NCBI GenBank assembly: GCA_030429495.1
Contig: JAUIFH010000001.1
Location: 434,001-498,000, forward strand
Source of the DNA: Alphaproteobacteria bacterium
GTDB lineage: Bacteria > Pseudomonadota > Alphaproteobacteria > Rhodobacterales > Rhodobacteraceae
DNA length: 64,000 bases
Direction of reading: 5' to 3'
Below are positions 1-64,000 of this stretch, in pieces (the stretch's first letter is position 1; each line of letters opens with the position of its first letter). The notes under the pieces were generated by a model. The model was given only the letters and a program-made list of their open reading frames with translations. It made no database searches and was not told the origin of the DNA. Both the position numbers and the translations under genes were made by a program.

Positions 1-1011
1 TCGCTCGACCTGATCGAGCCAGCGGGCGACCTGCTTCGGCTGCACCTGTCGGGCGCGCAGTCCGGCACGATCCTCGTGCGCAAGCTGATCATGGCGACCG
101 GACGCGACGGCACCGGCGTTCCGAACATCCCGGCCTTCGTGAAGGGCGTCTCGAAAAGCCGCTGGGCCCATAGCTCCGATCCAATCGACTTCGCGGCACT
201 CAAAGGCAAGCGTGTGACTGTCGTCGGCGTCGGCGCGTCGGCCGTCGACAACTCGGCGGAGGCGCTCGAACATGGCGCGGTCGAAGTCCGCCACCTGATC
301 CGCCGGGCGGAAATGCCGACGATCAACAAGCTGATGGGCGTTGGCAGTTTCGGTTTCACCGCCGGTTATGGTGAGTTGCCGGACGAATGGCGCTGGCGGA
401 TCATGAACTATTCCTTCGTGACGCAGACGCCGTCGCCGCGCGGATCGACCCTGCGCGTTTCGCGCCACAAGAACGCGCATTTCCATTTCGGCTGCGGCGT
501 CGAGAAGGTCGAGGAGGCCGGTGACGCGCTACGGGTCCACGTAAGCGGTGGCCGGGAGATCGAGACCGATTTCCTGATCCTCGGCACCGGTTTCATCACC
601 GATCCGATGGCGCGGTCCGAATTCGGCGATGCGGTGAATGACATCGCACTCTGGCGTGACGCCTACCGTCCGCCGCAGGGCGAGGAGAACCGCGATCTCG
701 GTTCCTTCCCCTATCTCAATACCGATTTCACCTTTCGCGAGAAGGTGCCGGGGAACGCGCCGTGGCTCGCCAATGTCTATTGCTTCAACTACGGCGCGAC
801 GGCCAGCCTCGGGAAAGTTTCGGGCGACATTCCGGGCGTGTCCGAGGGTGCCGACTGGCTGACGAAGGCGCTGGCCGCGCGGCTTTACTCAGAGGATATC
901 GCGCGGCACTGGAACGATCTTCAGGCCTACGACACGCCGGAACTTCTCGGCGACGAATGGGCGGCGTCCGATCTCCCGAAAACCGCCGGTCTGGCAGGAA
1001 AAGTTGCATGA
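1..1011 (+). CDS. Flavin-containing monooxygenase-like NAD(P)/FAD oxidoreductase, 5'-truncated by window edge
   Basis: The reading frame is already open at base 1, so the N-terminus with the first FAD-binding GxGxxG lies outside the window; 336 residues are visible. An MATG motif lies near visible residues 31-34. A second Rossmann motif (VVGVGASAVD) lies around residues 74-83, and an 'LILGTGF' flavoprotein motif follows later. This two-dinucleotide-site layout is typical of class B flavin monooxygenases and related N-hydroxylases, which use NADPH and O2 to oxygenate N, S or C atoms. The stop overlaps the next start (ATGA), so it is co-translated with two CMD-fold proteins and an opine-dehydrogenase-like enzyme, upstream of a polyamine-type importer. 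The likely substrate is therefore an imported amine, but this is inference. Confidence 0.75.
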   Translation, partial: SLDLIEPAGDLLRLHLSGAQSGTILVRKLIMATGRDGTGVPNIPAFVKGVSKSRWAHSSDPIDFAALKGKRVTVVGVGASAVDNSAEALEHGAVEVRHLIRRAEMPTINKLMGVGSFGFTAGYGELPDEWRWRIMNYSFVTQTPSPRGSTLRVSRHKNAHFHFGCGVEKVEEAGDALRVHVSGGREIETDFLILGTGFITDPMARSEFGDAVNDIALWRDAYRPPQGEENRDLGSFPYLNTDFTFREKVPGNAPWLANVYCFNYGATASLGKVSGDIPGVSEGADWLTKALAARLYSEDIARHWNDLQAYDTPELLGDEWAASDLPKTAGLAGKVA

Positions 1012-1499
1012 TCGTGGATAGCCTGCCCCGAACCACCCTGACCGAGATCGCCGGCATGGCCGGCGGCGGCGCGGCTCTGCCGGCGCTGGCCGCGCGGCTG
1101 AACATCGTCGAGATGACGCAGGCGGCAGAGGATGCCGTGCTTCAGCCGAAGGATGCCGGCCGCTGGCCGCATGCGCTGCGCGCGGCCCTCGCGGCGCGTA
1201 TCGCGCGGCAAAACGATTGCCCGGCGCTCGCCGACCGTTATGCGGGAATGGCCGGCGCCGACATGGCGGTCGCCGATCCGGCCGTGGCGGGCGAAGCGGA
1301 GGGCCTGACACTGGTCTGCCGCTTCATGGACAAGGTATCCGTCAGCCCGCGCGACGTGGCGGCCAGGGACATTTTGGAGTTGCAGGAGGCCGGCGTGTCC
1401 GATGCCGACATCGTCCGGCTCTGCGAGCTGAATGCCTTCGTCTCGTATCAGGTCCGGGTCATCGCCGGCCTTCGGCTCATGGCGGAGAGCGTAGCATGA
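1008..1499 (+). CDS. CMD-domain (AhpD-fold) protein without a CxxC motif
   Basis: A 163-residue helical protein starting at the ATG that overlaps the preceding stop by four bases. It looks like the CMD-type protein (Avi_7170-like family, from memory) that occurs paired with an alkylhydroperoxidase-domain partner next to ABC importers. The 'ALAARIARQN' and 'LCELNAFVSYQVRVIAGLR' segments fit an AhpD-like helical bundle. Its cysteines are scattered and do not form the CxxC used by AhpD and carboxymuconolactone-decarboxylase-fold peroxidases. It probably works with the next gene, which does carry CxxC. Its exact reaction is unknown; a structural or non-redox role in a heteromer is possible. Confidence 0.6.
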   Translation: MIVDSLPRTTLTEIAGMAGGGAALPALAARLNIVEMTQAAEDAVLQPKDAGRWPHALRAALAARIARQNDCPALADRYAGMAGADMAVADPAVAGEAEGLTLVCRFMDKVSVSPRDVAARDILELQEAGVSDADIVRLCELNAFVSYQVRVIAGLRLMAESVA

Positions 1500-2080
1500 A
1501 CGACGTGATCCACAAGTTCACCCGCAACGTGCCTGACTGGCGACCGCGCGTCACGCCGGTCAAGCTTGAGGACGCGACGCCGGAACAGCTCGACGCGCTT
1601 CAGGTCACGCCGTCGAACACGAAGGTGTCGGCCTACGTCCTGACGCTTGCGCATGATGTCGAGACGCTGAAGGTCCGCTCCCCCCTGTTCAACGGGATCA
1701 TGTATGACCCGGGTGGGCTTGACCGTGCGGCACGCGAGTTGAGCGCACTGGCCGCGTCCGTTCTCAGCCGCTGCGTCTACTGCGCGGCGGTCCATGCCGC
1801 GCGCCACGCCCAGTTGTCGAAGAGCACAGAAGTGACGGACGATCTGTTCGCGAACGGTGACAAGGCCGATCTGACGCCCCGCGACCGGGCGATCTTCGAC
1901 CTGGCCTATGGCCTTGCGGGAAGCCCGCCGGCCGCGACACCCGACCAGATGCGGGCGGCGCGTGACGCCGGGCTCAGCGATGCCGAAATCGTCGACGCGA
2001 TCCTGTCGTCGGCGCTGTTTGGCTGGGCCAACCGGCTGATGCATGTTCTGGGTGATCCGGTACGAAAGGGGGCCGCATGA
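1496..2080 (+). CDS. Peroxidase-related CMD/AhpD-like protein with CxxC
   Basis: A 194-residue protein overlapping its neighbours by ATGA on both sides. Around residues 85-105 it has 'SRCVYCAAVHAA', the CxxC plus downstream His arrangement of alkylhydroperoxidase AhpD-like proteins. A later 'LTPRDRAIFDLAYGLA' block is typical of uncharacterised peroxidase-related enzymes (Avi_7169-like). Such proteins reduce hydroperoxides through the two cysteines, and may detoxify by-products of the adjacent flavin monooxygenase. The family is clear; the physiological substrate is inferred only from context. Confidence 0.75.
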   Translation: MNDVIHKFTRNVPDWRPRVTPVKLEDATPEQLDALQVTPSNTKVSAYVLTLAHDVETLKVRSPLFNGIMYDPGGLDRAARELSALAASVLSRCVYCAAVHAARHAQLSKSTEVTDDLFANGDKADLTPRDRAIFDLAYGLAGSPPAATPDQMRAARDAGLSDAEIVDAILSSALFGWANRLMHVLGDPVRKGAA

Positions 2081-3198
2081 CCGTGGCGGATGACACCCCC
2101 GTCCGGGTCGGCATCGCCGGCGCCGGCTCGATCGCCTTCGCGACGGCGGCGCTGCTGCATGAGAATGGCCATGTGCCGATGCTCTGGTCGCCATCCGGCA
2201 ACGGGACGGATGCGCTTGCCGCCGGCGGTCCTCTGACCGCGACGGGCGCGGTCGAAACCGTGTTCGCCCCTGCCCTGGCCGCGAGTGCCGAGGCGCTGGT
2301 GGCGGCGAACGACGTCATTCTCATCGCGGTTCCCGGCTACGGGCACAAGGCGGTGATGGACACGCTCATCCCGCATTTGCGGCCCGGGCAGGCGGTGATC
2401 ATCTCGTCCCACGCTTCTTTCGGCGGGCTCTATCTGGCCGATGCGTTGGCTGCCCGGGGCGTGCGTCTGCCAGTCATCGCCTGGGGCACCACGGCGGTCA
2501 CGGGGCGGAAGACTGCGCCCGACCGCGTTCAGGTGAACACCGTGCGCGCCCGGATCGACATGTGCACGGTTCCCGAAAGCGACGCGCATGCGGGACAGGC
2601 GCTTTGCATCCGGCTTTTCGGCGAACGGTTCCTGCTGCGCGATGGCCTGCTTGCAATCACGCTGTCCAACCTCAACCCGCAGAACCACATGGGCATCGCG
2701 CTTGCCAATATGACGCGGATGGAACGCGGCGAGACCTGGGGGCAGGGCGAGAACGTGACCCCGAATGTCGGGCGGCTGCTTGAGGCGCTGGACCGTGAAA
2801 GACTGGCTATCGCCGAGGCCCTTGGCCTGTCGGTTCGCACGATCTTCGAGCACTTCCATCTTTCCTTCCACGTGCCCGTCGCCTCGATCAGCGAGATGAA
2901 CCAGAACATGCACCGCGAAGGCCGTGGCGGAACCGGGCCGGCGACTGCCGACAGCCGCTATGTGACCGAGGATGTCCCCTTCGGGCTTGCGGTTACGTCA
3001 GCCTTGGGCAGAATCGCAGGGGTGCCAGCACGACTGCACGAAGCCGGGACCGAGATATTCTCGGCCATGTATGGCCGGGATTTCCCGGCGGAGAACGATC
3101 TGCTCGACGCAATCGGGCTGCAAGAGATGGATATACACACTTTACGCGGCGCGGTGCGAACCGGCCGCCTTGAAGAAGCGGTCGCAAACGAACCGTGA
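2077..3198 (+). CDS. NAD/NADP octopine/nopaline dehydrogenase family protein
   Basis: A 373-residue protein with an N-terminal Rossmann fold (VGIAGAGSIAFATA, residues 11-24). The C-terminal helical domain contains 'NLNPQNHMG' and 'ALDRERLAIAEALGL', the conserved Asn/His region of opine dehydrogenases. Family members catalyse reversible NAD(P)H-dependent reductive condensation of an amino acid with a keto acid, or oxidise N-(carboxyalkyl)amino acids. It is last in the four-gene overlapping block and lies 31 bases before the binding-protein gene, which points to catabolism of an imported opine or secondary amine. The substrate cannot be read from the sequence. Confidence 0.8.
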   Translation: MTVADDTPVRVGIAGAGSIAFATAALLHENGHVPMLWSPSGNGTDALAAGGPLTATGAVETVFAPALAASAEALVAANDVILIAVPGYGHKAVMDTLIPHLRPGQAVIISSHASFGGLYLADALAARGVRLPVIAWGTTAVTGRKTAPDRVQVNTVRARIDMCTVPESDAHAGQALCIRLFGERFLLRDGLLAITLSNLNPQNHMGIALANMTRMERGETWGQGENVTPNVGRLLEALDRERLAIAEALGLSVRTIFEHFHLSFHVPVASISEMNQNMHREGRGGTGPATADSRYVTEDVPFGLAVTSALGRIAGVPARLHEAGTEIFSAMYGRDFPAENDLLDAIGLQEMDIHTLRGAVRTGRLEEAVANEP

Positions 3199-3229
3199 GA
3201 CCAACCAAACTTCAACAGGAGACGGAGAC

Positions 3230-4336
3230 ATGACCAAACTCATCCTCAACCGGCGGAAGTTCATCGGCACCGCCATGATGACGGGCGCCGCGCTCGCCTC
3301 GCCCGCCTATCTGCGGCGCGCCCATGCGGCGGGCGGCGAAGTGAATATCTGGACCTACAACAACTTCGTGCCGGATGCGTTCAAGGAGCAGTTCGAAAGC
3401 GAAACCGGCATCAAGGTGAACGTTCGCCTTGTCGACGACCAGGGCAAGCAGTTCAACCTGCTTGCGGCCGAACAGCCGAACCCCACCGTGGATATCGTGA
3501 CTGTGGCTGGCCACCGCTTCCTCCAGTTCATCGACAGCGAGCTTCTTGCGCCGCTCGATACCGCGCGCCTGTCGAACTGGGGCAGCATCAACCCGGTCTA
3601 CTCCGAAAGCGACTGGTCTACGATCAACGACAACAAGTGGGGTGCGCCGATCCTCTCGGGGATGGAGATCTTCGCCTACAACACCGATCTCGTCTCGCCC
3701 GACGAGGCGAAGACCTGGGACACGCTCTTCAGCGACAAGTATGCCGGCCAGACCGCGTATGTTCTTCAGGACATGATGTCGATCGTCATGCTCAAGATGG
3801 GTTACGACGGCAACATGGTTGCCTACATGGACAACCCCGACGAAGCGGCGCGGATCGTGGACGAGGCGCGCGATTACCTGATCGCGAACAAGGCCAAGGT
3901 GCGCAAGTACTACGACGGCGGTGCCGAGGTGCAGCAGATGTTCGTCAACCAGGACATCGCCTGCGCCTGCGCCTGGAACGGTCCTGTCGCGGCACTGATG
4001 AACGACGGTTTCCCGGTCGCGATGTCGATCCCTCAGGAAGGCAGCTACGGCTTCGTCTACACCTACAACGTCGCCAAGAACGCGCCGAACGTGGACAACG
4101 CCTACACGTTCCTCGACGCGATCCTCGCGTCCGGCGAGATCGGCGCCGAGATGTCGCGCGCTTCGGGCTTCATCTCCACCTACAAGGATGCGTCCCAGCA
4201 CCTGACCGAGACCGAGCGTGCCTCGACCAGCTTCCCGGAAGAGGAGCTTGCCAACATGCGGTTCTTCCGCGCCGAGGCGAACGAGATGAAATACAAGCTC
4301 GTCGATCCGGCCGTCGAACAGGTCAAGGCGGCCTGA
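3230..4336 (+). CDS. ABC transporter substrate-binding protein, polyamine (PotD/F) type, Tat signal
   Basis: A 368-residue periplasmic binding protein. The start is set by an AGGAGACGGAG ribosome site just upstream of ATG 3230. The N-terminus has a twin-arginine signal (NRRKFIG, residues 7-13) and a probable AxA cleavage near residue 33. The mature part begins 'EVNIWTYNNF', typical of spermidine/putrescine-type binding proteins. It delivers substrate to the two permeases and ATPase encoded next. A strong hairpin in the following spacer probably protects this mRNA segment and keeps the binding protein in excess over the membrane subunits. Confidence 0.85.
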   Translation: MTKLILNRRKFIGTAMMTGAALASPAYLRRAHAAGGEVNIWTYNNFVPDAFKEQFESETGIKVNVRLVDDQGKQFNLLAAEQPNPTVDIVTVAGHRFLQFIDSELLAPLDTARLSNWGSINPVYSESDWSTINDNKWGAPILSGMEIFAYNTDLVSPDEAKTWDTLFSDKYAGQTAYVLQDMMSIVMLKMGYDGNMVAYMDNPDEAARIVDEARDYLIANKAKVRKYYDGGAEVQQMFVNQDIACACAWNGPVAALMNDGFPVAMSIPQEGSYGFVYTYNVAKNAPNVDNAYTFLDAILASGEIGAEMSRASGFISTYKDASQHLTETERASTSFPEEELANMRFFRAEANEMKYKLVDPAVEQVKAA

Positions 4337-4354
4337 GGCGAACAGCAACGATTC

Positions 4355-4379
4355 TCTCCCGGCCCGGTGGGCCGGGAGA
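4355..4379 (+). other. Intercistronic hairpin between binding-protein and permease genes
   Basis: The bases TCTCCCGGCCC and GGGCCGGGAGA form a perfect 11-bp stem with a three-base loop. It sits between the stop of the binding-protein gene and the permease start. No U-run follows, so it is more likely an mRNA-stability or partial-attenuation element than a full terminator. Confidence 0.6.
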
Positions 4380-4406
4380 ACCGCGATATTCTCAAATGGA
4401 GGCACC

Positions 4407-5417
4407 ATGATGCCCGGCAAGGCCGAAACGCGCCCCGGCTCCGGCATTCTGAGCGACGAACAGGACGGCCCGCGCACGGCCGGCTCCCGCCGGACGTTCT
4501 GGGGCGCGCTTGTCGCCGCCCCGCTCTATCAGCAGGTCGTTGGCACGTTGCTTGGCTCGCCACGGCGCCAGTTCGCAATCCTGGTTACCCTGCCGGTAAT
4601 CTGGCTTCTGACGCAGCACCTGGGGCCGATGCTTCAGATGCTCTATGTCAGCCTTGTCGATTCCTACCCGACCGCGCCGGGGCATGAGCGGCATTTCACC
4701 CTCGACAATTATGCCCGCTTCTTCCGCGAGGCGATCTTTGTCATGCCGTTCCTGAGGACGCTGGTCTTTGCGGCGGTGCTGACCTTCGTCACGCTTATCA
4801 TCACCTATCCGGTGGCCTATTTCCTTGCCCGGCACGTCAGGCGCGACAACCAGCTCGTGTTTCTGCTGCTGCTGCTGATCCCGTTCTGGGTGGGCGAGAT
4901 CGTGCGCACCTTTGCGATCATGATCCTGCTCGGCAACAACGGTGCCGTGAACCTTGCGCTGAAGTGGCTGGGCTTTATCGACCGACCGGTGCCGTTCATG
5001 TATACCGGCTTCTCGATCTCCGTGGGTATCATCTACCTCACGGCGCTTTACATGTTGTTGCCGCTCTACTCGGCGCTTGAGAAGCTGCCGAAGAGCTATA
5101 CCGAGGCCGCGGCGGATCTCGGGGCCGGCGCCTGGACCCGGTTCCGCAAGGTGACGCTGCCGCTGACGCTGGAAGGCATCGCCTCGGGCTGTACGCTCGT
5201 CTTTCTGATCTCCACCGGATACTACGCCACGCCCGTCCTGCTTGGCGGCCCGTCGACCACGGTTTTCGCCGAAACCATTGCCGGCTTCTTCCATGTCGCC
5301 GGCGACCAGTGGCCGACCGGCGCGGCGTTTGCGTGCCTGATGTTCGTCACCGCGCTGGCGCTGACCGCGGTCTTCAACCGCTTCATGACCCAGCTTCAGC
5401 ACAGGGGGCGCAAATGA
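4407..5417 (+). CDS. ABC transporter permease, PotB/PotH-like
   Basis: A 336-residue membrane protein with about six or seven hydrophobic segments after a polar N-terminal extension of about 50 residues. The EAA loop 'EAAADLGAGAWTRFRKVTLPL' contacts the ATPase. Two adjacent ATGs occur at 4407 and 4410. The GGAGG at 4398-4402 gives a better spacing (seven bases) for 4410, so the true start may be the second. The gene follows the binding-protein gene and overlaps the second permease by ATGA. It forms half of the channel of the first polyamine-type importer. Confidence 0.88.
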   Translation: MMPGKAETRPGSGILSDEQDGPRTAGSRRTFWGALVAAPLYQQVVGTLLGSPRRQFAILVTLPVIWLLTQHLGPMLQMLYVSLVDSYPTAPGHERHFTLDNYARFFREAIFVMPFLRTLVFAAVLTFVTLIITYPVAYFLARHVRRDNQLVFLLLLLIPFWVGEIVRTFAIMILLGNNGAVNLALKWLGFIDRPVPFMYTGFSISVGIIYLTALYMLLPLYSALEKLPKSYTEAAADLGAGAWTRFRKVTLPLTLEGIASGCTLVFLISTGYYATPVLLGGPSTTVFAETIAGFFHVAGDQWPTGAAFACLMFVTALALTAVFNRFMTQLQHRGRK

Positions 5418-6199
5418 GCCGCGGCACCAGACTCTTCATGTCGCTCATCTACTGGGGGTTCGTGGTCTATGTCTTCGTTCCCCTGATCCTGATGGTGATG
5501 ATGGGCTTCAAGGACTCGAAGTTCATCGGCTTTCCGATCACGTCCTGGACGCTCGACTGGTATACCCGCGTCTTCGCCGATGCCGAAGTGCTCAACGCAT
5601 TCGTCTATTCGATGGTTATCGCGATCGCCTCGACGGCATTCTCGCTGGCCGTCGGCACATGGATCGCGACACTGCTTGTAGGGCGCAGCTTCTTCGGGCG
5701 CGGGATCATCTTCGGGCTGACGATCCTGCCGGCGCTGATTCCGGGCATCATCTCGGCCATCGCGTTCCGGATCTATGCACAGCTTTGGGGCGTGGCGCCG
5801 GGAATGGGCGCGATCATCTGGGCCCATGCGGTGCACAACGTGCCGTTCGTGATGCTGGTCGTCTCGGCCCGGCTTGCGACGCTGCCGCCCAGCTACCATG
5901 ACGCGGCCCGCGACCTTGGCGCAGACCCGGTCGTCGCCTTCTTCCGGGTGACGCTGCCGTATCTTAAGCCGGCGCTGATCGGGGCCGGGATCTTCTGCAT
6001 GCTGCTCAGCTTCGACGACTTCGTGCGGTCGTTCTTCCTGGGCGGATACAAGCCGACACTGCCGGTGCTGATCTTCGCCAAGTTGCGGTCGGGCATGTCG
6101 CCCGAGATCAACGCGATTTCGAGCGTGGTTCTGGTTCTGACCGCTGTTCTCGGGGTCTGGGCTGAACGGTCGATGCGTCGGATGAGCAAAGGAAACTGA
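5414..6199 (+). CDS. ABC transporter permease, PotC/PotI-like
   Basis: A 261-residue inner-membrane permease of about six segments. The EAA motif reads 'DAARDLGADPVVAFFRVTLPYL', and a 'FDDFVRSFFLGG' stretch near the end is typical of PotC-type subunits. ATG 5414 overlaps the stop of the first permease by four bases, and the ATPase begins two bases after its stop. It pairs with the preceding permease. Confidence 0.9.
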   Translation: MSRGTRLFMSLIYWGFVVYVFVPLILMVMMGFKDSKFIGFPITSWTLDWYTRVFADAEVLNAFVYSMVIAIASTAFSLAVGTWIATLLVGRSFFGRGIIFGLTILPALIPGIISAIAFRIYAQLWGVAPGMGAIIWAHAVHNVPFVMLVVSARLATLPPSYHDAARDLGADPVVAFFRVTLPYLKPALIGAGIFCMLLSFDDFVRSFFLGGYKPTLPVLIFAKLRSGMSPEINAISSVVLVLTAVLGVWAERSMRRMSKGN

Positions 6200-6201
6200 C
6201 A

Positions 6202-7314
6202 ATGAAGGACTTCATGACAGGAAATGGCATCGCGGCCGACGAGATTGTCCGCATCGACGGCGTGACGAAGAAGTTCGGCGAAACCTACGCGCTGCAACAG
6301 CTCGACATGTCGATCCGCGCGGGGGAGTTCGTGACCTTCCTCGGCCCGTCCGGCTGCGGCAAGTCGACGACGCTGCGCATCCTCGGCGGGTTCGAGACGC
6401 CGACAACCGGGCGGGTCATCCTTGACGGCGCGGACGTGACGCATCTTCCGCCGAACAAGCGCAAGGTCAACATGGTGTTCCAGGACTATGCACTGTTCCC
6501 GCACATGTCGGTCCGGCGGAACATCGCCTTCGGGCTTGAACTGAAGGGGCTGACCCAGGCACAGATCGCCGCGCGTTCTGACGAGCTGATGGCGTTTCTC
6601 GAACTCGCGCAGCTTGCCGACCGGCTTCCCGATCAGCTGTCGGGCGGTCAGCGCCAGCGGGTTGCGCTGGCGCGCGCCCTCGCGCCCGATCCGGCGCTGC
6701 TGCTTCTCGACGAACCGCTCGGGGCGCTTGATGCGAAGCTGCGCGGACAGGTTCAGGCGGAACTAAAATCCATTCAGCGCCGAACCTCCAAGACGTTCTT
6801 CTTCGTTACCCACGATCAGGACGAGGCCCTCACGATGTCGGACCGGATCGTCGTGATGAACAAGGGCCGGGTCGAACAGGATGGAACTCCGGAGGAGCTT
6901 TACTTCCACCCCGCGTCGCGGTTCGTGGCGGATTTCATCGGCGAGACAAACTTCATCGAGGGAACCGTCGCCGGAGCAGAGGGGCGCGATGTCGTGCTGC
7001 GCTGGGGGGAACAGGTCTTTACCGGCAGCGCACCCATGTCGGGCACACCGAAGAAGGGACAGGCCGCGACCGCCTCGATCCGTTTGGAGAAGCTGGTGGT
7101 CTCCGAATCCCGGCCGGATCTGCCGAACGTCATCGAAGGCCGGGTGACTGGCAAGATCTTTAAGGGCAGCCGGACGGAGCTGGAAGTCAGCATTGAAGGC
7201 GGCACCCCGACATCCATGCGCGCCTATGTGGACACCGCCGTTGGCCACGCGCTCGGCGACGGGCCGGTATGGTTGGGCTGGGAACAGGATTCGATGGCGG
7301 TACTTCGCGACTGA
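6202..7314 (+). CDS. ABC transporter ATP-binding protein, PotA-like
   Basis: A 370-residue ATPase with Walker A (GPSGCGKST, around residues 48-56), Q-loop 'VFQDYALFPHMS', signature LSGGQRQR (146-153), Walker B LLLLDEP (about 166-172), and the H-loop 'FVTHDQDEALTMSD'. A C-terminal TOBE-type domain, as in PotA/UgpC-like proteins, covers roughly residues 270-365. AAGGAAA upstream of the ATG is the likely ribosome site. It ends the first importer operon, tail-to-tail with the amidohydrolase gene. Confidence 0.92.
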   Translation: MKDFMTGNGIAADEIVRIDGVTKKFGETYALQQLDMSIRAGEFVTFLGPSGCGKSTTLRILGGFETPTTGRVILDGADVTHLPPNKRKVNMVFQDYALFPHMSVRRNIAFGLELKGLTQAQIAARSDELMAFLELAQLADRLPDQLSGGQRQRVALARALAPDPALLLLDEPLGALDAKLRGQVQAELKSIQRRTSKTFFFVTHDQDEALTMSDRIVVMNKGRVEQDGTPEELYFHPASRFVADFIGETNFIEGTVAGAEGRDVVLRWGEQVFTGSAPMSGTPKKGQAATASIRLEKLVVSESRPDLPNVIEGRVTGKIFKGSRTELEVSIEGGTPTSMRAYVDTAVGHALGDGPVWLGWEQDSMAVLRD

Positions 7315-7342
7315 GTACCGGTCGGCGCCGGCCGGCTGTGCA

Positions 7343-8965
7343 TCACGTCGCGTCGAACACGACCTCGCCGCCGACCATCGTCGTCAGAACGGCAGTATCG
7401 CCGATCTCATAGGCATCGCAGCTGAAGATGTCGCGGTCGAGGATGATGAGGTCGGCGCATTTCCCGACGCCGAGCGTCCCGGTATCGGCGGTGCGCCACG
7501 CGGCGGCGGCGGCCCCGGTCGTATAGCCGGCGACGGCCTCGGCGCGGGTAATGCGTTCGTCCGGCAGGAACGGCGCGACGGCGCCTTCCGCGATCGGCGG
7601 CTGACGCGTCACGGCGGTTTCGATGATCTGGAATGGATTCAGCGTCGATACCCCCCAATCCGACGAAAGCGCCATCGACGCGCCGGCATCGAGAAGCGAG
7701 CGGAAGGCGTAGATCCATCGGCTGCGCTCGTTGCCCACCATGGGGACGGCGATGTCGGTCACCGACGGCTCGTTGCGGGCCCAAAGCGGCTGGATGTTGG
7801 CCATCACCCCAAGCGCCCGGAAGCGGGGAATATCGGCGGGGTCGATGAACTGGATATGTGCGATCTGGTGCAGCGACGGCCAGTCGCCGTTTGCGCAGCG
7901 CGCGGCTTCGCATCCGTCAAGGGCGGCGCGGACGGCCATGTCGCCGATCGCATGGACATGGATCTGGAACCGTGCGGCGTCGAAGGCCGTGAACATCTCC
8001 TTTATTTGCTCCGGCGTGAACATCAGGGGGGCATTGCCGCCTTCGGCATCGGAATAGGGCGCGATCATTGCTGCTGTCCGATTCTCGACCACACCGTCGA
8101 GGAAGAACTTTGCCGAGTGCATCTTGAAACGGTCGCCCCGTGCCGCGGCGCGGAACCCGTTCAGGCGCTCCAACGCGCCCTCGGTCGTATCGAAGGCGTT
8201 TACGAGGGCGGTTGCGGCAACCCTCAAAGTCAGGCCGCCTGCTGCCTCCATTGCGCGATAGACGCGGACATGCCGTTCATCGACGCGCGCGTCGATGACA
8301 CCGGTTATGCCGTTGCGATGCGCAAGCGCCTGCGCCCATTTCACGCCCTCGGCGAAGTCGGAGTCCGAAATTGCCGGCATCCGCGCCTCGGCCCACATGA
8401 CGGCGTTTTCGTAGAGCATCCCGGTCGGTTCGCCTGCCGCATCCCGGACGAAATGCCCGTTCTGGGGATCCTGCGTCGCACCCGTAAGACCCACGGCACT
8501 GCAACCGAGCGAATTCAGACAGGCATTGTGGCCATCCGAAGCGACGATCAAACATGGGCGGTCGGGCACCGCCCGGTCGAGCAGGTGACGGTCGAGGTTT
8601 TCGGCATGGAAGATACCCGAATACCAGCCCGTCCCGTTGACCCAGGCGCGGTCGTGCGTCGTGGCGAATGCGGACAGTTTCTGCACGATGTCGTCCTGCG
8701 TCCTTGCTGCCGAAAGATCGGCGTTCTGGCTGTAGTCCTGGCCGCTGTCCTGAAGGTGTATATGGGTATCCTGAAATCCGGGAAGGACCAGCCTGCCGCC
8801 CGCGTCGATCACCCGCGCGTCGCGGTCCGCAACCGACCGTATCTCGGCATCCGAACCCAGCGCCAAAACACGGCCGTCCCGCACCGCCAGCGCCTGCGCG
8901 AAGGGGATTGCACCATCCATCGTCACAATGCGCGCGTTGATGACGATCGTGTCGGCCAGTCTCAT
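7343..8965 (-). CDS. YtcJ-like amidohydrolase (amidohydrolase 3 family)
   Basis: A 540-residue metal-dependent hydrolase. It has an N-terminal beta-domain, the first metal ligands HIH (residues 68-70), a central 'HVHAIGDMAV' motif and a late 'SSDWGVSTLNP' Asp motif. This matches the YtcJ-like branch of the amidohydrolase superfamily, whose members hydrolyse amides, formamides or N-acyl groups; most are uncharacterised. No export signal is visible, so it should be cytosolic. It stands alone on the minus strand between two polyamine-type importers and is divergent from the second. It may process a compound brought in by one of them, which is inference. Confidence 0.85.
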   Translation of the reverse strand: MRLADTIVINARIVTMDGAIPFAQALAVRDGRVLALGSDAEIRSVADRDARVIDAGGRLVLPGFQDTHIHLQDSGQDYSQNADLSAARTQDDIVQKLSAFATTHDRAWVNGTGWYSGIFHAENLDRHLLDRAVPDRPCLIVASDGHNACLNSLGCSAVGLTGATQDPQNGHFVRDAAGEPTGMLYENAVMWAEARMPAISDSDFAEGVKWAQALAHRNGITGVIDARVDERHVRVYRAMEAAGGLTLRVAATALVNAFDTTEGALERLNGFRAAARGDRFKMHSAKFFLDGVVENRTAAMIAPYSDAEGGNAPLMFTPEQIKEMFTAFDAARFQIHVHAIGDMAVRAALDGCEAARCANGDWPSLHQIAHIQFIDPADIPRFRALGVMANIQPLWARNEPSVTDIAVPMVGNERSRWIYAFRSLLDAGASMALSSDWGVSTLNPFQIIETAVTRQPPIAEGAVAPFLPDERITRAEAVAGYTTGAAAAAWRTADTGTLGVGKCADLIILDRDIFSCDAYEIGDTAVLTTMVGGEVVFDAT

Positions 8966-9127
8966 GGGAAATGCCTTTCCGGCTAGGGAACCGCGCAGCA
9001 GATTGACGCCGTACAGGCCACCCTGGCAAGCGCGAAATCATAATCGCGTGGCACGAGATAAATCCGCTTCCCGAAACAGAAAACCCGTGCAACACTCCGC
9101 CATTCATCCCCTTTTCAGAGGCATCAA

Positions 9128-10252
9128 ATGCAACGCGTCAAGTTCATCGATCGGATGGCGCAAGGTAAACTCACGCGCCGTGAAATGCTGCAATCCGCGG
9201 GCGCCTTTGGCGTCGGCCTCGCGGCCCTGCCGCGCAAGGCCAAGGCGGCGGGTGGACCGCTCACCTGCCTCGAATGGGGCGGATATGATGAAGAGGGCTA
9301 TATCGGGTCCTACGTCGCCAAGCACGGAGCGCTGCCCGACTTCTCGATCTTCAGCGGAGAAGAAGAGGCGCTGGCGAAGGTGCGCGCGGGCTTCGCGGCC
9401 GATGTCATGCACCCCTGCAACTACTCCGTCAGTCGTTTCGTCAATGCGGGTCTCGCCAAGGAAATTGACACGGCACGGCTGTCGAACTGGGCCGATGTGT
9501 TCCCGTCGCTTCAGACCGCCGAGGGCGTCGTGCTCGACGGCAAGGTCGTGATGGCGCCGGCGGATTGGGGCAACTCGTCTATCGCCTATCGCAGCGACCT
9601 GATCGACCCGGCCTTTGCCGCCGATCCGAGCTGGTCGATCTTCTATGACGAGGCCTATTCCGGAAAGGTCTCGATGCTCGACAACGAGCTGGTCATCCAG
9701 ATCGGCGCCATGGTGGGCGGGATGCCGTATGGCGAGGCCTACAACCTTTCGGGCGATGCGCTTGCTGCCGCGGCGAAGGACTGGGGCACCAAGGGCGTCA
9801 ATGTCTCCCGGTTCCTGTGGACCGATGCGTCTGAGGTGCAGCAGGCGATGGCATCGGGCGAGATCGTCGCTGCCTACGCGTGGAACGACCTTGTCAAAAA
9901 CCTGAAGGCAGAGGGTATTCCGGTGGAATACGCGGTGCCGAAAGAGGGGATGTTCACCTGGTTCTGCGGCCTCACGCTTCTCAACTCCGGGAAAGCCGAC
10001 GAGGCGCTGGCCTACGATTTCATCGACGCATGGCTCAGCCCGGAAACGGGCAAGTACCTGATCGAGGCGTCCGGCTACGGCCACGCCAACCGCAAAAGCT
10101 TCGAGATCGCCGATCCCGCCGAAGTCGCAGCGATGGGTATTTCCGACCCCGACGCGCTCATGGCATCTGCCGTGCTTTTCCTCACCCCGACGGACGAGGT
10201 GCAGGTCGAACAGAACCGGGTCTGGGGCGATATCAAGGCGTTGAAGATGTAA
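9128..10252 (+). CDS. ABC transporter substrate-binding protein, polyamine type (second system), Tat signal
   Basis: A 374-residue periplasmic binding protein. The Tat-like leader carries RR at residues 17-18 (LTRREML) and an alanine-rich stretch ending 'KAKAAGG'. The mature part starts 'PLTCLEWGGYDEEGY', a PotD/F-type opening. An AGAGG lies six to seven bases before the ATG. It heads a four-gene importer operon read away from the amidohydrolase. It is the same fold type as the binding protein at 3230 but clearly divergent, so the two importers probably have different ligands. Confidence 0.85.
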   Translation: MQRVKFIDRMAQGKLTRREMLQSAGAFGVGLAALPRKAKAAGGPLTCLEWGGYDEEGYIGSYVAKHGALPDFSIFSGEEEALAKVRAGFAADVMHPCNYSVSRFVNAGLAKEIDTARLSNWADVFPSLQTAEGVVLDGKVVMAPADWGNSSIAYRSDLIDPAFAADPSWSIFYDEAYSGKVSMLDNELVIQIGAMVGGMPYGEAYNLSGDALAAAAKDWGTKGVNVSRFLWTDASEVQQAMASGEIVAAYAWNDLVKNLKAEGIPVEYAVPKEGMFTWFCGLTLLNSGKADEALAYDFIDAWLSPETGKYLIEASGYGHANRKSFEIADPAEVAAMGISDPDALMASAVLFLTPTDEVQVEQNRVWGDIKALKM

Positions 10253-10263
10253 GACGCCGGACG

Positions 10264-11172
10264 ATGTCCGCAGGTTCCACGCGCACTGGTCTGTCGCTGC
10301 TGTCACCGGCCTTCCTGGTGATGGCGGCGACGCTGCTCGCCCCCGTCGTCGCACTGGTCGTCATGTCGTTCTGGAGCCAGTCCGGCTTCGACATCGACCG
10401 CAGCTTCACGCTGAAGAACTACGCCCGGCTGGTTGAGCCGGGCGAAGGCGTGGTCTGGTATGGCATTCGCTTTCCCTTCGCCTATCCGGTGCCGGCGGTT
10501 CTGATGATCAAGTCGCTGGCGATGTCCTTCGTAGCGACGATATGCGTGATCGGCCTTGCCTGGCCGATGGCCTATTTCCTTGCGTTCCGCGTTATCCGCA
10601 ACAAGGCGATGTGGATCATCCTTCTGACAATCCCGTTCTGGACCAGCTACCTGTTGCGGGTCTTTTCGTGGAAGATCGTCCTTGGCTTCAATGGTGCGAT
10701 CAATTCCGGGCTGATGTGGCTGGGCATGATCAAGGAGCCACTGGAATTCCTGCTCTACAACCCGGTCGCCGTAATGATCACTCTTGCGCATAGCTGGATC
10801 GCGTTTGCGGTCCTGCCGATCTATGTTTCGCTGGAAAAGATTGACCGCTCGCTGCTTGAGGCCGCCTCCGACCTAGGCGACAGCCGTTGGACCCGGTTCC
10901 GGCGTGTGACTCTGCCGCTGTCGATGCCGGGCACGATCGCTGCGACGCTTCTGGTGTTCATCCCCACCGTCGGGGATTACGTCACGCCGACGCTGGTGGG
11001 CGGTCCGGGCGGCATGATGATCGGCAGCCTTGTCCAGCAGCTGTTCCTGCGCCAGGACAACGCGCCGCTTGGCGCTGCCGTCTCCATCGTGATGATGCTG
11101 ATCATCGCCGCGCTGGTCGGGCTGTTCCTCTGGCTGATCGGCTATGCCCGGATGCGGAAGAGGATCGGTTGA
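10264..11172 (+). CDS. ABC transporter permease, PotB-like (second system)
   Basis: A 302-residue integral membrane protein starting at the ATG eleven bases after the binding-protein stop. It has about six hydrophobic segments and the EAA loop 'EAASDLGDSRWTRFRRVTLPL'. Its stop TGA shares one base with the next ATG (TGATG), so the two permeases are translationally coupled. It forms a heterodimeric channel with the following permease. Confidence 0.9.
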   Translation: MSAGSTRTGLSLLSPAFLVMAATLLAPVVALVVMSFWSQSGFDIDRSFTLKNYARLVEPGEGVVWYGIRFPFAYPVPAVLMIKSLAMSFVATICVIGLAWPMAYFLAFRVIRNKAMWIILLTIPFWTSYLLRVFSWKIVLGFNGAINSGLMWLGMIKEPLEFLLYNPVAVMITLAHSWIAFAVLPIYVSLEKIDRSLLEAASDLGDSRWTRFRRVTLPLSMPGTIAATLLVFIPTVGDYVTPTLVGGPGGMMIGSLVQQLFLRQDNAPLGAAVSIVMMLIIAALVGLFLWLIGYARMRKRIG

Positions 11173-11971
11173 TGCGGCGGGTCGATCTGCTGGTTCTCTA
11201 TGCCGTGTTCTTCGTGCTGTTCCTCTACGGCCCGATGCTTCTCATGCCGCTCTTTTCCTTCAACGACGCGAACTTCGCGACCTTCCCGCTGAAGGGGTTC
11301 ACCACCCGCCACTACACCGGGATGAGCGCGAACACGTCGATGATGACGGCACTGCGGAATTCGTTGCTGGTGGGAACGGCGGTATCGGTGGTCGCGACCG
11401 CGCTCGCATTGCCCGCCGCGCTTGCCCTCACGCGTTACCGGGTGCCGGGCGGCGGGGCGATCCTGTCGTTCATGATGCTGCCGCTGGTGGTGCCCTCGAT
11501 CGTGCTCGCGGTCGGCTTGCTTGTCGTTGTCCTGCGTATCCTCGGGATTCCGCTGTCGCTCTGGACCGTCGCCGCAGGGCACCTGATGCTTTGCATCCCC
11601 TTCGGGATGACTGTCCTCATGTCGCGTCTGGAAGGCTTCGACCGCAGCCTTGAGGAAGCGTCCCGTGACCTTGGCGCCGGCGGGTGGGGCACGTTCCGGC
11701 GCGTGACCCTGCCCCTGGCCGCGCCGGGGGTTATCTCCAGCCTGCTCCTCTGTTTTATCATCTCTTTCGATGAATTCGTCATCTCGTTCTTTCTGACCGG
11801 CACCGACAACACGCTGCCGGTATTCCTGTTCTCGCAGTTGCGGTTCCCGAACCGGCTGCCGAGCACTCTGGCGCTTGGTTCGCTGATCCTCGTCGGTTCC
11901 GCTGTGTTGGTTATCCTTGCCGAGATCCTGCGAAAACGCGGTGTCGCATCTGACAATCCCGGAGACATTTG

Positions 11972-11972
<1 letters not shown>
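11172..11972 (+). CDS. ABC transporter permease, PotC-like (second system)
   Basis: A 266-residue inner-membrane protein with about six hydrophobic segments. The EAA motif is 'EASRDLGAGGWGTFRRVTLPL', followed by a 'SFDEFVISFFLTG' stretch characteristic of PotC/PotI subunits. It is linked by one-base stop/start overlaps to the permease before it and the ATPase after it, so the four-gene operon is fully coupled after the binding protein. Confidence 0.9.
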
Positions 11973-13066
<1,094 letters not shown>

Positions 13067-14233
13067 TGCGGAGGATTGTCTTCGCCGGTTTCCGAAGTGG
13101 GATGGGCGCGCCCGTGACCGGACCGAAAAGGTGCCGGTCGATCGGTGCGAGGGTCTCGTGGATTGCCGCCCTTTGATCAGGTGGTAGAGCGGCGGCCAGT
13201 CTGACGGCCGCCCGGCGCATTGCCGCCGCGTCTCCGCGACGCGCCGCCCGTACAAGCCGTGCGCGCTCTGCATCGGGACGCAGATCGTTCAGGCGGCGCA
13301 GGAGTTCCGCGCGACTGCGCGGACGCCAGTCTGCGCCAAGGATCAGAAAGGGCAGGACGAGGCCAAGCGTGAAGCCCAGCACCGGGTACTCGAACCCGGT
13401 GAATTTCGATTGCCATGCGGCGGTCACCGCCGCGTCCGGCGCGGCGGCGTAGCCGATAGGCGTCGCCTTCAGCACGACGTTGCCGGCGGTCTGTGCGCCA
13501 GTGTCGAAATAGGGGATCTGGATTTCGGGGATCACGCCCCGCTCTCCGGTTTTCGGCCGAAGCGACCACTCCCAGACCACAGTGGTAAGCGGGCCGAGTG
13601 GCGTCAACTCCGTGGTCCGTTCCTCCGGTGAGGCGAACGAGATCAGCCAGGCCGCCCGAATCTGCGGCTGCGGCGGGAGCATCTTCGTCGTCGCGCCGAG
13701 GGCACGAAGAACGACCCGCCGTTGCACCGTCTCGCCCAACGGCAACGCTTCCGGTGCTGCGCTCCAGTCATCGGAAAACTCGATTGCGGCAACTGGCAGC
13801 CATGGCTGGCCCAGGGCCGGGCGCACGGATATCGGGACGGCCCCGGACCGCACGACGTGTTCGGCCCGCCCGCCCGATGGCGTGACGATCGTCAGCTTGT
13901 GGCTGATTTCCGGGAAGGACAGATCGCCGCCGCGCTGTGGAAATATCGCGATGCGGCGGCGCATCACCTGTGTCGGCAGGCCGTCCACCTGCTCGACCGT
14001 CCATTGATCGCGGGCCAGTTGGACCCAGTCGAAGCTGCGGCTGCGGGGAATCGTCAGGTCCTGGAGGGCAATCGTCACGCGGTAGTCGCCACGGAGTGTC
14101 GCGAGCAGCATCTGGCCTTCGACAGGCGCGGGTCCGTGCGGGTCGAGGATGAGCTGAAGCCGCGCCTTTTCCGCCGGTAGAACGTCTTGCGCTGCAGCGG
14201 GACAGGCCAGAATGAACACGAGCAGGATCAGCC

Positions 14234-14872
14234 TTACCACGGCGACGGCTCCATCGGTATTGCAAGCCCCTCCTCCAGCCGACGCTCATGTTCGGCGGCG
14301 AGGCGCTTTGTCAGGTATTCGCCCGGCGCATCGGCCAGCGTTTCAAGCCAGTTGGCATCGGCGCCCACTGTGCGGGCATCGACCGGGCGGCGGGAATTCA
14401 CCTCTGCCACGAGGGTCGGTGCAGTCGGATCGTCCGCATCGAAGCCGGCGACGTTCGCACCTGCATCGACAAGGAGCCGGTCTATGCGGCCGTGCCCCAT
14501 CGCCTCGCCGATCACCGGCTCCACCAGCGCTGCGACGATGTCCCTGTTGCGACGCGCCTCGGCGTCCCATCGGTCGGCGAAAAGCACCGCGTCGTAGTAG
14601 GCAACGGCGAGCGCGTATTCGCCGGTCGTCGCAAGCGTCGCCGCGCGGTCGTAGGTCGCGCCACGGCCGATTTCGCGGAAGATGGCGTCTGCCTCGGCAT
14701 GGCGCCCGGTGCGGTAGAGCGCGGCCCCGCGTGCGCCCTGATCGTTTGTCAGGGCGAGCGTCACGCGCGGCAGGCCAGCGAGGGACGCGAAGCGTGCAAG
14801 CGTCGGTGCGCCGGCGAACGCCAGAAGGGCCAGCGCCGAGGCGGCGAGCGCTATGGTCAGGGCGTGCCTCAT
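14234..14872 (-). CDS. TPR-type BatC/BatE-like or MxaK-like protein
   Basis: A 212-residue protein starting at ATG 14872, which overlaps the preceding VWA stop by ATGA. The N-terminus is one hydrophobic segment (about residues 4-25, probable signal anchor). It is followed by helical repeats (GAALYRTGRHAEADAIFREIG; TGEYALAVAYYDAVL) resembling tetratricopeptide repeats. A protein of this size and type accompanies the two VWA proteins in Bat and mxaRSACKL operons and probably acts as a periplasmic scaffold. The assignment rests on context plus repeat-like helices. Confidence 0.6.
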   Translation of the reverse strand: MRHALTIALAASALALLAFAGAPTLARFASLAGLPRVTLALTNDQGARGAALYRTGRHAEADAIFREIGRGATYDRAATLATTGEYALAVAYYDAVLFADRWDAEARRNRDIVAALVEPVIGEAMGHGRIDRLLVDAGANVAGFDADDPTAPTLVAEVNSRRPVDARTVGADANWLETLADAPGEYLTKRLAAEHERRLEEGLAIPMEPSPW

Positions 14873-15804
14873 GCCGCCACTCTCCGCCGGAATAGGAGAA
14901 GCGCCGGGATCAGCGCTGGCCACAGGAACCAGCGCCCATGATCCTCGAACAGGAGTGCCGCGATCTCGGCATCGGCGCCGAGGCGGCCCGGCCTTTCGAG
15001 CAGAAAATCCGAAAGAGCCGCCGTGTCGGTTCCGTCGATCAGAACACCGCCCCCTGCCTCGGCAATCCGGGCCATCGACTGCCGGTCCGGGGCGGGCATT
15101 CCATAAACCTCGCCGGAGGGGGAAACGTAGACGGCCGAGACACGCACGCCGTCCTCGCGAAGCGCACGTGCCGCGTGTTCGGCCTCGGGCCCGAGGCCGC
15201 CACCATCCGACAGGACAATGATATCCGCCGCCCTTGCGTCCGCTTCGATAAGGACCCGCCGCGCCAGCGTCAGCGCCCGGTCAGGGCGGCTGCCTGCGAC
15301 GGGCAGTGTGTCGGGTCCGAGAACCGACACGATGGTTTCAAGCGCCGAAGGGTCGGAGGTGGGCGGGCTGACCAGATAGGCGTCGCCCGCGAACAGTGCG
15401 AGTGCGACCGGGCGGGTGCCGGCCCCCGCCAGAATGAGCGAGGCGGATGCCTTGGCATCGTCTAGATTGCCGCCCTCGGTCATCGACCGCGACAGGTCGA
15501 TGAGGAGGAAGACGATCTCGTGGTTGCGAAAGGTTGGTGCGCCGTGGTTGCGGGTGGCAGGTCCCGCAAGACCCAGCGCCGCGAGGGCCGCTATCGCCGC
15601 CAAGTACGACACTGTGCCGGTGCCACGAGGCGCCTGCACGTGGCCCCGGGCTGCCAGAAACTCCAGAAGATGCGGTTCGACGATGTTCCGCCAGCCGGCC
15701 AGCGACCGCCGGTGAAGGAGGACGAGAATGGCAAACCCGGCCACGGCCGGCGCCCCCACCAGCCAGACGGGCCGGAGCAGGATGATATCGCCAAGCGCAG
15801 TCAT
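14869..15804 (-). CDS. VWA-domain protein, BatB/MxaL-like
   Basis: A 311-residue protein with two N-terminal hydrophobic segments (about residues 12-30 and 66-82), a von Willebrand A domain, and a C-terminal hydrophobic segment. The metal-ion-dependent adhesion site reads DLSRS (D103, S105, S107), with a later 'VLSDGGG' Asp. Such paired VWA proteins sit in the inner membrane facing the periplasm and work with MoxR ATPases in maturation of partner enzymes. It overlaps both neighbouring genes by ATGA. Confidence 0.8.
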   Translation of the reverse strand: MTALGDIILLRPVWLVGAPAVAGFAILVLLHRRSLAGWRNIVEPHLLEFLAARGHVQAPRGTGTVSYLAAIAALAALGLAGPATRNHGAPTFRNHEIVFLLIDLSRSMTEGGNLDDAKASASLILAGAGTRPVALALFAGDAYLVSPPTSDPSALETIVSVLGPDTLPVAGSRPDRALTLARRVLIEADARAADIIVLSDGGGLGPEAEHAARALREDGVRVSAVYVSPSGEVYGMPAPDRQSMARIAEAGGGVLIDGTDTAALSDFLLERPGRLGADAEIAALLFEDHGRWFLWPALIPALLLFRRRVAA

Positions 15805-16757
15805 CCGGCGTCTTTTCGGGACAGGGCGAGTGCGAGGAAGGCACAGGCGAACGCCGCCGAGGCAGGCCAGACCCAGTAGCTGTGCCAGAGCCTGACGGGC
15901 GGCGCCTTCGACGGGCTCGGCTCAAGCGCGTCGATGGCGGCCATGACGGCCTGTAGTTCAGCCGCGTTACGCACCCGGAACATTCGGCCGCCGCTCTCTT
16001 CTGCGATCAGGCGCAGCGTGGCGGCATCGACCGCGTCGTGCGCGCCGGGATTGCTTTCAAGATCGTCGGGTCCGAGAGCGATCGTGTGGATGCGGATATC
16101 CATGCCGTCCGACAGGACGGCGACATCCTCTGGCGCGACGCTGCCGGTGGTGTCGACACCGTCGGAAAACAACACGACGACGCGGGAACTTGCGTCTGAC
16201 GCTCCCAGCCGGCGCAGCGCGAGACCAAGCCCGTCGGAAATTGCGGTGGATTTGCCCGAGATGCCGATGACTGACTCCGTCACCGCCCTTGCGACAGAAG
16301 CCGTGTCACTCGTCAGCGGCGTGGCGACATAGGCGCGGTCACCGAAGACGACGAGGCCGACCCTGTCGCCTGCGCGTCCCTCGACAAACTGGGCGCCGAC
16401 CCGCTTGACCGCATCCAGCCGCGATGTCCGCTGCCCGTCGAGGTCGAAATCCTCCTTCTCCATCGAGCCGGACAGGTCGAGCGCCAGCATGATGTCGCGA
16501 CCGGAGACAAGCTGGTGTTGCAGTGTCCGCATCTCTCCCGGGCCGGCGAGCGCCACAACGATGCAGAACCAGATCACGGCAGGAAGGAGGCGCTGCATTC
16601 GCGACCGGTGCACCGACCTCGGGGCAGGCACGATTCCAGCGGCGATGGCGGGCGGAACCCGCAGCGCGCCCGTCATCGCCGCACGCGGCGGCAGCATGAA
16701 AAATGCAGCAACCGGCAGGGGCAGGAGAAGAAGCAGTGCAGGGTGATCGAAGGTCAT
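15801..16757 (-). CDS. VWA-domain protein, BatA/MxaC-like
   Basis: A 318-residue protein with hydrophobic segments near residues 8-22 and 59-72. Its VWA domain has a complete MIDAS (DLSGS, D94/S96/S98; 'LTSDT'; 'FSDGVDTTG'). A C-terminal hydrophobic anchor (YWVWPASAAFACAFLALAL) ends the protein. It is the paralogue of the following VWA gene but with a more canonical metal site. The start overlaps the preceding small gene by ATGA. It probably works with the MoxR ATPase on a metal- or cofactor-loading step of an exported enzyme. Confidence 0.82.
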   Translation of the reverse strand: MTFDHPALLLLLPLPVAAFFMLPPRAAMTGALRVPPAIAAGIVPAPRSVHRSRMQRLLPAVIWFCIVVALAGPGEMRTLQHQLVSGRDIMLALDLSGSMEKEDFDLDGQRTSRLDAVKRVGAQFVEGRAGDRVGLVVFGDRAYVATPLTSDTASVARAVTESVIGISGKSTAISDGLGLALRRLGASDASSRVVVLFSDGVDTTGSVAPEDVAVLSDGMDIRIHTIALGPDDLESNPGAHDAVDAATLRLIAEESGGRMFRVRNAAELQAVMAAIDALEPSPSKAPPVRLWHSYWVWPASAAFACAFLALALSRKDAG

Positions 16758-17140
16758 GCGCGCCGCTCCCGCGTACGGGCTGCGTCCAGAATCGCGCGTT
16801 CGAGAACCGCCGGGTCCATCGTGCCGCGCGGATCGTAAAGCGCCGCATTGAGGCCATCGGGGCGTTGCAGCTTCCTGTCGGGGTCGAGGCTTCGTAGCAA
16901 CGAAGCGAGGCCTAAGATCCGCTCAGGCAACGGGGAGCGGGCGAGGGTCGCGATCCTGCGGCGGGCGGCTACGCCGGGACGCTCGCGCGCGATGAAGAGC
17001 GGGCGCAGGACCTGCCGCGCAGCCATCCCCACGAGGATACCGATCAGAAGCGCCACGAACCCGTCGCGTGGCCCGAACGTTGCGAATTCTGCCGGCAGAC
17101 GGATCGGTGCAAGAAGTGCCTGAAGCTCGTCGGGCGTCAT
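16754..17140 (-). CDS. Small single-TM protein of the MoxR operon (DUF4381-like)
   Basis: A 128-residue protein with one hydrophobic segment (about residues 28-48, 'FVALLIGILVGMAARQVL') and a basic cytoplasmic tail. Its size, single membrane span and position between the DUF58 and first VWA genes match DUF4381-type proteins of MoxR/Bat operons. It overlaps both neighbours by ATGA. No catalytic motif is visible; it is probably a membrane adaptor. The name rests mostly on gene order. Confidence 0.6.
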   Translation of the reverse strand: MTPDELQALLAPIRLPAEFATFGPRDGFVALLIGILVGMAARQVLRPLFIARERPGVAARRRIATLARSPLPERILGLASLLRSLDPDRKLQRPDGLNAALYDPRGTMDPAVLERAILDAARTRERRA

Positions 17141-17994
17141 GGATCGTTCCCCGCGAAGAGGTTCTCGCGGCCGGCATGGACCTCCAGCACCCTCGCGCCG
17201 CGATCGGTGAATGCCTTGAGCGTTTGGCCCTGCGCGCCGGTCAGCCGCCCCCAGCGGACCGCACCGGCCGCGTCTGCGAACGGGAGCTCGCGCGCGGGTG
17301 GTGTGGATTGCACCGCGTCCATCACCGCCATCACGACGATCCGCACCCTTGGGCGGAGCCGGTCCAACACATTGGCGAGATCGTCGCCTGGATCATCGAG
17401 CCCGCTGGCCAGCACCAGTGAACTACCGCGCCGGGCCAGACGGCCAACCCGTTCGAGCGCGGTATCGAGCGGTAAGGTCGCCGCCGGGGCAGGGGCTGCG
17501 AGCGCGCTGGAATGCGCCCCTTCGAGCATGGTGGCGATCCCCGGCATGGCGGCGTCGCCCGACCGCAGGCGGAGAAAGTCGATGCCGGCGTCCGAGAGCG
17601 TCACGAGGCCGATCCTGCCGCCGGCGTCGATGGCCTGCCATGCGGCGATTGCCAGTGCTTCGGCCGCCGCGACCGAACGAAGGCGGCGGAGGCTGCCCCA
17701 GAACATCGAGGTGCGGAAATCAGCGACCAGAAGCGCGGTTTCGTCCTCTTCCTCGTGATAGGTGCGGACATGGGGTTCGCCGGTCCGCGCGGTGGCAGCC
17801 GCATCGACGTTGCGCAGGTCGTCGCCTTCGGTGAAATGCCGCAGGTCGTGTATGTCGAGGCCAAGGCCCCGCTTCCGACCCGCGAGCACGCCGGCCCGGT
17901 CGGCGCTGCGGCTGGCGAAAACCGCGTTCCGGGCGGCATGGCGCAAACCGAGAAGCCGCGCCGCGGACAGGTCGATCCCGTCGCGGGCGGTCAT
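17137..17994 (-). CDS. DUF58-domain protein (MxaS-like)
   Basis: A 285-residue cytosolic protein. ATG 17994 was chosen because it overlaps the moxR stop by ATGA, though the frame stays open further upstream. The hallmark DUF58 block 'TEGDDLRNVDAAATARTG' lies near residues 56-72, followed by a VWA-like region. There the expected DxSxS reads DFRTSM (D92, T95?, S96), a shifted or incomplete metal site. DUF58 proteins accompany MoxR ATPases and correspond to MxaS in methanol-oxidation clusters. Confidence 0.8.
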   Translation of the reverse strand: MTARDGIDLSAARLLGLRHAARNAVFASRSADRAGVLAGRKRGLGLDIHDLRHFTEGDDLRNVDAAATARTGEPHVRTYHEEEDETALLVADFRTSMFWGSLRRLRSVAAAEALAIAAWQAIDAGGRIGLVTLSDAGIDFLRLRSGDAAMPGIATMLEGAHSSALAAPAPAATLPLDTALERVGRLARRGSSLVLASGLDDPGDDLANVLDRLRPRVRIVVMAVMDAVQSTPPARELPFADAAGAVRWGRLTGAQGQTLKAFTDRGARVLEVHAGRENLFAGNDP

Positions 17995-18983
17995 AGCGGC
18001 ATGACGGAACGCAGCGCGTCCGCCACGATCGCGCGGGCGCTGTCCCCGTCTGCGCGCGCGCGCCATGTCGGCACGAGCCTGTGGGCAAGAACATCCGGCG
18101 CGAGGTCGGCAACATCCTCTGGCAGTACGAAGTCGCGCCCCCGGAGGAAGGCGCGCACCCGCGCCGCGGCGGCGAGAAAGAGGGTGCCGCGCGGCGATAC
18201 CGGGTATTCGACGCGCGCACCGATCCCGCCGTCCATGCGCCGCGTCGTCATGACGAGCTGCACGATATAGTCCTTGATCGCCGGTGACAGGTGGACTCCG
18301 CCCGCCGCCCGACGCAAGGCGGCGAGCGTCTCGTCAGACAGCCGGGTGCCGATCGGTGCTACCTCTCCCAGCTCCTCGGTCTCGACCAGGTCGAGGATGC
18401 GCATTTCGGTCTCTGCGTCGGGCATCCCGACCGTGACGTGGAAGAGAAACCGGTCGAGCTGTGCCTCGGGCAGCGGAAATGTGCCTTCGTGTTCCAGCGG
18501 ATTCTGCGTCGCGATCACGAGGAATCCCGGCGGCAGGGATCGGGTCTGCCCGCCCGCCGTCACCTGACGTTCGGCCATTGCCTCCAGAAGCGCGGATTGC
18601 ACTTTCGGCGGGGCGCGGTTGATCTCGTCGACCAGAACGAGCGTGTTGAAGATCGGGCCGGGCAGGAAGTCGATTTTTCGATGGTTCGGGTCGAAGACCT
18701 GGGTGCCGGTGATGTCGGCAGGCATCAGGTCGGGCGTGCACTGGATGCGGGCGAAGGTGCCCTCTATCCCCGATGAAAGGCGCCGCACCGCGCGGGTCTT
18801 GGCCAATCCCGGCGCGCCCTCGATCAGGACATGGCCGCCGGCCAGAAGCGCGATCATGAGCCGTTCGACCAGCGGCGCCCGCCCGATCAGGCCGGCCTCG
18901 ATCTCGGAGATGAGCTTCCGGGCCGGCTCCGCCAGCCGTGCAATGTCTCTGTCGGTGTCCGCAGCCGCCCCGGTTTCCATCAT
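17991..18983 (-). CDS. MoxR-family AAA+ ATPase
   Basis: A 330-residue ATPase with Walker A GAPGLAKT (about residues 57-64), Walker B LVLVDE with the MoxR-typical 'INRAPPKVQ' (115-129), sensor 1 'FLVIATQNPLEHEGTFPLPEAQ', and a C-terminal lid domain. The start is fixed by GGGAGGAACGGGG before ATG 18983; the frame continues upstream only as antisense of the kinase gene. MoxR proteins are chaperone-like and activate VWA-associated enzymes; the founding member matures methanol dehydrogenase. It is first in a seven-gene operon and is divergent from the sensor kinase. Confidence 0.92.
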   Translation of the reverse strand: MMETGAAADTDRDIARLAEPARKLISEIEAGLIGRAPLVERLMIALLAGGHVLIEGAPGLAKTRAVRRLSSGIEGTFARIQCTPDLMPADITGTQVFDPNHRKIDFLPGPIFNTLVLVDEINRAPPKVQSALLEAMAERQVTAGGQTRSLPPGFLVIATQNPLEHEGTFPLPEAQLDRFLFHVTVGMPDAETEMRILDLVETEELGEVAPIGTRLSDETLAALRRAAGGVHLSPAIKDYIVQLVMTTRRMDGGIGARVEYPVSPRGTLFLAAAARVRAFLRGRDFVLPEDVADLAPDVLAHRLVPTWRARADGDSARAIVADALRSVMPL

Positions 18984-19124
18984 CCCCGTTCCTCCCTTGC
19001 CGGAAGGCTCGCACCCTTCCCGCGCCCCGAACAGGGCAAATTGCCTGATCTGCCACCACAAGGCTTGCCAGATGACGGGAAAAGCCTTTCCCTGAGGATG
19101 ACTGGCCGGAACGGTGGGAAACGG

Positions 19125-20477
19125 ATGAGCCTGCGAAGCGGTCTGATCCTTGGCCTGTGCCTGGTGACGGCCTTGGTCTTCTTCTCGACGGTGATCTGGG
19201 CGATGGCCGAGGCGCGCGATCGGGGCACGCGGCAACTTGGCGCGACGCTGGCGCGCGTCAGCGCGATGATCGAGCGCAACTACCAGATGATGCCGGATGA
19301 GCCGGTATCCCAGCACCTCCGGCGAACGACGATGGATGTGACGCAGGTTCTGACGCCGGGCACTTGCGTTGTCATGGAAGAGACGCGGATTTCCCCGCGC
19401 ATGTTCTGCGCCGACTGGCAGGTGTTCGGTCGTATCGCGCCGGGGTGGTTTCACGACGTTCAGCGTGCCTTGTTCGGCATCCCCGAGAGGGTCGTACACG
19501 AAGGGCGGCGTAACACTGCGGACACCTATCGCGCCGAGGTCTTCTTCGATCCCGTCGCCTTCGCGACGAGCAGTTGGGGCCAGGTGCGGCTGGCGGTGCG
19601 GCAGGCCCTTGCCATGGCCGCAGGCGTGCTGGCACTCGGGACCGTCCTGATCCTGCGTTCGACCCGGCCCGTCCAGCCCATCATCTCGGTCCTTGGCGAA
19701 CTGAGCGAGGGGCAGCTGGATGCGCGGGTGCAGCCGAGCGGGTTCGCCGAATTCCGAACCGTCGGCGGTGCGGTCAACGCGCTGGCCGAGCGTCTCGACA
19801 AGGCCGAAGCCGACCGCAAGGCGCTGACGCGCCAGTTGCTGATGGTCGAGGATGCCGAACGCCGCCATCTTGCCCGCGACCTGCATGACGAATTCGGTCA
19901 GATCCTGACCGCAACGGGTGCTCTTGCCGGGGGCATCGAGCGTCGCGCGGAACGCGATGCGCCCGAGATCGCGCAGGATGCCCGCTCCATTGGCGGCCAT
20001 GTCGCGCGGATGATGGAAACGCTGCGCGGTGCCTTCGCACGCCTCAGACCGCCGGAACTGGACGAACTGGGTCTGTCGGCGAGCCTGCGGCAGATGATCG
20101 GCGGTTGGGCAGCAGCCCGCGGCGGCCGGGTCCGGTTCGAGTTTGACGCCGCCGGTTTCGACGAAGCCGGCCTGAGCCCGGAAGTGGCGCTTGGCATCTA
20201 CCGTATCGTGCAGGAGGCAATTACCAACGCCATGCGCCATGGCACGCCAAAGCTCGTCGCGATCCGACTGTCGGGTGGCGGTCGCCGGCCGCTTGACCTC
20301 AGCATCGAGGATGACGGCGGCGGCCGGGTCGGCGAACCCGGCGCCGGGCGGGGCAGCGGCATATTGGGCATCACTGAACGGGCCGAGGCGCTGGGCGGCC
20401 GCTTCTCCATCGACAGCGCCGGGGCGGGAGTGCGGATCGCAGTGCATGTCCCGCCCGGTCCCAGCGTGGCCGCATGA
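19125..20477 (+). CDS. Membrane sensor histidine kinase, NarX/UhpB (HisKA_3) type
   Basis: A 450-residue sensor with TM1 (about residues 5-27), a periplasmic region of about 130 residues with a Cys pair ('PGTCVVM', 'RMFCADW'), and TM2 (about 160-178). A HAMP-like linker ('RPVQPIISVLGELSEGQL') and the H-box 'LARDLHDEFGQ' (His about 254) follow, then a HATPase domain ('NAMRHG', 'DDGGG', 'GSGILGITERAEALGG'). ATG 19125 with GGTGGGAAACGG is preferred over an in-frame ATG at 19098, which lacks a spaced ribosome site. It pairs with the overlapping response regulator. Kinases of this type (MoxY, FlhS) control C1 oxidation genes in Paracoccus, a possible parallel. Confidence 0.88.
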   Translation: MSLRSGLILGLCLVTALVFFSTVIWAMAEARDRGTRQLGATLARVSAMIERNYQMMPDEPVSQHLRRTTMDVTQVLTPGTCVVMEETRISPRMFCADWQVFGRIAPGWFHDVQRALFGIPERVVHEGRRNTADTYRAEVFFDPVAFATSSWGQVRLAVRQALAMAAGVLALGTVLILRSTRPVQPIISVLGELSEGQLDARVQPSGFAEFRTVGGAVNALAERLDKAEADRKALTRQLLMVEDAERRHLARDLHDEFGQILTATGALAGGIERRAERDAPEIAQDARSIGGHVARMMETLRGAFARLRPPELDELGLSASLRQMIGGWAAARGGRVRFEFDAAGFDEAGLSPEVALGIYRIVQEAITNAMRHGTPKLVAIRLSGGGRRPLDLSIEDDGGGRVGEPGAGRGSGILGITERAEALGGRFSIDSAGAGVRIAVHVPPGPSVAA

Positions 20478-21124
20478 GCGCCCGGACAATCCTTATCGTC
20501 GACGACCATCCGGTGGTGCGACAGGGTTACCGCCGCCTCATCGAAGCGGATGGCCGGTACCGTGTGGTGGCCGAGGCCGGGACGGCCCGGGATGCCTATG
20601 CCGCCTACCGGGCGGCGGCGCCCGACCTTGTCCTCATGGACCTGTCCCTGCCCGGTGCCGGCGGTATCGAGGCAACTCGGCACCTGTGCAGCTACGACCC
20701 GCACGCCCGCATTCTGGTTTTCACCATGCATCAGGGCGCGGCCTTCGCGATGAAGGCGATCGAAGCGGGTGCTTGCGGCTATGTCACGAAAAGCAGCGAT
20801 CCGGACGAACTGATCGCAGCACTTGACGCCGCGGTTGCGGGGCGTCGGACGATTTCGGCCGACGTGCAGGCGGAGATCGCGGATGAACAACTCTTCGGCC
20901 GCTCCGCGCGCCTTGCCGAACTTACGCCCCGGCAGATTGAGGTGCTGCGCCTCGTGGCCGCCGGACTTACGTCGGTGGAGATCGGCGACGTGCTGGGGGT
21001 CAGCATGAAGACGGTGCAGAACACGCACTATCAGATAAAGAGCCAGCTTGATGCGCGCACGGACGCGCAGTTGGTCTGGATCGCCATCGAAGCCGGCCTT
21101 CTTGCCGCCCCTTCGGCTGGCTAG
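20474..21124 (+). CDS. NarL/LuxR-family response regulator
   Basis: A 216-residue regulator overlapping the kinase stop by ATGA. The receiver domain has the acidic pair in 'IVDDHP' (D10-D11), phospho-acceptor D56 ('VLMDLSLPG') and K106 ('GYVTKSSD'). The C-terminal LuxR-type helix-turn-helix begins near residue 152 ('LTPRQIEVLRLVAAGLTSVEIG') and ends 'TVQNTHYQIKSQL'. It is likely phosphorylated by the adjacent kinase and may control the divergent MoxR-VWA operon, which is inference from arrangement. Confidence 0.92.
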   Translation: MSARTILIVDDHPVVRQGYRRLIEADGRYRVVAEAGTARDAYAAYRAAAPDLVLMDLSLPGAGGIEATRHLCSYDPHARILVFTMHQGAAFAMKAIEAGACGYVTKSSDPDELIAALDAAVAGRRTISADVQAEIADEQLFGRSARLAELTPRQIEVLRLVAAGLTSVEIGDVLGVSMKTVQNTHYQIKSQLDARTDAQLVWIAIEAGLLAAPSAG

Positions 21125-21175
21125 AGCAGACTGGCCGGCGTTTCCGCTGTTTTCGCACCTGGTGCCCAACGTCGG

Positions 21176-23200
21176 TCATTCATGGTCCGGGTTGTCCGCT
21201 TCCGGCGTCGGGTAAGATAGGCGCCAGTCCCGAATGGCCATGTCGGTATCGTTCCAGCGAACCGCCAGATGACAGTTCAGTTCCAACCCGCATGAAGTCA
21301 TCGTGGATTGCAACGCAGAGTCGATTTTTGCTTCGCCGTCGGGGCGAGTGATGACCTGAGCGTGCTGAAAGGTGCAGTTCAGAGAGACGTCGCCGGCGAG
21401 ATGCGCCGAGTATGCGGCCGATGTGCGGTAGGCGAATGTCGTCCCGGTCTGTTCGAACTGAACGGACGAGGTCGGTTGTATCCAGGTCATTTGAAGGTGG
21501 TCCGGTTTTCCGGTCTCGGTTTTGCGGACAAGCGCGCCGTCCGATCGAGCGGACCAGCGTGGCGTGCCCGGCAGATGCCTGACTTCGGGAAAGGGATCCG
21601 ATAGGGGAGCGGCGCTGCTATGGCGCGGCAGGTCGAGGGCAGCCTCCCCGGTCATCACCCAGAGGCGGGCGAGCGGGAGTTCGGGCCAGACGAGAGGCCA
21701 ATAGGACGTTGCAATGGCCAACCGGAGGCGATGCCCGGCGGCAAGGCGATAGGCCGTCGCGGGAAGTGTCACGCGGTAGGCGACCGGGTCGTCGGCCGCG
21801 AATTTTTGCTCGCTGTCCAGTTCGGCATCCAGGGCGAGGTTGATGGCGTGACGGGTCACGAGGTTGGACCGACCGTCCGGTGCGACATCGCATATCCGGA
21901 GAACGAGTTGCGCACGCTGACGGTCGCGCCGGACCGTTATCGACACAGCCGGATGACCAATCACGTCGATCGGTGCGGCAAGCGGCGCGCTGTCAAAGCA
22001 CAGCGCGCGCGCATCATCTTGGGCCTGATCCAAAGGTAGGCCGCCCGCGCGGCCGAAATAGCCGGTATCGCCCGCGCAGGTGCCGTGCAAGAGGTGCGAT
22101 GGCACCGGCAGTTCCACAGCGACGCCAGGTTCATTTGAAATGGTGCGGTCGCCGAGCAGGTGAAGGCGGGTCCCCTCGGTTTCAGCAGGTCCAGCGATCT
22201 CGATCCAGCGACCGTTGCGGGTGGAAAGTCTGTCCTGCGGTGGATCGAATTCGCGACGCCACAGGCGCAGCTTCGGCCAGCTCGCGACGCTGTTCCTTTC
22301 GCCTTTCAGCCAGTAGTCCCACCATTGGAGCGAGAGGTCCTGAAAGCCGATGGCGGGGCCGGGTTCGCCGTGGTCGGGATAGTGGTGTCCCCATGGGCCC
22401 ACAATGCCCCAGCAAAGATCCGGCCGCGCGCCTACCAAGCGCATTACGGAATTCGAATAGCGGTCGGCCCAGCCACCGATTGTCAGAATCGGGCACGACA
22501 AACTCTCGGCTGAGAACCGCACCGACCCGTGCCGCCAGTAGGACCCTCGGGTTCGGTGCGTGGCCCACGCATCGAGCGGACAGGTCGCGCCGTCGAGCCG
22601 GGCTTTCCAGATCGCGCCCCAGTCCGCACCGACCGTCGCGCTGTCCGGCGGGGCGGCAAGGATCGCGGGCAAGGTAGCACCCCATTCGAAACCATCGGTA
22701 AGAAGGCAGCCGCCCGTCCAGTGGATGTCGTCCTCGAACCGGTCCACTGTCGCGCAGTTGGCGAGCACCGCCTTGAGCGGACCGGGCGCGTCGACGGCGG
22801 TCTGCAAGCTGGCAGTGCCGCCCCAGGACGTGCCGAACATACCGACCGCGCCGGATGACCAATCCTGCGCAGCGATCCAGTCGATCACGTGGCGCGCATC
22901 GTCAAGCTCGGCATCGGCATACATGTCAGGCATGACGCCCTCGCTGTCGCCCGAGCCGCGCATGTCGACGCGCAGGCAGACGTAACCGTGTGCCGCGAAA
23001 TAGGGGTGGTTGCGCTCGTCCCGGGCGCGGACCATGTCGCGCTTTCGGTAGGGGATGTATTCGAGGAGTGCGGGGAAGGGGCCGGGCCCGTCCGGCCACC
23101 ATATTCGTGCCGAAAGGTGTACGCCATCCGGCATCGGGATCGGGACATGTTCCGATTCCCGGATGCCGGCACCGTGCGAATAGCCATTTCTGTCAGGCAC
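21176..23200 (-). CDS. CocE/NonD family hydrolase (copy 1)
   Basis: A 674-residue serine hydrolase of the cocaine-esterase/X-prolyl-dipeptidase family. The start is GTG 23200 preceded by an AAAGGGGG stretch. The nucleophile is S125 (GTSWGG), the acid D246 (GGWAD) and the base H272 (GPWGHH). After the alpha/beta-hydrolase domain comes the C-terminal jelly-roll domain, plus an extra C-terminal beta region shared with the two other copies here. The preferred bond (ester, amide or acyl-Pro) cannot be told. It is divergent from the XRE-cupin regulator that precedes the Dpp-type importer and the two other copies, so it probably belongs to the same regulon. Confidence 0.85.
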   Translation of the reverse strand: MPDRNGYSHGAGIRESEHVPIPMPDGVHLSARIWWPDGPGPFPALLEYIPYRKRDMVRARDERNHPYFAAHGYVCLRVDMRGSGDSEGVMPDMYADAELDDARHVIDWIAAQDWSSGAVGMFGTSWGGTASLQTAVDAPGPLKAVLANCATVDRFEDDIHWTGGCLLTDGFEWGATLPAILAAPPDSATVGADWGAIWKARLDGATCPLDAWATHRTRGSYWRHGSVRFSAESLSCPILTIGGWADRYSNSVMRLVGARPDLCWGIVGPWGHHYPDHGEPGPAIGFQDLSLQWWDYWLKGERNSVASWPKLRLWRREFDPPQDRLSTRNGRWIEIAGPAETEGTRLHLLGDRTISNEPGVAVELPVPSHLLHGTCAGDTGYFGRAGGLPLDQAQDDARALCFDSAPLAAPIDVIGHPAVSITVRRDRQRAQLVLRICDVAPDGRSNLVTRHAINLALDAELDSEQKFAADDPVAYRVTLPATAYRLAAGHRLRLAIATSYWPLVWPELPLARLWVMTGEAALDLPRHSSAAPLSDPFPEVRHLPGTPRWSARSDGALVRKTETGKPDHLQMTWIQPTSSVQFEQTGTTFAYRTSAAYSAHLAGDVSLNCTFQHAQVITRPDGEAKIDSALQSTMTSCGLELNCHLAVRWNDTDMAIRDWRLSYPTPEADNPDHE

Positions 23201-23259
23201 TTATTCCAGCCCCCTTTCCGCAGCGCAGCTGTCTGCCCCGTGCAATCGTAGTGCGTGGT

Positions 23260-23282
23260 AAGAATATTTCGATAAAATTCTT
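23260..23282. promoter_or_regulatory. AT-rich imperfect palindrome in the divergent CocE/XRE spacer, possible operator
   Basis: AAGAATATTT-CGAT-AAAATTCTT is a near-perfect inverted repeat (one extra base on one side) in an otherwise GC-rich region between two divergent genes. It contains a TAAAAT hexamer that could serve as a -10 element. It could be the binding site of the XRE-cupin regulator encoded 64 bases downstream. No matching -35 box is convincing. Confidence 0.35.
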
Positions 23283-23345
23283 CTCGTGGGCGAATATTGT
23301 GGCACTATTGCAGGACGACTCACCTGTGGCGGATGTCGATGTCTC

Positions 23346-24032
23346 ATGGATGGAAATGACAGGACTCTCGACGAAGATGCGCTCGTCTACGCAGAGAATG
23401 TAATCTCGCTCGGGTCCGAAATGCGCCAGGTACGCAAGGCTCGCCTCCTTACACTTAAGGATGTGTCGGCTGCGACGGGGATTTCCGTCAGCCACCTCAG
23501 CGCCATCGAGCGCAGCGCCACCAATCCGTCACTTGACGTCGTGCATAAGATAGCCGGCGCGCTTGATATCGACCCGGATTGGTTCTTCGCGCGCCGTCCC
23601 GGCTCGGGGCCGATGGAACGGGCCTATGTCGTGCGCAAGCGCAACCGCCGTGACCTCAACCGCCTCTATCGGGAGGATAAGGACCAGATCGGCCTCAGCG
23701 ACGAACTCCTGTCCAGTTCGATTGCGGGCACGATCCTGATGGGTGTCGCGGAGTACGAACCGCATTCGGAACGTCCGGACCACACGATCTATCAGCATGC
23801 CGGCGAGCAGCACGGATATATCCTTGAAGGCGAACTCGAACTGCAACTCGAGAGCGAATTCATCACGCTTCAGGAAGGCGACAGTTTCAGCTTTCCAACC
23901 GAGATCATTCACAACGCACGCAACCGCACCGACAGACCTGCTAGACTGATCTGGGCGATCGCTCCGATTGTCATCCCGAAGGATGTGGTCGTGGGCGCAC
24001 CGCCGAAGAAGCAAGGAGAAGGCTCGGAGTAA
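23346..24032 (+). CDS. XRE-family transcriptional regulator with C-terminal cupin
   Basis: A 228-residue regulator. The N-terminal helix-turn-helix (about residues 23-82) includes 'LTLKDVSAATGISVSHLSAIER', and the cupin_2 domain (about 125-215) includes 'HAGEQHGYILEGELEL' and 'GDSFSFPTEIIHNARN'. PuuR-type XRE-cupin proteins are usually repressors that release DNA on binding a small ligand in the cupin. ATG 23346 is preferred to an in-frame GTG at 23286, though neither has a strong ribosome site. Its position before the Dpp-type importer and opposite a CocE hydrolase suggests it governs both. Confidence 0.82.
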   Translation: MDGNDRTLDEDALVYAENVISLGSEMRQVRKARLLTLKDVSAATGISVSHLSAIERSATNPSLDVVHKIAGALDIDPDWFFARRPGSGPMERAYVVRKRNRRDLNRLYREDKDQIGLSDELLSSSIAGTILMGVAEYEPHSERPDHTIYQHAGEQHGYILEGELELQLESEFITLQEGDSFSFPTEIIHNARNRTDRPARLIWAIAPIVIPKDVVVGAPPKKQGEGSE

Positions 24033-24080
24033 GGGCTGCAAAAGTACCAAAACTAGAAAACCAACAGGGAGCTACAACCG

Positions 24081-25637
24081 ATGACCATCAATCATTCCGG
24101 GGTTTCGCGGCGTTCGTTCCTCGCTGCGGCAGGTGCATTCGGGGCTGCGACGGTGGCGGTGCCACGCATGGCGTTGTCGCAGGACGGGAAGGTGCTGACC
24201 GTCAGATCCTATTCGGACCTTCAGATCCTCGATCCGGCGTTCCGCCTGTCCCTGCCCGAGGGCGATATCATCACCGCGATCTTCGCACCCATGGTGACCC
24301 CGCAGCCCGGCGACACATGGGGCTGGAAGGCCGTGGCGGTTGACAGCATCGAACAGCTTGACGATGTCACTGTCGCATTCACGCTGAAGGACAATATCGG
24401 CTTCACCGATGGCTACGGCCAGATGACGGCCGAGGACGTGAAGTTCTCGATCGAGCGCTTTGCCGATCCGGCCATGGAAAGCCCCTATGCGGGCGACTGG
24501 TCTGCGCTGAAGGAGGTCGAGGTCAAGGACAAGCTGTCGGGCCTCATCCACCTCAAGAACAAGTTCGTCCCGCTCTGGACGACGACCCTGCCGACGGCGG
24601 CTTCCTGCATTCTGTCGAAGCGCGCGATGGAGGAACTGGGCGACAAGATCACCACAAAGCCGGTTGCGCAGTCGGGTCAGTACCTTCTGGCCGAATGGCA
24701 GCCCAAGCAAAAAACCATCCTGCGCCGCAACCCCGACTGGCAGCACGAACCGGGCGGGTTCGACGAGATTCACATAATCCCGATCGAGGACCCTGCGACG
24801 GCCGAGCGCGGTTTCGAAGCCGGCGATCTCGACTACACTTGGACCTCGGTGTCGTCGCTTCCACGCCTGAAGGAAAACCCGCCCGCAGGCAGCGTTGTGC
24901 TGGAAAAGCCATCTCTCGCCTATGTCTGGATGGGGATGAACCAGGACAACGAGGCGCTCAAGGACGTGCGTATCCGTCGGGCGATCCAGCATGCCATTGA
25001 CCGGACGTCTGTCGTGGACGCGGCCTATTTCGGGGCCGCTGCCGTGGGCAACGGCATCATCGCGCCGGGTTTGCCGGGATCGCGCGACAGCGTGACCTAC
25101 GACTATGATCCGGACAAGGCGCGCGCGTTGCTGGCTGAGGCCGGGGCCGAGGGCCTGAATGTCACGCTCGATATCCTCAACCAGTCTGAACGGCTGTCAG
25201 CGGCCCAGGTCATCCAGGCTAACCTCGCCGATGTTGGCATCACCTGCGAGATCAAGCAGAACGACAGCGGAACGTTCTGGACGCTCGGGGCGAAGGAGGG
25301 CGACTACTTCATGAACCTCCAGCTCATCCTCGGCCGTTTTTCGATGCAGCCTGACCCTAGCTGGGCCACGGTCTGGTTCACACCCGAGCAGATCGGCGTC
25401 TGGAACTGGGAACGCTTCAACAGCGCCGAATACAAGGAACTGCATGAACAAGGGCTCGTCGAAAGTGACCCGGCAAAGCGCGACGAGATCTACAAGAAGA
25501 TGCAGGGGATCATGGACGAAAGCGGATGCTACGTCTTCCTCACGCATGAGGTCGTCGGCGCGATCCACCGCGACACGATCCAACCGGGGTTGAAACCGAA
25601 CGGCGAGTCGCTGCTCGCCGAGTTCAAGTCCGCCTAA
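24081..25637 (+). CDS. ABC transporter substrate-binding protein, family 5 (Dpp/Opp type), Tat signal
   Basis: A 518-residue periplasmic binding protein of the dipeptide/oligopeptide family. It has a twin-arginine leader (SRRSFLAAAG, residues 9-18), and a mature part beginning near 'LTVRSYSDLQILDPAFR', a standard SBP_bac_5 opening. Internal 'RIRRAIQHAIDR' and 'YDPDKARALLAEAG' motifs fit the family. An AGGGAG lies nine bases before ATG. It feeds the DppBCDF-like complex encoded next. Given the neighbouring esterases and MlrC-like peptidase, the ligand may be a peptide-like or ester-bearing compound rather than a plain dipeptide. Confidence 0.88.
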   Translation: MTINHSGVSRRSFLAAAGAFGAATVAVPRMALSQDGKVLTVRSYSDLQILDPAFRLSLPEGDIITAIFAPMVTPQPGDTWGWKAVAVDSIEQLDDVTVAFTLKDNIGFTDGYGQMTAEDVKFSIERFADPAMESPYAGDWSALKEVEVKDKLSGLIHLKNKFVPLWTTTLPTAASCILSKRAMEELGDKITTKPVAQSGQYLLAEWQPKQKTILRRNPDWQHEPGGFDEIHIIPIEDPATAERGFEAGDLDYTWTSVSSLPRLKENPPAGSVVLEKPSLAYVWMGMNQDNEALKDVRIRRAIQHAIDRTSVVDAAYFGAAAVGNGIIAPGLPGSRDSVTYDYDPDKARALLAEAGAEGLNVTLDILNQSERLSAAQVIQANLADVGITCEIKQNDSGTFWTLGAKEGDYFMNLQLILGRFSMQPDPSWATVWFTPEQIGVWNWERFNSAEYKELHEQGLVESDPAKRDEIYKKMQGIMDESGCYVFLTHEVVGAIHRDTIQPGLKPNGESLLAEFKSA

Positions 25638-25644
25638 GGGAACA

Positions 25645-25668
25645 GGGGCGGCCCGCAACGGCCGCCCT
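25645..25668 (+). other. Intercistronic hairpin between binding-protein and DppB-like genes
   Basis: GGGCGGCC and GGCCGCCC form an eight-bp perfect stem (nine with a G-U pair) around the loop CGCAAC. It lies just after the binding-protein stop. There is no U-run. It occupies the same position as the hairpin at 4355-4379 and probably stabilises the binding-protein message relative to the permease genes. Confidence 0.55.
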
Positions 25669-25682
25669 GCCATCTCACACTC

Positions 25683-26627
25683 ATGTTGCACTATACCCTC
25701 TCACGCCTCGGGCTGGCCGTCCTCATCGTCTCTGTGGCGATGCTGATCCTGTTCTCGATGATCTACCTGATCCCCGGCGACCCGGCCGCCGTGGCGCTCG
25801 GCCCGCGCGCGACCGCTGCGATGCGCGAGGCGCTGCGCGTCAAGATGGGGCTCGATCAGCCGGTCTGGGTGCAGTTCTGGAACTTCTTCATCAACGCTTG
25901 GCAGGGCGATCTGGGGAACGAGGTCCTGTCGGACAGGCCGGTTTCCAAAGTCGTTCTGGAACAATTGCCCTATACGCTTGCACTGATTGCCGGGGGCATG
26001 GTCTGGTCGGTTGCGCTTGGCATTCCGCTTGGCTGCTGGGCCGCCGTGAAACGTGGCAGCCTCGCCGACAGGCTGGTGGGAGTACTCAGCGTCGCTGTCA
26101 TCGCGGTGCCGTCTTTCGTCGTCGCTATCTACGCGCTTCTCATCTTCGCCGTGTCGCTGCGCTGGCTGCCGGCGATCGGGGCGGGGGAACCGGGCGACCT
26201 CGGCGACCAGCTTGTCCATCTTATCCTGCCGTCGATAGCGGTCGGTCTCGGCTGGGTCGGATATATCGCGCGGATGGTGCGCGCCTCGATGCTCGAGGTG
26301 CTGGAGGCGCAGCATATCCGCACCGCGCGCGCCTTTGGCCTGCCCGATAACCAGATCACCTATCAATACGCGCTGACCATTGCGATCCTGCCGACGATCA
26401 CGCTGCTCGGGGTCGGGATCGGGCAGATGCTGTCCTCGGCGGTCTTCGCCGAGATCGTCTTCGCCCGCCCGGGCGTCGGCAAGCTCGTCTACGACGCGAT
26501 CCTGACGCGCAACTACCCGCTCGTCACCGGTGCTGTGCTCGTGACCACCGTTCTCTTCGTCCTCATCAACCTCATCGCCGATCTCATCGTCGGAGCCCTT
26601 GATCCCCGTGTCCGCAGCAGTCTCTGA
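25683..26627 (+). CDS. ABC transporter permease, DppB/OppB-like
   Basis: A 314-residue inner-membrane permease. Typical features are the N-terminal 'LIPGDPAAVALGPRATAAMREALR', the coupling loop 'RTARAFGLPDNQITYQYAL' and the C-terminal 'VFARPGVGKLVYDAILTRNYP'. No clear Shine-Dalgarno precedes ATG 25683, which directly follows the intercistronic hairpin, so expression is probably lower than that of the binding protein. It partners the DppC-like permease whose start lies inside its 3' end. Confidence 0.9.
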   Translation: MLHYTLSRLGLAVLIVSVAMLILFSMIYLIPGDPAAVALGPRATAAMREALRVKMGLDQPVWVQFWNFFINAWQGDLGNEVLSDRPVSKVVLEQLPYTLALIAGGMVWSVALGIPLGCWAAVKRGSLADRLVGVLSVAVIAVPSFVVAIYALLIFAVSLRWLPAIGAGEPGDLGDQLVHLILPSIAVGLGWVGYIARMVRASMLEVLEAQHIRTARAFGLPDNQITYQYALTIAILPTITLLGVGIGQMLSSAVFAEIVFARPGVGKLVYDAILTRNYPLVTGAVLVTTVLFVLINLIADLIVGALDPRVRSSL

Positions 26628-27465
26628 TACCCTTCGGTCCGTCCGCCGGATCATGGCCGAGCCCTTGGGCGCGCTCGGGATCATCCTCGTGTTGCTGGTC
26701 GTCGGCGGCGCCGTCTTTGCCGACCTTATCGCCAGCGCCGATCCGAACAAGATCGCGCCGCGTGACCGGTTCCTTTCACCCTCCATCGACCACCTGATGG
26801 GCACCGATCAGCTGGGCCGCGATCTGTTCTCGCGGGTCCTGCATGGCGGTCGGATCGCACTGTCGGTCGCGCTCTTTGCCACAGCGGCCTCGCTCGCGGT
26901 TGGTATCGTGCTGGGGCTGATCGCAGGCTACGGGCCGCGATGGCTCGACAACCTGATGATCCTTGTCTTCGATGCGCTGAAAAGCTTTCCGACCGTCATG
27001 CTGGCTCTGGCGCTGGTGACGCTCTTTGGCCCATCACTGACGGCGGTCGTCGTGGTCGTCGTCCTTGTCAACGTGCCGGGCTATGCAAGGATCATCCGAA
27101 CCCAGACGCTGGCGCTGAAATCGGCTGAATTCGTGACTGCCGCACAAAGCATGGGCGCCGGGGCAGGACGCATTCTGCGGGTGCATGTGCTGCCAAACGT
27201 GATCGGTCCCCTGCTGATCCTCGCCTCAATGGACATCCCCGTCGTCATCGCGATCGAGGCGGGCATGTCGTTCCTCGGCCTCGGTGTGCGGCCGCCGACC
27301 CCGTCCTGGGGTGCGATCCTGAACGACGGTTTCACCGCGATCCGGGATACGCCGTGGATCGCCGTCGCGGGTGGGCTGCCGATCATCCTGACGACACTCG
27401 GGTTTACTTTCCTTGGCGAAACCCTGCGCGATGTGTTCGATCCAAGACTGAAGGGGCGCGGATGA
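26608..27465 (+). CDS. ABC transporter permease, DppC/OppC-like
   Basis: A 285-residue permease using GTG 26608, which overlaps the DppB-like stop by about 20 bases. An in-frame TTG at 26599 and ATG at 26653 are alternatives. It shows the DppC hallmarks 'DHLMGTDQLGRDLFSRVLHGGR', the coupling loop 'TAAQSMGAGAGRILRVHVLPN' and 'SFLGLGVRPPTPSWG'. It overlaps the first ATPase gene by ATGA. Confidence 0.88.
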   Translation: MSAAVSDTLRSVRRIMAEPLGALGIILVLLVVGGAVFADLIASADPNKIAPRDRFLSPSIDHLMGTDQLGRDLFSRVLHGGRIALSVALFATAASLAVGIVLGLIAGYGPRWLDNLMILVFDALKSFPTVMLALALVTLFGPSLTAVVVVVVLVNVPGYARIIRTQTLALKSAEFVTAAQSMGAGAGRILRVHVLPNVIGPLLILASMDIPVVIAIEAGMSFLGLGVRPPTPSWGAILNDGFTAIRDTPWIAVAGGLPIILTTLGFTFLGETLRDVFDPRLKGRG

Positions 27466-28421
27466 CTGTCCTGTCGATCCATAACCTCAATGTCACCTTC
27501 TCGACCGAAGGCGGGGACCTACATGCGCTGAAGGACGTGTCCTTCGAGGTGCCCGAACGGCGCATCGTCGGCATCGTCGGCGAATCCGGTTGCGGCAAGT
27601 CGACCCTGATCAACGCGATCCTCGGACTTCTGGCCGATAACGGTCGCGTCTCTGGCGGTGAGATGATGTTTCAAGGGCGCGACCTGTCGCGTTTGTCCCC
27701 ACGCGAGATGACGGCGCTGCGCGGGCCGCAGATCGCCACCGTCTTTCAGGACCCGATGGGCGCGCTGAACCCGGTCATTTCGGTCGGGCGGCAGATGACC
27801 AACATCCAGTACCGCTCTGGCCTGAGCAATGCCGAAAAGGCCGAGCGCGCCGTGGCGATGCTGCGCCGCGTGCGTATCCCCGACCCCGAGGCGGCGCTGG
27901 CGCGGTTTCCTCACCAGTTTTCAGGCGGCATGAAGCAGCGCATCGCCATCGCCATGGCGTTGATGATGGAACCCGCGCTCTTGATCGCGGATGAGCCGAC
28001 GACCGCGCTCGATGCGACGCTGGAGGTCGCGACGATTGAGCTGTTGCAGGAGCTTCAGGCCCAGATCGGCTGTTCGGTTCTCTTCATCTCGCACCATCTG
28101 GGCGTGATCGCCGAACTTTGCGAGGACGTGGTCGTGATGTATGCGGGCGAGGTGGTGGAACGTGGCACGACCCGTCAGGTCTTCAACAGCCCGCGCCATC
28201 CCTATACCGAACGGCTCTTGGACTGCGACCCGGCGCGACAGTCGAGCCGCACAAGGCAACTGCCGACGATCCCGGGCGAAATTCCCGACCTGCGCGCCCG
28301 CCCGCCCGGCTGCATCTTTGCGCCGCGCTGTCACCGCCGGGCACCGGTCTGCGATACGCCGCCACCCGATGAAGCCGTCCAAGACGGCCACAAGGCCCGC
28401 TGCCACATGGTGACGCCATGA
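27462..28421 (+). CDS. ABC transporter ATP-binding protein, DppD/OppD-like
   Basis: A 319-residue ATPase starting at the ATG that overlaps the permease stop. It has Walker A GESGCGKST, signature FSGGMKQR, Walker B LLIADEPTTALD, H-loop 'FISHHLGVIAELCED', and the C-terminal oligopeptide HPY region with its cysteine cluster ('CIFAPRCHRRAPVCD'). That region can hold an iron-sulfur cluster in some members. It overlaps the second ATPase by ATGA. Confidence 0.92.
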   Translation: MTVLSIHNLNVTFSTEGGDLHALKDVSFEVPERRIVGIVGESGCGKSTLINAILGLLADNGRVSGGEMMFQGRDLSRLSPREMTALRGPQIATVFQDPMGALNPVISVGRQMTNIQYRSGLSNAEKAERAVAMLRRVRIPDPEAALARFPHQFSGGMKQRIAIAMALMMEPALLIADEPTTALDATLEVATIELLQELQAQIGCSVLFISHHLGVIAELCEDVVVMYAGEVVERGTTRQVFNSPRHPYTERLLDCDPARQSSRTRQLPTIPGEIPDLRARPPGCIFAPRCHRRAPVCDTPPPDEAVQDGHKARCHMVTP

Positions 28422-29398
28422 TCCTGTCCGTGCGCGATCTTCAGGTCTCGTTCCCGGTCGGGCGACTGATGAACCGCAGCGCCATTCTGGGCGTCGCTGG
28501 GGTCAGCTTTGACATCGCCGCCGGGGAAACCTTTGCGCTGGTCGGCGAAAGCGGCTCGGGCAAGACGACGCTGGCGCGCGCGGTCAACCTGTTGCAACCG
28601 ATCTCGGCGGGAGAGATCACCTTCGACGGCAAGCGGATCGACGGGCTCAAGGGCGCAGCCACGAAACCACTGCGCCGCGAGATGGCGATGATGTTCCAAG
28701 ACCCTGTTGGCTCGCTTTCGCCACGCGTGCAGGTGCGCGACATCGTGACTGAGCCCTTCCGCGTTCATGGCGTAGAGGCCGATCTAAGGGCCGAGGCGGA
28801 CCGTCTTCTTTCGCTGGTCGGCCTTTCGGGTGACTTCGCGAACCGCTTTCCCCATCAACTTTCTGGCGGTCAAGCGCGGCGCGTCGGCGTCGCCCGAGCC
28901 ATCGCGCTCAACCCGAAACTTATCATTGCCGACGAACCGACCGCCGGGCTCGACGTCTCGGTCCAGGGCGAGGTGCTGAACCTCTTGAACGACCTGCGCG
29001 AACGGCTCGGGCTCGCCATGCTGATCATCACCCACAACCTCCATGTCGTGCATCATGTCGCTGACCGGATGGCGGTGATGTATCTCGGCCGGTTCGTCGA
29101 GACGGGCGAGACGGAAGCAATCTTTCAGGCCCCCGCGCATCCCTACACCGCCGCACTCCTCAGCGCCAATCCCGAACCCGATCCCGATAAGGCGAAGGAC
29201 CGGATATCGCTGCCCGCCGAGGTGCCATCGCTGCTTGCTCGGCCAACGGGATGCGAGTTCCACACCCGCTGCCCCTGGGCGCAATCGCGCTGCGGCACCG
29301 AAGCCCCGGCGGCTCAGGGCACGGACCGCCGCATCGCCTGCCACTTTCCGTTGTCGCCGGGCGCACGCCCCCCGGCCGTTCAGGAGACCGCGTCATGA
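28418..29398 (+). CDS. ABC transporter ATP-binding protein, DppF/OppF-like
   Basis: A 326-residue ATPase with Walker A GESGSGKTT, signature LSGGQARR (the second Q of the usual LSGGQRQR is replaced, A-R-R), Walker B LIIADEPTAGLD, and the C-terminal 'CEFHTRCPWAQSRC' cysteine motif. Its final bases contain the AGGAG ribosome site of the overlapping CocE gene. The importer and the hydrolases are thus one transcription unit, which is the main reason for linking transport to hydrolysis here. Confidence 0.92.
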   Translation: MILSVRDLQVSFPVGRLMNRSAILGVAGVSFDIAAGETFALVGESGSGKTTLARAVNLLQPISAGEITFDGKRIDGLKGAATKPLRREMAMMFQDPVGSLSPRVQVRDIVTEPFRVHGVEADLRAEADRLLSLVGLSGDFANRFPHQLSGGQARRVGVARAIALNPKLIIADEPTAGLDVSVQGEVLNLLNDLRERLGLAMLIITHNLHVVHHVADRMAVMYLGRFVETGETEAIFQAPAHPYTAALLSANPEPDPDKAKDRISLPAEVPSLLARPTGCEFHTRCPWAQSRCGTEAPAAQGTDRRIACHFPLSPGARPPAVQETAS

Positions 29399-31407
29399 CA
29401 GAGGTGATCGAGACCGTCTGGATCCCCATGCCGGACGGGGTGAAGCTGGCCGCGCGGCTGTGGCTGCCCGACGGCGCACGGCAAATACCGGTTCCGGCAG
29501 TCTTGGAATACATCCCCTATCGCCGCCGCGACCGCACCCGGATGCGCGACGAAAGCATGCATCCCCATTTCGCTGCTGCGGGCTATGCAGCGATCCGTGT
29601 CGACATTCGCGGCTATGGCGACAGCGAGGGGGTCGCTGAAGACGAGTATTCGCTCCAGGAGATTCAGGACGGCCACGATGTCATTCAGTGGATCGCCGAA
29701 CAGAATTGGTGCGACGGCAATGTCGGCATGTTCGGCAAAAGCTGGGGCGCCTACAATTCGTTCCAGGTCGCCGCGACCCGCCCGCCCGCGCTGAAAGCCA
29801 TCGCGCCCGTCATGGGCTGCGATGACCGCTGGCGCGAAGACATCCATTTCTACGGCGGTTGCCTCGCCAACGACAATTTCTGGTGGGGTTCGATCATGCA
29901 GGTTTACAACGCTTTCCCACCTGATCCAGCAATCGTCGGTGCGGACCGATGGGAAACGATGTGGCGCGAGCGTCTTGAAGCGATGCGGTTCTGGCCCGCA
30001 ATGTGGCTGGAGCATCAGACCCATGACGATATGTGGCGGCGCGGGTCGATTTCCGAGAACTATGCCGATGTCGAGGTGCCGGTCTATTACTTCGGCGGAT
30101 GGGCGGACCTCTTCCGAGATACGCCGTTCCGCATCGCTGAGCATCTGAAAGGGCCGGTGAAGGTGCTGATGGGGCCATGGGCGCATCTCTATCCGCATGA
30201 AGGCAGCCCGACCCCAAAGGCCGACTTCGTGGCTGAGTTGATCCGGTTCTGGGACCACTGGCTGAAGGGGCAGGATACCGGGCTGATGGATGAACCGCCG
30301 CTCAGGTTCTGGTTGCAGGACAGCGTTCCACCTGCGGGCGTTCAGCCCCACCGCCCCGGACGTTGGGTGGAAGAGGCCCGGTGGCCATCGCCGAATGTGT
30401 CCGACCGGGTGCTTTGGCTCAATTCTGACGGGCTGGGCGATAATCCGCTAGGGGAAGCGGACATGTCCATCCGCTCGCCGCAGACGTTCGGTTCGGCGGG
30501 CGGCGATGCGTGTTCCTTCGCGATCCCCGGCGACATGCCGACCGACTGCCGGAGCGACGCGGGCGGTGCGCTGCAGTTTCGTGGCGCGCCTCTCGATGCG
30601 CCCGTCGATATCCTCGGTCAGCCGACACTCGACCTTCGCGTCAGCGCGGATCGCGAACAGGGGATCGTGGCGGTCCTGCTGATCGACGAGGCACCGGATG
30701 GTGCGCAGACCTTGATTACGCGCGGGTTCTGCAACCTGACCCATCGGCACGACGACACAGCGCCCGCTGCGATCATCCCGGGTGAGGAGATGGCGGTGAC
30801 GGTGCCGCTGCATGGCATCGGCTATCGGGTCTTGGAGGGCCACCGGCTGGTGGTGCAGGTCGCATCGGCCTATTGGCCGATCCTCTGGCCCGCGCCTGAG
30901 CCGGTGACGCTGACGTTAAACGCCGGAACTTCGGCGCTTCATCTGCCGGTGCGCGCCGTGGCACCCGACGCCCCCGAACCGAGAGAGCTGCCAGACCCGC
31001 CAAAGCGCGATGGCCGTCGCCCGGTCACTCGGGTTCGGGAGGGGTCGATGGAGCGTTCGATCCATGCCGACCTGACCACAGGCGTCGAAACCCAACGGTT
31101 CTTCCTCGACGGCGGCGTCTTCGGCCCCGTCGGCGATCTAAGACTCGACGATATCGGCACGGTGCTGGGCGATATCTCGGACCGCCGTTACACGATCCAC
31201 GCGGCCGACCCGCTGACCGCACGCGCGACGATGGAGCAGGAGGCGCGGTTCACCCGCGATGACTGGAAGGTGCGGATCAAGACATACTCTGAGCAGACCG
31301 CCACGAAGTCAGACTTCCACCTGACCGCCCGCATCCAGTGCTGGAGCGACGACGATCTGTTCTTCGAAGACGACCAGACCTTCACCATCCCGCGCAACGG
31401 AATGTAA
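29395..31407 (+). CDS. CocE/NonD family hydrolase (copy 2)
   Basis: A 670-residue serine hydrolase translated from an ATG overlapping the importer ATPase stop. Catalytic residues are S116 (GKSWGA), D238 (GGWAD) and H264 (GPWAH). The C-terminal jelly-roll is followed by about 120 residues of beta-rich sequence ending in the acidic 'SDDDLFFEDDQTF'. It lacks a signal peptide, so it acts on a compound after import. It is three bases from copy 3. Copies 1, 2 and 3 share a start region of the type 'xIPMPDGVKLAARxWLP'. Confidence 0.87.
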   Translation: MTEVIETVWIPMPDGVKLAARLWLPDGARQIPVPAVLEYIPYRRRDRTRMRDESMHPHFAAAGYAAIRVDIRGYGDSEGVAEDEYSLQEIQDGHDVIQWIAEQNWCDGNVGMFGKSWGAYNSFQVAATRPPALKAIAPVMGCDDRWREDIHFYGGCLANDNFWWGSIMQVYNAFPPDPAIVGADRWETMWRERLEAMRFWPAMWLEHQTHDDMWRRGSISENYADVEVPVYYFGGWADLFRDTPFRIAEHLKGPVKVLMGPWAHLYPHEGSPTPKADFVAELIRFWDHWLKGQDTGLMDEPPLRFWLQDSVPPAGVQPHRPGRWVEEARWPSPNVSDRVLWLNSDGLGDNPLGEADMSIRSPQTFGSAGGDACSFAIPGDMPTDCRSDAGGALQFRGAPLDAPVDILGQPTLDLRVSADREQGIVAVLLIDEAPDGAQTLITRGFCNLTHRHDDTAPAAIIPGEEMAVTVPLHGIGYRVLEGHRLVVQVASAYWPILWPAPEPVTLTLNAGTSALHLPVRAVAPDAPEPRELPDPPKRDGRRPVTRVREGSMERSIHADLTTGVETQRFFLDGGVFGPVGDLRLDDIGTVLGDISDRRYTIHAADPLTARATMEQEARFTRDDWKVRIKTYSEQTATKSDFHLTARIQCWSDDDLFFEDDQTFTIPRNGM

Positions 31408-31410
31408 GCC

Positions 31411-33432
31411 ATGCCCGATATTTCTGTCCGAACCGACTTTCCCAGAAAGATCCGCGAGATCGAGAATTGCTGGATCCCGATGCCCGACGGCACGAAGCTG
31501 GCAGCACGCATCTGGCTGCCCGAGGATGCCGAGGCCGATCCCGTGCCCGCGATCCTTGAATACCTGCCCTACCGCAAACGCGACGGAACGGTGGAACGGG
31601 ACCACCTGACCCATCCCTATTTCGCGGGCTTCGGCTATGCTGGCGTCCGGGTGGACATGCGCGGCACCGGCGACAGCGAAGGCGTGTGCGAGGGCGAATA
31701 CCTGTTGCAGGAACAGGACGATTGCCTCGCCGTGATTGACTGGCTCGCCGCCCAGCCCTGGTGTTCCGGCAAGGTTGGCATGATCGGCATCAGCTGGGGC
31801 GGGTTCAACGGCTTGCAGGTTGCCGCGCGGCGTCCGCCCGCGCTTGGTGCGGTCATCTCGCTCTGCTCGACCGATGACCGCTATGCCGACGATATCCACT
31901 TCATGGGCGGCGCCTGTCTCACCGACAAGCTGGCCTGGGGCGCGACCGCCTTCGCAATCGCCCATACCCCGCCTGACCCGGCGATCGTCGGCGAAAGGTG
32001 GAGGGATATGTGGAAGGAGCGGCTGGAGGGCAACGGGCTCTGGATGCTCGACTGGTTCCGGCATCAGCGGCGCGACGACTTCTACCGCCATGGCTCGGTC
32101 TGCGAGAACTATGCCGATATCGAGGTGCCGGTCTATGCGGTCGGCGGCTATGCCGACGGCTACACGAACCCGATCTTCCGGATGATGGAGCATCTGCCGG
32201 GGCCTCGTAAGGCGCTGGTGGGGCCATGGGCGCACAAGTATCCGCATTTTGCCACCCCCGCGCCGCGCATCGGCTTCCTGCAGGAATGCCTGCGCTGGTG
32301 GGATCAGCATCTGAAGGGGATCGACACCGGCATCATGGATGAACCGATGTTGCGGCTCTGGATGCAGGACCCGGCCCCGCCCAGCCCCTATGCGGTGGAC
32401 CGTCCGGGCCGCTGGCTCGGCCTCACCGGCTGGCCGCACGCCGGGCAGGAGGTAAAGGTGCTGCATGTCACGTCCGACGGGATGCAGGAAAGGGCCTCGG
32501 ACGATGCCGCAACCATCACGCTCCGCTCGCCCGAGAACGCGGGCTCTGCGGCCCAGACATGGTGCATTTACGGCACCGGTCCCGACGGAGCGCTCGACCA
32601 GAACACCGAGACGGGGAAGATGTCGTTTTTCGAAACCGCAACCCTTGCGGACGACATGGAGATCCTCGGCTTCCCGCTGCTGAAGACCCGCGTGGTCAGC
32701 GATGTGGCGCAGCCGAACCTCGCTGCCGTGCTGTCGATGGTCGCGCCGGACGGCACCGCGCGGCTGGTCTGTTTCGGGGTGCTGAACCTCACGCATCGCA
32801 AAAGCCATTCCGACCCCGAACCTCTGCCCAAAGGCAAACCGGTGGACGCGGTCCTGCAACTGAATGTCATCGGTCAGCGGATACCGGCGGGCTACAAGCT
32901 CCGGCTCGCGCTCGCCACGGCCTATTGGCCGATCATCTGGCCTTCGGCGGAAAAGGCAACGCTCTCACTCACCGATACGCGGCTGGAATTGCCGCTGCAT
33001 GACCGGGCGCATGACGGGCCGGAACTGCCGGTCTTTGGCCCGGCCGAAGGCGCGGCACCGCTTCGTGCAGAAACTCTCGAGGCGGGATCGGGCCACAGGA
33101 CCCTGACAAAAGACTACGCCACGGGGATCGAGACCTATACCCGCTATGGCGACACCGGGCGGGTGCGGCATCTGCACACCGACATGACCGTCCGCTATGT
33201 CGATGAAGACCAGTTCCGCATCCATCCGGACGATCCGAATTCGGCCACGGCGACGATGCGCTGGCACAAATCCTACGGGCGCGGGGACTGGCAGGCGGAG
33301 GTCGCGGTGTCGGTCACAGTCGCGGCTTTGCGGGACGTCTGGCAGATCGACGCGCATCTCGAGGCGCGGGACGGTGAAGGGCTCGTCGCTGAAAAAACAT
33401 GGTCCGAGGCGGTCCCGAGAGACCTTGTCTGA
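31411..33432 (+). CDS. CocE/NonD family hydrolase (copy 3)
   Basis: A 673-residue paralogue of the preceding gene. Triad candidates are S128 (GISWGG), D249 (GGYAD) and H275 (GPWAHK). The conserved 'HPYFAGFGYAGVRVDMRGTGDSEG' region forms the oxyanion side of the active site. A C-terminal jelly-roll and terminal beta extension match copies 1 and 2. Two consecutive large esterases in one operon suggest sequential cleavage of two bonds, or a heteromer. Substrate unknown. Confidence 0.87.
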   Translation: MPDISVRTDFPRKIREIENCWIPMPDGTKLAARIWLPEDAEADPVPAILEYLPYRKRDGTVERDHLTHPYFAGFGYAGVRVDMRGTGDSEGVCEGEYLLQEQDDCLAVIDWLAAQPWCSGKVGMIGISWGGFNGLQVAARRPPALGAVISLCSTDDRYADDIHFMGGACLTDKLAWGATAFAIAHTPPDPAIVGERWRDMWKERLEGNGLWMLDWFRHQRRDDFYRHGSVCENYADIEVPVYAVGGYADGYTNPIFRMMEHLPGPRKALVGPWAHKYPHFATPAPRIGFLQECLRWWDQHLKGIDTGIMDEPMLRLWMQDPAPPSPYAVDRPGRWLGLTGWPHAGQEVKVLHVTSDGMQERASDDAATITLRSPENAGSAAQTWCIYGTGPDGALDQNTETGKMSFFETATLADDMEILGFPLLKTRVVSDVAQPNLAAVLSMVAPDGTARLVCFGVLNLTHRKSHSDPEPLPKGKPVDAVLQLNVIGQRIPAGYKLRLALATAYWPIIWPSAEKATLSLTDTRLELPLHDRAHDGPELPVFGPAEGAAPLRAETLEAGSGHRTLTKDYATGIETYTRYGDTGRVRHLHTDMTVRYVDEDQFRIHPDDPNSATATMRWHKSYGRGDWQAEVAVSVTVAALRDVWQIDAHLEARDGEGLVAEKTWSEAVPRDLV

Positions 33433-33474
33433 ACGCGGGCCGGGCATGACCCCGCGGCGAATGGAGAAACGTGA

Positions 33475-34335
33475 ATGGGTGCATTTCCCGACTTTGGGCC
33501 GGGCGTGGAGATTCACAGCCTGACCGCGAACGGCGTTACCATGCGGGTCGCGATCGAGGGCCGAGGCCCCGACATCGTGTTCATCCCCGGCGGGGACACC
33601 ACTGCCGAGGGCTATTCCCAGCAATTCGCGCGGCTCCGCGACAGTTTCCGCTGCATCTCCTACGACCCGCGTGGCGCTGGGGCCACGACCTCGCCGCCCG
33701 CGCCATGGACCATGGCCGATTATGCCCGCGACTGCGCGGCGGTGATCGACGCCTTCTGCGACGGTCCGGCAATCGTCTGTGGTCTGTCGCTGGGTGGTCT
33801 GGTGACACAGCAGATGGCCATCGACTTTCCGAACAAAGTCAGGCTCGCCATCCCGATGGGAACCTCGGCCTATATCGACGGCTTCACCCGCGACTGGATG
33901 CAGGCAGAAATCGACCTGCGTAAGGACGGGATTGTGCTGCCCGACTACTTTCTCGCGCCGCATTACGCGCCCTATGCCTTCCCAGCCAAGGCCCTTGGCG
34001 ACCCCATCCTCTGGGCCGAGATCAAGGCCGCCTATACCGAGCGGTTCCGCGACCGGAACCCGAAAGACCTGATCGACCAGTGGGAGGCCTGCCTCGAATT
34101 CGATTGTCGGGAGGGTCTGAAGACCTGTCCCGTGCCGATCCATGTCGTCGCCTTTTCCGAGGATGTTCAGACCCCGCCCGCGATGTGCCAAGTGGTTTCT
34201 GACCTCGCGCCAAAGGGTGTTCTCCACGAAATCCCCGGCCTCGGCCATGTCTCGGTCGCCCGCCACCGGCCCGATATCGTCGCGGCAAAGCTGCGCGAGA
34301 TCATTTCGGAGGAACTGGCGCATGCGGCGACCTGA
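33475..34335 (+). CDS. Alpha/beta-fold hydrolase
   Basis: A 286-residue classical alpha/beta hydrolase with nucleophile S105 in GLSLGG, an 'FIPGGD' oxyanion loop near residues 36-41, 'YDPRGAGATTSP' at 63-74, and catalytic His about 258 (GLGHVSV). GGAGAAACGTGA precedes the ATG. It is the third hydrolase of the importer operon. It could be an esterase, lactonase or C-C hydrolase; nothing in the sequence separates these. Confidence 0.85.
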   Translation: MGAFPDFGPGVEIHSLTANGVTMRVAIEGRGPDIVFIPGGDTTAEGYSQQFARLRDSFRCISYDPRGAGATTSPPAPWTMADYARDCAAVIDAFCDGPAIVCGLSLGGLVTQQMAIDFPNKVRLAIPMGTSAYIDGFTRDWMQAEIDLRKDGIVLPDYFLAPHYAPYAFPAKALGDPILWAEIKAAYTERFRDRNPKDLIDQWEACLEFDCREGLKTCPVPIHVVAFSEDVQTPPAMCQVVSDLAPKGVLHEIPGLGHVSVARHRPDIVAAKLREIISEELAHAAT

Positions 34336-34362
34336 CGCCCCGCGCAGCAAAGACGGCCAGCG

Positions 34363-35853
34363 ATGACCCGGATCGCGATCGCCGGTTTTCAGCACGAAAC
34401 AAATACCTTCGCCCCCGGTCGTGCGGGTATGGCGGAGTTCGAGATGGCCGACAGCTGGCCCGCGCTGCTGACCGGCGCGGAGGTTGTCGAAGGCACGCGC
34501 GGCATGAACCTGCCCATAGCCGGTTTCGCGGCTGCCGCCGGCGAGGTTCCCGGCATCACGCTCGTCCCGATCCTTTGGTGCGCCGCCGAACCATCCGGAC
34601 CGGTGACCGACGACGCCTTCGACGTGATTGCCGGCCGTATCGTCGACGGCGTGCGGAAGGCAGGCGCGGTCGATGCGGTCTATCTGGACCTGCATGGCGC
34701 GATGGTCACGGAAAGCCTTGAGGATGGCGAGGGCGAACTGCTCCGCCGATTGCGCGGTCAGGTCGGCCCCGAATTGCCGGTCGTCGTCAGCCTCGACCTG
34801 CATGCCAACCTGACCGCCGACATGGTGCGCCTTGCGAGCGCGATCTGCATCTACCGGACCTATCCGCATCTCGATATGGCCGAAACCGGTGCGCGTGCCT
34901 TCGCCGCCCTTCAGGCCCAACTCGGAGGGTGGAGGCCCGCAAAGGCGTTTCGACAGGTTCCTTATCTCGTGCCGCTTCACGCCCAGCACACGGGCAGCGA
35001 ACCGGCGCGGTCGCTTTATTCGGGGCTCGACCGGCTTGCGGATGGACCAACGACCTATGCAGAACTCGCTCTTGGCTTCACCGCCGCCGACATCGCGGAT
35101 GCCGGGCCAGCTATCGTCGCGTATGCGCCCTCGGAAAGTGAAGCCGACAAGATGGCCGATGCCGTCCTCGCGGATATGCTCGAGGCCGAGTCCCGGTTCG
35201 ACTGTGCCCTTCTGTCTCCCGCCGCCGCCGTCGCTCGGGCCATGGCTGCGCCGCCGGGACGGCCGGTCGTGATCGCCGATGTGCAGGACAATCCCGGCGC
35301 GGGGGGAACGGCGGACACGACCGGGCTAGTGCGGGCACTGGTCGATCAGGGCGCGACGGGTGCGATCCTCGGATTGATGCACGATCCCGAACTGGCCATG
35401 GCAGCGCATCAAGCCGGGGCAGGGGCGCTCATAACGGGCGCGATGGGCGGCCGTTCGGGCATCCCGGGCGACGGGCCCTTCATCGGGCAGTTCCGCGTCG
35501 AAACACTCAGCGACGGTCAGTGTCACTATACCGGCGAGATGTATGGTGGGGGCGTGGCCACACTGGGGTCGAGCGCGGTGCTGCGCGTGATTGACGGCAA
35601 CAGCGACATCCGCGTCGTCGTCACCTCAATCCGCAACCAGTGCCTCGACCGCGCGCAATTCACCCATTTCGGCCTCAAGCCCGAGACGGCACGCATCGTT
35701 TGCGTCAAGAGCACCGCCCATTTCCGGGCCGATTTCGAACCGCTGGCGCATGAGGTCCTGCTGGTAAACGCCCCCGGTGCGTTTCCCTGCATTCTGTCGG
35801 ATGTCGTCTACAAGAAGTTACGGCCCGGAGTACGGCTTGGCCCATCCTCCTAG
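34363..35853 (+). CDS. M81-family metallopeptidase, MlrC-like (microcystinase C family)
   Basis: A 496-residue protein with the family-defining N-terminal 'FQHETNTFAP' (H11), 'LDLHGAMV' (D109, H111), 'LDLHANLT' (H147) and 'YPHLDMAETG' motifs. The C-terminal domain includes 'VVIADVQDNPGAGGTADTT'. MlrC hydrolyses the linear tetrapeptide formed from microcystin; the wider family is mostly uncharacterised and zinc-dependent. It ends the importer and hydrolase operon and probably cleaves an amide bond late in the pathway. Many Rhodobacterales carry MlrC-like genes without a known microcystin link, so the toxin itself should not be assumed. Confidence 0.85.
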   Translation: MTRIAIAGFQHETNTFAPGRAGMAEFEMADSWPALLTGAEVVEGTRGMNLPIAGFAAAAGEVPGITLVPILWCAAEPSGPVTDDAFDVIAGRIVDGVRKAGAVDAVYLDLHGAMVTESLEDGEGELLRRLRGQVGPELPVVVSLDLHANLTADMVRLASAICIYRTYPHLDMAETGARAFAALQAQLGGWRPAKAFRQVPYLVPLHAQHTGSEPARSLYSGLDRLADGPTTYAELALGFTAADIADAGPAIVAYAPSESEADKMADAVLADMLEAESRFDCALLSPAAAVARAMAAPPGRPVVIADVQDNPGAGGTADTTGLVRALVDQGATGAILGLMHDPELAMAAHQAGAGALITGAMGGRSGIPGDGPFIGQFRVETLSDGQCHYTGEMYGGGVATLGSSAVLRVIDGNSDIRVVVTSIRNQCLDRAQFTHFGLKPETARIVCVKSTAHFRADFEPLAHEVLLVNAPGAFPCILSDVVYKKLRPGVRLGPSS

Positions 35854-35890
35854 CAGGGATCATCTGGTGACCTTCCGCTGCCAATCCTTC

Positions 35891-35972
35891 TGTACACATC
35901 TGTACGTTATCGCCACACCGTAAGCACTACAAAGGCATAATATGCGTACTTTAGTCCGTTCACATGTGTACA
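35891..35972 (+). promoter_or_regulatory. Inverted TGTACACA/TGTGTACA pair, possible operator of the 36036 operon
   Basis: TGTACACA at 35891-35898 is exactly complementary in inverted order to TGTGTACA at 35965-35972, with a further TGTACG at 35901. They lie in a locally AT-rich spacer upstream of the DMGDH-P450-MttB-TetR operon. The downstream copy lies within the spacer of the putative promoter, so a bound repressor would block transcription. The TetR regulator at the end of the operon is the obvious candidate. Confidence 0.4.
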
Positions 35973-35987
35973 TAATGATGATATAGA
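35959..35987 (+). promoter_or_regulatory. Putative sigma-70 promoter for the DMGDH-P450-MttB-TetR operon
   Basis: TTCACA (35959-35964) and TATAGA (35982-35987) are separated by 17 bases, each a reasonable match to the -35 and -10 consensus. About 48 bases separate the -10 box from ATG 36036. It is the best promoter-like signal I saw in the window. This is sequence resemblance only. Confidence 0.45.
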
Positions 35988-36035
35988 AACTCCGCAGAAC
36001 GCCGGTCAGCGGCGACAACGAAGGGAGTGTTCCGC

Positions 36036-38438
36036 ATGAAGTCGCACTACAGGGTCGTCGTGATCGGGGGTGGGGTTGTGGGAACCTCGGTGCTCTATCA
36101 TCTGGCCAAGCTTGGCTGGACGGATGTCTGCCTGATCGAACGCTCGGTGCTGACGGCGGGGTCCTCATGGCACGCGGCGGGCGGGTTTCATGCCCTGAAC
36201 GCCGATCCGAACATCGCCTCATTGCAGGCCTACACGATTGATCTTCTGAGCGAGATCGAAAAGGAAAGCGGCCAGTCCGTCGGCATGCATATGACGGGCG
36301 GCATGACGCTTGCCGGAACGCCCGACCGCTGGGAATGGCTGCAATCGGCTTACCGCACCTTCCAATCCATCGGGATTGAGGACGTGCGACTGATCACGCC
36401 CGAGGAAGCCAGGGAAAAGTGTCCGGTGATGTCCACCGACGGCATCCTTGGTGGCATGTGGGCGGATCGAGAAGGCTATGTCGATACGACCGGCACAGTG
36501 CAGGCCTATGCCGGTGCAGCGAAAAAGCGTGGCGCGACGGTGATCGAACATAACCGCGTGCTGGAACTGAATCAGACAGCAGAGGGCTGGCAGGTCGTGA
36601 CCGAGAAGGGCACCGTCACCTGCGAACATGTCGTCAATGCCGCCGGTCTCTGGGCCAAGCAGGTTGGCCGGATGGCGGGGATCGAACTGCCGGTCTCCCC
36701 CCTCAACCACCATTACCTGATCACAGAAACGATCCCCGAGATCGCCGAACTCGACCACGAGGTGCCGCTGGTCGTCGACCTCGAAGGCTTTACCTATATG
36801 CGGCAGGACCAGAAGGGGATGCTTCTGGGCATCTACGAGATCGACCACCAGCACTGGATGATGGATGGCGCGCCGTGGGATTACGGGTTCCAGCTGCAGC
36901 AGGAAGACCCCGACCGGATCGAGCGTGAACTGACGCTCGGCTTCGAACGCTATCCGGTGCTGCAGAAGGTCGGGATCAAGACCTGGGTCAACGGTGCCTT
37001 CACCTTCTCGCCCGACGGCAACCCGCTGGTCGGCCCGGTGCGCGGAAAACCCGGTTACTGGTGCGCCTGTGCGGTCATGGCAGGCTTCCTGCAAGGCGGC
37101 GGCGTCGGCAAGAGCCTTGCCGAATGGATCATCGAGGGCGAGCCGGAGGCCGACATCTTCGGCATGGACGTCGCGCGTTATGGCGCCTTTGCCGAGAACA
37201 AGGAATTCATCCGCCAGACGACGGGCCAATTCTATACCCGCCGCTTCGTGATGACCTATCCGAACGAACAGCTTCCCGCCGGCCGTCCGATGAAAATGGC
37301 GCCGGCGTACAGCGAGATGACGGCGGCCGGATGCCGTTGGGGCGCGAGTTACGGGCTGGAACTGCCGCTTTACTTCGCGCCCGAGGGATTCGAAGAAAAG
37401 CCGACGCTGAAACGGTCGAACGCCTTCCCGCTCGTGGCCGACGAATGCCGCGCGGTGCGTGAGGCGGTGGGTCTCCTCGATATTTCCGCCTTTTCTCGGT
37501 TTGAGGTGAAAGGCCCGGGGGCAGAAGCCTGGCTCGACCGGGTCATGGCCTGCAGATTGCCCGGGCCGGGCCGGGCCCGACTGGCGCCAATGCTGTCGGA
37601 TGCGGGCAAGCTGAAGGGCGACTTGACCGTCTTCAACTGGGGCGACGGCACATGGTGGATCATGGGCAGCTACTACTTGCGCGCCTGGCACATGCGCTGG
37701 TTCGCCGACCATTCGGGCACCGGCATGATTCTGCGCGACATCTCGGACGCGACTGTCGGGTTCAGCCTGTCCGGCCCGAACAGCCGCGCCGTGATCGAGA
37801 AACTGACCGAAGGTCCGATCGCCGACCTGCCTTTCATGGGCTGTGGTACCTTCGATATCGGCCTGATCCGGGCGAAGGTTGGCCGCCTGTCGGTCGCCGG
37901 GGAACTTGGCTATGAAATCCACTGTGGCGCGGCCGAACATATCGCGCTCCGTCGGGTGCTACTGGAAGCGGGCGCCGGTCATGGCCTGCGCGAGGTCGGC
38001 TTCAACGCACTCCTGTCGCTCAGGTTGGAAAAATCCTTCGGCATCTGGAGCCGCGAATTCACCCAAGCCTATACGCCGGGTGAAACCGGCATGGACCGCT
38101 GGATCGCCTGGGACAAGGGCGACTTCATCGGCATGGCAGCGGCCGAGGCCGAACGAAAGGCGGGACCTTCACGCCGCGTCGTGATGCTGGAAGTGGATGC
38201 GACGGATGCCGACGCCTCGGGCTATGAGCCGGTCTGGCAGGACGGACGCCGGGTCGGCTTCGTCACCTCTGGCGGCTATGGTCATACAATGGGCAAGTCC
38301 TATGCGCTTGCCATGATCGACCAGGGCGCGAACGAGGTCGGGACGAAGCTCACAACCCATATCGTCGGGCAGGAGCGATCGGCCCGCGTGATTGCAGCCT
38401 CCCCCTATGATCCGAACGGAAAGGCGATGCGGGGATGA
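36036..38438 (+). CDS. FAD-dependent dimethylglycine/sarcosine dehydrogenase-like protein with GcvT domain (copy A)
   Basis: An 800-residue flavoenzyme starting at ATG 36036 behind AGGGAG; an in-frame GTG nine bases earlier is less likely. It has the FAD motif [10 protein letters not shown] (residues 9-18) and the 'SSWHAAGG' motif, whose His46 aligns with the histidine that binds FAD covalently in dimethylglycine dehydrogenase. A DAO fold follows to about residue 380, then the FAO_M linker, GCV_T and GCV_T_C aminomethyltransferase domains. Such enzymes oxidise an N-methyl group and may pass the C1 unit to tetrahydrofolate. It is first in an operon with a P450, an MttB-like protein and TetR; the P450 starts one base after its stop. 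Confidence 0.88.
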
Positions 38439-38439
38439 G

Positions 38440-39660
38440 ATGAGCGGGCCGGAAACCGACTTCAACGCATTGACCAGCGCGCGCTTCCGCGCCGATCCAT
38501 ATCCGATACTGGCCTATATGCGCGAGCATCATCCCGTCTTCAGGCTTGCTCCGGGCCTGACGGAAAGCTGGCATGTCTTTCGCTATGGCGATGTGCGCGA
38601 TCTCTTGCTGAAACCTGACCTTTTTTCCTCAGATCGCGGTCTGCAGGGCGACGGTGATCTGGCCGACGCCAATGTTGCGTTTCTTTTCAACAACATGATC
38701 TCGGCCTCAGGCGAGAAGCATCGCCGCCTGAGAATGCTGGCCAATCGCGTGTTCATGGCCAAAGCCATCGAGGCCCTGCGCCCGGCAGTGGAATCGGTCG
38801 TTGAGGAACGGATGGAATTTGCCCTGTCAGCCGGTGAATTCGATCTGGTTGAGGATTTCGCAGCGCATATCACCGTGGCGATGATCTGTGCCGTCCTCGG
38901 TCTGCCAAAGGCCGACATGGCGCGCATCCGCAGCTGGACGGCGGTTCTGGGTGACAACTCGGGCGCCGTAACATGGCTTGAGAAGATGGACCCCGAGCTG
39001 GTCGCGCGCGGTCGCCGGGCCGCGGAGGAAATGACGACCTACTTCCGCGACTTCCTGTCCCGTCCCGCGGCCGGTGACAGCTTGCTCGCGACATTCCGCG
39101 ATCTTGAGGTTGAAGGGGAGAGGCTGTCTGAGGGGGAGCTTCTGTCGATGGCCATGCTTCTACTTCTGGCCGGGAACGAGACGACGACGAACCTGATCAC
39201 CAATTTCGTGCGTCTGCTTGACGCCTTTCCCGTGGAAGCCGCGCGGCTCCGGCCGAACCCCGACATGACCGACACTGCGGTCGAGGAAACGCTGCGCATG
39301 CGCAACTCGATCCGGAATATAGATCGCTTCGCTTTGGAGGATATCGAGATGCACGGGGTTACGATCCCGAAGGGCGCCCGCGTCGTGGTCTGGCTGACGG
39401 CTGCAAACCGCGATCCGCAGGTTTTCGACGCCCCGGATGACTTTCAACCAGACCGCGCGCCCAATCGCCACCTCGCCTTCGGACAGGGGATGCATATGTG
39501 CCTTGGCGCCTCGCTTGCGCGGCTGGAAACCCGCATCGCGGCCCGGGCCATCCTAACGCAGACTTCTGCGATTGATCTGATTGGTCCCGCTGAGCTTGGC
39601 GTCAACGCCAATTTCGACAACGTGACGCGCCAGATGGTGCGGTTTCACGGGAAGGGGTAG
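38440..39660 (+). CDS. Cytochrome P450
   Basis: A 406-residue soluble bacterial P450. The I-helix oxygen-activation motif '[10 protein letters not shown]' (about residues 243-252) has Asn rather than the usual His/Asp before ETT. The ExxR is 'EETLR' (about 282-286), and the haem ligand is Cys354 in '[10 protein letters not shown]'. No ferredoxin or reductase gene lies nearby, so electrons must come from shared partners. The start follows the flavoenzyme stop by one base. In this operon an oxidative N- or O-dealkylation role is plausible, but it could hydroxylate the carbon skeleton instead. Confidence 0.92.
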
Positions 39661-39664
39661 ACGC

Positions 39665-41200
39665 ATGAGGGAGACACATCGAACCGGACGCAGACGCGCC
39701 AGCGGCCAACAGACGCAAACCCAGCGCGAAACCAACTACCGGCAGTTGCGCAATCCCTTTCCGCCGATGCGGGTGTTTTCGGACGACCAGATCGCGGCGA
39801 TGCACGAAACGTCCCTGCGCGTCCTCGAAGACCTTGGCGTCCGCGTCCTGCTGCCTGAGGCCCGGGCGATCTACCGTGCAGCGGGCGCGAGGGTCGACGA
39901 AGACAGCCAAATGGTCTTCCTCGGTCGCGACATCGTGGCAGCGGCACTGGCCACGGCGCCGCGCAGCATCACGGTGCGGGGCGGCGCGCCTGAACGCGAC
40001 CTTCTGCTGGAGCTAGGCAGCCTGACATTCCAGCCCGGTGCGGGTTGTCCCCATGCGACCGATCTGGAACGCGGCAGGCGACCGGGCAGTGAGCGCGATT
40101 TCCGCGAACTCGTTCAACTGACACAAGCCTTCGATGTTCTTCACATGGTGCCACCACTGGTCGAACCGCAGGACGTGCCGGTGCATCTGCGCCATTACGC
40201 CACGATGAAAGCTCAGATCGAATTATCGGACAAGGTGCCGTTCGTGTTCTCCCGCGGCACACCGCAGGTGCTGGACAGTTTCGAACTTCTGAAACGCGCC
40301 CGTGGCCTCGATGACACGGCCTTCGCGGCCGATCCCCATTGCTACACGATCATCAACACCAACTCGCCCCGCCAGATCGACATTCCGATGGCACAGGGTC
40401 TGATCGACTTCGCCCGAGCCGGTCAGGTGGCAATTGTAACGCCCTTCACATTGATGGGGGCGATGGCGCCGATCACGGTCGCGGGTTCAATCACGCTCAG
40501 CCATGCCGAGGCTCTGGCTGCGATCACGCTCAGTCAGCTTGCCCGACCGGGCGCGCCTGTGATGTACGGCACTTTCACCTCGAACGTCGACATGAAATCC
40601 GGCGCCCCGGCGCTTGGCACGCCCGAGCATTTTAAGGCTTCGCTTGCCGCCGGGCAGTTGGCCCGGCTGATCGGCCTGCCCTGGCGCTGCGCCACCGGAT
40701 CGGCGGGCAATATCAACGACGCGCAGGCCGCGCATGAGACACAGTTCGCGCTCTGGGGCTGTCTCATGGCGGGGGCGACGACCATCATTCATGCCGCAGG
40801 CTGGCTGGAAGGCGGGCTGAGCATCAGCTACGAAAAGATGATCACCGATATCGAGGCGCTTCAGATGGTGGCCGAGATGTGCGTCGAGACCCCGTGTGGT
40901 GCGGACGAGATCGGGTTTGAGGCTATCGCAGAGGTCGCACCGGGCGGGCATTTCTTTGCCACCGCGCAAACCATGACCCGATACCAGACGGAGTTCTACG
41001 AACCGCTCGTCGCGGACTGGTCGAATTTCGGCACCTGGACCGAACGCGGCGCTATCGACGCCAATACCCGCGCGACGGGGATCTGGAAGCGCATCGTGGC
41101 CGAGGACTGGCGCGCGCCTCTCGATCCCGGCAGGATGGATGCACTGAACGACTACATCACGCGCCGGACCGCCGAAGGCGGCGCACCGCCAGAGAGCTGA
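39665..41200 (+). CDS. MttB-family (trimethylamine methyltransferase-like) protein without pyrrolysine, copy 1
   Basis: A 511-residue TIM-barrel methyltransferase of the MttB superfamily. Recognisable blocks include 'HETSLRVLEDLGVRV' near the start, 'FQPGAGCPHATD', and 'GTFTSNVDMKSGAPALGTPE' with 'WRCATGSAGNINDAQAAHE' further on. The frame has no internal amber codon, so it is a non-pyrrolysine member, like the glycine-betaine demethylase MtgB. Those enzymes move a methyl group to a corrinoid protein, but no corrinoid-binding protein or activator is encoded in this window. Its partner and substrate are unknown. It lies four bases after the P450 stop and two bases before the TetR start. Confidence 0.85.
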   Translation: MRETHRTGRRRASGQQTQTQRETNYRQLRNPFPPMRVFSDDQIAAMHETSLRVLEDLGVRVLLPEARAIYRAAGARVDEDSQMVFLGRDIVAAALATAPRSITVRGGAPERDLLLELGSLTFQPGAGCPHATDLERGRRPGSERDFRELVQLTQAFDVLHMVPPLVEPQDVPVHLRHYATMKAQIELSDKVPFVFSRGTPQVLDSFELLKRARGLDDTAFAADPHCYTIINTNSPRQIDIPMAQGLIDFARAGQVAIVTPFTLMGAMAPITVAGSITLSHAEALAAITLSQLARPGAPVMYGTFTSNVDMKSGAPALGTPEHFKASLAAGQLARLIGLPWRCATGSAGNINDAQAAHETQFALWGCLMAGATTIIHAAGWLEGGLSISYEKMITDIEALQMVAEMCVETPCGADEIGFEAIAEVAPGGHFFATAQTMTRYQTEFYEPLVADWSNFGTWTERGAIDANTRATGIWKRIVAEDWRAPLDPGRMDALNDYITRRTAEGGAPPES

Positions 41201-41202
41201 TC

Positions 41203-41865
41203 ATGACACGCGACAACGGCAAGATCGTGAAACTGCAGCGCGAGGACGCGAGTACCGGCCCGCGGGTCACGCGCGACGACTGGCTGAACGTCGCCCGCGA
41301 CATCCTCGTATCCGACGGCGTGGCAGAAGTGAAAGTGCTGACCATCGGCGAACGCCTGCAGGTCGCCCGGTCGTCGTTCTACTGGTATTTCAAAAGCCGC
41401 AAGGACCTCCTCGACGCGCTTCTTGCGGACTGGGAGACAACGAACACCGCGATCCTCGTACGCCACTGCGAGATGCCCGCCAAAACCATTACCGGCGCGA
41501 TCTGCAACTTTTTCCGCTGCTTCGTCGATCCGGCGCTCTTTGACCAGCGGCTCGACTTCGCCGTCCGCGAATGGGCCCGCCGCGACGGATCGGTCCGCCG
41601 GGTTATCGACCGGGCCGACGACACGCGGCTGGCGGCCGTAGCCGCGATGTTCCGCCGCCACGGGTATTCGGACTATGAGGCTGATGCGCGCGCCCGCATC
41701 CTCTACTTCATGCAGCTCGGATACCATGCTCTCGATCAGAGCGAGCCGATGCGGATCCGCATGGGGCGGCTTGAAGGCTATCTGCTGGGGTTTACGGGGC
41801 AGGAAGCACCGGCGAACGAGATCAAGGCTTTCCGCGCCTGGGCAATTGGAGAAGCGGGCGGATAG
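41203..41865 (+). CDS. TetR-family transcriptional regulator
   Basis: A 220-residue regulator with the N-terminal helix-turn-helix 'VLTIGERLQVARSSFYWYF' (about residues 45-63) and a divergent ligand-binding C-terminal domain. It is the last gene of the DMGDH-P450-MttB operon and probably autoregulates it, perhaps through the TGTACACA inverted pair upstream of 36036. No second promoter is apparent in the two-base gap before it. Confidence 0.88.
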   Translation: MTRDNGKIVKLQREDASTGPRVTRDDWLNVARDILVSDGVAEVKVLTIGERLQVARSSFYWYFKSRKDLLDALLADWETTNTAILVRHCEMPAKTITGAICNFFRCFVDPALFDQRLDFAVREWARRDGSVRRVIDRADDTRLAAVAAMFRRHGYSDYEADARARILYFMQLGYHALDQSEPMRIRMGRLEGYLLGFTGQEAPANEIKAFRAWAIGEAGG

Positions 41866-42056
41866 CGGCGCTACACTGCTCTATTCCCGCGAGGGCCGCT
41901 GGCTGTGTTTGCGCGATGTCCTGACCCGAATTATTGTTGAGCATTCGGTGTGCTCCGACGGGCGGAAATTCGATCAGAACGACAACGGTATGTTCGGGCA
42001 GACGTTTAGGCGCAGTCTTGCCTGCGCTGGATCCTTGCGAGCACATTGAAAAACCT

Positions 42057-42130
42057 TGGAGGCGGGTACCGGAATCGAACCGGTCTTCACGGATTTGCAA
42101 TCCGCTGCGTAACCTCTCCGCCAACCCGCC
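42057..42130 (-). tRNA. tRNA-Cys (GCA)
   Basis: Read on the minus strand this gives a complete cloverleaf. The seven-bp acceptor stem pairs GGCGGGT with ACCCGCC, and the anticodon stem GCGGA/TCCGT closes loop TTGCAAA with anticodon GCA. The T arm is CCGG-TTCGATT-CCGG, the discriminator is U, and CCA is encoded. The 74 bases run from 42130 to 42057. It is divergent from rlmN with 135 bases between. Confidence 0.97.
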
Positions 42131-42265
42131 GCTTCAAGGTGCGGGTTGTCTATCGCGGGACGAATGCCGGGTCAACGGACTGAATGTGCGGCGGCGTACG
42201 TCGCCTGTTCCGTTTCCCTGTCAGATCGCCTATATGAGACGATCTTGACCCGCAGGACCGAGATC

Positions 42266-43462
42266 ATGACCACAGCCCGCCCCACCGCGCCCGTGACCCA
42301 GGACGTCGTGACGATTCCGCGCAAGCTGCCGGAAGGCGGGCGGATGAACATTGTCGGGCTCACGCGCGACCAGTTACGTGACGCTCTGATCGCGGCGGGG
42401 ACGCCGGAAAAGCAGGCGAAGATGCGCGTCGGGCAGATCTGGCAATGGATCTACCACTGGGGCGTGCGCGATTTTTCGGCCATGACCAACCTCGCCAAGG
42501 ATTACCGGGCGATGCTGGCGGAAAGGTTCGAGATCGCGCTGCCCGAGATCGTGACGCAGCAGGTCTCGGCCGACGGAACGCGGAAGTACCTGCTTCGGAT
42601 TGCGGGCGGGCATGAGGTGGAGACGGTCTATATCCCCGAGGAAAACCGCGGCACGCTCTGCATTTCCTCTCAGGTCGGCTGCACCCTGACCTGTTCCTTC
42701 TGCCATACCGGCACGCAGAAACTGGTCAGGAACCTCACGGCGGCCGAGATCGTCGGTCAGGTCATGCTGGCCCGCGACGACCTCGGCGAATGGCCCGAAC
42801 CGGGCGCGCCGAAGAACGAGACGCGCCTTGTCTCGAACATCGTCCTGATGGGCATGGGCGAGCCCCTCTACAATTTCGACAATGTCCGCGACGCGATGAA
42901 GGTGGTGATGGATGGCGAGGGGCTGACGCTCTCGCGCCGCCGCATCACGCTGTCGACCTCTGGTGTCGTGCCCGAGATCGCCAAGACGGCCGAGGAAATC
43001 GGCTGCCTGCTGGCGGTCAGCTTCCACGCGACCACCGACGAAGTCCGGGACAAGCTGGTGCCGATCAACAAGCGCTGGAATATCGAGACGCTTCTAAGCG
43101 CGCTTCGCGACTATCCGCGGCTCTCGAACTCCGAGCGGATTACGTTCGAATATGTGATGCTGAAGGGCGTGAACGACAGTGATGAGGATGCGAAGCGTCT
43201 GGTGAAGCTCATCCGCGGCATCCCGGCCAAGATCAACCTCATCCCGTTCAATGAATGGCCCGGCAGCCCGTATGAGCGGTCGGACTGGGAGCGTATCGAG
43301 GCCTTCGCGGACATCATCTACAAGGCCGGCTACGCGAGTCCGATCCGCACACCGCGCGGCGAGGACATCATGGCGGCCTGCGGCCAACTCAAATCCGCGA
43401 CAGAGCGCGCCCGCAAGAGTCGGGCGGAAATCGCCGCAGAGGCGGGGTTGTCAGGCTCCTGA
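42266..43462 (+). CDS. rlmN: Dual-specificity 23S rRNA (A2503-C2)/tRNA (A37-C2) methyltransferase RlmN
   Basis: A 398-residue radical-SAM enzyme. The cluster ligands are C139, C143 and C146 (CTLTCSFC). C132, seven residues before the cluster, and C372 ('MAACGQL') match the two further conserved cysteines of RlmN; the latter carries the mCys intermediate. An SAM-binding '[13 protein letters not shown]' motif and the N-terminal helical domain ('[13 protein letters not shown]', '[10 protein letters not shown]') are present. It methylates A2503 of 23S rRNA and A37 of some tRNAs. It is monocistronic and a core-genome gene, marking where the catabolic clusters meet conserved chromosome. Confidence 0.96.
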
Positions 43463-43504
43463 ACCGCCCGGGCGTTGCGGCCGGTGTCATAGGGCCGAAA
43501 GGTT

Positions 43505-45514
43505 TCAGCCGACGGCGATGCGTGGCCGGCCCTGGGCGGTGACCCGAAGCTTCGCTTCGATGAACATGGGCTGTCCTTCGACCTCGATCTCGGAAATGTC
43601 GCGCTCGGTCGTCAGGCGCATCTTCTCCACGCCAGCGACACGGGCCAGCGCGGTCGCCTCCTCCGTCAGCGAGGTCTCGAGCGCGAGGAGCGCCGCGTCG
43701 CGGTCGTTGAAGCGTTTCGGGCCATCGGGCAGGTGGGCGGCGTAAAGGCCGGCGGCGGGGCTGGTGACGATCCCTTCGACATGCATGGCGATCTGGCCGA
43801 CAACGGCGCCGATCGCGTTCGCGACGCCGGCATGGTCCGGCAGCACCATGCGCGCACCAAGCTGTTCGCCCACCGCGCCGTAGTAGCTTGGCGCCGACGC
43901 GCCGAGGCCGATCACCGGAACGCCAAGCTTCGCCGAGATACGAATGACGTCCGAATGGGCGGCGAGGCCAGCGCGCATCAGGGGATGCCGCGCCAGCGTT
44001 TCGGGCGCCTCGCCCCAGTCGCGGCCGTCTTCGGCAAACGCAGCCTCAAGCAGGCAGTCGGCGGTCTGTGCGGTCAACTGGACGATGATCGCCTCGGCCA
44101 GCGCTTCGGGACCCGCCGCGATCCGATCGCCGCGCCCGTTTCGTCGCTTGGCGAACAGGGTCACGGCCTTGCGTGCGGCGTTCGTGTCCCAGGTGTCGAG
44201 GCGGCCAAGCACATGGGATGCGTCTGACGGCGTGACGCCGGCGATCATCACATACCCGCGCGCGACAAGGCGCATCAGTGCAGGCTGTTCAAGCCGGGTC
44301 CGCACGCAATCTGCAAGCCGGGCCGGCCCGTCGATCAGGCGTTCCACCACTGCCGCCTCACGGCCGGTGAGGCCGCCGGGCGGCGTGTCTTGCCACATCG
44401 GGATGGCAAAGCGCCCGTCGGCCTCGCCCACCGAGTCCTGGGTTAGCCAGCCGTCAAGAGCACCGTGCACAAGATCGGGATGATCCTGCGCGATCAGAGA
44501 GACCGGAACCAGCCGGCGGGGCCCCAACCGGAAACCGGTCTTGAGCCCCTCGACCAGATGGACTTCGCTGTCGCCACCAAGGCCCGTGGTGCGCATCGCC
44601 ACGGCCTCGACCATCGTGCGGAAACTGCCGACGCGCGCGCCGAGCGGGTCGATCGCCGGCTTGCCACCACGAAGCAGGCACACATCGGTCGTCGTCCCGC
44701 CGATGTCGGATACGAGTGCATCGGTCTCCCCGGTCAGCCAGCTCGCGCCTGCGATGGAGGCGGCCGGGCCGGACAGGATGGTCTCGATCGGCCGGTCGCG
44801 GGCCAGCTCTGCTGATACCAGCGCGCCGTCGCCGCGAACGACCATCAGCGGGGCGGCGATGCCAAGCTCCTGCATATGCGCCTCGCAGGCGGCGATGAGC
44901 CGGTCGATCACGCCGATCAGGCGGGCATTCAGAACGGCGGTCAACGCCCGGCGCGGACCGTTCAACCCGGCGGACAGCTCGTTCGAGCAGGTGACCGGCT
45001 TGCCCGTCACCGTGCGGATAAGGTCGCGTGCGGCGTTCTCGTGCGCGGGATTGCGCGTGGCAAAGCTTGCGGCAACGGCAAAGCCCGTGACGTCGGGGCC
45101 AAGGACTTCCAGTCCCGCTTCAAGCGCCGCAAGGTCGAGGGGCGCCGCCTCGATGCCGCCGTGGTTGTGACCGCCCGCGAGGCGGATCACCGGATCGCCC
45201 TTCAGCGCGTCCTCCAGCCCCGCGCGGCCAAGTTCGCCCTCGTCGAAGCCGATGAAGACGAGGGCCACGCGCCCGCCCTGGCCCTCGACCAGCGCGTTGG
45301 TGGCCAGTGTCGTGGACAGCGAGACCATCGCCACCTCTGCAGCGGCAATACCGGCTTTCGCCAGCGCGGCGTCAATTGCGCGGCCGACACCGGGGGCGAG
45401 ATCCGGCCGTGTTGTCAGCGCCTTGGCCGAGGCGATGACGCGGTCTTCGCCCTCGTCCAGGATCACCGCATCGGTGTATGTGCCGCCGGTATCGACGCCC
45501 AGAAGATATGCCAT
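43505..45514 (-). CDS. Hydantoinase/oxoprolinase A-like ATPase (HyuA family), without HyuB
   Basis: A 669-residue protein with the N-terminal 'GVDTGGTYTDAVILD' nucleotide-binding motif and the second phosphate loop 'SDIGGTTTDVCLLRGG'. These are diagnostic of HyuA, N-methylhydantoinase A and acetone-carboxylase-type subunits. They activate a ring or carbonyl oxygen with ATP and normally need a HyuB partner, which is not encoded in this window. AGGAACGGCAC precedes ATG 45514. It begins nine bases after the GMC oxidoreductase stop and is the last gene of a six-gene minus-strand run. Hydrolysis of a hydantoin, lactam or carbamoyl compound from methylated amino-acid breakdown is plausible but unproven. 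Confidence 0.85.
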   Translation of the reverse strand: MAYLLGVDTGGTYTDAVILDEGEDRVIASAKALTTRPDLAPGVGRAIDAALAKAGIAAAEVAMVSLSTTLATNALVEGQGGRVALVFIGFDEGELGRAGLEDALKGDPVIRLAGGHNHGGIEAAPLDLAALEAGLEVLGPDVTGFAVAASFATRNPAHENAARDLIRTVTGKPVTCSNELSAGLNGPRRALTAVLNARLIGVIDRLIAACEAHMQELGIAAPLMVVRGDGALVSAELARDRPIETILSGPAASIAGASWLTGETDALVSDIGGTTTDVCLLRGGKPAIDPLGARVGSFRTMVEAVAMRTTGLGGDSEVHLVEGLKTGFRLGPRRLVPVSLIAQDHPDLVHGALDGWLTQDSVGEADGRFAIPMWQDTPPGGLTGREAAVVERLIDGPARLADCVRTRLEQPALMRLVARGYVMIAGVTPSDASHVLGRLDTWDTNAARKAVTLFAKRRNGRGDRIAAGPEALAEAIIVQLTAQTADCLLEAAFAEDGRDWGEAPETLARHPLMRAGLAAHSDVIRISAKLGVPVIGLGASAPSYYGAVGEQLGARMVLPDHAGVANAIGAVVGQIAMHVEGIVTSPAAGLYAAHLPDGPKRFNDRDAALLALETSLTEEATALARVAGVEKMRLTTERDISEIEVEGQPMFIEAKLRVTAQGRPRIAVG

Positions 45515-45523
45515 GTGCCGTTC

Positions 45524-47146
45524 CTAACGAGCGTCCTTGAGGATGCGTTCCGCACCGATCCAGCCGACGAGAATGCTCGGCGCATTGGTATTGCCGCCGA
45601 TCAGGGTTGGAAAGACTGAAGCGTCGCAAACCCGCAGACCGTCGACGCCGCGCAGCTTCAGGTCGGGGTCGACCGCCGAAGTTGCGGGGTCCGCCCCCAT
45701 CCGCACGGTGCAGGAAGGGTGAAAAACGGTTCCCGAACGCGACCGGATATCGGCGACAAGGTCGGCGTCGGATTGCACGTCCGGCCCCGGCCGAAGCTCT
45801 TCCGCGATCAGCGAGCGGATCGGCTCCTGCCCGGCGATGTGGCGCAGATACTTTACTGCAGAGAGCATCTCGGCGACGTCGCTGTCGGTCGAGAAAGCGT
45901 TCGCGACGATCTTCGGGTGGACGAAAGGATCGGCACTGTTCAGCGTGATCTCCCCGCGGCTCGTCGGGCGGCAGTTCGACAGGCCGATGGACAGGCCCGA
46001 AAACGGATCGGGTGTCAGCAGGGGCCGCTCGCCGACGCGCGGAACCAGCGTCGAGAAGGCCTGGAAATAAAGCTGCATGTTGGGGCGCGGCAGATCGGGC
46101 GAGGTCCGGAAGAATCCGCCAGCATGGTTGATCGACTTCGCCAGCGGTCCGGTGCCGGCGATGAGATACTTCATCCCGACAAGCGCCTTCCCCCACCACG
46201 GACGCAGGATATCGTTGTAGGTCGGCACCGTCATGCGCCAGGTGTAGTTCAGTCCCTGATGGTCATTGAGGTTCCGGCCCACATGCGGCGCGTCCGCCAC
46301 CACTGCGATTCCGTGCTCCTTCAGATGCGCGGCAGGGCCAATCCCCGACAGCATCAGCAGTTGCGGCGTCCCGATTGCGCCGCCGGACAGGATGACCTCC
46401 GCGGCGGCGAACGCTTTCTGGACAACGCCCTTCCTCCGGTATTCGACGCCGACCGCGCGACGCCCGTCGAGCAGGACTTTCGTGACATGGGCGTCGGTCA
46501 CGACGGTCACGTTCGGGCGCCGCATAGCGGGTCGCAGGAACGCACGTGCGGCCGAGTTGCGGCGGGAATTGCGGATCGTCATCTGGTAGATGCCGACGCC
46601 CTCCTGCTGGGCGCCGTTGAAATCCTCGTTGCGGGGCAGGCCGGCCGCCTCGACCGACTGCAGAAACGTATCGACCAGCGGGTGTAGGTCGGCGCGATTG
46701 GCTGATATGAAAAGCGGCCCGCCGCTGCCGCGCCGGTCGTTCCCGCCCGCCTCGTTGTCCTCGATCGCACGGTAGGCCGCGCAGGCCGCATTCCAGTTCC
46801 AGGCAGGGCCGGCTTCCGTCTCCCAGTCGTCGTAGTCGCTGGCGTGCCCCCTGATCCAGACCATCGCATTGATCGAGCTCGACCCGCCGAGGACCTTTCC
46901 GCGCGGCCAGAAATCCCGGTTTCCAGCCAGACCGGGATCGGGCTCCGTCGCATAGAGCCAGTTTACCGACGGATCGTAGAACAGCTTGCCGTAGCCAAGC
47001 GGCAACTGGACATAGAACCGGCGGTCGGTCCCGCCGGCCTCGATCACCAGAACACGGTGCCGACCGCTTGCCGACAGCCGCTCCGCCAGAACGCATCCGG
47101 CCGAACCGGCACCAACGATGATGTAATCGAATTCCGCGCCGTCCAC
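45524..47146 (-). CDS. GMC-family FAD oxidoreductase (choline-dehydrogenase-like)
   Basis: A 540-residue flavoprotein. GTG 47146 behind GGCGGAGAC is preferred to an in-frame GTG 54 bases upstream, because it places the FAD motif 'DYIIVGAGSAGCVLAE' at the usual distance from the N-terminus. The signature 'GGSSSINAMVWIRGHASDYDDW' lies near residue 80. C-terminal catalytic residues fit H476 (HPSCTVRMG) and the Asn in 'GGNTNAPSI' (about 519-521). Relatives oxidise primary alcohols such as choline. It lies 83 bases after the beta-hydroxyacid dehydrogenase gene and nine bases before HyuA. An alcohol-bearing quaternary amine is a fitting but unproven substrate. Confidence 0.9.
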   Translation of the reverse strand: MDGAEFDYIIVGAGSAGCVLAERLSASGRHRVLVIEAGGTDRRFYVQLPLGYGKLFYDPSVNWLYATEPDPGLAGNRDFWPRGKVLGGSSSINAMVWIRGHASDYDDWETEAGPAWNWNAACAAYRAIEDNEAGGNDRRGSGGPLFISANRADLHPLVDTFLQSVEAAGLPRNEDFNGAQQEGVGIYQMTIRNSRRNSAARAFLRPAMRRPNVTVVTDAHVTKVLLDGRRAVGVEYRRKGVVQKAFAAAEVILSGGAIGTPQLLMLSGIGPAAHLKEHGIAVVADAPHVGRNLNDHQGLNYTWRMTVPTYNDILRPWWGKALVGMKYLIAGTGPLAKSINHAGGFFRTSPDLPRPNMQLYFQAFSTLVPRVGERPLLTPDPFSGLSIGLSNCRPTSRGEITLNSADPFVHPKIVANAFSTDSDVAEMLSAVKYLRHIAGQEPIRSLIAEELRPGPDVQSDADLVADIRSRSGTVFHPSCTVRMGADPATSAVDPDLKLRGVDGLRVCDASVFPTLIGGNTNAPSILVGWIGAERILKDAR

Positions 47147-47229
47147 GTCCGTCTCCGCCTTTGCGCCCTGATTCCCACGAACCGGACGCCGGTGCCGCAC
47201 TCTTCGCGACGGACAAGGTCGTTTAGAGA

Positions 47230-48129
47230 CTATTCCAGCCGGGCAGGGAAGCCCGGCGCGCGCAGGTCGGTGCCAAGCCGGTCCTCCAGCAGCTTCGCGA
47301 TCATGGGGGATTCCGCGCTTCCGCCATAGGCCGCCTTCGCCTCGACATAGGTCTGCTCGGTCATTGCGGCAAGCTCCAGTGGCACGCCGAACTCCCGCCC
47401 GAAGCCAAGCGCGAAGCCAAGGTCCTTCAGTGCAAGGTCCACCGAGAAGGCGATGTTGTAAGAGCCGTTCAGGATCAGCGCTCCCTCGGTCTCGTGCACG
47501 AAGGAATTGCCCGAGGACGCGGCGATGGCATGCCAGGCCTGCGCCAGATCAAGGCCGCCGCGCTTGGCCAGCATCAGCGCTTCGGACGTGGCCTTGAGGT
47601 GGATGAAGGCCAGCATGTTGGTGATGACCTTGATGATCGCCGAAGACCCCAACGGCCCCATGTGAAAGACCCGGTCGCCCATCGCCTCCAGCGCGGGGCG
47701 GTGCAGCTCGACCAGGTCGGCGTCGCCGCCAGGCAGCATGGTGATCTGGCCCCTCGCCGCCAGATGCACGCCGCCCGTCACCGGCAGCTCCAGCATCCTC
47801 ACCCCGGCCTCCGCAGCGATTGCCGCCAGACGCAACACGTCGTCGCGGCCCAACGTCGACATCTCGATCCAGGTCGCGCCCGGCTTCATCGAAGGAAGGA
47901 TCTGACGCAGCACCTTCTCCGAAACGGCCGGCGAGGGCAGGCAGGTGATGACGTGATCGACCGCCCCGGCAAGAGAGGTAGCACTGTCGGCCCAGACAGC
48001 CCCCTTCGCCACCAGCGTATCGCCAGCACTGCGGGTCAGGTCATGGACCGTCAGGCCAAAGCCCGCCTTCAGAAGACATCCCGCGCAGTTCGTGCCCAGA
48101 TTGCCCAGTCCGATATAGCCGTAGTGCAT
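47230..48129 (-). CDS. NAD(P)-dependent beta-hydroxyacid dehydrogenase (3-hydroxyisobutyrate dehydrogenase family)
   Basis: A 299-residue enzyme with the Rossmann motif 'IGLGNLGTN' (residues 6-14), substrate-binding 'PVTGGVHLAARGQIT' (about 116-130) and catalytic K167 ('IIKVITNML'). It oxidises a beta-hydroxyacid or tartronate semialdehyde-type compound. The start lies nine bases after the MttB-like stop, so it belongs to the methylamine-type operon. It probably handles the carbon backbone after demethylation. Confidence 0.88.
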   Translation of the reverse strand: MHYGYIGLGNLGTNCAGCLLKAGFGLTVHDLTRSAGDTLVAKGAVWADSATSLAGAVDHVITCLPSPAVSEKVLRQILPSMKPGATWIEMSTLGRDDVLRLAAIAAEAGVRMLELPVTGGVHLAARGQITMLPGGDADLVELHRPALEAMGDRVFHMGPLGSSAIIKVITNMLAFIHLKATSEALMLAKRGGLDLAQAWHAIAASSGNSFVHETEGALILNGSYNIAFSVDLALKDLGFALGFGREFGVPLELAAMTEQTYVEAKAAYGGSAESPMIAKLLEDRLGTDLRAPGFPARLE

Positions 48130-48138
48130 CGCCCCACC

Positions 48139-49692
48139 TCAGCGGAAATAGATGTTGTAGTCCTTGCGGATCGCCGCATCGAGTGCGGGGTCGACCTGCA
48201 ACCCGGCCTTTGACAGGATCTCGTTCTTCCGCGCGATGGCCTTGTCCAGCAGCATCGGCCGGTCCGCCTCGACCCATTCCTTCGGACTCATCCGGTTGCC
48301 AAGCGTCGGGTAGACATATTCGGTCTGCATGAGTGCCAGGGTCTGGTCCGACCCAAGGTAGTGCCCCGGCCCGCCAAGACAGACCGCCTTCATCGCCTCG
48401 ATCGAGGTCGAATCCTCGGTCACGTCGATCCCGCGCACGCAGCGCAGCACTTGCCCGAGGATATCGTCACCAAGGACAAGGCTCTCAAGGCAGAAACCCA
48501 GAAGCGAGGCATGCATGCCGACGGATTCATAGACCATGTTCAGGCCAGAAAGCCCGGCAAGCACGTTGGTGATGCCCTGTTCCCAGCCGGCCTGCATGTC
48601 CGGCAGCTTCGCGTCGGAAATCCCCGCGGCCGCCCCGCCAGGGAGGTTGTAGAGCCGGTGCATCTGCGCGCAGCCGGCGGTCAGCAGCGCTTGTTCGGCA
48701 GAACCGCCAGACATCGCCCCGGTCCTGAGGTCGCTGACAAAGGGCCAGGTGCCGAAGACGGCTGGATGGCCGGGCGCCATCGCGTTTACATAGACGACGC
48801 CCGCCAGGCACTCCGCCACCGCCTGCACGATGGCAAGCGAGATCGGCGCGGGCGCGGTCGCCCCGGCCTGTCCGGCGCTCAGAAGCAGCACCGGCATACC
48901 CGCCCGGATCAGCTTCTCCATCGTGACGCAGCTCTCCTCGGCGAACTTCATCGGCGGCACGACGAAACAGTTCGAATTTGAGATGAACGGCCGCGCCCGC
49001 CACGCCGCCTCGCCGCCCGCAAGCCGGTGGATCATCTCGATGCAGGGCTCCACATGGGCAGGGTCGGAAAAGGATGTGCCGATATGCTTGGTCGTCGCCG
49101 AAACGCAGGCGTAGATCGTGTTGAGGTCCATCTCCAGATTGTCGGTGACGTCCCGGCACACCATCGCCCGCTGAAAGAAGTGCACGTTGTCGAGGTTGTG
49201 GGTGATCCGCGCCGCGTCATAGAGGTCCTGCGCGGTGGAATCGCGGTAGGTGTTGGTCTCAAGATCGACGATATGCACCGCCGCGCCTGCCGTGCCGAAA
49301 TGCACGTTGCTGCCAGTCAGATGCAGGTCGTGCTTCGCTTCGCGGCCGAAAAGCGTGATGTCGCGCGCGGCGATTGCCAGCATGTCCTCGACCAGCGCGC
49401 GAGGAAAGCGGATGCGTCCGTCATCGCCCAGGATCGCTCCCGCGCCGGTCAGGATCTCCACCCCCGACGCCGGTGCCTGGCTCAGACCGATCACCTCCAG
49501 CGCCTCCAGTGCGGCGGCATGGATGCGCGCCATTCCGGCATCCGACAGGGGCTTGTATTGTCCGCCCGGCAGCCCGGCGCGGATCGGCCGCAGGCTCTCG
49601 GCCAGGGGAGCCGCCCGCATCGCGCGGCGCGCCTCGCGCCCGCCGGCCCTCGCTGCCCGCCGCGGCGCGCAGTTCGCTGCTTCTTCCGACAT
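48139..49692 (-). CDS. MttB-family methyltransferase-like protein without pyrrolysine, copy 2
   Basis: A 517-residue MttB superfamily protein. ATG 49692 behind AGGGAGAG is chosen over an upstream TTG. An Arg/Ala-rich head of about 30 residues precedes the conserved core 'GGQYKPLSDAGMARIHAAALEALEVIG'-like start of the barrel. Later blocks include 'HFGTAGAAVHIVDLETN', 'AGQAGATAPAPISLAIVQA' and 'AGLSGLNMVYESVGM'. No amber codon interrupts the frame. It differs strongly from copy 1 at 39665, so a different methyl donor is likely. It lies between two GcvT-fused flavoenzymes and a hydroxyacid dehydrogenase, with no corrinoid protein gene. Confidence 0.85.
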   Translation of the reverse strand: MSEEAANCAPRRAARAGGREARRAMRAAPLAESLRPIRAGLPGGQYKPLSDAGMARIHAAALEALEVIGLSQAPASGVEILTGAGAILGDDGRIRFPRALVEDMLAIAARDITLFGREAKHDLHLTGSNVHFGTAGAAVHIVDLETNTYRDSTAQDLYDAARITHNLDNVHFFQRAMVCRDVTDNLEMDLNTIYACVSATTKHIGTSFSDPAHVEPCIEMIHRLAGGEAAWRARPFISNSNCFVVPPMKFAEESCVTMEKLIRAGMPVLLLSAGQAGATAPAPISLAIVQAVAECLAGVVYVNAMAPGHPAVFGTWPFVSDLRTGAMSGGSAEQALLTAGCAQMHRLYNLPGGAAAGISDAKLPDMQAGWEQGITNVLAGLSGLNMVYESVGMHASLLGFCLESLVLGDDILGQVLRCVRGIDVTEDSTSIEAMKAVCLGGPGHYLGSDQTLALMQTEYVYPTLGNRMSPKEWVEADRPMLLDKAIARKNEILSKAGLQVDPALDAAIRKDYNIYFR

Positions 49693-49728
49693 TGCCGTCT
49701 CTCCCTGAAAACCCGTCGCTTCCACTTG

Positions 49729-49770
49729 GCTCAAATATCCCGCGGGGGCCCGGGGGCGCGAAGCCCCCGG
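49729..49770. repeat. Rhodobacterales-type GC-rich spacer element with hairpin (copy 1)
   Basis: GCTCAAATATCCCGCGGGGG is followed by CCGGGGGC-gcgaa-GCCCCCGG, an eight-bp stem with a five-base loop. It lies between the flavoenzyme stop and the MttB start. A related sequence lies at 52241. I recall this as a dispersed spacer element of Rhodobacterales, often acting as a terminator or attenuator. Confidence 0.55.
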
Positions 49771-49776
49771 CCGCTC

Positions 49777-52221
49777 TCACATCCGGACACGTTCCGATTT
49801 TGGGTCGTAGATCGGCGCCAGCGACGCCTCCGCCGCCACCCGCCGCCCGGCCACTTCGACCTCATAGCGCGCGCCCAGCACGTCTGCCACGCTCTCGCCC
49901 TTGCACGGCACATAGCCCATGCCGATCGCCGCGCCGAGGTGATGGCCATAGCCGCCCGAGGTCAGGTGGCTCACGATCTTGCCGTCGCGAATGAGCGGTT
50001 CGTTGTGATAGACCATCACGCCCGGGTCGCTCAGCCGGAACTGCATCAGCCGCTTCTCAAGCCCCGCTTCCTTCTTCCGAAGAACCGCGTCGCGGCCGAT
50101 GAAATCCGGCTTCTGCACCCGGACCGCAAAGCCGAGTCCCGCTTCCAGCACATGATCCTCGCATGTGATGTCATGGCCGAAATGCCGGAACGCCTTCTCG
50201 ATCCGGCAGCTGTCCATCATGTGCATGCCGCAGAGCTTCAGGCCCATGCCCTCGCCCGCGTCCCACAGTGTCTCGAAGACATGCGCCGCCATGTCGGAGG
50301 ACACATAGACCTCCCAACCCAACTCGCCGACATAGGACACGCGATGAACGCGCGCGAGGCCCATGCCGACCTCGATCTCCTGCGCGGTGCCGAAAGGGTT
50401 CGCCTCGTTCGAGAAATCGTTCGGACTCACCGCCTGCATGAGCTTCCGCGCATTCGGCCCCATGACGGCCAGAACGCCTTCGCTTGCCGTCACATCGGTC
50501 AGGACGACGTTGAAGTCGCCGCTATGGCGGCGCATCCAGGCCTGATCCTTGGGCCGCGTCACGGCAGGCGTGACGACCAGATAGGCGGTCTCCGACAGCC
50601 GCGTCACTGTCACATCGGCCTCGATCCCGGCCTTCGCGTTCAGGAACTGCGTATAGACGATCTTGCCCGTTGGCACCGACATGTCGGCGCCGCAGATCCG
50701 GTTGAGGAACGCTTCCGCATCCTGCCCCTCGACCCGGATCTTGCCGAAGGACGACATGTCGTACATGCCGACATTGGTGCGCACGGCCTTGTGTTCCGCC
50801 GCCTGATTGGCGAACCAGTTCTGCGGCCCCCAGGAATAGTCATACTCCCGCGCCTGCCCCTCGTTCGCGAACCAGTTGGCCCGTTCCCAGCCGCCGACCT
50901 CGCCGAAGACCGCCCCCCGAGCTTCCAGATGCGTATGGAAAGGCGTCCGCCGCACGCCCCGCGCGGTCGCCTTCTGGCGATAGGGGAAGTGGTCTGCGTA
51001 AAGCAGCCCCAGCGTTTCCTTCGACCGTTCGAAAAGGTAGTGCCGGTTGCCCTGGAAAGGCTGGTTGCGCCCCACGTCCACATCGCCGAGGTCGAAGGGC
51101 TTCTCGCCCGTCGCCATCCACTCCGCCAGCGCCATGCCCGCGCCACCCGCCGACTGGATGCCGATGGAGTTGAACCCGGCGGCAACCCAGAAATTGTCGA
51201 CCTCGAGCGAGAGGCCGAGGTTGTAGGCGTCGTCCGGCGTGAAGCTCTCCGGCCCGTTGAAGAAGGTATGGATGCCCGCCTCGGCCAGCATCGGCAGCCG
51301 GTTGACCGCGCGTTCCAGGATCGGCTCGAAGTGATCGAAATCCTCGGGCAACTGGTCGAAGCAGAAGTCCTCGGAAATGCCTTTCATCCCCCAGGGCTTC
51401 GCATTCGGCTCGAACGCGCCCAGCAGGTACTTGCCGGCATCCTCCTTGTAGTAGGCGCATTCATCGGGCACGCGCAGCACCGGCATCTGCGTCAGGCCGG
51501 GGATCGGCTCGGTCACGATGTAGAAGTGTTCGCAGGCATGAAGCGGCACGTTGACGCCCGCCATCCGCCCTACTTCGCGGCCCCACATTCCGGCGCAGTT
51601 GACGACGTGTTCGGCCTGAATGGAGCCGGTTTCGCCGTCCTTTGCCCAGGATACCTCCGTTGCCCGCCGCCCCTCGACCGTGACGCCGGTGACCTTCACT
51701 CCCTCGACGACACACGCGCCTCTCTGCCGCGCCCCCTTGGCGAGCGCCAGCGCGATGTTCGCCGGATCGCCCTGCCCGTCGGTCGGCAGCCAGACGCCCG
51801 CCATCACGCCCTCGATGTTCAGATGCGGATAGCGCTCCTTCACCTCGGCGGGCGACATCTCCTCCACCGGCACGCCGAAGGCCCGCGCCATCGATGCGCC
51901 GCGAAACAATTCTTCCTTCCGCGCCTCCGTCAGCGCGACGGAGATGGAGCCGACCTGCTTCATACCGGTCGCGAGCCCTGTCTCGGCCTCCAGCCCTCGG
52001 TAAAGGTCGGCGGAATACTTCGCGAGCCGTGTCATGTTGGCCGAGGCGCGCAACTGCCCGATCAGCCCCGCCGCATGCCATGTCGTGCCGCAAGTCAGTT
52101 GCTTGCGCTCCAGCAGGACCACGTCCTTCCAGCCACGCTTGGTCAGGTGATAGGCGACCGAACACCCGACGACCCCGCCGCCGATGATTACCACGCGCGC
52201 CTTTTTCGGCAGATCAGACAC
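49777..52221 (-). CDS. FAD-dependent dimethylglycine/sarcosine dehydrogenase-like protein with GcvT domain (copy B)
   Basis: An 814-residue flavoenzyme translated from GTG 52221 after AAAGG. It has the FAD motif VIIGGGVVGC (residues 11-20), covalent-FAD histidine H49 in 'GTTWHAAG', an oxidoreductase domain to about residue 390 and an FAO_M segment. The C-terminal GCV_T half includes 'MYDMSSFGKIRVEGQDAE' and 'LGWEVYVSSDMAAHVFE'. It is the same length as the upstream copy C but clearly diverged ('GLIGQLRAS' against 'GNVPTFSTS' after the FAD histidine), implying a different N-methyl substrate. It is second in the minus-strand operon. Confidence 0.9.
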   Translation of the reverse strand: MSDLPKKARVVIIGGGVVGCSVAYHLTKRGWKDVVLLERKQLTCGTTWHAAGLIGQLRASANMTRLAKYSADLYRGLEAETGLATGMKQVGSISVALTEARKEELFRGASMARAFGVPVEEMSPAEVKERYPHLNIEGVMAGVWLPTDGQGDPANIALALAKGARQRGACVVEGVKVTGVTVEGRRATEVSWAKDGETGSIQAEHVVNCAGMWGREVGRMAGVNVPLHACEHFYIVTEPIPGLTQMPVLRVPDECAYYKEDAGKYLLGAFEPNAKPWGMKGISEDFCFDQLPEDFDHFEPILERAVNRLPMLAEAGIHTFFNGPESFTPDDAYNLGLSLEVDNFWVAAGFNSIGIQSAGGAGMALAEWMATGEKPFDLGDVDVGRNQPFQGNRHYLFERSKETLGLLYADHFPYRQKATARGVRRTPFHTHLEARGAVFGEVGGWERANWFANEGQAREYDYSWGPQNWFANQAAEHKAVRTNVGMYDMSSFGKIRVEGQDAEAFLNRICGADMSVPTGKIVYTQFLNAKAGIEADVTVTRLSETAYLVVTPAVTRPKDQAWMRRHSGDFNVVLTDVTASEGVLAVMGPNARKLMQAVSPNDFSNEANPFGTAQEIEVGMGLARVHRVSYVGELGWEVYVSSDMAAHVFETLWDAGEGMGLKLCGMHMMDSCRIEKAFRHFGHDITCEDHVLEAGLGFAVRVQKPDFIGRDAVLRKKEAGLEKRLMQFRLSDPGVMVYHNEPLIRDGKIVSHLTSGGYGHHLGAAIGMGYVPCKGESVADVLGARYEVEVAGRRVAAEASLAPIYDPKSERVRM

Positions 52222-52240
52222 TTCCGTTACCTTTCATCTT

Positions 52241-52279
52241 GCTCAAAATACCTCGGGGGTCCGGGCGCGGCGCCTCCGG
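52241..52279. repeat. Rhodobacterales-type GC-rich spacer element (copy 2)
   Basis: GCTCAAAATACCTCGGGGG followed by TCCGGGCGCGGCGCCTCCGG shares the core of the element at 49729, with an imperfect hairpin. It lies between the stop of copy C and the start of copy B of the flavoenzymes. The two elements keep the same orientation and the same position relative to the upstream stop. Confidence 0.5.
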
Positions 52280-52292
52280 CCTTGCTTCGGCT

Positions 52293-54737
52293 TCAGCCGC
52301 GCAACCGCGCGTTCTCCGGATCCCAGAGGGGCCGGTCTTCCTGCACCACTGCGCGGCACCGCTCGCCGTAGATTTCGACCTCCAGCGCCGTCCCCGGCAC
52401 TGCCAGATCCGCCCGCAGCATTCCCAGCGCGATGGACGCGCCAACCCGGTAGCCCCAGGCGCCCGACGTCGTCTCGCCCACCACGCGGCCGTCATGCCAG
52501 AGCGTGGACATATAGGGCGCATCCGCCTCGTTCGCCTCGACGATGAGCGTCACGAAGCGCTTCTTCACGCCCCGCTGCCTTTCAGCGAGGAGAACCGCCT
52601 TCCCAGGGAAGTCCTGCGCCTTGTCGAGCTTCACGAACCGGTCGAGTCCGCCTTCGAGCAGCGAATAGTCGGTGGAAAGGTCGCCTTTCCACGCGCGGTA
52701 TCCCTTCTCGATCCGAAGCGCGTTCAGCGCCCACATGCCAAAGGGCTTCGCGCCTTCCGCCAGCACCGCGTCATAGATCGCCGGGATGTTCTCGGCGGGG
52801 GCGTGGACCTCCCATCCAAGCTCACCGGCAAAGGAGACGCGCGCCAGAACCGCCGGTTTGCCCGCAACGGTCCACATCTCGTGACTGAGCCAGGGCAGGG
52901 TCAGGTCCGCGTCGGATATCTTCGCGAAAAGCTCGCGCGACTTCGGGCCGGTGACGATGAGGGTCGAGAGATCCTTCGTCCGGTCCTTCAGTGTCAGGCC
53001 CGCAGGCAACGTCCGCGCAAGCCATTCGTAGTCGTGCCACTGGGCGATGGCGGCGGTGATCAGCGTGTAGTCGTCCGGCCCGTTGCAGGCGACCGACATC
53101 TCCGTAACGATCCGGCCACGGTCATCGGGGAAGTAGGCGAGCGAGAGCCTTCCCGGTTTCGGCAAGCCACCTGCGATCCGGCCCAGAAGCCACTCCCCCG
53201 CGCCCGGACCCGAGAGTTGAAACCGCGAAAAGCCCGGCAGGTCGAGGACACCGACGCCGTCGCGCACCGCCTCGCATTCCTCGCGGATGCGGGGTTCCCA
53301 CGGGCCGGCGCGGTTCCAGGTCTGGGTCGCTTCCTCGGACACGTCGTCGCCCGGCTTCGCGAACCAGTTCGCGCGTTCCCACCCGCCATAGGCACCCATC
53401 TGGCCACCGAGCGCCTTCACCTTTGCGTGGACGGGCGAGGCCTTGCGGTCGGCGCCTTCCGGCCAGCGGTGCCAGGGGAAGTGCATGGCGTATTCGTGGC
53501 CATAGACCTCTTTCCCCTTGGCGATGCAGTAGTCGCGGTCGGTATAGTCGGTGTAACGGCGCGGATCGCAGGACCACATGTCCCATTCCGTCGCGCCCTC
53601 GGTGATCCATTCGGCCAGCACCTTGCCCGCCCCGCCACCTTGCGCGATGCCGAAGGTGAAAACGCAGGCCTCGAACGCATTCGGCACGCCGGGCATCGGC
53701 CCGATCAGCGGATTGCCGTCGGGCGCGTAGGGAATCGGGCCGTTGATCACACGGCTGATCCCGGCGGAACCCAGAAGCGGAACGCGGGCCATCGCGTCCT
53801 CGATATACCATTCGAGCCGATCGAGATCGTCGGGGTAGAGCTGGAAGCTGAAATCCTCGGGCATCGGGTCGTCGGGCGTGACCCAATGCGCCTTGCAGTT
53901 CCGTTCATAGGGGCCAAGGTTGAAGCCGGTCTTCTCCTGTCGGAGGTAGTAGGACGAATCCACGTCACGCAGCAGGGGCAACTTGCGGCCGTTCTCTTTC
54001 GACCAGGCCTCGATCTCCGCGATGGGCTCCGACAGCAGATACTGATGGCTCATCACCATCATCGGCACGGTGCGGCCGCCGAAAGGTTTGAACCATTCGC
54101 CGACCTTCTGGGCGTAGTAACCGGCGGCATTGACCACGAATTCCGCCCGGATAGAGCCTTTTTCGGTATGGACGATCCATTCGCCGTTCTCGCGGCTGAC
54201 CCCTGTCGCCGGGGTGAAGCGCAGGATCGTCGCGCCCATGTCGCGGGCACCCTTGGCGAGCGCCTGCGTCAGCTGCGCGGGGTCGATATCGCCGTCCGCC
54301 GGATCGTAGAGCGCACCGGCGAGGTCATGGGTTTCGAGGAATGGATACTTGCCCGTGATCTCATCCGCGCCCAGCACCTCAAGCGCCATGCCCTGATAGA
54401 CGCCCATGCCTTTCGCGCGCTGGAACTCCTGCATCCGCTCCTTGGAATGGGCCAGGCGGACAGAGCCGGTGACATGGTAGTTCATCGGGTAGTCGACCTC
54501 GGCGCCGAGGCGCGAATAAAGCTCGGTCGAATAGCGCTGCATGTTCATGATCGACCACGAGGTCGAGAAGGTCGGCACGTTGCCTGCCGCATGCCAGGTG
54601 GAGCCGGCCGTCAGCTCGTTCTTCTCCAGAAGGACGCAGTCGGTCCAGCCGGCCTTGGCCAGATGGTAGAGCGCGGAAACGCCCACCACACCGCCACCGA
54701 TGATCACCACACGCGCTGTTGTCGGAAAATCGGCCAT
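52293..54737 (-). CDS. FAD-dependent dimethylglycine/sarcosine dehydrogenase-like protein with GcvT domain (copy C)
   Basis: An 814-residue flavoenzyme with ATG 54737 fixed by AGGGGGAA. It has FAD motif VIIGGGVVGV (residues 11-20), covalent-FAD histidine H49 (GSTWHAAG) and a DAO-type domain. 'INGPIPYAPDGNPLIGP' is a typical active-site strand. FAO_M, GCV_T and GCV_T_C domains follow ('VLDLPGFSRFQLSGPGAGE', 'GELGWEVHAPAENI'). It is the first gene of the minus-strand operon, divergent from the cysteine hydrolase. Its expected activity is N-demethylation with transfer of formaldehyde-level carbon to tetrahydrofolate. Confidence 0.9.
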   Translation of the reverse strand: MADFPTTARVVIIGGGVVGVSALYHLAKAGWTDCVLLEKNELTAGSTWHAAGNVPTFSTSWSIMNMQRYSTELYSRLGAEVDYPMNYHVTGSVRLAHSKERMQEFQRAKGMGVYQGMALEVLGADEITGKYPFLETHDLAGALYDPADGDIDPAQLTQALAKGARDMGATILRFTPATGVSRENGEWIVHTEKGSIRAEFVVNAAGYYAQKVGEWFKPFGGRTVPMMVMSHQYLLSEPIAEIEAWSKENGRKLPLLRDVDSSYYLRQEKTGFNLGPYERNCKAHWVTPDDPMPEDFSFQLYPDDLDRLEWYIEDAMARVPLLGSAGISRVINGPIPYAPDGNPLIGPMPGVPNAFEACVFTFGIAQGGGAGKVLAEWITEGATEWDMWSCDPRRYTDYTDRDYCIAKGKEVYGHEYAMHFPWHRWPEGADRKASPVHAKVKALGGQMGAYGGWERANWFAKPGDDVSEEATQTWNRAGPWEPRIREECEAVRDGVGVLDLPGFSRFQLSGPGAGEWLLGRIAGGLPKPGRLSLAYFPDDRGRIVTEMSVACNGPDDYTLITAAIAQWHDYEWLARTLPAGLTLKDRTKDLSTLIVTGPKSRELFAKISDADLTLPWLSHEMWTVAGKPAVLARVSFAGELGWEVHAPAENIPAIYDAVLAEGAKPFGMWALNALRIEKGYRAWKGDLSTDYSLLEGGLDRFVKLDKAQDFPGKAVLLAERQRGVKKRFVTLIVEANEADAPYMSTLWHDGRVVGETTSGAWGYRVGASIALGMLRADLAVPGTALEVEIYGERCRAVVQEDRPLWDPENARLRG

Positions 54738-54812
54738 GCATTCCCCCTGATTTTGGCGGTGAGTATCCGCCCAGTCTTGCATGCTTTCAATTCGTCGCCG
54801 GGCGTATTATTG

Positions 54813-54827
54813 ATCGGATATTCCGAT
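54813..54827. promoter_or_regulatory. ATCGGA-TAT-TCCGAT palindrome in the divergent flavoenzyme/hydrolase spacer
   Basis: A perfect six-bp inverted repeat around TAT lies just before the AGGAGG ribosome site (54829-54834) of the cysteine hydrolase gene. It is within 103 bases of DNA shared by two divergent operons. It resembles a dyad LysR operator, and a LysR gene is the second gene downstream. It could regulate both directions. Confidence 0.4.
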
Positions 54828-54840
54828 TAGGAGGCGCTGC

Positions 54841-55419
54841 ATGCCCGAACTCCTGTTTGACCGCTCGCTCTCGTTTCTTGCCGTTATCGACGTTCAGGCG
54901 CTCTTCCTCGACAAGCTGGCGCCGGCAGACCGGACGCCACTCGTAGACCGCATCGGCTGGATGATCGAAGTCGCGCGGGCGCTCGGTGTTCCGGTTCTGG
55001 CTATGGCAGAGGACATTGTGCGAAACGGTCCGCCGGTGGCCCCGATTGCCGGGGTCTTGCCCCCGGAAACCGTGGTTCACGACAAACGGGTGTTCGGTCT
55101 GGCGGGGCAGGGCGATATCCTCGCCGCCGCGCGCGCGCTCGGAAGGCCGCAGGCGGTTCTCGTTGGGCTGGAGACGGATGTCTGCGTCGCGCAGTCTGCG
55201 CTTGGCCTTTCCGCAGCGGGCTTCCGCGTCGCGGTGCTGTCGGACGCGACCGGTTCGCCCGGCGACGATCACGCGGCGGGCCTTCGGCGCATCGCCGAGG
55301 CGGGGGTCACGATCACGACCGCCAAGGGCATCTACTACGAGTGGCTGCGCGACCTGAAAACGCTGGAAGCCGTTCGCCATCTGAAGGACGCGGCGCAGCG
55401 CGCCGGCGTGTCGCTCTGA
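54841..55419 (+). CDS. Cysteine hydrolase, isochorismatase family
   Basis: A 192-residue alpha/beta hydrolase with the Asp-Lys-Cys triad D17 ('VIDVQ'), K82 ('DKRVFGL') and C115 ('ETDVCVAQSA'). TAGGAGG precedes the ATG. Relatives include nicotinamidase, N-carbamoylsarcosine amidohydrolase and ureidoacrylate hydrolase. It is shorter than characterised N-carbamoylsarcosine amidases, so that function is only a possibility, raised by the HyuA-like and sarcosine-dehydrogenase-like genes opposite. Its stop shares one base with the LysR start. Confidence 0.88.
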   Translation: MPELLFDRSLSFLAVIDVQALFLDKLAPADRTPLVDRIGWMIEVARALGVPVLAMAEDIVRNGPPVAPIAGVLPPETVVHDKRVFGLAGQGDILAAARALGRPQAVLVGLETDVCVAQSALGLSAAGFRVAVLSDATGSPGDDHAAGLRRIAEAGVTITTAKGIYYEWLRDLKTLEAVRHLKDAAQRAGVSL

Positions 55420-56300
55420 TGCAGATCGAGTTGATCGAGACGTTCCTCGACCTGTGTGACACCCGCAGCTTCAACCGCACGGCGGATCGGCTCGGGGTGA
55501 CGCAGTCCACTGTGTCAGGCCGGGTCCGCGCGCTGGAAAAGTCACTTGGCCACCGGCTGTTCACGCGGTCGCGTTCCGGCACCGAGCTGACGACCGAAGG
55601 CCTTCGCTTCGCACCCCATGCGCGCAACCTGCTACATGGCTGGACCGAGGCGCGCCACGCGATCCGCGATACCGGCAAAGGCGCGGCGATGATGCGGATC
55701 GGTATTCAGCACGATCTCGTCGGGCTCCATTTCAGCGAGTTGATCAGAGAGTTCCGCGCAGCCCTTCCCGATACCGCGTTCCTGTTCGAGGCAGACTATT
55801 CCGCGCAGATGAGCGCGGACCTGACCACGGGCGTCGAGGATTTCGCCATCCTGTTCTCGCCGCGTTTCCATCCGGACCTTTATTTCGAGACACTGGGTGA
55901 AATCACCTATCTGATGGTCTCGACCGAAACCGATGTTCTGGCGGGGGTGAATCCCGACACCTACATCATGCCGCACTTTTCGGATGCCATCCCGCAGATC
56001 CATGCCGTGATGCACCCGCATCTGGCTGCGACCAGTCTCTCGATCGGGCAAAACGCGGCCATGGCGGCCTTGCTGGCGGACCTTGGCGGGACCGCCTATG
56101 TGCTCCGGCAATCGGCCATGGACTTGCAGAGGGCGGGCATCGGCCGGCTGGTGGCGGATGCGCCGCCTATCCCGCAGGCGGTCTATGGCGGCATCCACAT
56201 CCGCAACCGCCATCGCTCGATGCATCGCAGGCTGCTTCAGATCCTGCGCGCGCGTTTCAGCCCGCCCGGGCACATGCTGGCACGACGGCGTGTCGGCTGA
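55419..56300 (+). CDS. LysR-family transcriptional regulator
   Basis: A 293-residue regulator starting at the ATG that shares a base with the preceding stop. The N-terminal winged helix-turn-helix 'SFNRTADRLGVTQSTVSGRV' covers about residues 17-36, and the C-terminal effector domain resembles a periplasmic binding fold. Being co-transcribed with the hydrolase and divergent from the flavoenzyme operon, it is the likely regulator of both. The ATCGGA-TAT-TCCGAT dyad is a candidate site. Confidence 0.9.
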   Translation: MQIELIETFLDLCDTRSFNRTADRLGVTQSTVSGRVRALEKSLGHRLFTRSRSGTELTTEGLRFAPHARNLLHGWTEARHAIRDTGKGAAMMRIGIQHDLVGLHFSELIREFRAALPDTAFLFEADYSAQMSADLTTGVEDFAILFSPRFHPDLYFETLGEITYLMVSTETDVLAGVNPDTYIMPHFSDAIPQIHAVMHPHLAATSLSIGQNAAMAALLADLGGTAYVLRQSAMDLQRAGIGRLVADAPPIPQAVYGGIHIRNRHRSMHRRLLQILRARFSPPGHMLARRRVG

Positions 56301-56343
56301 AACAGTCTCTGTCTAACGGAAAAACCGACCGAACGCACCCTGG

Positions 56344-56430
56344 AGCGTTTCGGGTTTGCGTTGAATCAGAATTCGAACCTTTTTCATTCGAATTCTGATA
56401 GTTGCTGTTTCAATCGAAACCCGAAACGCT
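56344..56430. repeat. Nested double inverted repeat between convergent genes (terminator-like dispersed element)
   Basis: The outer arms AGCGTTTCGGGTTT (56344-56357) and AAACCCGAAACGCT (56417-56430) are a perfect 14-bp match. The inner arms TCAGAATTCGAA (56366-56377) and TTCGAATTCTGA (56387-56398) are a perfect 12-bp match around a T-rich loop. The right arm ends one base before the stop codon of the minus-strand ATPase gene. It is AT-richer than its surroundings and could terminate transcription from both sides. Its outline resembles 'GAGCGTTTC...GAAACGCTC' elements that I recall as multicopy in alphaproteobacteria. Confidence 0.75.
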
Positions 56431-57069
56431 TTAGAGCGCGATCACGGGTCCGCCGGCGGCACCTGCGTCAGCCTCGTCATGGGTCACCATCAGGGTGGGG
56501 ATGGCGCGGTCCCGCACGTGGCTGAACACGAATTCGCGCAGATCGTTGCGAAGCGAAGGATCAAGTGCCGAGAACGGTTCGTCGAGGAGCAGCGCGCAGG
56601 GTTCCGCAAGAAGCGTGCGCATCAGGGCAGCGCGGGCGCGTTGGCCGCCCGATAGCGTGGCAGGGTCCCGGTCCGCGAAGCCCGGAAGATCGGCGTGATC
56701 CAGCGCGGCTTTCACGGCCGCGCGCCGCGCTTCCCGGCCACGGACATGCGGCGCGAGACCGAAGGCGAGGTTGTCACCGACCGACAGATGCGGAAATAGC
56801 GCCGCGCCCTGAAACAGGATACCGATCCGCCGCGCCTCTGCCGGAAGCCGGGTGACGTCACGCCCGTCCAGGGCCACTACGCCGGCGGCGCGAAATCCGC
56901 GTGGCAGGTGTCCACCGATGAAATCCATCAGCGTCGACTTGCCGATGCCGGATGGGCCGACGATGGTCGTTACAGTGCCGCGGGGAACCGTGAAGGATAG
57001 TGGAGGGAAGAGCGGTTCAGGCGAGGTTTCGGCCCGAATAGACACTGATTTCAGTTCAAGACCGGTCAT
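56431..57069 (-). CDS. ynjD: ABC transporter ATP-binding protein, YnjD-like
   Basis: A 212-residue ATPase with Walker A GPSGIGKST (38-46), Q-loop 'LFQGAALFPHLS', signature LSGGQRAR, Walker B ALLLDEP and H-loop 'MVTHDEADA'. It lacks the C-terminal regulatory domain of PotA-type proteins, as YnjD and ThiQ do. It overlaps the double-length permease by ATGA and ends the YnjBCD-type operon. Its stop abuts the nested inverted repeat. The ligand of YnjBCD is unknown, and ThiQ is the main alternative, but the binding protein points to Ynj. Confidence 0.85.
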   Translation of the reverse strand: MTGLELKSVSIRAETSPEPLFPPLSFTVPRGTVTTIVGPSGIGKSTLMDFIGGHLPRGFRAAGVVALDGRDVTRLPAEARRIGILFQGAALFPHLSVGDNLAFGLAPHVRGREARRAAVKAALDHADLPGFADRDPATLSGGQRARAALMRTLLAEPCALLLDEPFSALDPSLRNDLREFVFSHVRDRAIPTLMVTHDEADAGAAGGPVIAL

Positions 57070-58775
57070 GCCACGCCTCCCGACAATCCGGCCCGGTTGC
57101 GTTGTAGCAGGGTCGGCAGGGTCAATGCCGCCAGATAGGCGGCAAACGGCAATGCCGCCTGAAGGACGGCGTATACCCCGGTCACCCTGCGGTCGGAGCC
57201 GGATGACAGCGTGACCGCCTCGGTCGTCAGTGTGGCGACCCGGCCCGCGCCAATGAAGAGCGTCGGCAGGTACTGCGCCACCGATACCGCGAAACCGATC
57301 GCGGCGGCGGTGAGAATTGGGCGCAGCAGGATCGGCAGCTTGACAGCGAAAAGCCGCCGCGCCGGCCCGGCGCCGAGAGCCGCAGCCGCGCGCAAGAGCT
57401 TCGGGTCGAGCGCGCGCCAGGGGTCCGACAAGGCGATCATCACATAGGGAAAGACGAACAGAGCATGGGCCCAGATAACCGCGCCCATGTTGCCGGACAG
57501 CCCCAGGCGCAGAAATGCAACGTTCAGGCCGTACAGGAATGCGATCTGCGGAACCAGAAGCGGCAGGTAGATCATCGCCTCCGCCCAGCGCGCGCGGGGC
57601 ATGTGCGCCCGGTCCTCGCCCTCAAGCCAGGCCACCGCCAGCACCAGGGAAAGCGCCGTCGCGGCCAGCCCGATCGCAAGCGTGTCGCCAAGCGCCGCGC
57701 CCCAGCCGGCCCCCGGGCGCATCCATGCGCCGAGGCTCCAGCTTTCCGGTAGCGGTTGCGGAAAGCTCCAGCGCCATGCAAGCGACCAGAGCATAAGCGC
57801 GACAATTGCGGCCGCGCCCAGGGCCATCAGCAGCAGGGTCACACCGCCCGCTGCCATGATTCCCGGCTCGGCCGACAGACCCCGACCTCCACGGCGGATC
57901 CAGACGCGGCCGATGCCGATGATCGCGCGTTCCGCGCCCCACCACAGGGCGATCCCGAGGATCACGACGCCGCTTTGCACAAGCGCGGCGGCAGAGGCAG
58001 GCAGGATCAGCGTCGTATCGGCCGCGAGGAACCAGCGTGTGACCGCCACGGAAAGGACAGGCGGGTTCGATGGCCCGAGGATGATCGCCATGTCGACGAC
58101 CGACAGCGCGAAGGACAGGACGACGTAGACCGGCAGACGGATCAGCGGATAGACCTGCGGGCCGAGGACTTTGATCCATGCCACGCCCCGCCCGTAGCCG
58201 AGCGCCCGGGCGGCGCGCAGATGCCGCCGCGCCGGCAGTTGCGAAAGTGCAGCGAGGATCACCAGCAGGAAGAACGGGACCTCTTTCACAAGTAGCCCGA
58301 GAATCAGTGCAAGCCCCATGCCGTCATGAACGGTCGCGATATCCGGCGGCAGATCCCAGCCGGTTGCCCAGGGGCTGAGCAGCCGTGCGATCCAGCCCGA
58401 CGGCGCGATCAGAAACGCGAGTCCGATCGCCAGCGCGGCGTGCGGCGTGGCCAGAAACGGCGCGATGATCCGCGCACCATCCCTTGGACCGAACCGTTCG
58501 TGCATCGCCGCCGCGAACCCCGCGGCGAGCAAAAGCGCGAGCAATGTCGAGGCGAAGCCGGTCCAGAGGGTGAGCATCAGACTGGTGCCGAAGCCCGGCT
58601 GGGAAAGAAGCTGTCGCCAAGGAACGACGGAAACCGTCTCTGCCCCGATCGCGGGCAGGATGCCGAAGGCCGCGCGCGCGGTTTCCCAAAGACCCGCGAG
58701 GATCGGCAGAACCAGCCCCGCCAAGACGACGACGAGGACCAGAAGCCTGAGAGGGCGGCCTTCGGTCGATGTCAT
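57066..58775 (-). CDS. ynjC: Double-length ABC transporter permease, YnjC-like
   Basis: A 569-residue inner-membrane protein made of two permease units in tandem. Each has an EAA-type loop: 'RRHLRAARALGYGRGVAWIKVLGPQ' in the first half and 'PKLLRAAAALGAGPARRLFAVKLPI' in the second. ATG 58775 overlaps the binding-protein stop by ATGA. One chain therefore replaces the usual permease pair, as in E. coli YnjC and in ThiP. Confidence 0.88.
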   Translation of the reverse strand: MTSTEGRPLRLLVLVVVLAGLVLPILAGLWETARAAFGILPAIGAETVSVVPWRQLLSQPGFGTSLMLTLWTGFASTLLALLLAAGFAAAMHERFGPRDGARIIAPFLATPHAALAIGLAFLIAPSGWIARLLSPWATGWDLPPDIATVHDGMGLALILGLLVKEVPFFLLVILAALSQLPARRHLRAARALGYGRGVAWIKVLGPQVYPLIRLPVYVVLSFALSVVDMAIILGPSNPPVLSVAVTRWFLAADTTLILPASAAALVQSGVVILGIALWWGAERAIIGIGRVWIRRGGRGLSAEPGIMAAGGVTLLLMALGAAAIVALMLWSLAWRWSFPQPLPESWSLGAWMRPGAGWGAALGDTLAIGLAATALSLVLAVAWLEGEDRAHMPRARWAEAMIYLPLLVPQIAFLYGLNVAFLRLGLSGNMGAVIWAHALFVFPYVMIALSDPWRALDPKLLRAAAALGAGPARRLFAVKLPILLRPILTAAAIGFAVSVAQYLPTLFIGAGRVATLTTEAVTLSSGSDRRVTGVYAVLQAALPFAAYLAALTLPTLLQRNRAGLSGGVA

Positions 58776-59959
58776 TCGGTGTAGCGCTTCGCCCATTCCT
58801 CGGTGATCCGGGTCATCCAGCTTGGATGCGGTTCGTTGAGGGTCGGGCCAAGGGCCTCGTTCGAAGGCAGAGCGGGCGAGGAGGGCAGGGCGGCGAAGGC
58901 AGCCTTGGCGGTGTCGTCGAGCTTCGTGGGGTCGAGCACCGAGTAGCTGCCCAGAACGGTGATATCCTGCGCCTTTGCCTGCGTGGCCGGGTCCAGAAGG
59001 AAGTTCGCCACCACCATCGCGCCTTCCTTGTGGGAGGCGTTGAAGGGGATGGCGACGAAGCTGATATTGCCGATCGATCCGCCTGCGGGCGCATAGCTGC
59101 GGACGGTGTCGGGCAGCAGGCCGCGTTCGACAGCTGCCGCTGCGGCGGCCGGGTCGAAGGCCATGGCGAAATCGACCTCTCCGTCGTTGAGCATCTGCTG
59201 CAGAACGCTTTCGTTTTCGGGGAAGGTCTCACCCCCGCGCCAGAGCGTCGGGCGCAACTGGTCGTACCACGCCCAAAGCGGCTCTGTTGCGGCGTAAAAC
59301 GTCTCTTCTGTGGCTTCGTCCCGGAGGATCGCGGCGTCCGGCGCCAGTTCGATCAGCGCCTGTTTGAGGAACGTCGCACCCATGAAGTTCGAGACGGAAG
59401 GGTGGGTGAATCGTCCGGGATTGGCTTTTGACCATTCCAGAAGGGAGGTCATGGATTTCGGTGGCTCGGCAACCCGCGCGCTGTCATGCGTCAGGACGAA
59501 TTTCGCCAGCCGCCAGGGAGATTCGTAGCCTTCCGTCGGGATCGTGAAGTCGACCACCGCCGCAGAGCCGTTCGACAGGTCGAGATACGCGGCGTTGGGC
59601 AGGTTGCCGAGGAACGGGCCGTGGAGCAGGCCCTGTTCCTTCATCGAAAGGAAGTTCGCGCCGTTGATCCAGATCATGTCGACCGATCCGCCCTCATCCT
59701 GCCCCGCCGCCTTCTCGGCGATCACACGCGTCACCGCCTCGGCGGTGTCGGAGAGCTTCACCTGGCTGATCGTCACGCCGTATTTCGCCTCCAGTTCGCC
59801 ACTCGCCCAGGCGATGAAGTCGTTGGTGCGCTCATCCCCGCCCCAGGCATTCCAGTAGACGGTCTGGCCGCGCGCGGCGGCGACGGTGTCATCCCATGCG
59901 TCGGCAAGCGCCGGTAGCGCGAAGCTGGCGGCAAGGGCGGCGAGAACGGGTAGGCGCAT
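58772..59959 (-). CDS. ynjB: ABC transporter substrate-binding protein, YnjB-like
   Basis: A 395-residue periplasmic protein with a Sec-type signal (about residues 1-20, ending ALA-DAW). The mature N-terminus 'TVYWNAWGGDERTNDFIAW' is the family hallmark of YnjB. 'DMIWINGANFLSMKEQGLL' follows. GAGGAG lies five bases before the ATG. It is encoded nine bases after the CDP-alcohol transferase and before the permease and ATPase, so the importer is complete. The natural ligand of YnjB-type proteins has not, to my knowledge, been established. Confidence 0.85.
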   Translation of the reverse strand: MRLPVLAALAASFALPALADAWDDTVAAARGQTVYWNAWGGDERTNDFIAWASGELEAKYGVTISQVKLSDTAEAVTRVIAEKAAGQDEGGSVDMIWINGANFLSMKEQGLLHGPFLGNLPNAAYLDLSNGSAAVVDFTIPTEGYESPWRLAKFVLTHDSARVAEPPKSMTSLLEWSKANPGRFTHPSVSNFMGATFLKQALIELAPDAAILRDEATEETFYAATEPLWAWYDQLRPTLWRGGETFPENESVLQQMLNDGEVDFAMAFDPAAAAAAVERGLLPDTVRSYAPAGGSIGNISFVAIPFNASHKEGAMVVANFLLDPATQAKAQDITVLGSYSVLDPTKLDDTAKAAFAALPSSPALPSNEALGPTLNEPHPSWMTRITEEWAKRYTE

Positions 59960-59968
59960 GGATACTCC

Positions 59969-60586
59969 TCAAGGGTCGGTTTGTTGGAATGTCTGCCAGC
60001 CCTGATGCCAGCGGGTCAGCGTGGTCATGGCGCAGAGCGCGGCGAAGATCCACGCCAGGGCGGGGAAGGCGGCCGGCCAGAGGCACATGGCGACGAAAAG
60101 TGCGATCGTTTCCGTACCTTCGGTCAGGCCGCCGAGATAGTAGATGCCCTTGGCCGGGTAGGCATCTGCCGTCCGACCACTCTTGGCGGCGATGGAGGCG
60201 AAGGCAAGAAAGCTCGACCCGGTGCCGACGAAACTGGCGATCAGCGCGGCGGCGGGCAGGGCGTTGGTCGCAGGGGCGGCCAGCGCGAAGCCCAGGGGCA
60301 CGAGCGCGTAAAAGACGAAGTCGAGTGCGATGTCGAGAAATGCCCCCCGGTCGGTGGGCCGGGTCATCCGCGCCATGATCCCGTCGAGCCCGTCGGCGAT
60401 GCGGTTGGCGAGGATGAGGAGCAAAGCGGCCCCGAACGCCCCGAACGCCAGCGCGACGGCGGCAAGCAACCCGAGGCCGAACCCCGCCAGCGTCACCTGA
60501 TCCGCCTTGACGTCGCGCGCGATAAGCGCGCGGGCGGGCGCGTCAAGCGTGGTGCGGACGAGGGGCAGCAGGTAGCGGTCGAGCAT
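59969..60586 (-). CDS. ynjF: CDP-alcohol phosphatidyltransferase, YnjF-like
   Basis: A 205-residue polytopic membrane enzyme. The complete CDP-alcohol phosphotransferase motif lies at about residues 68-92: 'DGLDGIMARMTRPTDRG' then 'FLDIALDF', with the four catalytic Asp, Ala-Arg and Gly in place. It transfers a phospho-alcohol from a CDP donor, and the product lipid or soluble ester is unknown for YnjF. In E. coli ynjF lies in the same cluster as ynjBCD, and this operon keeps that association. Its start shares one base with the stop of the TVP38 fusion gene. Confidence 0.87.
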   Translation of the reverse strand: MLDRYLLPLVRTTLDAPARALIARDVKADQVTLAGFGLGLLAAVALAFGAFGAALLLILANRIADGLDGIMARMTRPTDRGAFLDIALDFVFYALVPLGFALAAPATNALPAAALIASFVGTGSSFLAFASIAAKSGRTADAYPAKGIYYLGGLTEGTETIALFVAMCLWPAAFPALAWIFAALCAMTTLTRWHQGWQTFQQTDP

Positions 60587-62733
60587 CAGCCCCTCCGCCA
60601 GTTATGGAAGCGCTCAAGCAGGTTCAGTGCGCGGGCATTCACATGCGCCTTGCGCCATTCGCCGGCCGCGAATTTGTTGGCCTCGGCCAGCGTTGGATAG
60701 GTGTGGATCGTCGACAGGATCTTGCCCAGCCCATGCCCGTGCTTCATCGCGAAGACGAACTCGGCCATGAGGTCGCCCGCATGTTCGCCGGCAACGGTGA
60801 CGCCAAGGATCGTGTCCTTGCCCGGCGGGGTCAGGACCTTTACGAAGCCGTGGGCGGAGCCGTCTGCGATGGCGCGGTCGAGGTCGTCGATGCCGTAGCG
60901 CGTGATCTCGAAAGGAACGCCCTTCTCCTTTGCTTCCTGCTCGTTCAGGCCCACGCGCGCGACTTCGGGGTCGGTGAAGGTGGCCCAAGGGATCACCCGG
61001 TAGTCCGCCTTGAACCGCTTGAACTTGCCGAAAAGCGCGTTGACCGTGGCGAACCACGCCTGATGCGCGGCGGTATGGGTGAACTGGTAGGGGCCCGCGA
61101 CATCGCCTGCGGCGAGGATGTTGGGATATAGCGTTTCCAGATACTCATTCGTTTCGATCACACGGCCCGTGGGAATGCCCAGTTCCTCCAACCCGTAGCC
61201 TTTCAGACGTGCCGCGCGGCCAACGGCGACAAGGATGTCGTCGAACTCGATCCGCCGGGTTTCGCCGTCGGCCTCGACCTCGATCCACTTCTCGCCGCCG
61301 TCTTTGCCGAGGCGCGTCGCCTTGTGGCCGGTCAGGACGGTGGTGCCATCAGCCTCCATCGACGCCTGCACGAGGTCCGACACCTCCTCGTCCTCGCGGA
61401 TCAGGATGCGGGGCAGCATCTCGATTTGCGTAACCTCCGAGCCGAGCCGGGCGAAGCTCTGCGCCAGTTCGCAACCGATCGGGCCGCCGCCGAGGACGAC
61501 CAGCCGCTTCGGCGCTGTATCGCGCTGTGCCATTTCATCCCAGAGCGTATCTGACGTCAGGTAGCCAACCTCATCCAACCCCGGCAGGGGCGGCACGAAG
61601 GGCGCGGCGCCCGTGGCGAGGATTACAGAGCGGGTCGTCAGCCGCCGCGTTTCATCGCCGGTCGCGATCTCCACCGTCCATGGGTCGATCAGCTTCGCGT
61701 GGCCTTGCAGCACCTCGACACCCAGCCCTTCGTAGCGTTCCACGCTGTCATGCGGTTCAATGGCGGCGATCACCGCGTGGATACACTCGAATATCTTGCG
61801 GAACGAGAATTCAGGTGTCGTCGCCGTAAGCCCATAGTGATCGGCATGGCGCATCTGGTGGGCGAGTTTCGCCGATTTGATCAACGCCTTCGACGGCACG
61901 CAGCCATAGTTCAGGCAATCGCCGCCCATCTTGTGGCTTTCGATCAGCGTCACCTTCGCCTTCACCGCCGCCGCGATATAGGCCGATACCAGCCCCGCGG
62001 CACCCGCGCCGATCACCACGAGGTTGCGATCGTAGCGCGCGGGGCGTGACCAGCCGGCATAGGCCTGACGCCGTTTGATGAGACGCAGCAAGAATTTCGT
62101 AATCCACGGGAAGATGCCGAGCAGCGCGAAGGACAGGATCAGCGGCAGCGACAGGATGCCCGACAGGCTTTCAAGCTGCGCAAGCTGCGTGCCGGCGTTC
62201 ACGTAGACGGCCGTCCCGGCTAGCATTCCTGCCTGGCTGACAAGATAGAAGGTCAGCGCCCGGATCGGCGTGAGGCCCATCAGGAGGTTCACTGCGAAGA
62301 ACGGCACGGCGGGGATGAGCCGGAGCGTGAAAAGGTAGAACGCCCCGTCCCGTTTCATCCCCTCGTTGATGGTCTGCAACCGGCTGCCGAACTTCTCGTG
62401 CACCCAGTCCGACAGCAGGTAGCGCGAGGCCAGGAAGGCAAGCGTCGCGCCGATGGACGAGGCGAAGGAAACCAGAACCAGCCCCCACCAGAAACCGAAT
62501 AGCGCCCCGGCCGCCAGCGTCATCCAGACCGCCAGCGGCAGCGACAGCGCGGTGACCGCGACATAGGACAGGAAAAAGACGACGGCCACCACGAACGGCC
62601 GCTGCGTCCGCCATTCGTCGAGGCCTGCCAGGTGATCGCGCAGCATGTCGAGATCGGGGGGATTGCGGCCAATCAGCCAGATCAGCACGGCGACGATCAA
62701 TGCAAGGGCGAGGAACAGGGCAGGCTTCTTCAT
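60586..62733 (-). CDS. TVP38/TMEM64 (DedA-like) membrane domain fused to pyridine nucleotide-disulfide oxidoreductase
   Basis: A 715-residue fusion starting at ATG 62733 behind GGAG. Residues 1 to about 220 hold several membrane segments and the SNARE-associated/TVP38 core ('GALFGFWWGLVLVSFASSIGAT'). From about residue 235 a mercuric-reductase or lipoamide-dehydrogenase-like enzyme follows. It has FAD motif 'VVIGAGAAGLVSAY', redox disulfide C273/C278 (CLNYGC), NAD motif 'VVLGGGPIGCELAQ' and a C-terminal dimerisation domain with 'HTYPTLAEA'. The paired C-terminal cysteines of true MerA are absent, so mercury reduction is unlikely. It heads the YnjF-YnjBCD operon and may be a membrane-tethered thiol or quinone reductase. 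Confidence 0.88.
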   Translation of the reverse strand: MKKPALFLALALIVAVLIWLIGRNPPDLDMLRDHLAGLDEWRTQRPFVVAVVFFLSYVAVTALSLPLAVWMTLAAGALFGFWWGLVLVSFASSIGATLAFLASRYLLSDWVHEKFGSRLQTINEGMKRDGAFYLFTLRLIPAVPFFAVNLLMGLTPIRALTFYLVSQAGMLAGTAVYVNAGTQLAQLESLSGILSLPLILSFALLGIFPWITKFLLRLIKRRQAYAGWSRPARYDRNLVVIGAGAAGLVSAYIAAAVKAKVTLIESHKMGGDCLNYGCVPSKALIKSAKLAHQMRHADHYGLTATTPEFSFRKIFECIHAVIAAIEPHDSVERYEGLGVEVLQGHAKLIDPWTVEIATGDETRRLTTRSVILATGAAPFVPPLPGLDEVGYLTSDTLWDEMAQRDTAPKRLVVLGGGPIGCELAQSFARLGSEVTQIEMLPRILIREDEEVSDLVQASMEADGTTVLTGHKATRLGKDGGEKWIEVEADGETRRIEFDDILVAVGRAARLKGYGLEELGIPTGRVIETNEYLETLYPNILAAGDVAGPYQFTHTAAHQAWFATVNALFGKFKRFKADYRVIPWATFTDPEVARVGLNEQEAKEKGVPFEITRYGIDDLDRAIADGSAHGFVKVLTPPGKDTILGVTVAGEHAGDLMAEFVFAMKHGHGLGKILSTIHTYPTLAEANKFAAGEWRKAHVNARALNLLERFHNWRRG

Positions 62734-62961
62734 GCCGGACACTCCGACGCGCCGCGTTCGGGCCGGACCGCCATCGCGGCGTGGATTCCTGAAACCGTCA
62801 TGTCATCCCCTGATCTGCTTTGTTCTTTTGCAACGAAGTTTCCGCAAAGGCCAAGGCCGTTACAGAAATGTCCGCATCTCGTGAACGGGTCGTGACCGGG
62901 TGTGCCGCACTCCCTGTCCAGCGTCGATGCCGGCTGCTACACTTCGCACAGGAGGCACGCC

Positions 62962-63636
62962 ATGACCGCTGACGAAGACCGACTGAGCTTTGCCTCGCCG
63001 CCCTGTTTCCTGCACGAGCTGAGTGCGGAGGAGGGCGGAATTCCGGGGGCGACCGATGCGGTTCAGGCGCGAGATGTCGCCCGCTGGCGAAAGGCCGAGC
63101 GGGAACGCCTTCTGTCCGAACGTGCGGCCCTTGGCGTTGCCGGACGGAAGGCGGCGGCAGCAGCTGTCGCAGAGCATCTGGAGAGGTTTCTCGGCGACGT
63201 CTCGGGCGCGACCATCTCGGCTTGGTGGCCGATCCAGTCCGAGCTTGACCTGCGACCGTGGCTGTCCACGCTCGCCGCGCGCGGCGCAACCGCCGCGCTG
63301 CCTCTCGTCGTCGAAAAAGCCGCACCATTGCGGTTTCGCGCATGGGCGCCGGGCGTGAAGATGGAGCGCGGGTTCTGGAATATCCCGGTCCCGGCTTCGG
63401 GTGACTGGATCGTTCCCGATATCGCGCTCGCGCCCGTCGTCGGGCACGATGCTGCCGGCTTCCGGCTTGGCTATGGCGGGGGATATTTCGACCGGACGCT
63501 GGCGGCGTACCCCGATGTCAGGCCCATCGGGGTCGGCCTGTCCTCCGCGCATATCGCCACGATCTTTCCGCAATGGCACGATGTGGCGATGACCGCCATC
63601 GTGACCGAGAACGGCGTGATCCCGGTTCCGGCCTAG
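62962..63636 (+). CDS. 5-formyltetrahydrofolate cyclo-ligase
   Basis: A 224-residue enzyme with its start fixed by AGGAGGCACGCC before ATG 62962. The fold's nucleotide-binding 'KAERERLLSERAAL' basic helix and the C-terminal motif 'GYGGGYFDRTL' (about residues 171-181) are clear. It converts 5-formyl-THF to 5,10-methenyl-THF with ATP. It carries about 30 extra residues at the N-terminus compared with the usual length of about 190. The link to the GcvT-fused flavoenzymes nearby is metabolic (both use folate C1 carriers) rather than transcriptional. Its stop overlaps the convergent GntR gene by four bases. Confidence 0.9.
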   Translation: MTADEDRLSFASPPCFLHELSAEEGGIPGATDAVQARDVARWRKAERERLLSERAALGVAGRKAAAAAVAEHLERFLGDVSGATISAWWPIQSELDLRPWLSTLAARGATAALPLVVEKAAPLRFRAWAPGVKMERGFWNIPVPASGDWIVPDIALAPVVGHDAAGFRLGYGGGYFDRTLAAYPDVRPIGVGLSSAHIATIFPQWHDVAMTAIVTENGVIPVPA

Positions 63637-64000
63637 CGCCGCGCGAGGTTTTCGAGAAGATTGGCCTTCGCGCCGAGGATGTGCTGGCGTGTCAGCATCC
63701 CGGCCCGTGGCGCATCCCCGGTTTCGCAGGCCCGCAGGATTCCCTCATGCTCGGCATTGGCCCGCGCAAGGCCGTTTGACAGGGCAAGCTGGGCGCGCAG
63801 GTAGCGGTCCACCCGGTCGAGCGTCTTCTCGATGATCCCGAGGTGATAGGCGAGGCCGCTGTCGTGGTAGAGGACAGTATGGAACCGCCGGTTCAGATCG
63901 CCCCATTCGACAGGGTCGGTCGCGCGGGAGAATGCCTCAAGATGACAACGCGCGCGCCGGAGAGTCTCCGGCGACATGCGCGGCACGGCCGCTTCGATCA
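63633..64000 (-). CDS. GntR-family regulator, FadR/FCD C-terminal part (cut by window edge)
   Basis: The frame is open to the last base of the window, so only about 121 C-terminal residues are seen. They form an FCD effector domain: 'WGDLNRRFHTVLYHDSG' holds the metal-binding Asp/Asn-His pattern, with a later 'EHEGILRAC' His and a final 'GMLTRQHI' His. The N-terminal winged helix lies beyond the window. Such regulators respond to small carboxylic acids. The target genes cannot be told from here. Confidence 0.85.
   Translation of the reverse strand, partial: IEAAVPRMSPETLRRARCHLEAFSRATDPVEWGDLNRRFHTVLYHDSGLAYHLGIIEKTLDRVDRYLRAQLALSNGLARANAEHEGILRACETGDAPRAGMLTRQHILGAKANLLENLARR

Follow-up and report, generated by a model that had tools for sequence, protein, structure and literature searches.

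The four adjacent genes described here are not one evolved four-part system; on the sequence evidence, the recurrent core is a three-gene unit composed of a dimethylglycine dehydrogenase (DMGDH)/GcvT fusion, an MttB-superfamily methyltransferase and a TetR-family regulator. We think it probable that this widespread, marine-type operon is TetR-controlled and removes N-methyl groups stepwise from a quaternary amine that has a carboxyl group and is probably not glycine betaine, and that the cytochrome P450 now standing in it is a late accessory.

The genes lie on the + strand of the window, the whole stretch of 64,000 nucleotides that was analysed, and all four start with ATG. The DMGDH/GcvT fusion (36036-38438, 800 aa) is predicted to be an N-demethylase that uses FAD and binds folate through its GcvT half; one chain matches the Pfam domains DAO (1.2e-68), FAO_M, GCV_T and GCV_T_C, which is the dimethylglycine dehydrogenase-type domain set. 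Its best solved relatives are dimethylglycine dehydrogenases of the rat/human type (488 bits), with which its WHAAG stretch, presumably the surroundings of the FAD-linked His, can be aligned. In this lineage the P450 (38440-39660, 406 aa; Pfam p450, 1.9e-31) forms an insertion behind DMGDH and ahead of MttB. It contains LLAGNETT from residue 242, EETLR from residue 282 and a 10-residue stretch from residue 347, which represent the I-helix acid-Thr motif, the ExxR motif and the Heme-Cys loop expected of a P450. MttB (39665-41200, 511 aa) is a non-pyrrolysine member of PF06253, matching the MTTB profile over its full length (positions 2-500 of 500; 3.9e-199; 662 bits against a curated cut-off of 25). 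The TetR-family regulator (41203-41865, 220 aa) matches TetR_N (2.1e-9). The ORF coordinates and Pfam matches agree with the first-pass annotation, which had listed these four genes with gaps of 1, 4 and 2 bases. It had also regarded them as one unit; this holds for DMGDH-MttB-TetR, which recurs elsewhere, and fails for the four-gene set, which was seen only in this genome and one sister species. Other species also combine three of the four genes, and so the arrangement is not due to chance.

The conservation of the core was examined in 80 distinct loci chosen by MttB alone (identity of at least 63%). DMGDH is directly 5' of MttB in 67 of them, and TetR is 3' of MttB in 61 of the 78 with room; since the loci are related, these counts are not independent. 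Among the 43 loci listing DMGDH and MttB in a row, 19 have a 4-base overlap between the two, with ORF starts called mechanically. In five more distant loci (L064, L065, L066, L069 and L080) the two genes are also adjacent, in the reversed order MttB-DMGDH. The link in most related loci and in these five supports the earlier proposal that the unit demethylates a quaternary amine step by step. Counting against the core, the 3.5 kb upstream of MttB yielded no DMGDH in nine of the 80 loci; counting against the proposed function, no substrate transporter is common to different genera. A peptide-type ABC transporter is encoded upstream on the opposite strand in Ruegeria-type loci (11 to 13 of 80). 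Clustering, with Pfam searches on 30 neighbours, indicated that the genes beyond the unit (transporters, regulators) vary from genus to genus, and the flanking genes therefore name no substrate. One locus, L020, carries an FAD_binding_3 monooxygenase beyond the unit. Among the matches listed in the open-licence literature, there was no described DMGDH-MttB-TetR or P450-MttB unit.

A conserved operator, CTGGACA-N4-TGTCCAG, is situated upstream of the operon, where the first-pass annotation had placed a promoter-like region. A position weight matrix was built from 47 orthologous upstream regions, with this window kept out of training; the operator occurs in 40 of these regions, and 39 of the 47 exceed 13 bits in a leave-one-out analysis. 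Matches of at least 13 bits number 61 upstream versus one elsewhere in 838,433 bases. The operator is present in all 38 TetR-bearing loci versus two of the nine that lack TetR, being missing in the other seven (Fisher p 5.7e-7, kinship ignored). The copy in the window, CTGTACACATCTGTACGT (35890..35907, no strand assigned), is degenerate and constitutes a candidate site, beginning 146 bases before the DMGDH start. At 13.3 bits, it is the only match above 8 bits on the + strand of the window and the only one of at least 10 bits in 227,708 bases scanned of this genome; a much weaker match (2.6 bits) is found at 35956-35973. Because the presence of the operator tracks that of TetR, and TetR usually follows MttB, TetR is predicted to recognise this site ahead of DMGDH. 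It would repress the operon through this dyad until an inducer comes.

The P450 has a quite different distribution. Only one of the 80 distinct loci, that of the sister species, carries it and 79 lack it; none was detected at E 1e-5 in another 80-locus set (1.31 Mb) that includes Ruegeria, Phaeobacter and Leisingera, and in neither set does the order DMGDH-P450-MttB-TetR recur outside the closest relatives. The first-pass annotation had treated the P450 as a designed member of the pathway and had named a lack of conservation beyond close relatives as evidence to the contrary, which is what the co-occurrence check found for this gene. The site is empty in L127, L097 and L128; a third species of the genus shows this empty state, with the DMGDH stop and the MttB start overlapping at ATGA. 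The single occurrence and the empty site in relatives rule out the P450 as an ancestral operon member. Probably it is a recent arrival in a unit that was already complete, an accessory oxygenase acquired in the branch of this species and a single sister species. Somewhat short of an even chance is given to the P450 being a passenger, expressed only through having landed in the operon and acting on something unrelated. Its presence at this place in just two species is consistent with this, as are the next closest P450s (72% and 68%), which occur within the genus, are uncharacterised and have unrelated gene contexts; the best other match among 248 sampled family genomes reaches 40%. Its codon-usage deviation (0.224) is also the largest of the four genes, compared with 0.113-0.197 in 13 reference genes. 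However, the insertion at the DMGDH stop is clean, and comparison with the sister species indicates retention under purifying selection (dN/dS 0.086 at dS 0.45).

In a tree built without fragments shorter than 420 residues and without the ninth MttB paralogue (G000:C20), MttB falls in a clade of 70 rows (support 0.945), and it is at most 57% identical to the six other paralogues matched in this genome. Pyrrolysine-type trimethylamine demethylation (TIGR02369) is ruled out by a score of 271 bits against a cut-off of 525 and by an uninterrupted ORF with no amber codon; the Pyl column is a gap in all 70 rows. The closest solved relatives are 4yyc and 2qne/9yce (glycine betaine methyltransferase), and also 7xcl. 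A plain glycine betaine operon, in which MttB would be MtgB, DMGDH would act on dimethylglycine and a DAO/SoxA-type oxidase on sarcosine, fits these structures, the closest solved relative of the flavoenzyme and the enzyme order expected for glycine betaine, dimethylglycine and sarcosine; we nevertheless consider it unlikely. Docking, as reported in PMC6855144, predicts that Y94, N199, R309 and H345 hold glycine betaine in MtgB. Three of these four (N199, R309 and H345) are conserved in all 70 rows of the clade, which speaks for glycine betaine, whereas the Tyr of Y94 is replaced by Ala in 66 rows and by Gly in four; two paralogues in this genome, L001 and L002, keep all four. Further paralogue clades in this genome (L003, L007-like and L005/L006) do without Y94 as well; its absence is therefore no special mark of the present clade, and the docking residues argue only weakly against glycine betaine.

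The route in Ruegeria pomeroyi bears on the same question. According to Mausz et al. 2025 (PMC12478193), mtgC and mtgD mutants showed that glycine betaine is demethylated aerobically through cobalamin in this organism, PF06253 proteins were implicated by proteomics, and the corrinoid module serves these proteins in trans; up to seven PF06253 ORFs occur per genome and may serve other methylated compounds. This route largely answers the earlier suggestion of an unrecognised aerobic use of the MttB fold. The PF06253 proteins with raised levels on glycine betaine are SPO2108 and SPO2134, both at most 52 locus numbers from mtgC (SPO2160) (PMC12478193). In the R. pomeroyi strain searched, the orthologue of the present MttB is 1.29 Mb from the corrinoid gene, and it is therefore probably neither of these two, as far as can be judged from another strain. 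Because no MttB was found in that strain at the place expected for SPO2108, only SPO2134 could be placed, tentatively (L169, 28 kb from the corrinoid gene). A position of the orthologue within the glycine betaine genes SPO3396-SPO3400 was considered and rejected; SPO3400 is called a DMG dehydrogenase (PMC4744692) and SPO3398 a homocysteine S-methyltransferase (PMC4809877), so that the order DMGDH-MttB-TetR does not fit.

The genome studied here encodes a single PF02607 B12 protein, which has DUF1638 and homocysteine S-methyltransferase genes in its neighbourhood, as well as one RACo and two pterin-binding proteins. It thus contains a corrinoid protein, DUF1638, RACo and a pterin methyltransferase, the complement of an MtgB-type system, although the MtgD-like pterin enzyme is assigned by domain only. 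Relatives of the corrinoid protein were absent from the 80-locus set of 1.31 Mb, while the same query finds the copies of three other genomes; a corrinoid partner would therefore act in trans, as in R. pomeroyi. In the reading that we favour, the substrate would be a betaine, perhaps bulkier than glycine betaine. MttB would detach the first methyl group from the quaternary nitrogen and hand it to cob(I)alamin bound by the shared MtgC-like corrinoid protein, from which the pterin enzyme would pass it to tetrahydrofolate. The DMGDH/GcvT fusion would then oxidize the second methyl group of the resulting tertiary amine and trap it in the form of methylene-tetrahydrofolate. Some relatives have another FAD oxidase after TetR, rarely with a SoxA-like partner, which could remove the last methyl group; a DAO-type oxidase is found downstream in 20 of the 48 distinct loci with room.

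This oxidase raises the question of whether the P450 performs an essential step, the demethylation or hydroxylation of an intermediate, in a hybrid cobalamin/flavin/heme pathway of this lineage, perhaps substituting for the FAD oxidase at its end. Its location inside the unit, at gaps of 1 and 4 bases, and its low dN/dS would agree with this. Neither P450-bearing locus shows a DAO after TetR in the available sequence, while P450-less L127 of the same genus has one (206 aligned residues, 55.8% identical to the L080 DAO, cut by the contig end). However, this contrast compares two loci with one, and 27 of the 47 P450-less loci with room also lack a DAO. No Ruegeria-type DAO was found in five genomes; the query also misses the L127 oxidase, which belongs to another subfamily, and so the search is mute on that type. 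The P450 homologues in other contexts and the lack of a redox partner in the operon further argue against an essential role, which appears doubtful, slightly more so than the plain glycine betaine operon. More improbable still is its most specific form, in which a TetR-gated aerobic pathway attacks a bulky algal betaine by three means in turn (cobalamin methyl transfer, flavin/folate oxidation and, in this lineage, N-demethylation or hydroxylation by a heme oxygenase), with the P450 standing in for the FAD oxidase that acts last in relatives. That MttB no longer moves methyl groups and has another TIM-barrel role with the flavoenzyme is very improbable: its non-pyrrolysine nature and the lack of corrinoid-protein relatives at the loci would allow it, but the corrinoid module elsewhere in the genome, the in trans precedent in R. 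pomeroyi and the invariant N, R and H of the pocket argue against it.

Marine roseobacters have several MttB-type genes without a known substrate, as Mausz et al. 2025 point out (PMC12478193). The unit favoured here, a TetR-controlled demethylation operon, supplies one such MttB with a flavoenzyme as its partner, a regulator whose operator can be recognised and a predicted class of substrate, and an orphan cobalamin-dependent demethylation route thereby becomes directly testable in the cultivated genera Ruegeria, Phaeobacter and Leisingera. The P450 insertion exemplifies the modification of such a unit within a single lineage.

The components can be compared with known systems. The P450 shares fold family and motifs with bacterial P450s 7y97 (YjiB) and 6gk5 (CYP267B1), but it lacks a close characterised relative. 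The flavoenzyme aligns with mitochondrial dimethylglycine dehydrogenase (4p9s, 4pab and 5l46; 488 bits) over residues 4-786 of 800; unlike that enzyme, it shares an operon with MttB. The non-pyrrolysine MttB superfamily of anaerobes (MtgB, MtpB, MtcB and MtyB) belongs to the same protein family and likewise uses one corrinoid core for several methyltransferases with different substrates (PMC12478193), whereas the present MttB has an aerobic-type genome context and would be coupled to an FAD/folate demethylase. Closest is the aerobic MtgB/MtgC/MtgD system of R. pomeroyi, for which PMC12478193 describes a PF06253 methyltransferase, a shared corrinoid protein, DUF1638, RACo/RamA, a pterin methyltransferase, folate-linked C1 oxidation and DMG dehydrogenase as the next step. 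The unit described here differs in its MttB clade, with Ala for Tyr at Y94, in a TetR and an operator of its own, in the placement of DMGDH within the operon and in the presence of a P450.

Four open reading frames occupy the + strand at the positions assigned by the first-pass annotation, with the gaps of 1, 4 and 2 bases confirmed. DMGDH (36036-38438; Pfam DAO, FAO_M, GCV_T and GCV_T_C) is a flavoenzyme fused to a GcvT region, and residues 4-786 of its 800 align with mammalian-type dimethylglycine dehydrogenase. It is followed by P450 (38440-39660; Pfam p450), MttB (39665-41200; Pfam MTTB) and TetR (41203-41865; Pfam TetR_N). Heme-Cys, ExxR and I-helix motifs are all present in P450. No NCBIfam model reached its cut-off for the four proteins among the matches listed (25 of 30 for DMGDH).

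The idea that this operon serves demethylation is well supported for three of its genes, DMGDH, MttB and TetR. Loci were collected from named genomes by MttB similarity (best 80 of 589) and, from best matches only, by additional family and genus searches; removal of near-duplicates reduced 84 loci to 80 distinct ones, with MttB identity of at least 63%. DMGDH lies directly upstream of MttB (no more than 300 bases away) in 67 of these 80 and within 3.5 kb upstream in 71, and TetR lies downstream in 61 of the 78 with room for it, although the loci are related and their counts are therefore not independent events. Because MttB was the sole selection criterion, the linkage of DMGDH and TetR to it is not built in. 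Of the 48 loci with room, 20 have a DAO-type FAD oxidase downstream and 4 a SoxA-like protein. Linkage was also scored in 29 loci whose MttB is of lower identity: DMGDH borders MttB on the upstream side in five, on the downstream side, in reversed order, in five, and on neither side in 19. MttB was detected at E 1e-150 or better in 71 of 248 sampled family genomes and at 67% identity or more in 4 of 22 genus genomes, this genome counted in both, so the gene is widespread, though unevenly distributed. Among the papers listed by literature searches, none describes a DMGDH-MttB-TetR unit; the analysis adds the definition of this conserved unit, together with its operator and a class of substrate that can be tested. 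Individual loci vary. In L020, an FAD_binding_3 monooxygenase (8282-9493) follows TetR in the position held elsewhere by the DAO oxidase, and in L062 two abutting MttB matches (9001-11287) stand in tandem behind a single DMGDH, possibly through duplication or an assembly fault. In the Octadecabacter-type MAG loci L046 and L048, a hydantoinase-A-like gene, 58-61% identical to that of the window, lies downstream of DMGDH-MttB on the opposite strand, and neither TetR nor the operator was detected.

A dyad, CTGGACA-N4-TGTCCAG, is found upstream of DMGDH in 40 of 47 loci (39 above 13 bits in leave-one-out scoring), and at 13 bits or more it gives 61 matches upstream versus one elsewhere in 838,433 bases. 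Each of the 38 loci in which TetR was detected has it, and seven of the nine without TetR lack it; of the other two, L063 carries the dyad and its sequence stops before TetR could appear, and L039 has a weaker copy. We infer that TetR represses its own operon through this predicted operator. With the window excluded from the training set, its dyad (13.3 bits, at 35890) is the top site in 227,708 scanned bases of this genome. The copy is degenerate and lies at -146 from the DMGDH start, compared with about -40 to -110 in other loci; that of the sister species G248 (10.6 bits) is likewise degenerate and in about the same place. That TetR still controls the P450-bearing operon is less sure.

The first-pass annotation had counted P450 as a member of a four-gene system, but it occurs in only one of the 80 distinct loci, that of G248, which shares the gene arrangement and the upstream neighbors. 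In three loci lacking P450, including one of the same genus with 92% identical MttB (L127), DMGDH and MttB share bases at their junction, the stop of the former overlapping the start of the latter (GGATGA). The window has the same end of DMGDH; after it come a single base and the start of P450, and MttB differs from that of those three loci in its start and N-terminus. By this comparison, P450 is a lineage-specific insertion into the DMGDH-MttB junction. It is nevertheless maintained, judging from its dN/dS of 0.086 between the window and G248 (MttB 0.058, DMGDH 0.050, TetR 0.078; dS 0.38-0.61). The next-best match across the 248 sampled family genomes is 40% identical, and a search of 384 further genomes sampled from the class gave none at 1e-75. 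Within the genus, homologs of 72% (G265) and 68% (G251) identity were found, the former on a 6.6-kb contig beside glutamine synthetase, the latter between a protein without a Pfam match, its end LysM-like by eye, and an ArsR/ABC region. Since these have other neighbors, with no MttB in the stretches around them, P450 is not tied to the demethylation pathway in general; a GcvT-domain protein 8.6 kb from the G251 homolog, at the edge of the stretch, is a loose end for this reading. Neither P450-bearing locus has a DAO oxidase after TetR, and L127 does; replacement of the oxidase by P450 can be offered only as a hypothesis, because the oxidase is likewise missing from 27 of the 47 P450-less loci that have room for it. 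Upstream of the operon (21176-35853) lie a peptide-type ABC transporter, three S15-type peptidases, an alpha/beta hydrolase and an MlrC protein. Of these, G248 shares the last peptidase, the hydrolase and MlrC upstream of its own operon.

The 3.8-Mb genome encodes nine PF06253 proteins but a single PF02607 B12-binding protein, with DUF1638 and homocysteine S-methyltransferase genes nearby, as well as one RACo and two pterin-binding proteins; one corrinoid core may therefore have to serve several methyltransferases. According to Mausz et al. (2025; PMC12478193), proteomics and mtgC/mtgD mutants link the same gene set to the demethylation of glycine betaine in Ruegeria pomeroyi, an aerobe, and further PF06253 genes are suggested to act on other methylated compounds via the same core. 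For MttB-type proteins of aerobes, whose use in such bacteria the first-pass annotation suggested might be unrecognized, a cobalamin role is already described there. With this genome's corrinoid protein as query, no relative was found in the best 80 of 589 loci or in the window, and the same query was positive in three other genomes; the partner of MttB would therefore act in trans. MttB would pass the first methyl group via cobalamin to folate, DMGDH/GcvT would pass a second to folate, and in some relatives the DAO oxidase, rarely with the SoxA-like protein, may take a third.

The 70-row clade that contains MttB (support 0.945) has members from R. pomeroyi and Phaeobacter; the seven other paralogs of this genome in the tree all fall outside it. 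In one R. pomeroyi strain the ortholog lies 1.29 Mb from the corrinoid gene and is therefore probably neither of the two PF06253 proteins raised on glycine betaine, an extrapolation across strains; a different MttB of that strain (L169) lies 28 kb from the gene, as expected for SPO2134. For MtgB, docking predicts that Y94, N199, R309 and H345 hold glycine betaine (PMC6855144). The full quartet is conserved in eight of eight rows counted for 4yyc, two other paralogs of this genome (L001 and L002) and their roseobacter counterparts. In the MttB clade, N199, R309 and H345 are kept in 70 of 70 rows, and the Y94 position is Ala in 66 and Gly in four; Y94 is missing from other paralog clades of this genome as well. 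These residues hint that the substrate may be a quaternary amine that is carboxylated but is not glycine betaine, and that perhaps bears a larger group.

A second MttB/DMGDH cluster lies 1.6 kb from the operon on the - strand (43505-54782), beside a LysR gene (55341-56300). It encodes a hydantoinase-A-like protein, a choline-dehydrogenase-like GMC enzyme, a hydroxyisobutyrate-type dehydrogenase, MttB2 and two more DMGDH/GcvT fusions. MttB2 clusters with the MttB of R. pomeroyi located 28 kb from the corrinoid gene. An Rfam match above the gathering score to PYLIS_3 (pyrrolysine insertion sequence mttB; 48522-48621, - strand) lies inside MttB2, although its reading frame is uninterrupted. At the positions of Y94, N199, R309 and H345, MttB2 has G, C, G and E, which resemble the residues of 7xcl, a pyrrolysine enzyme (G, C, Y and Y), more than those of MtgB.
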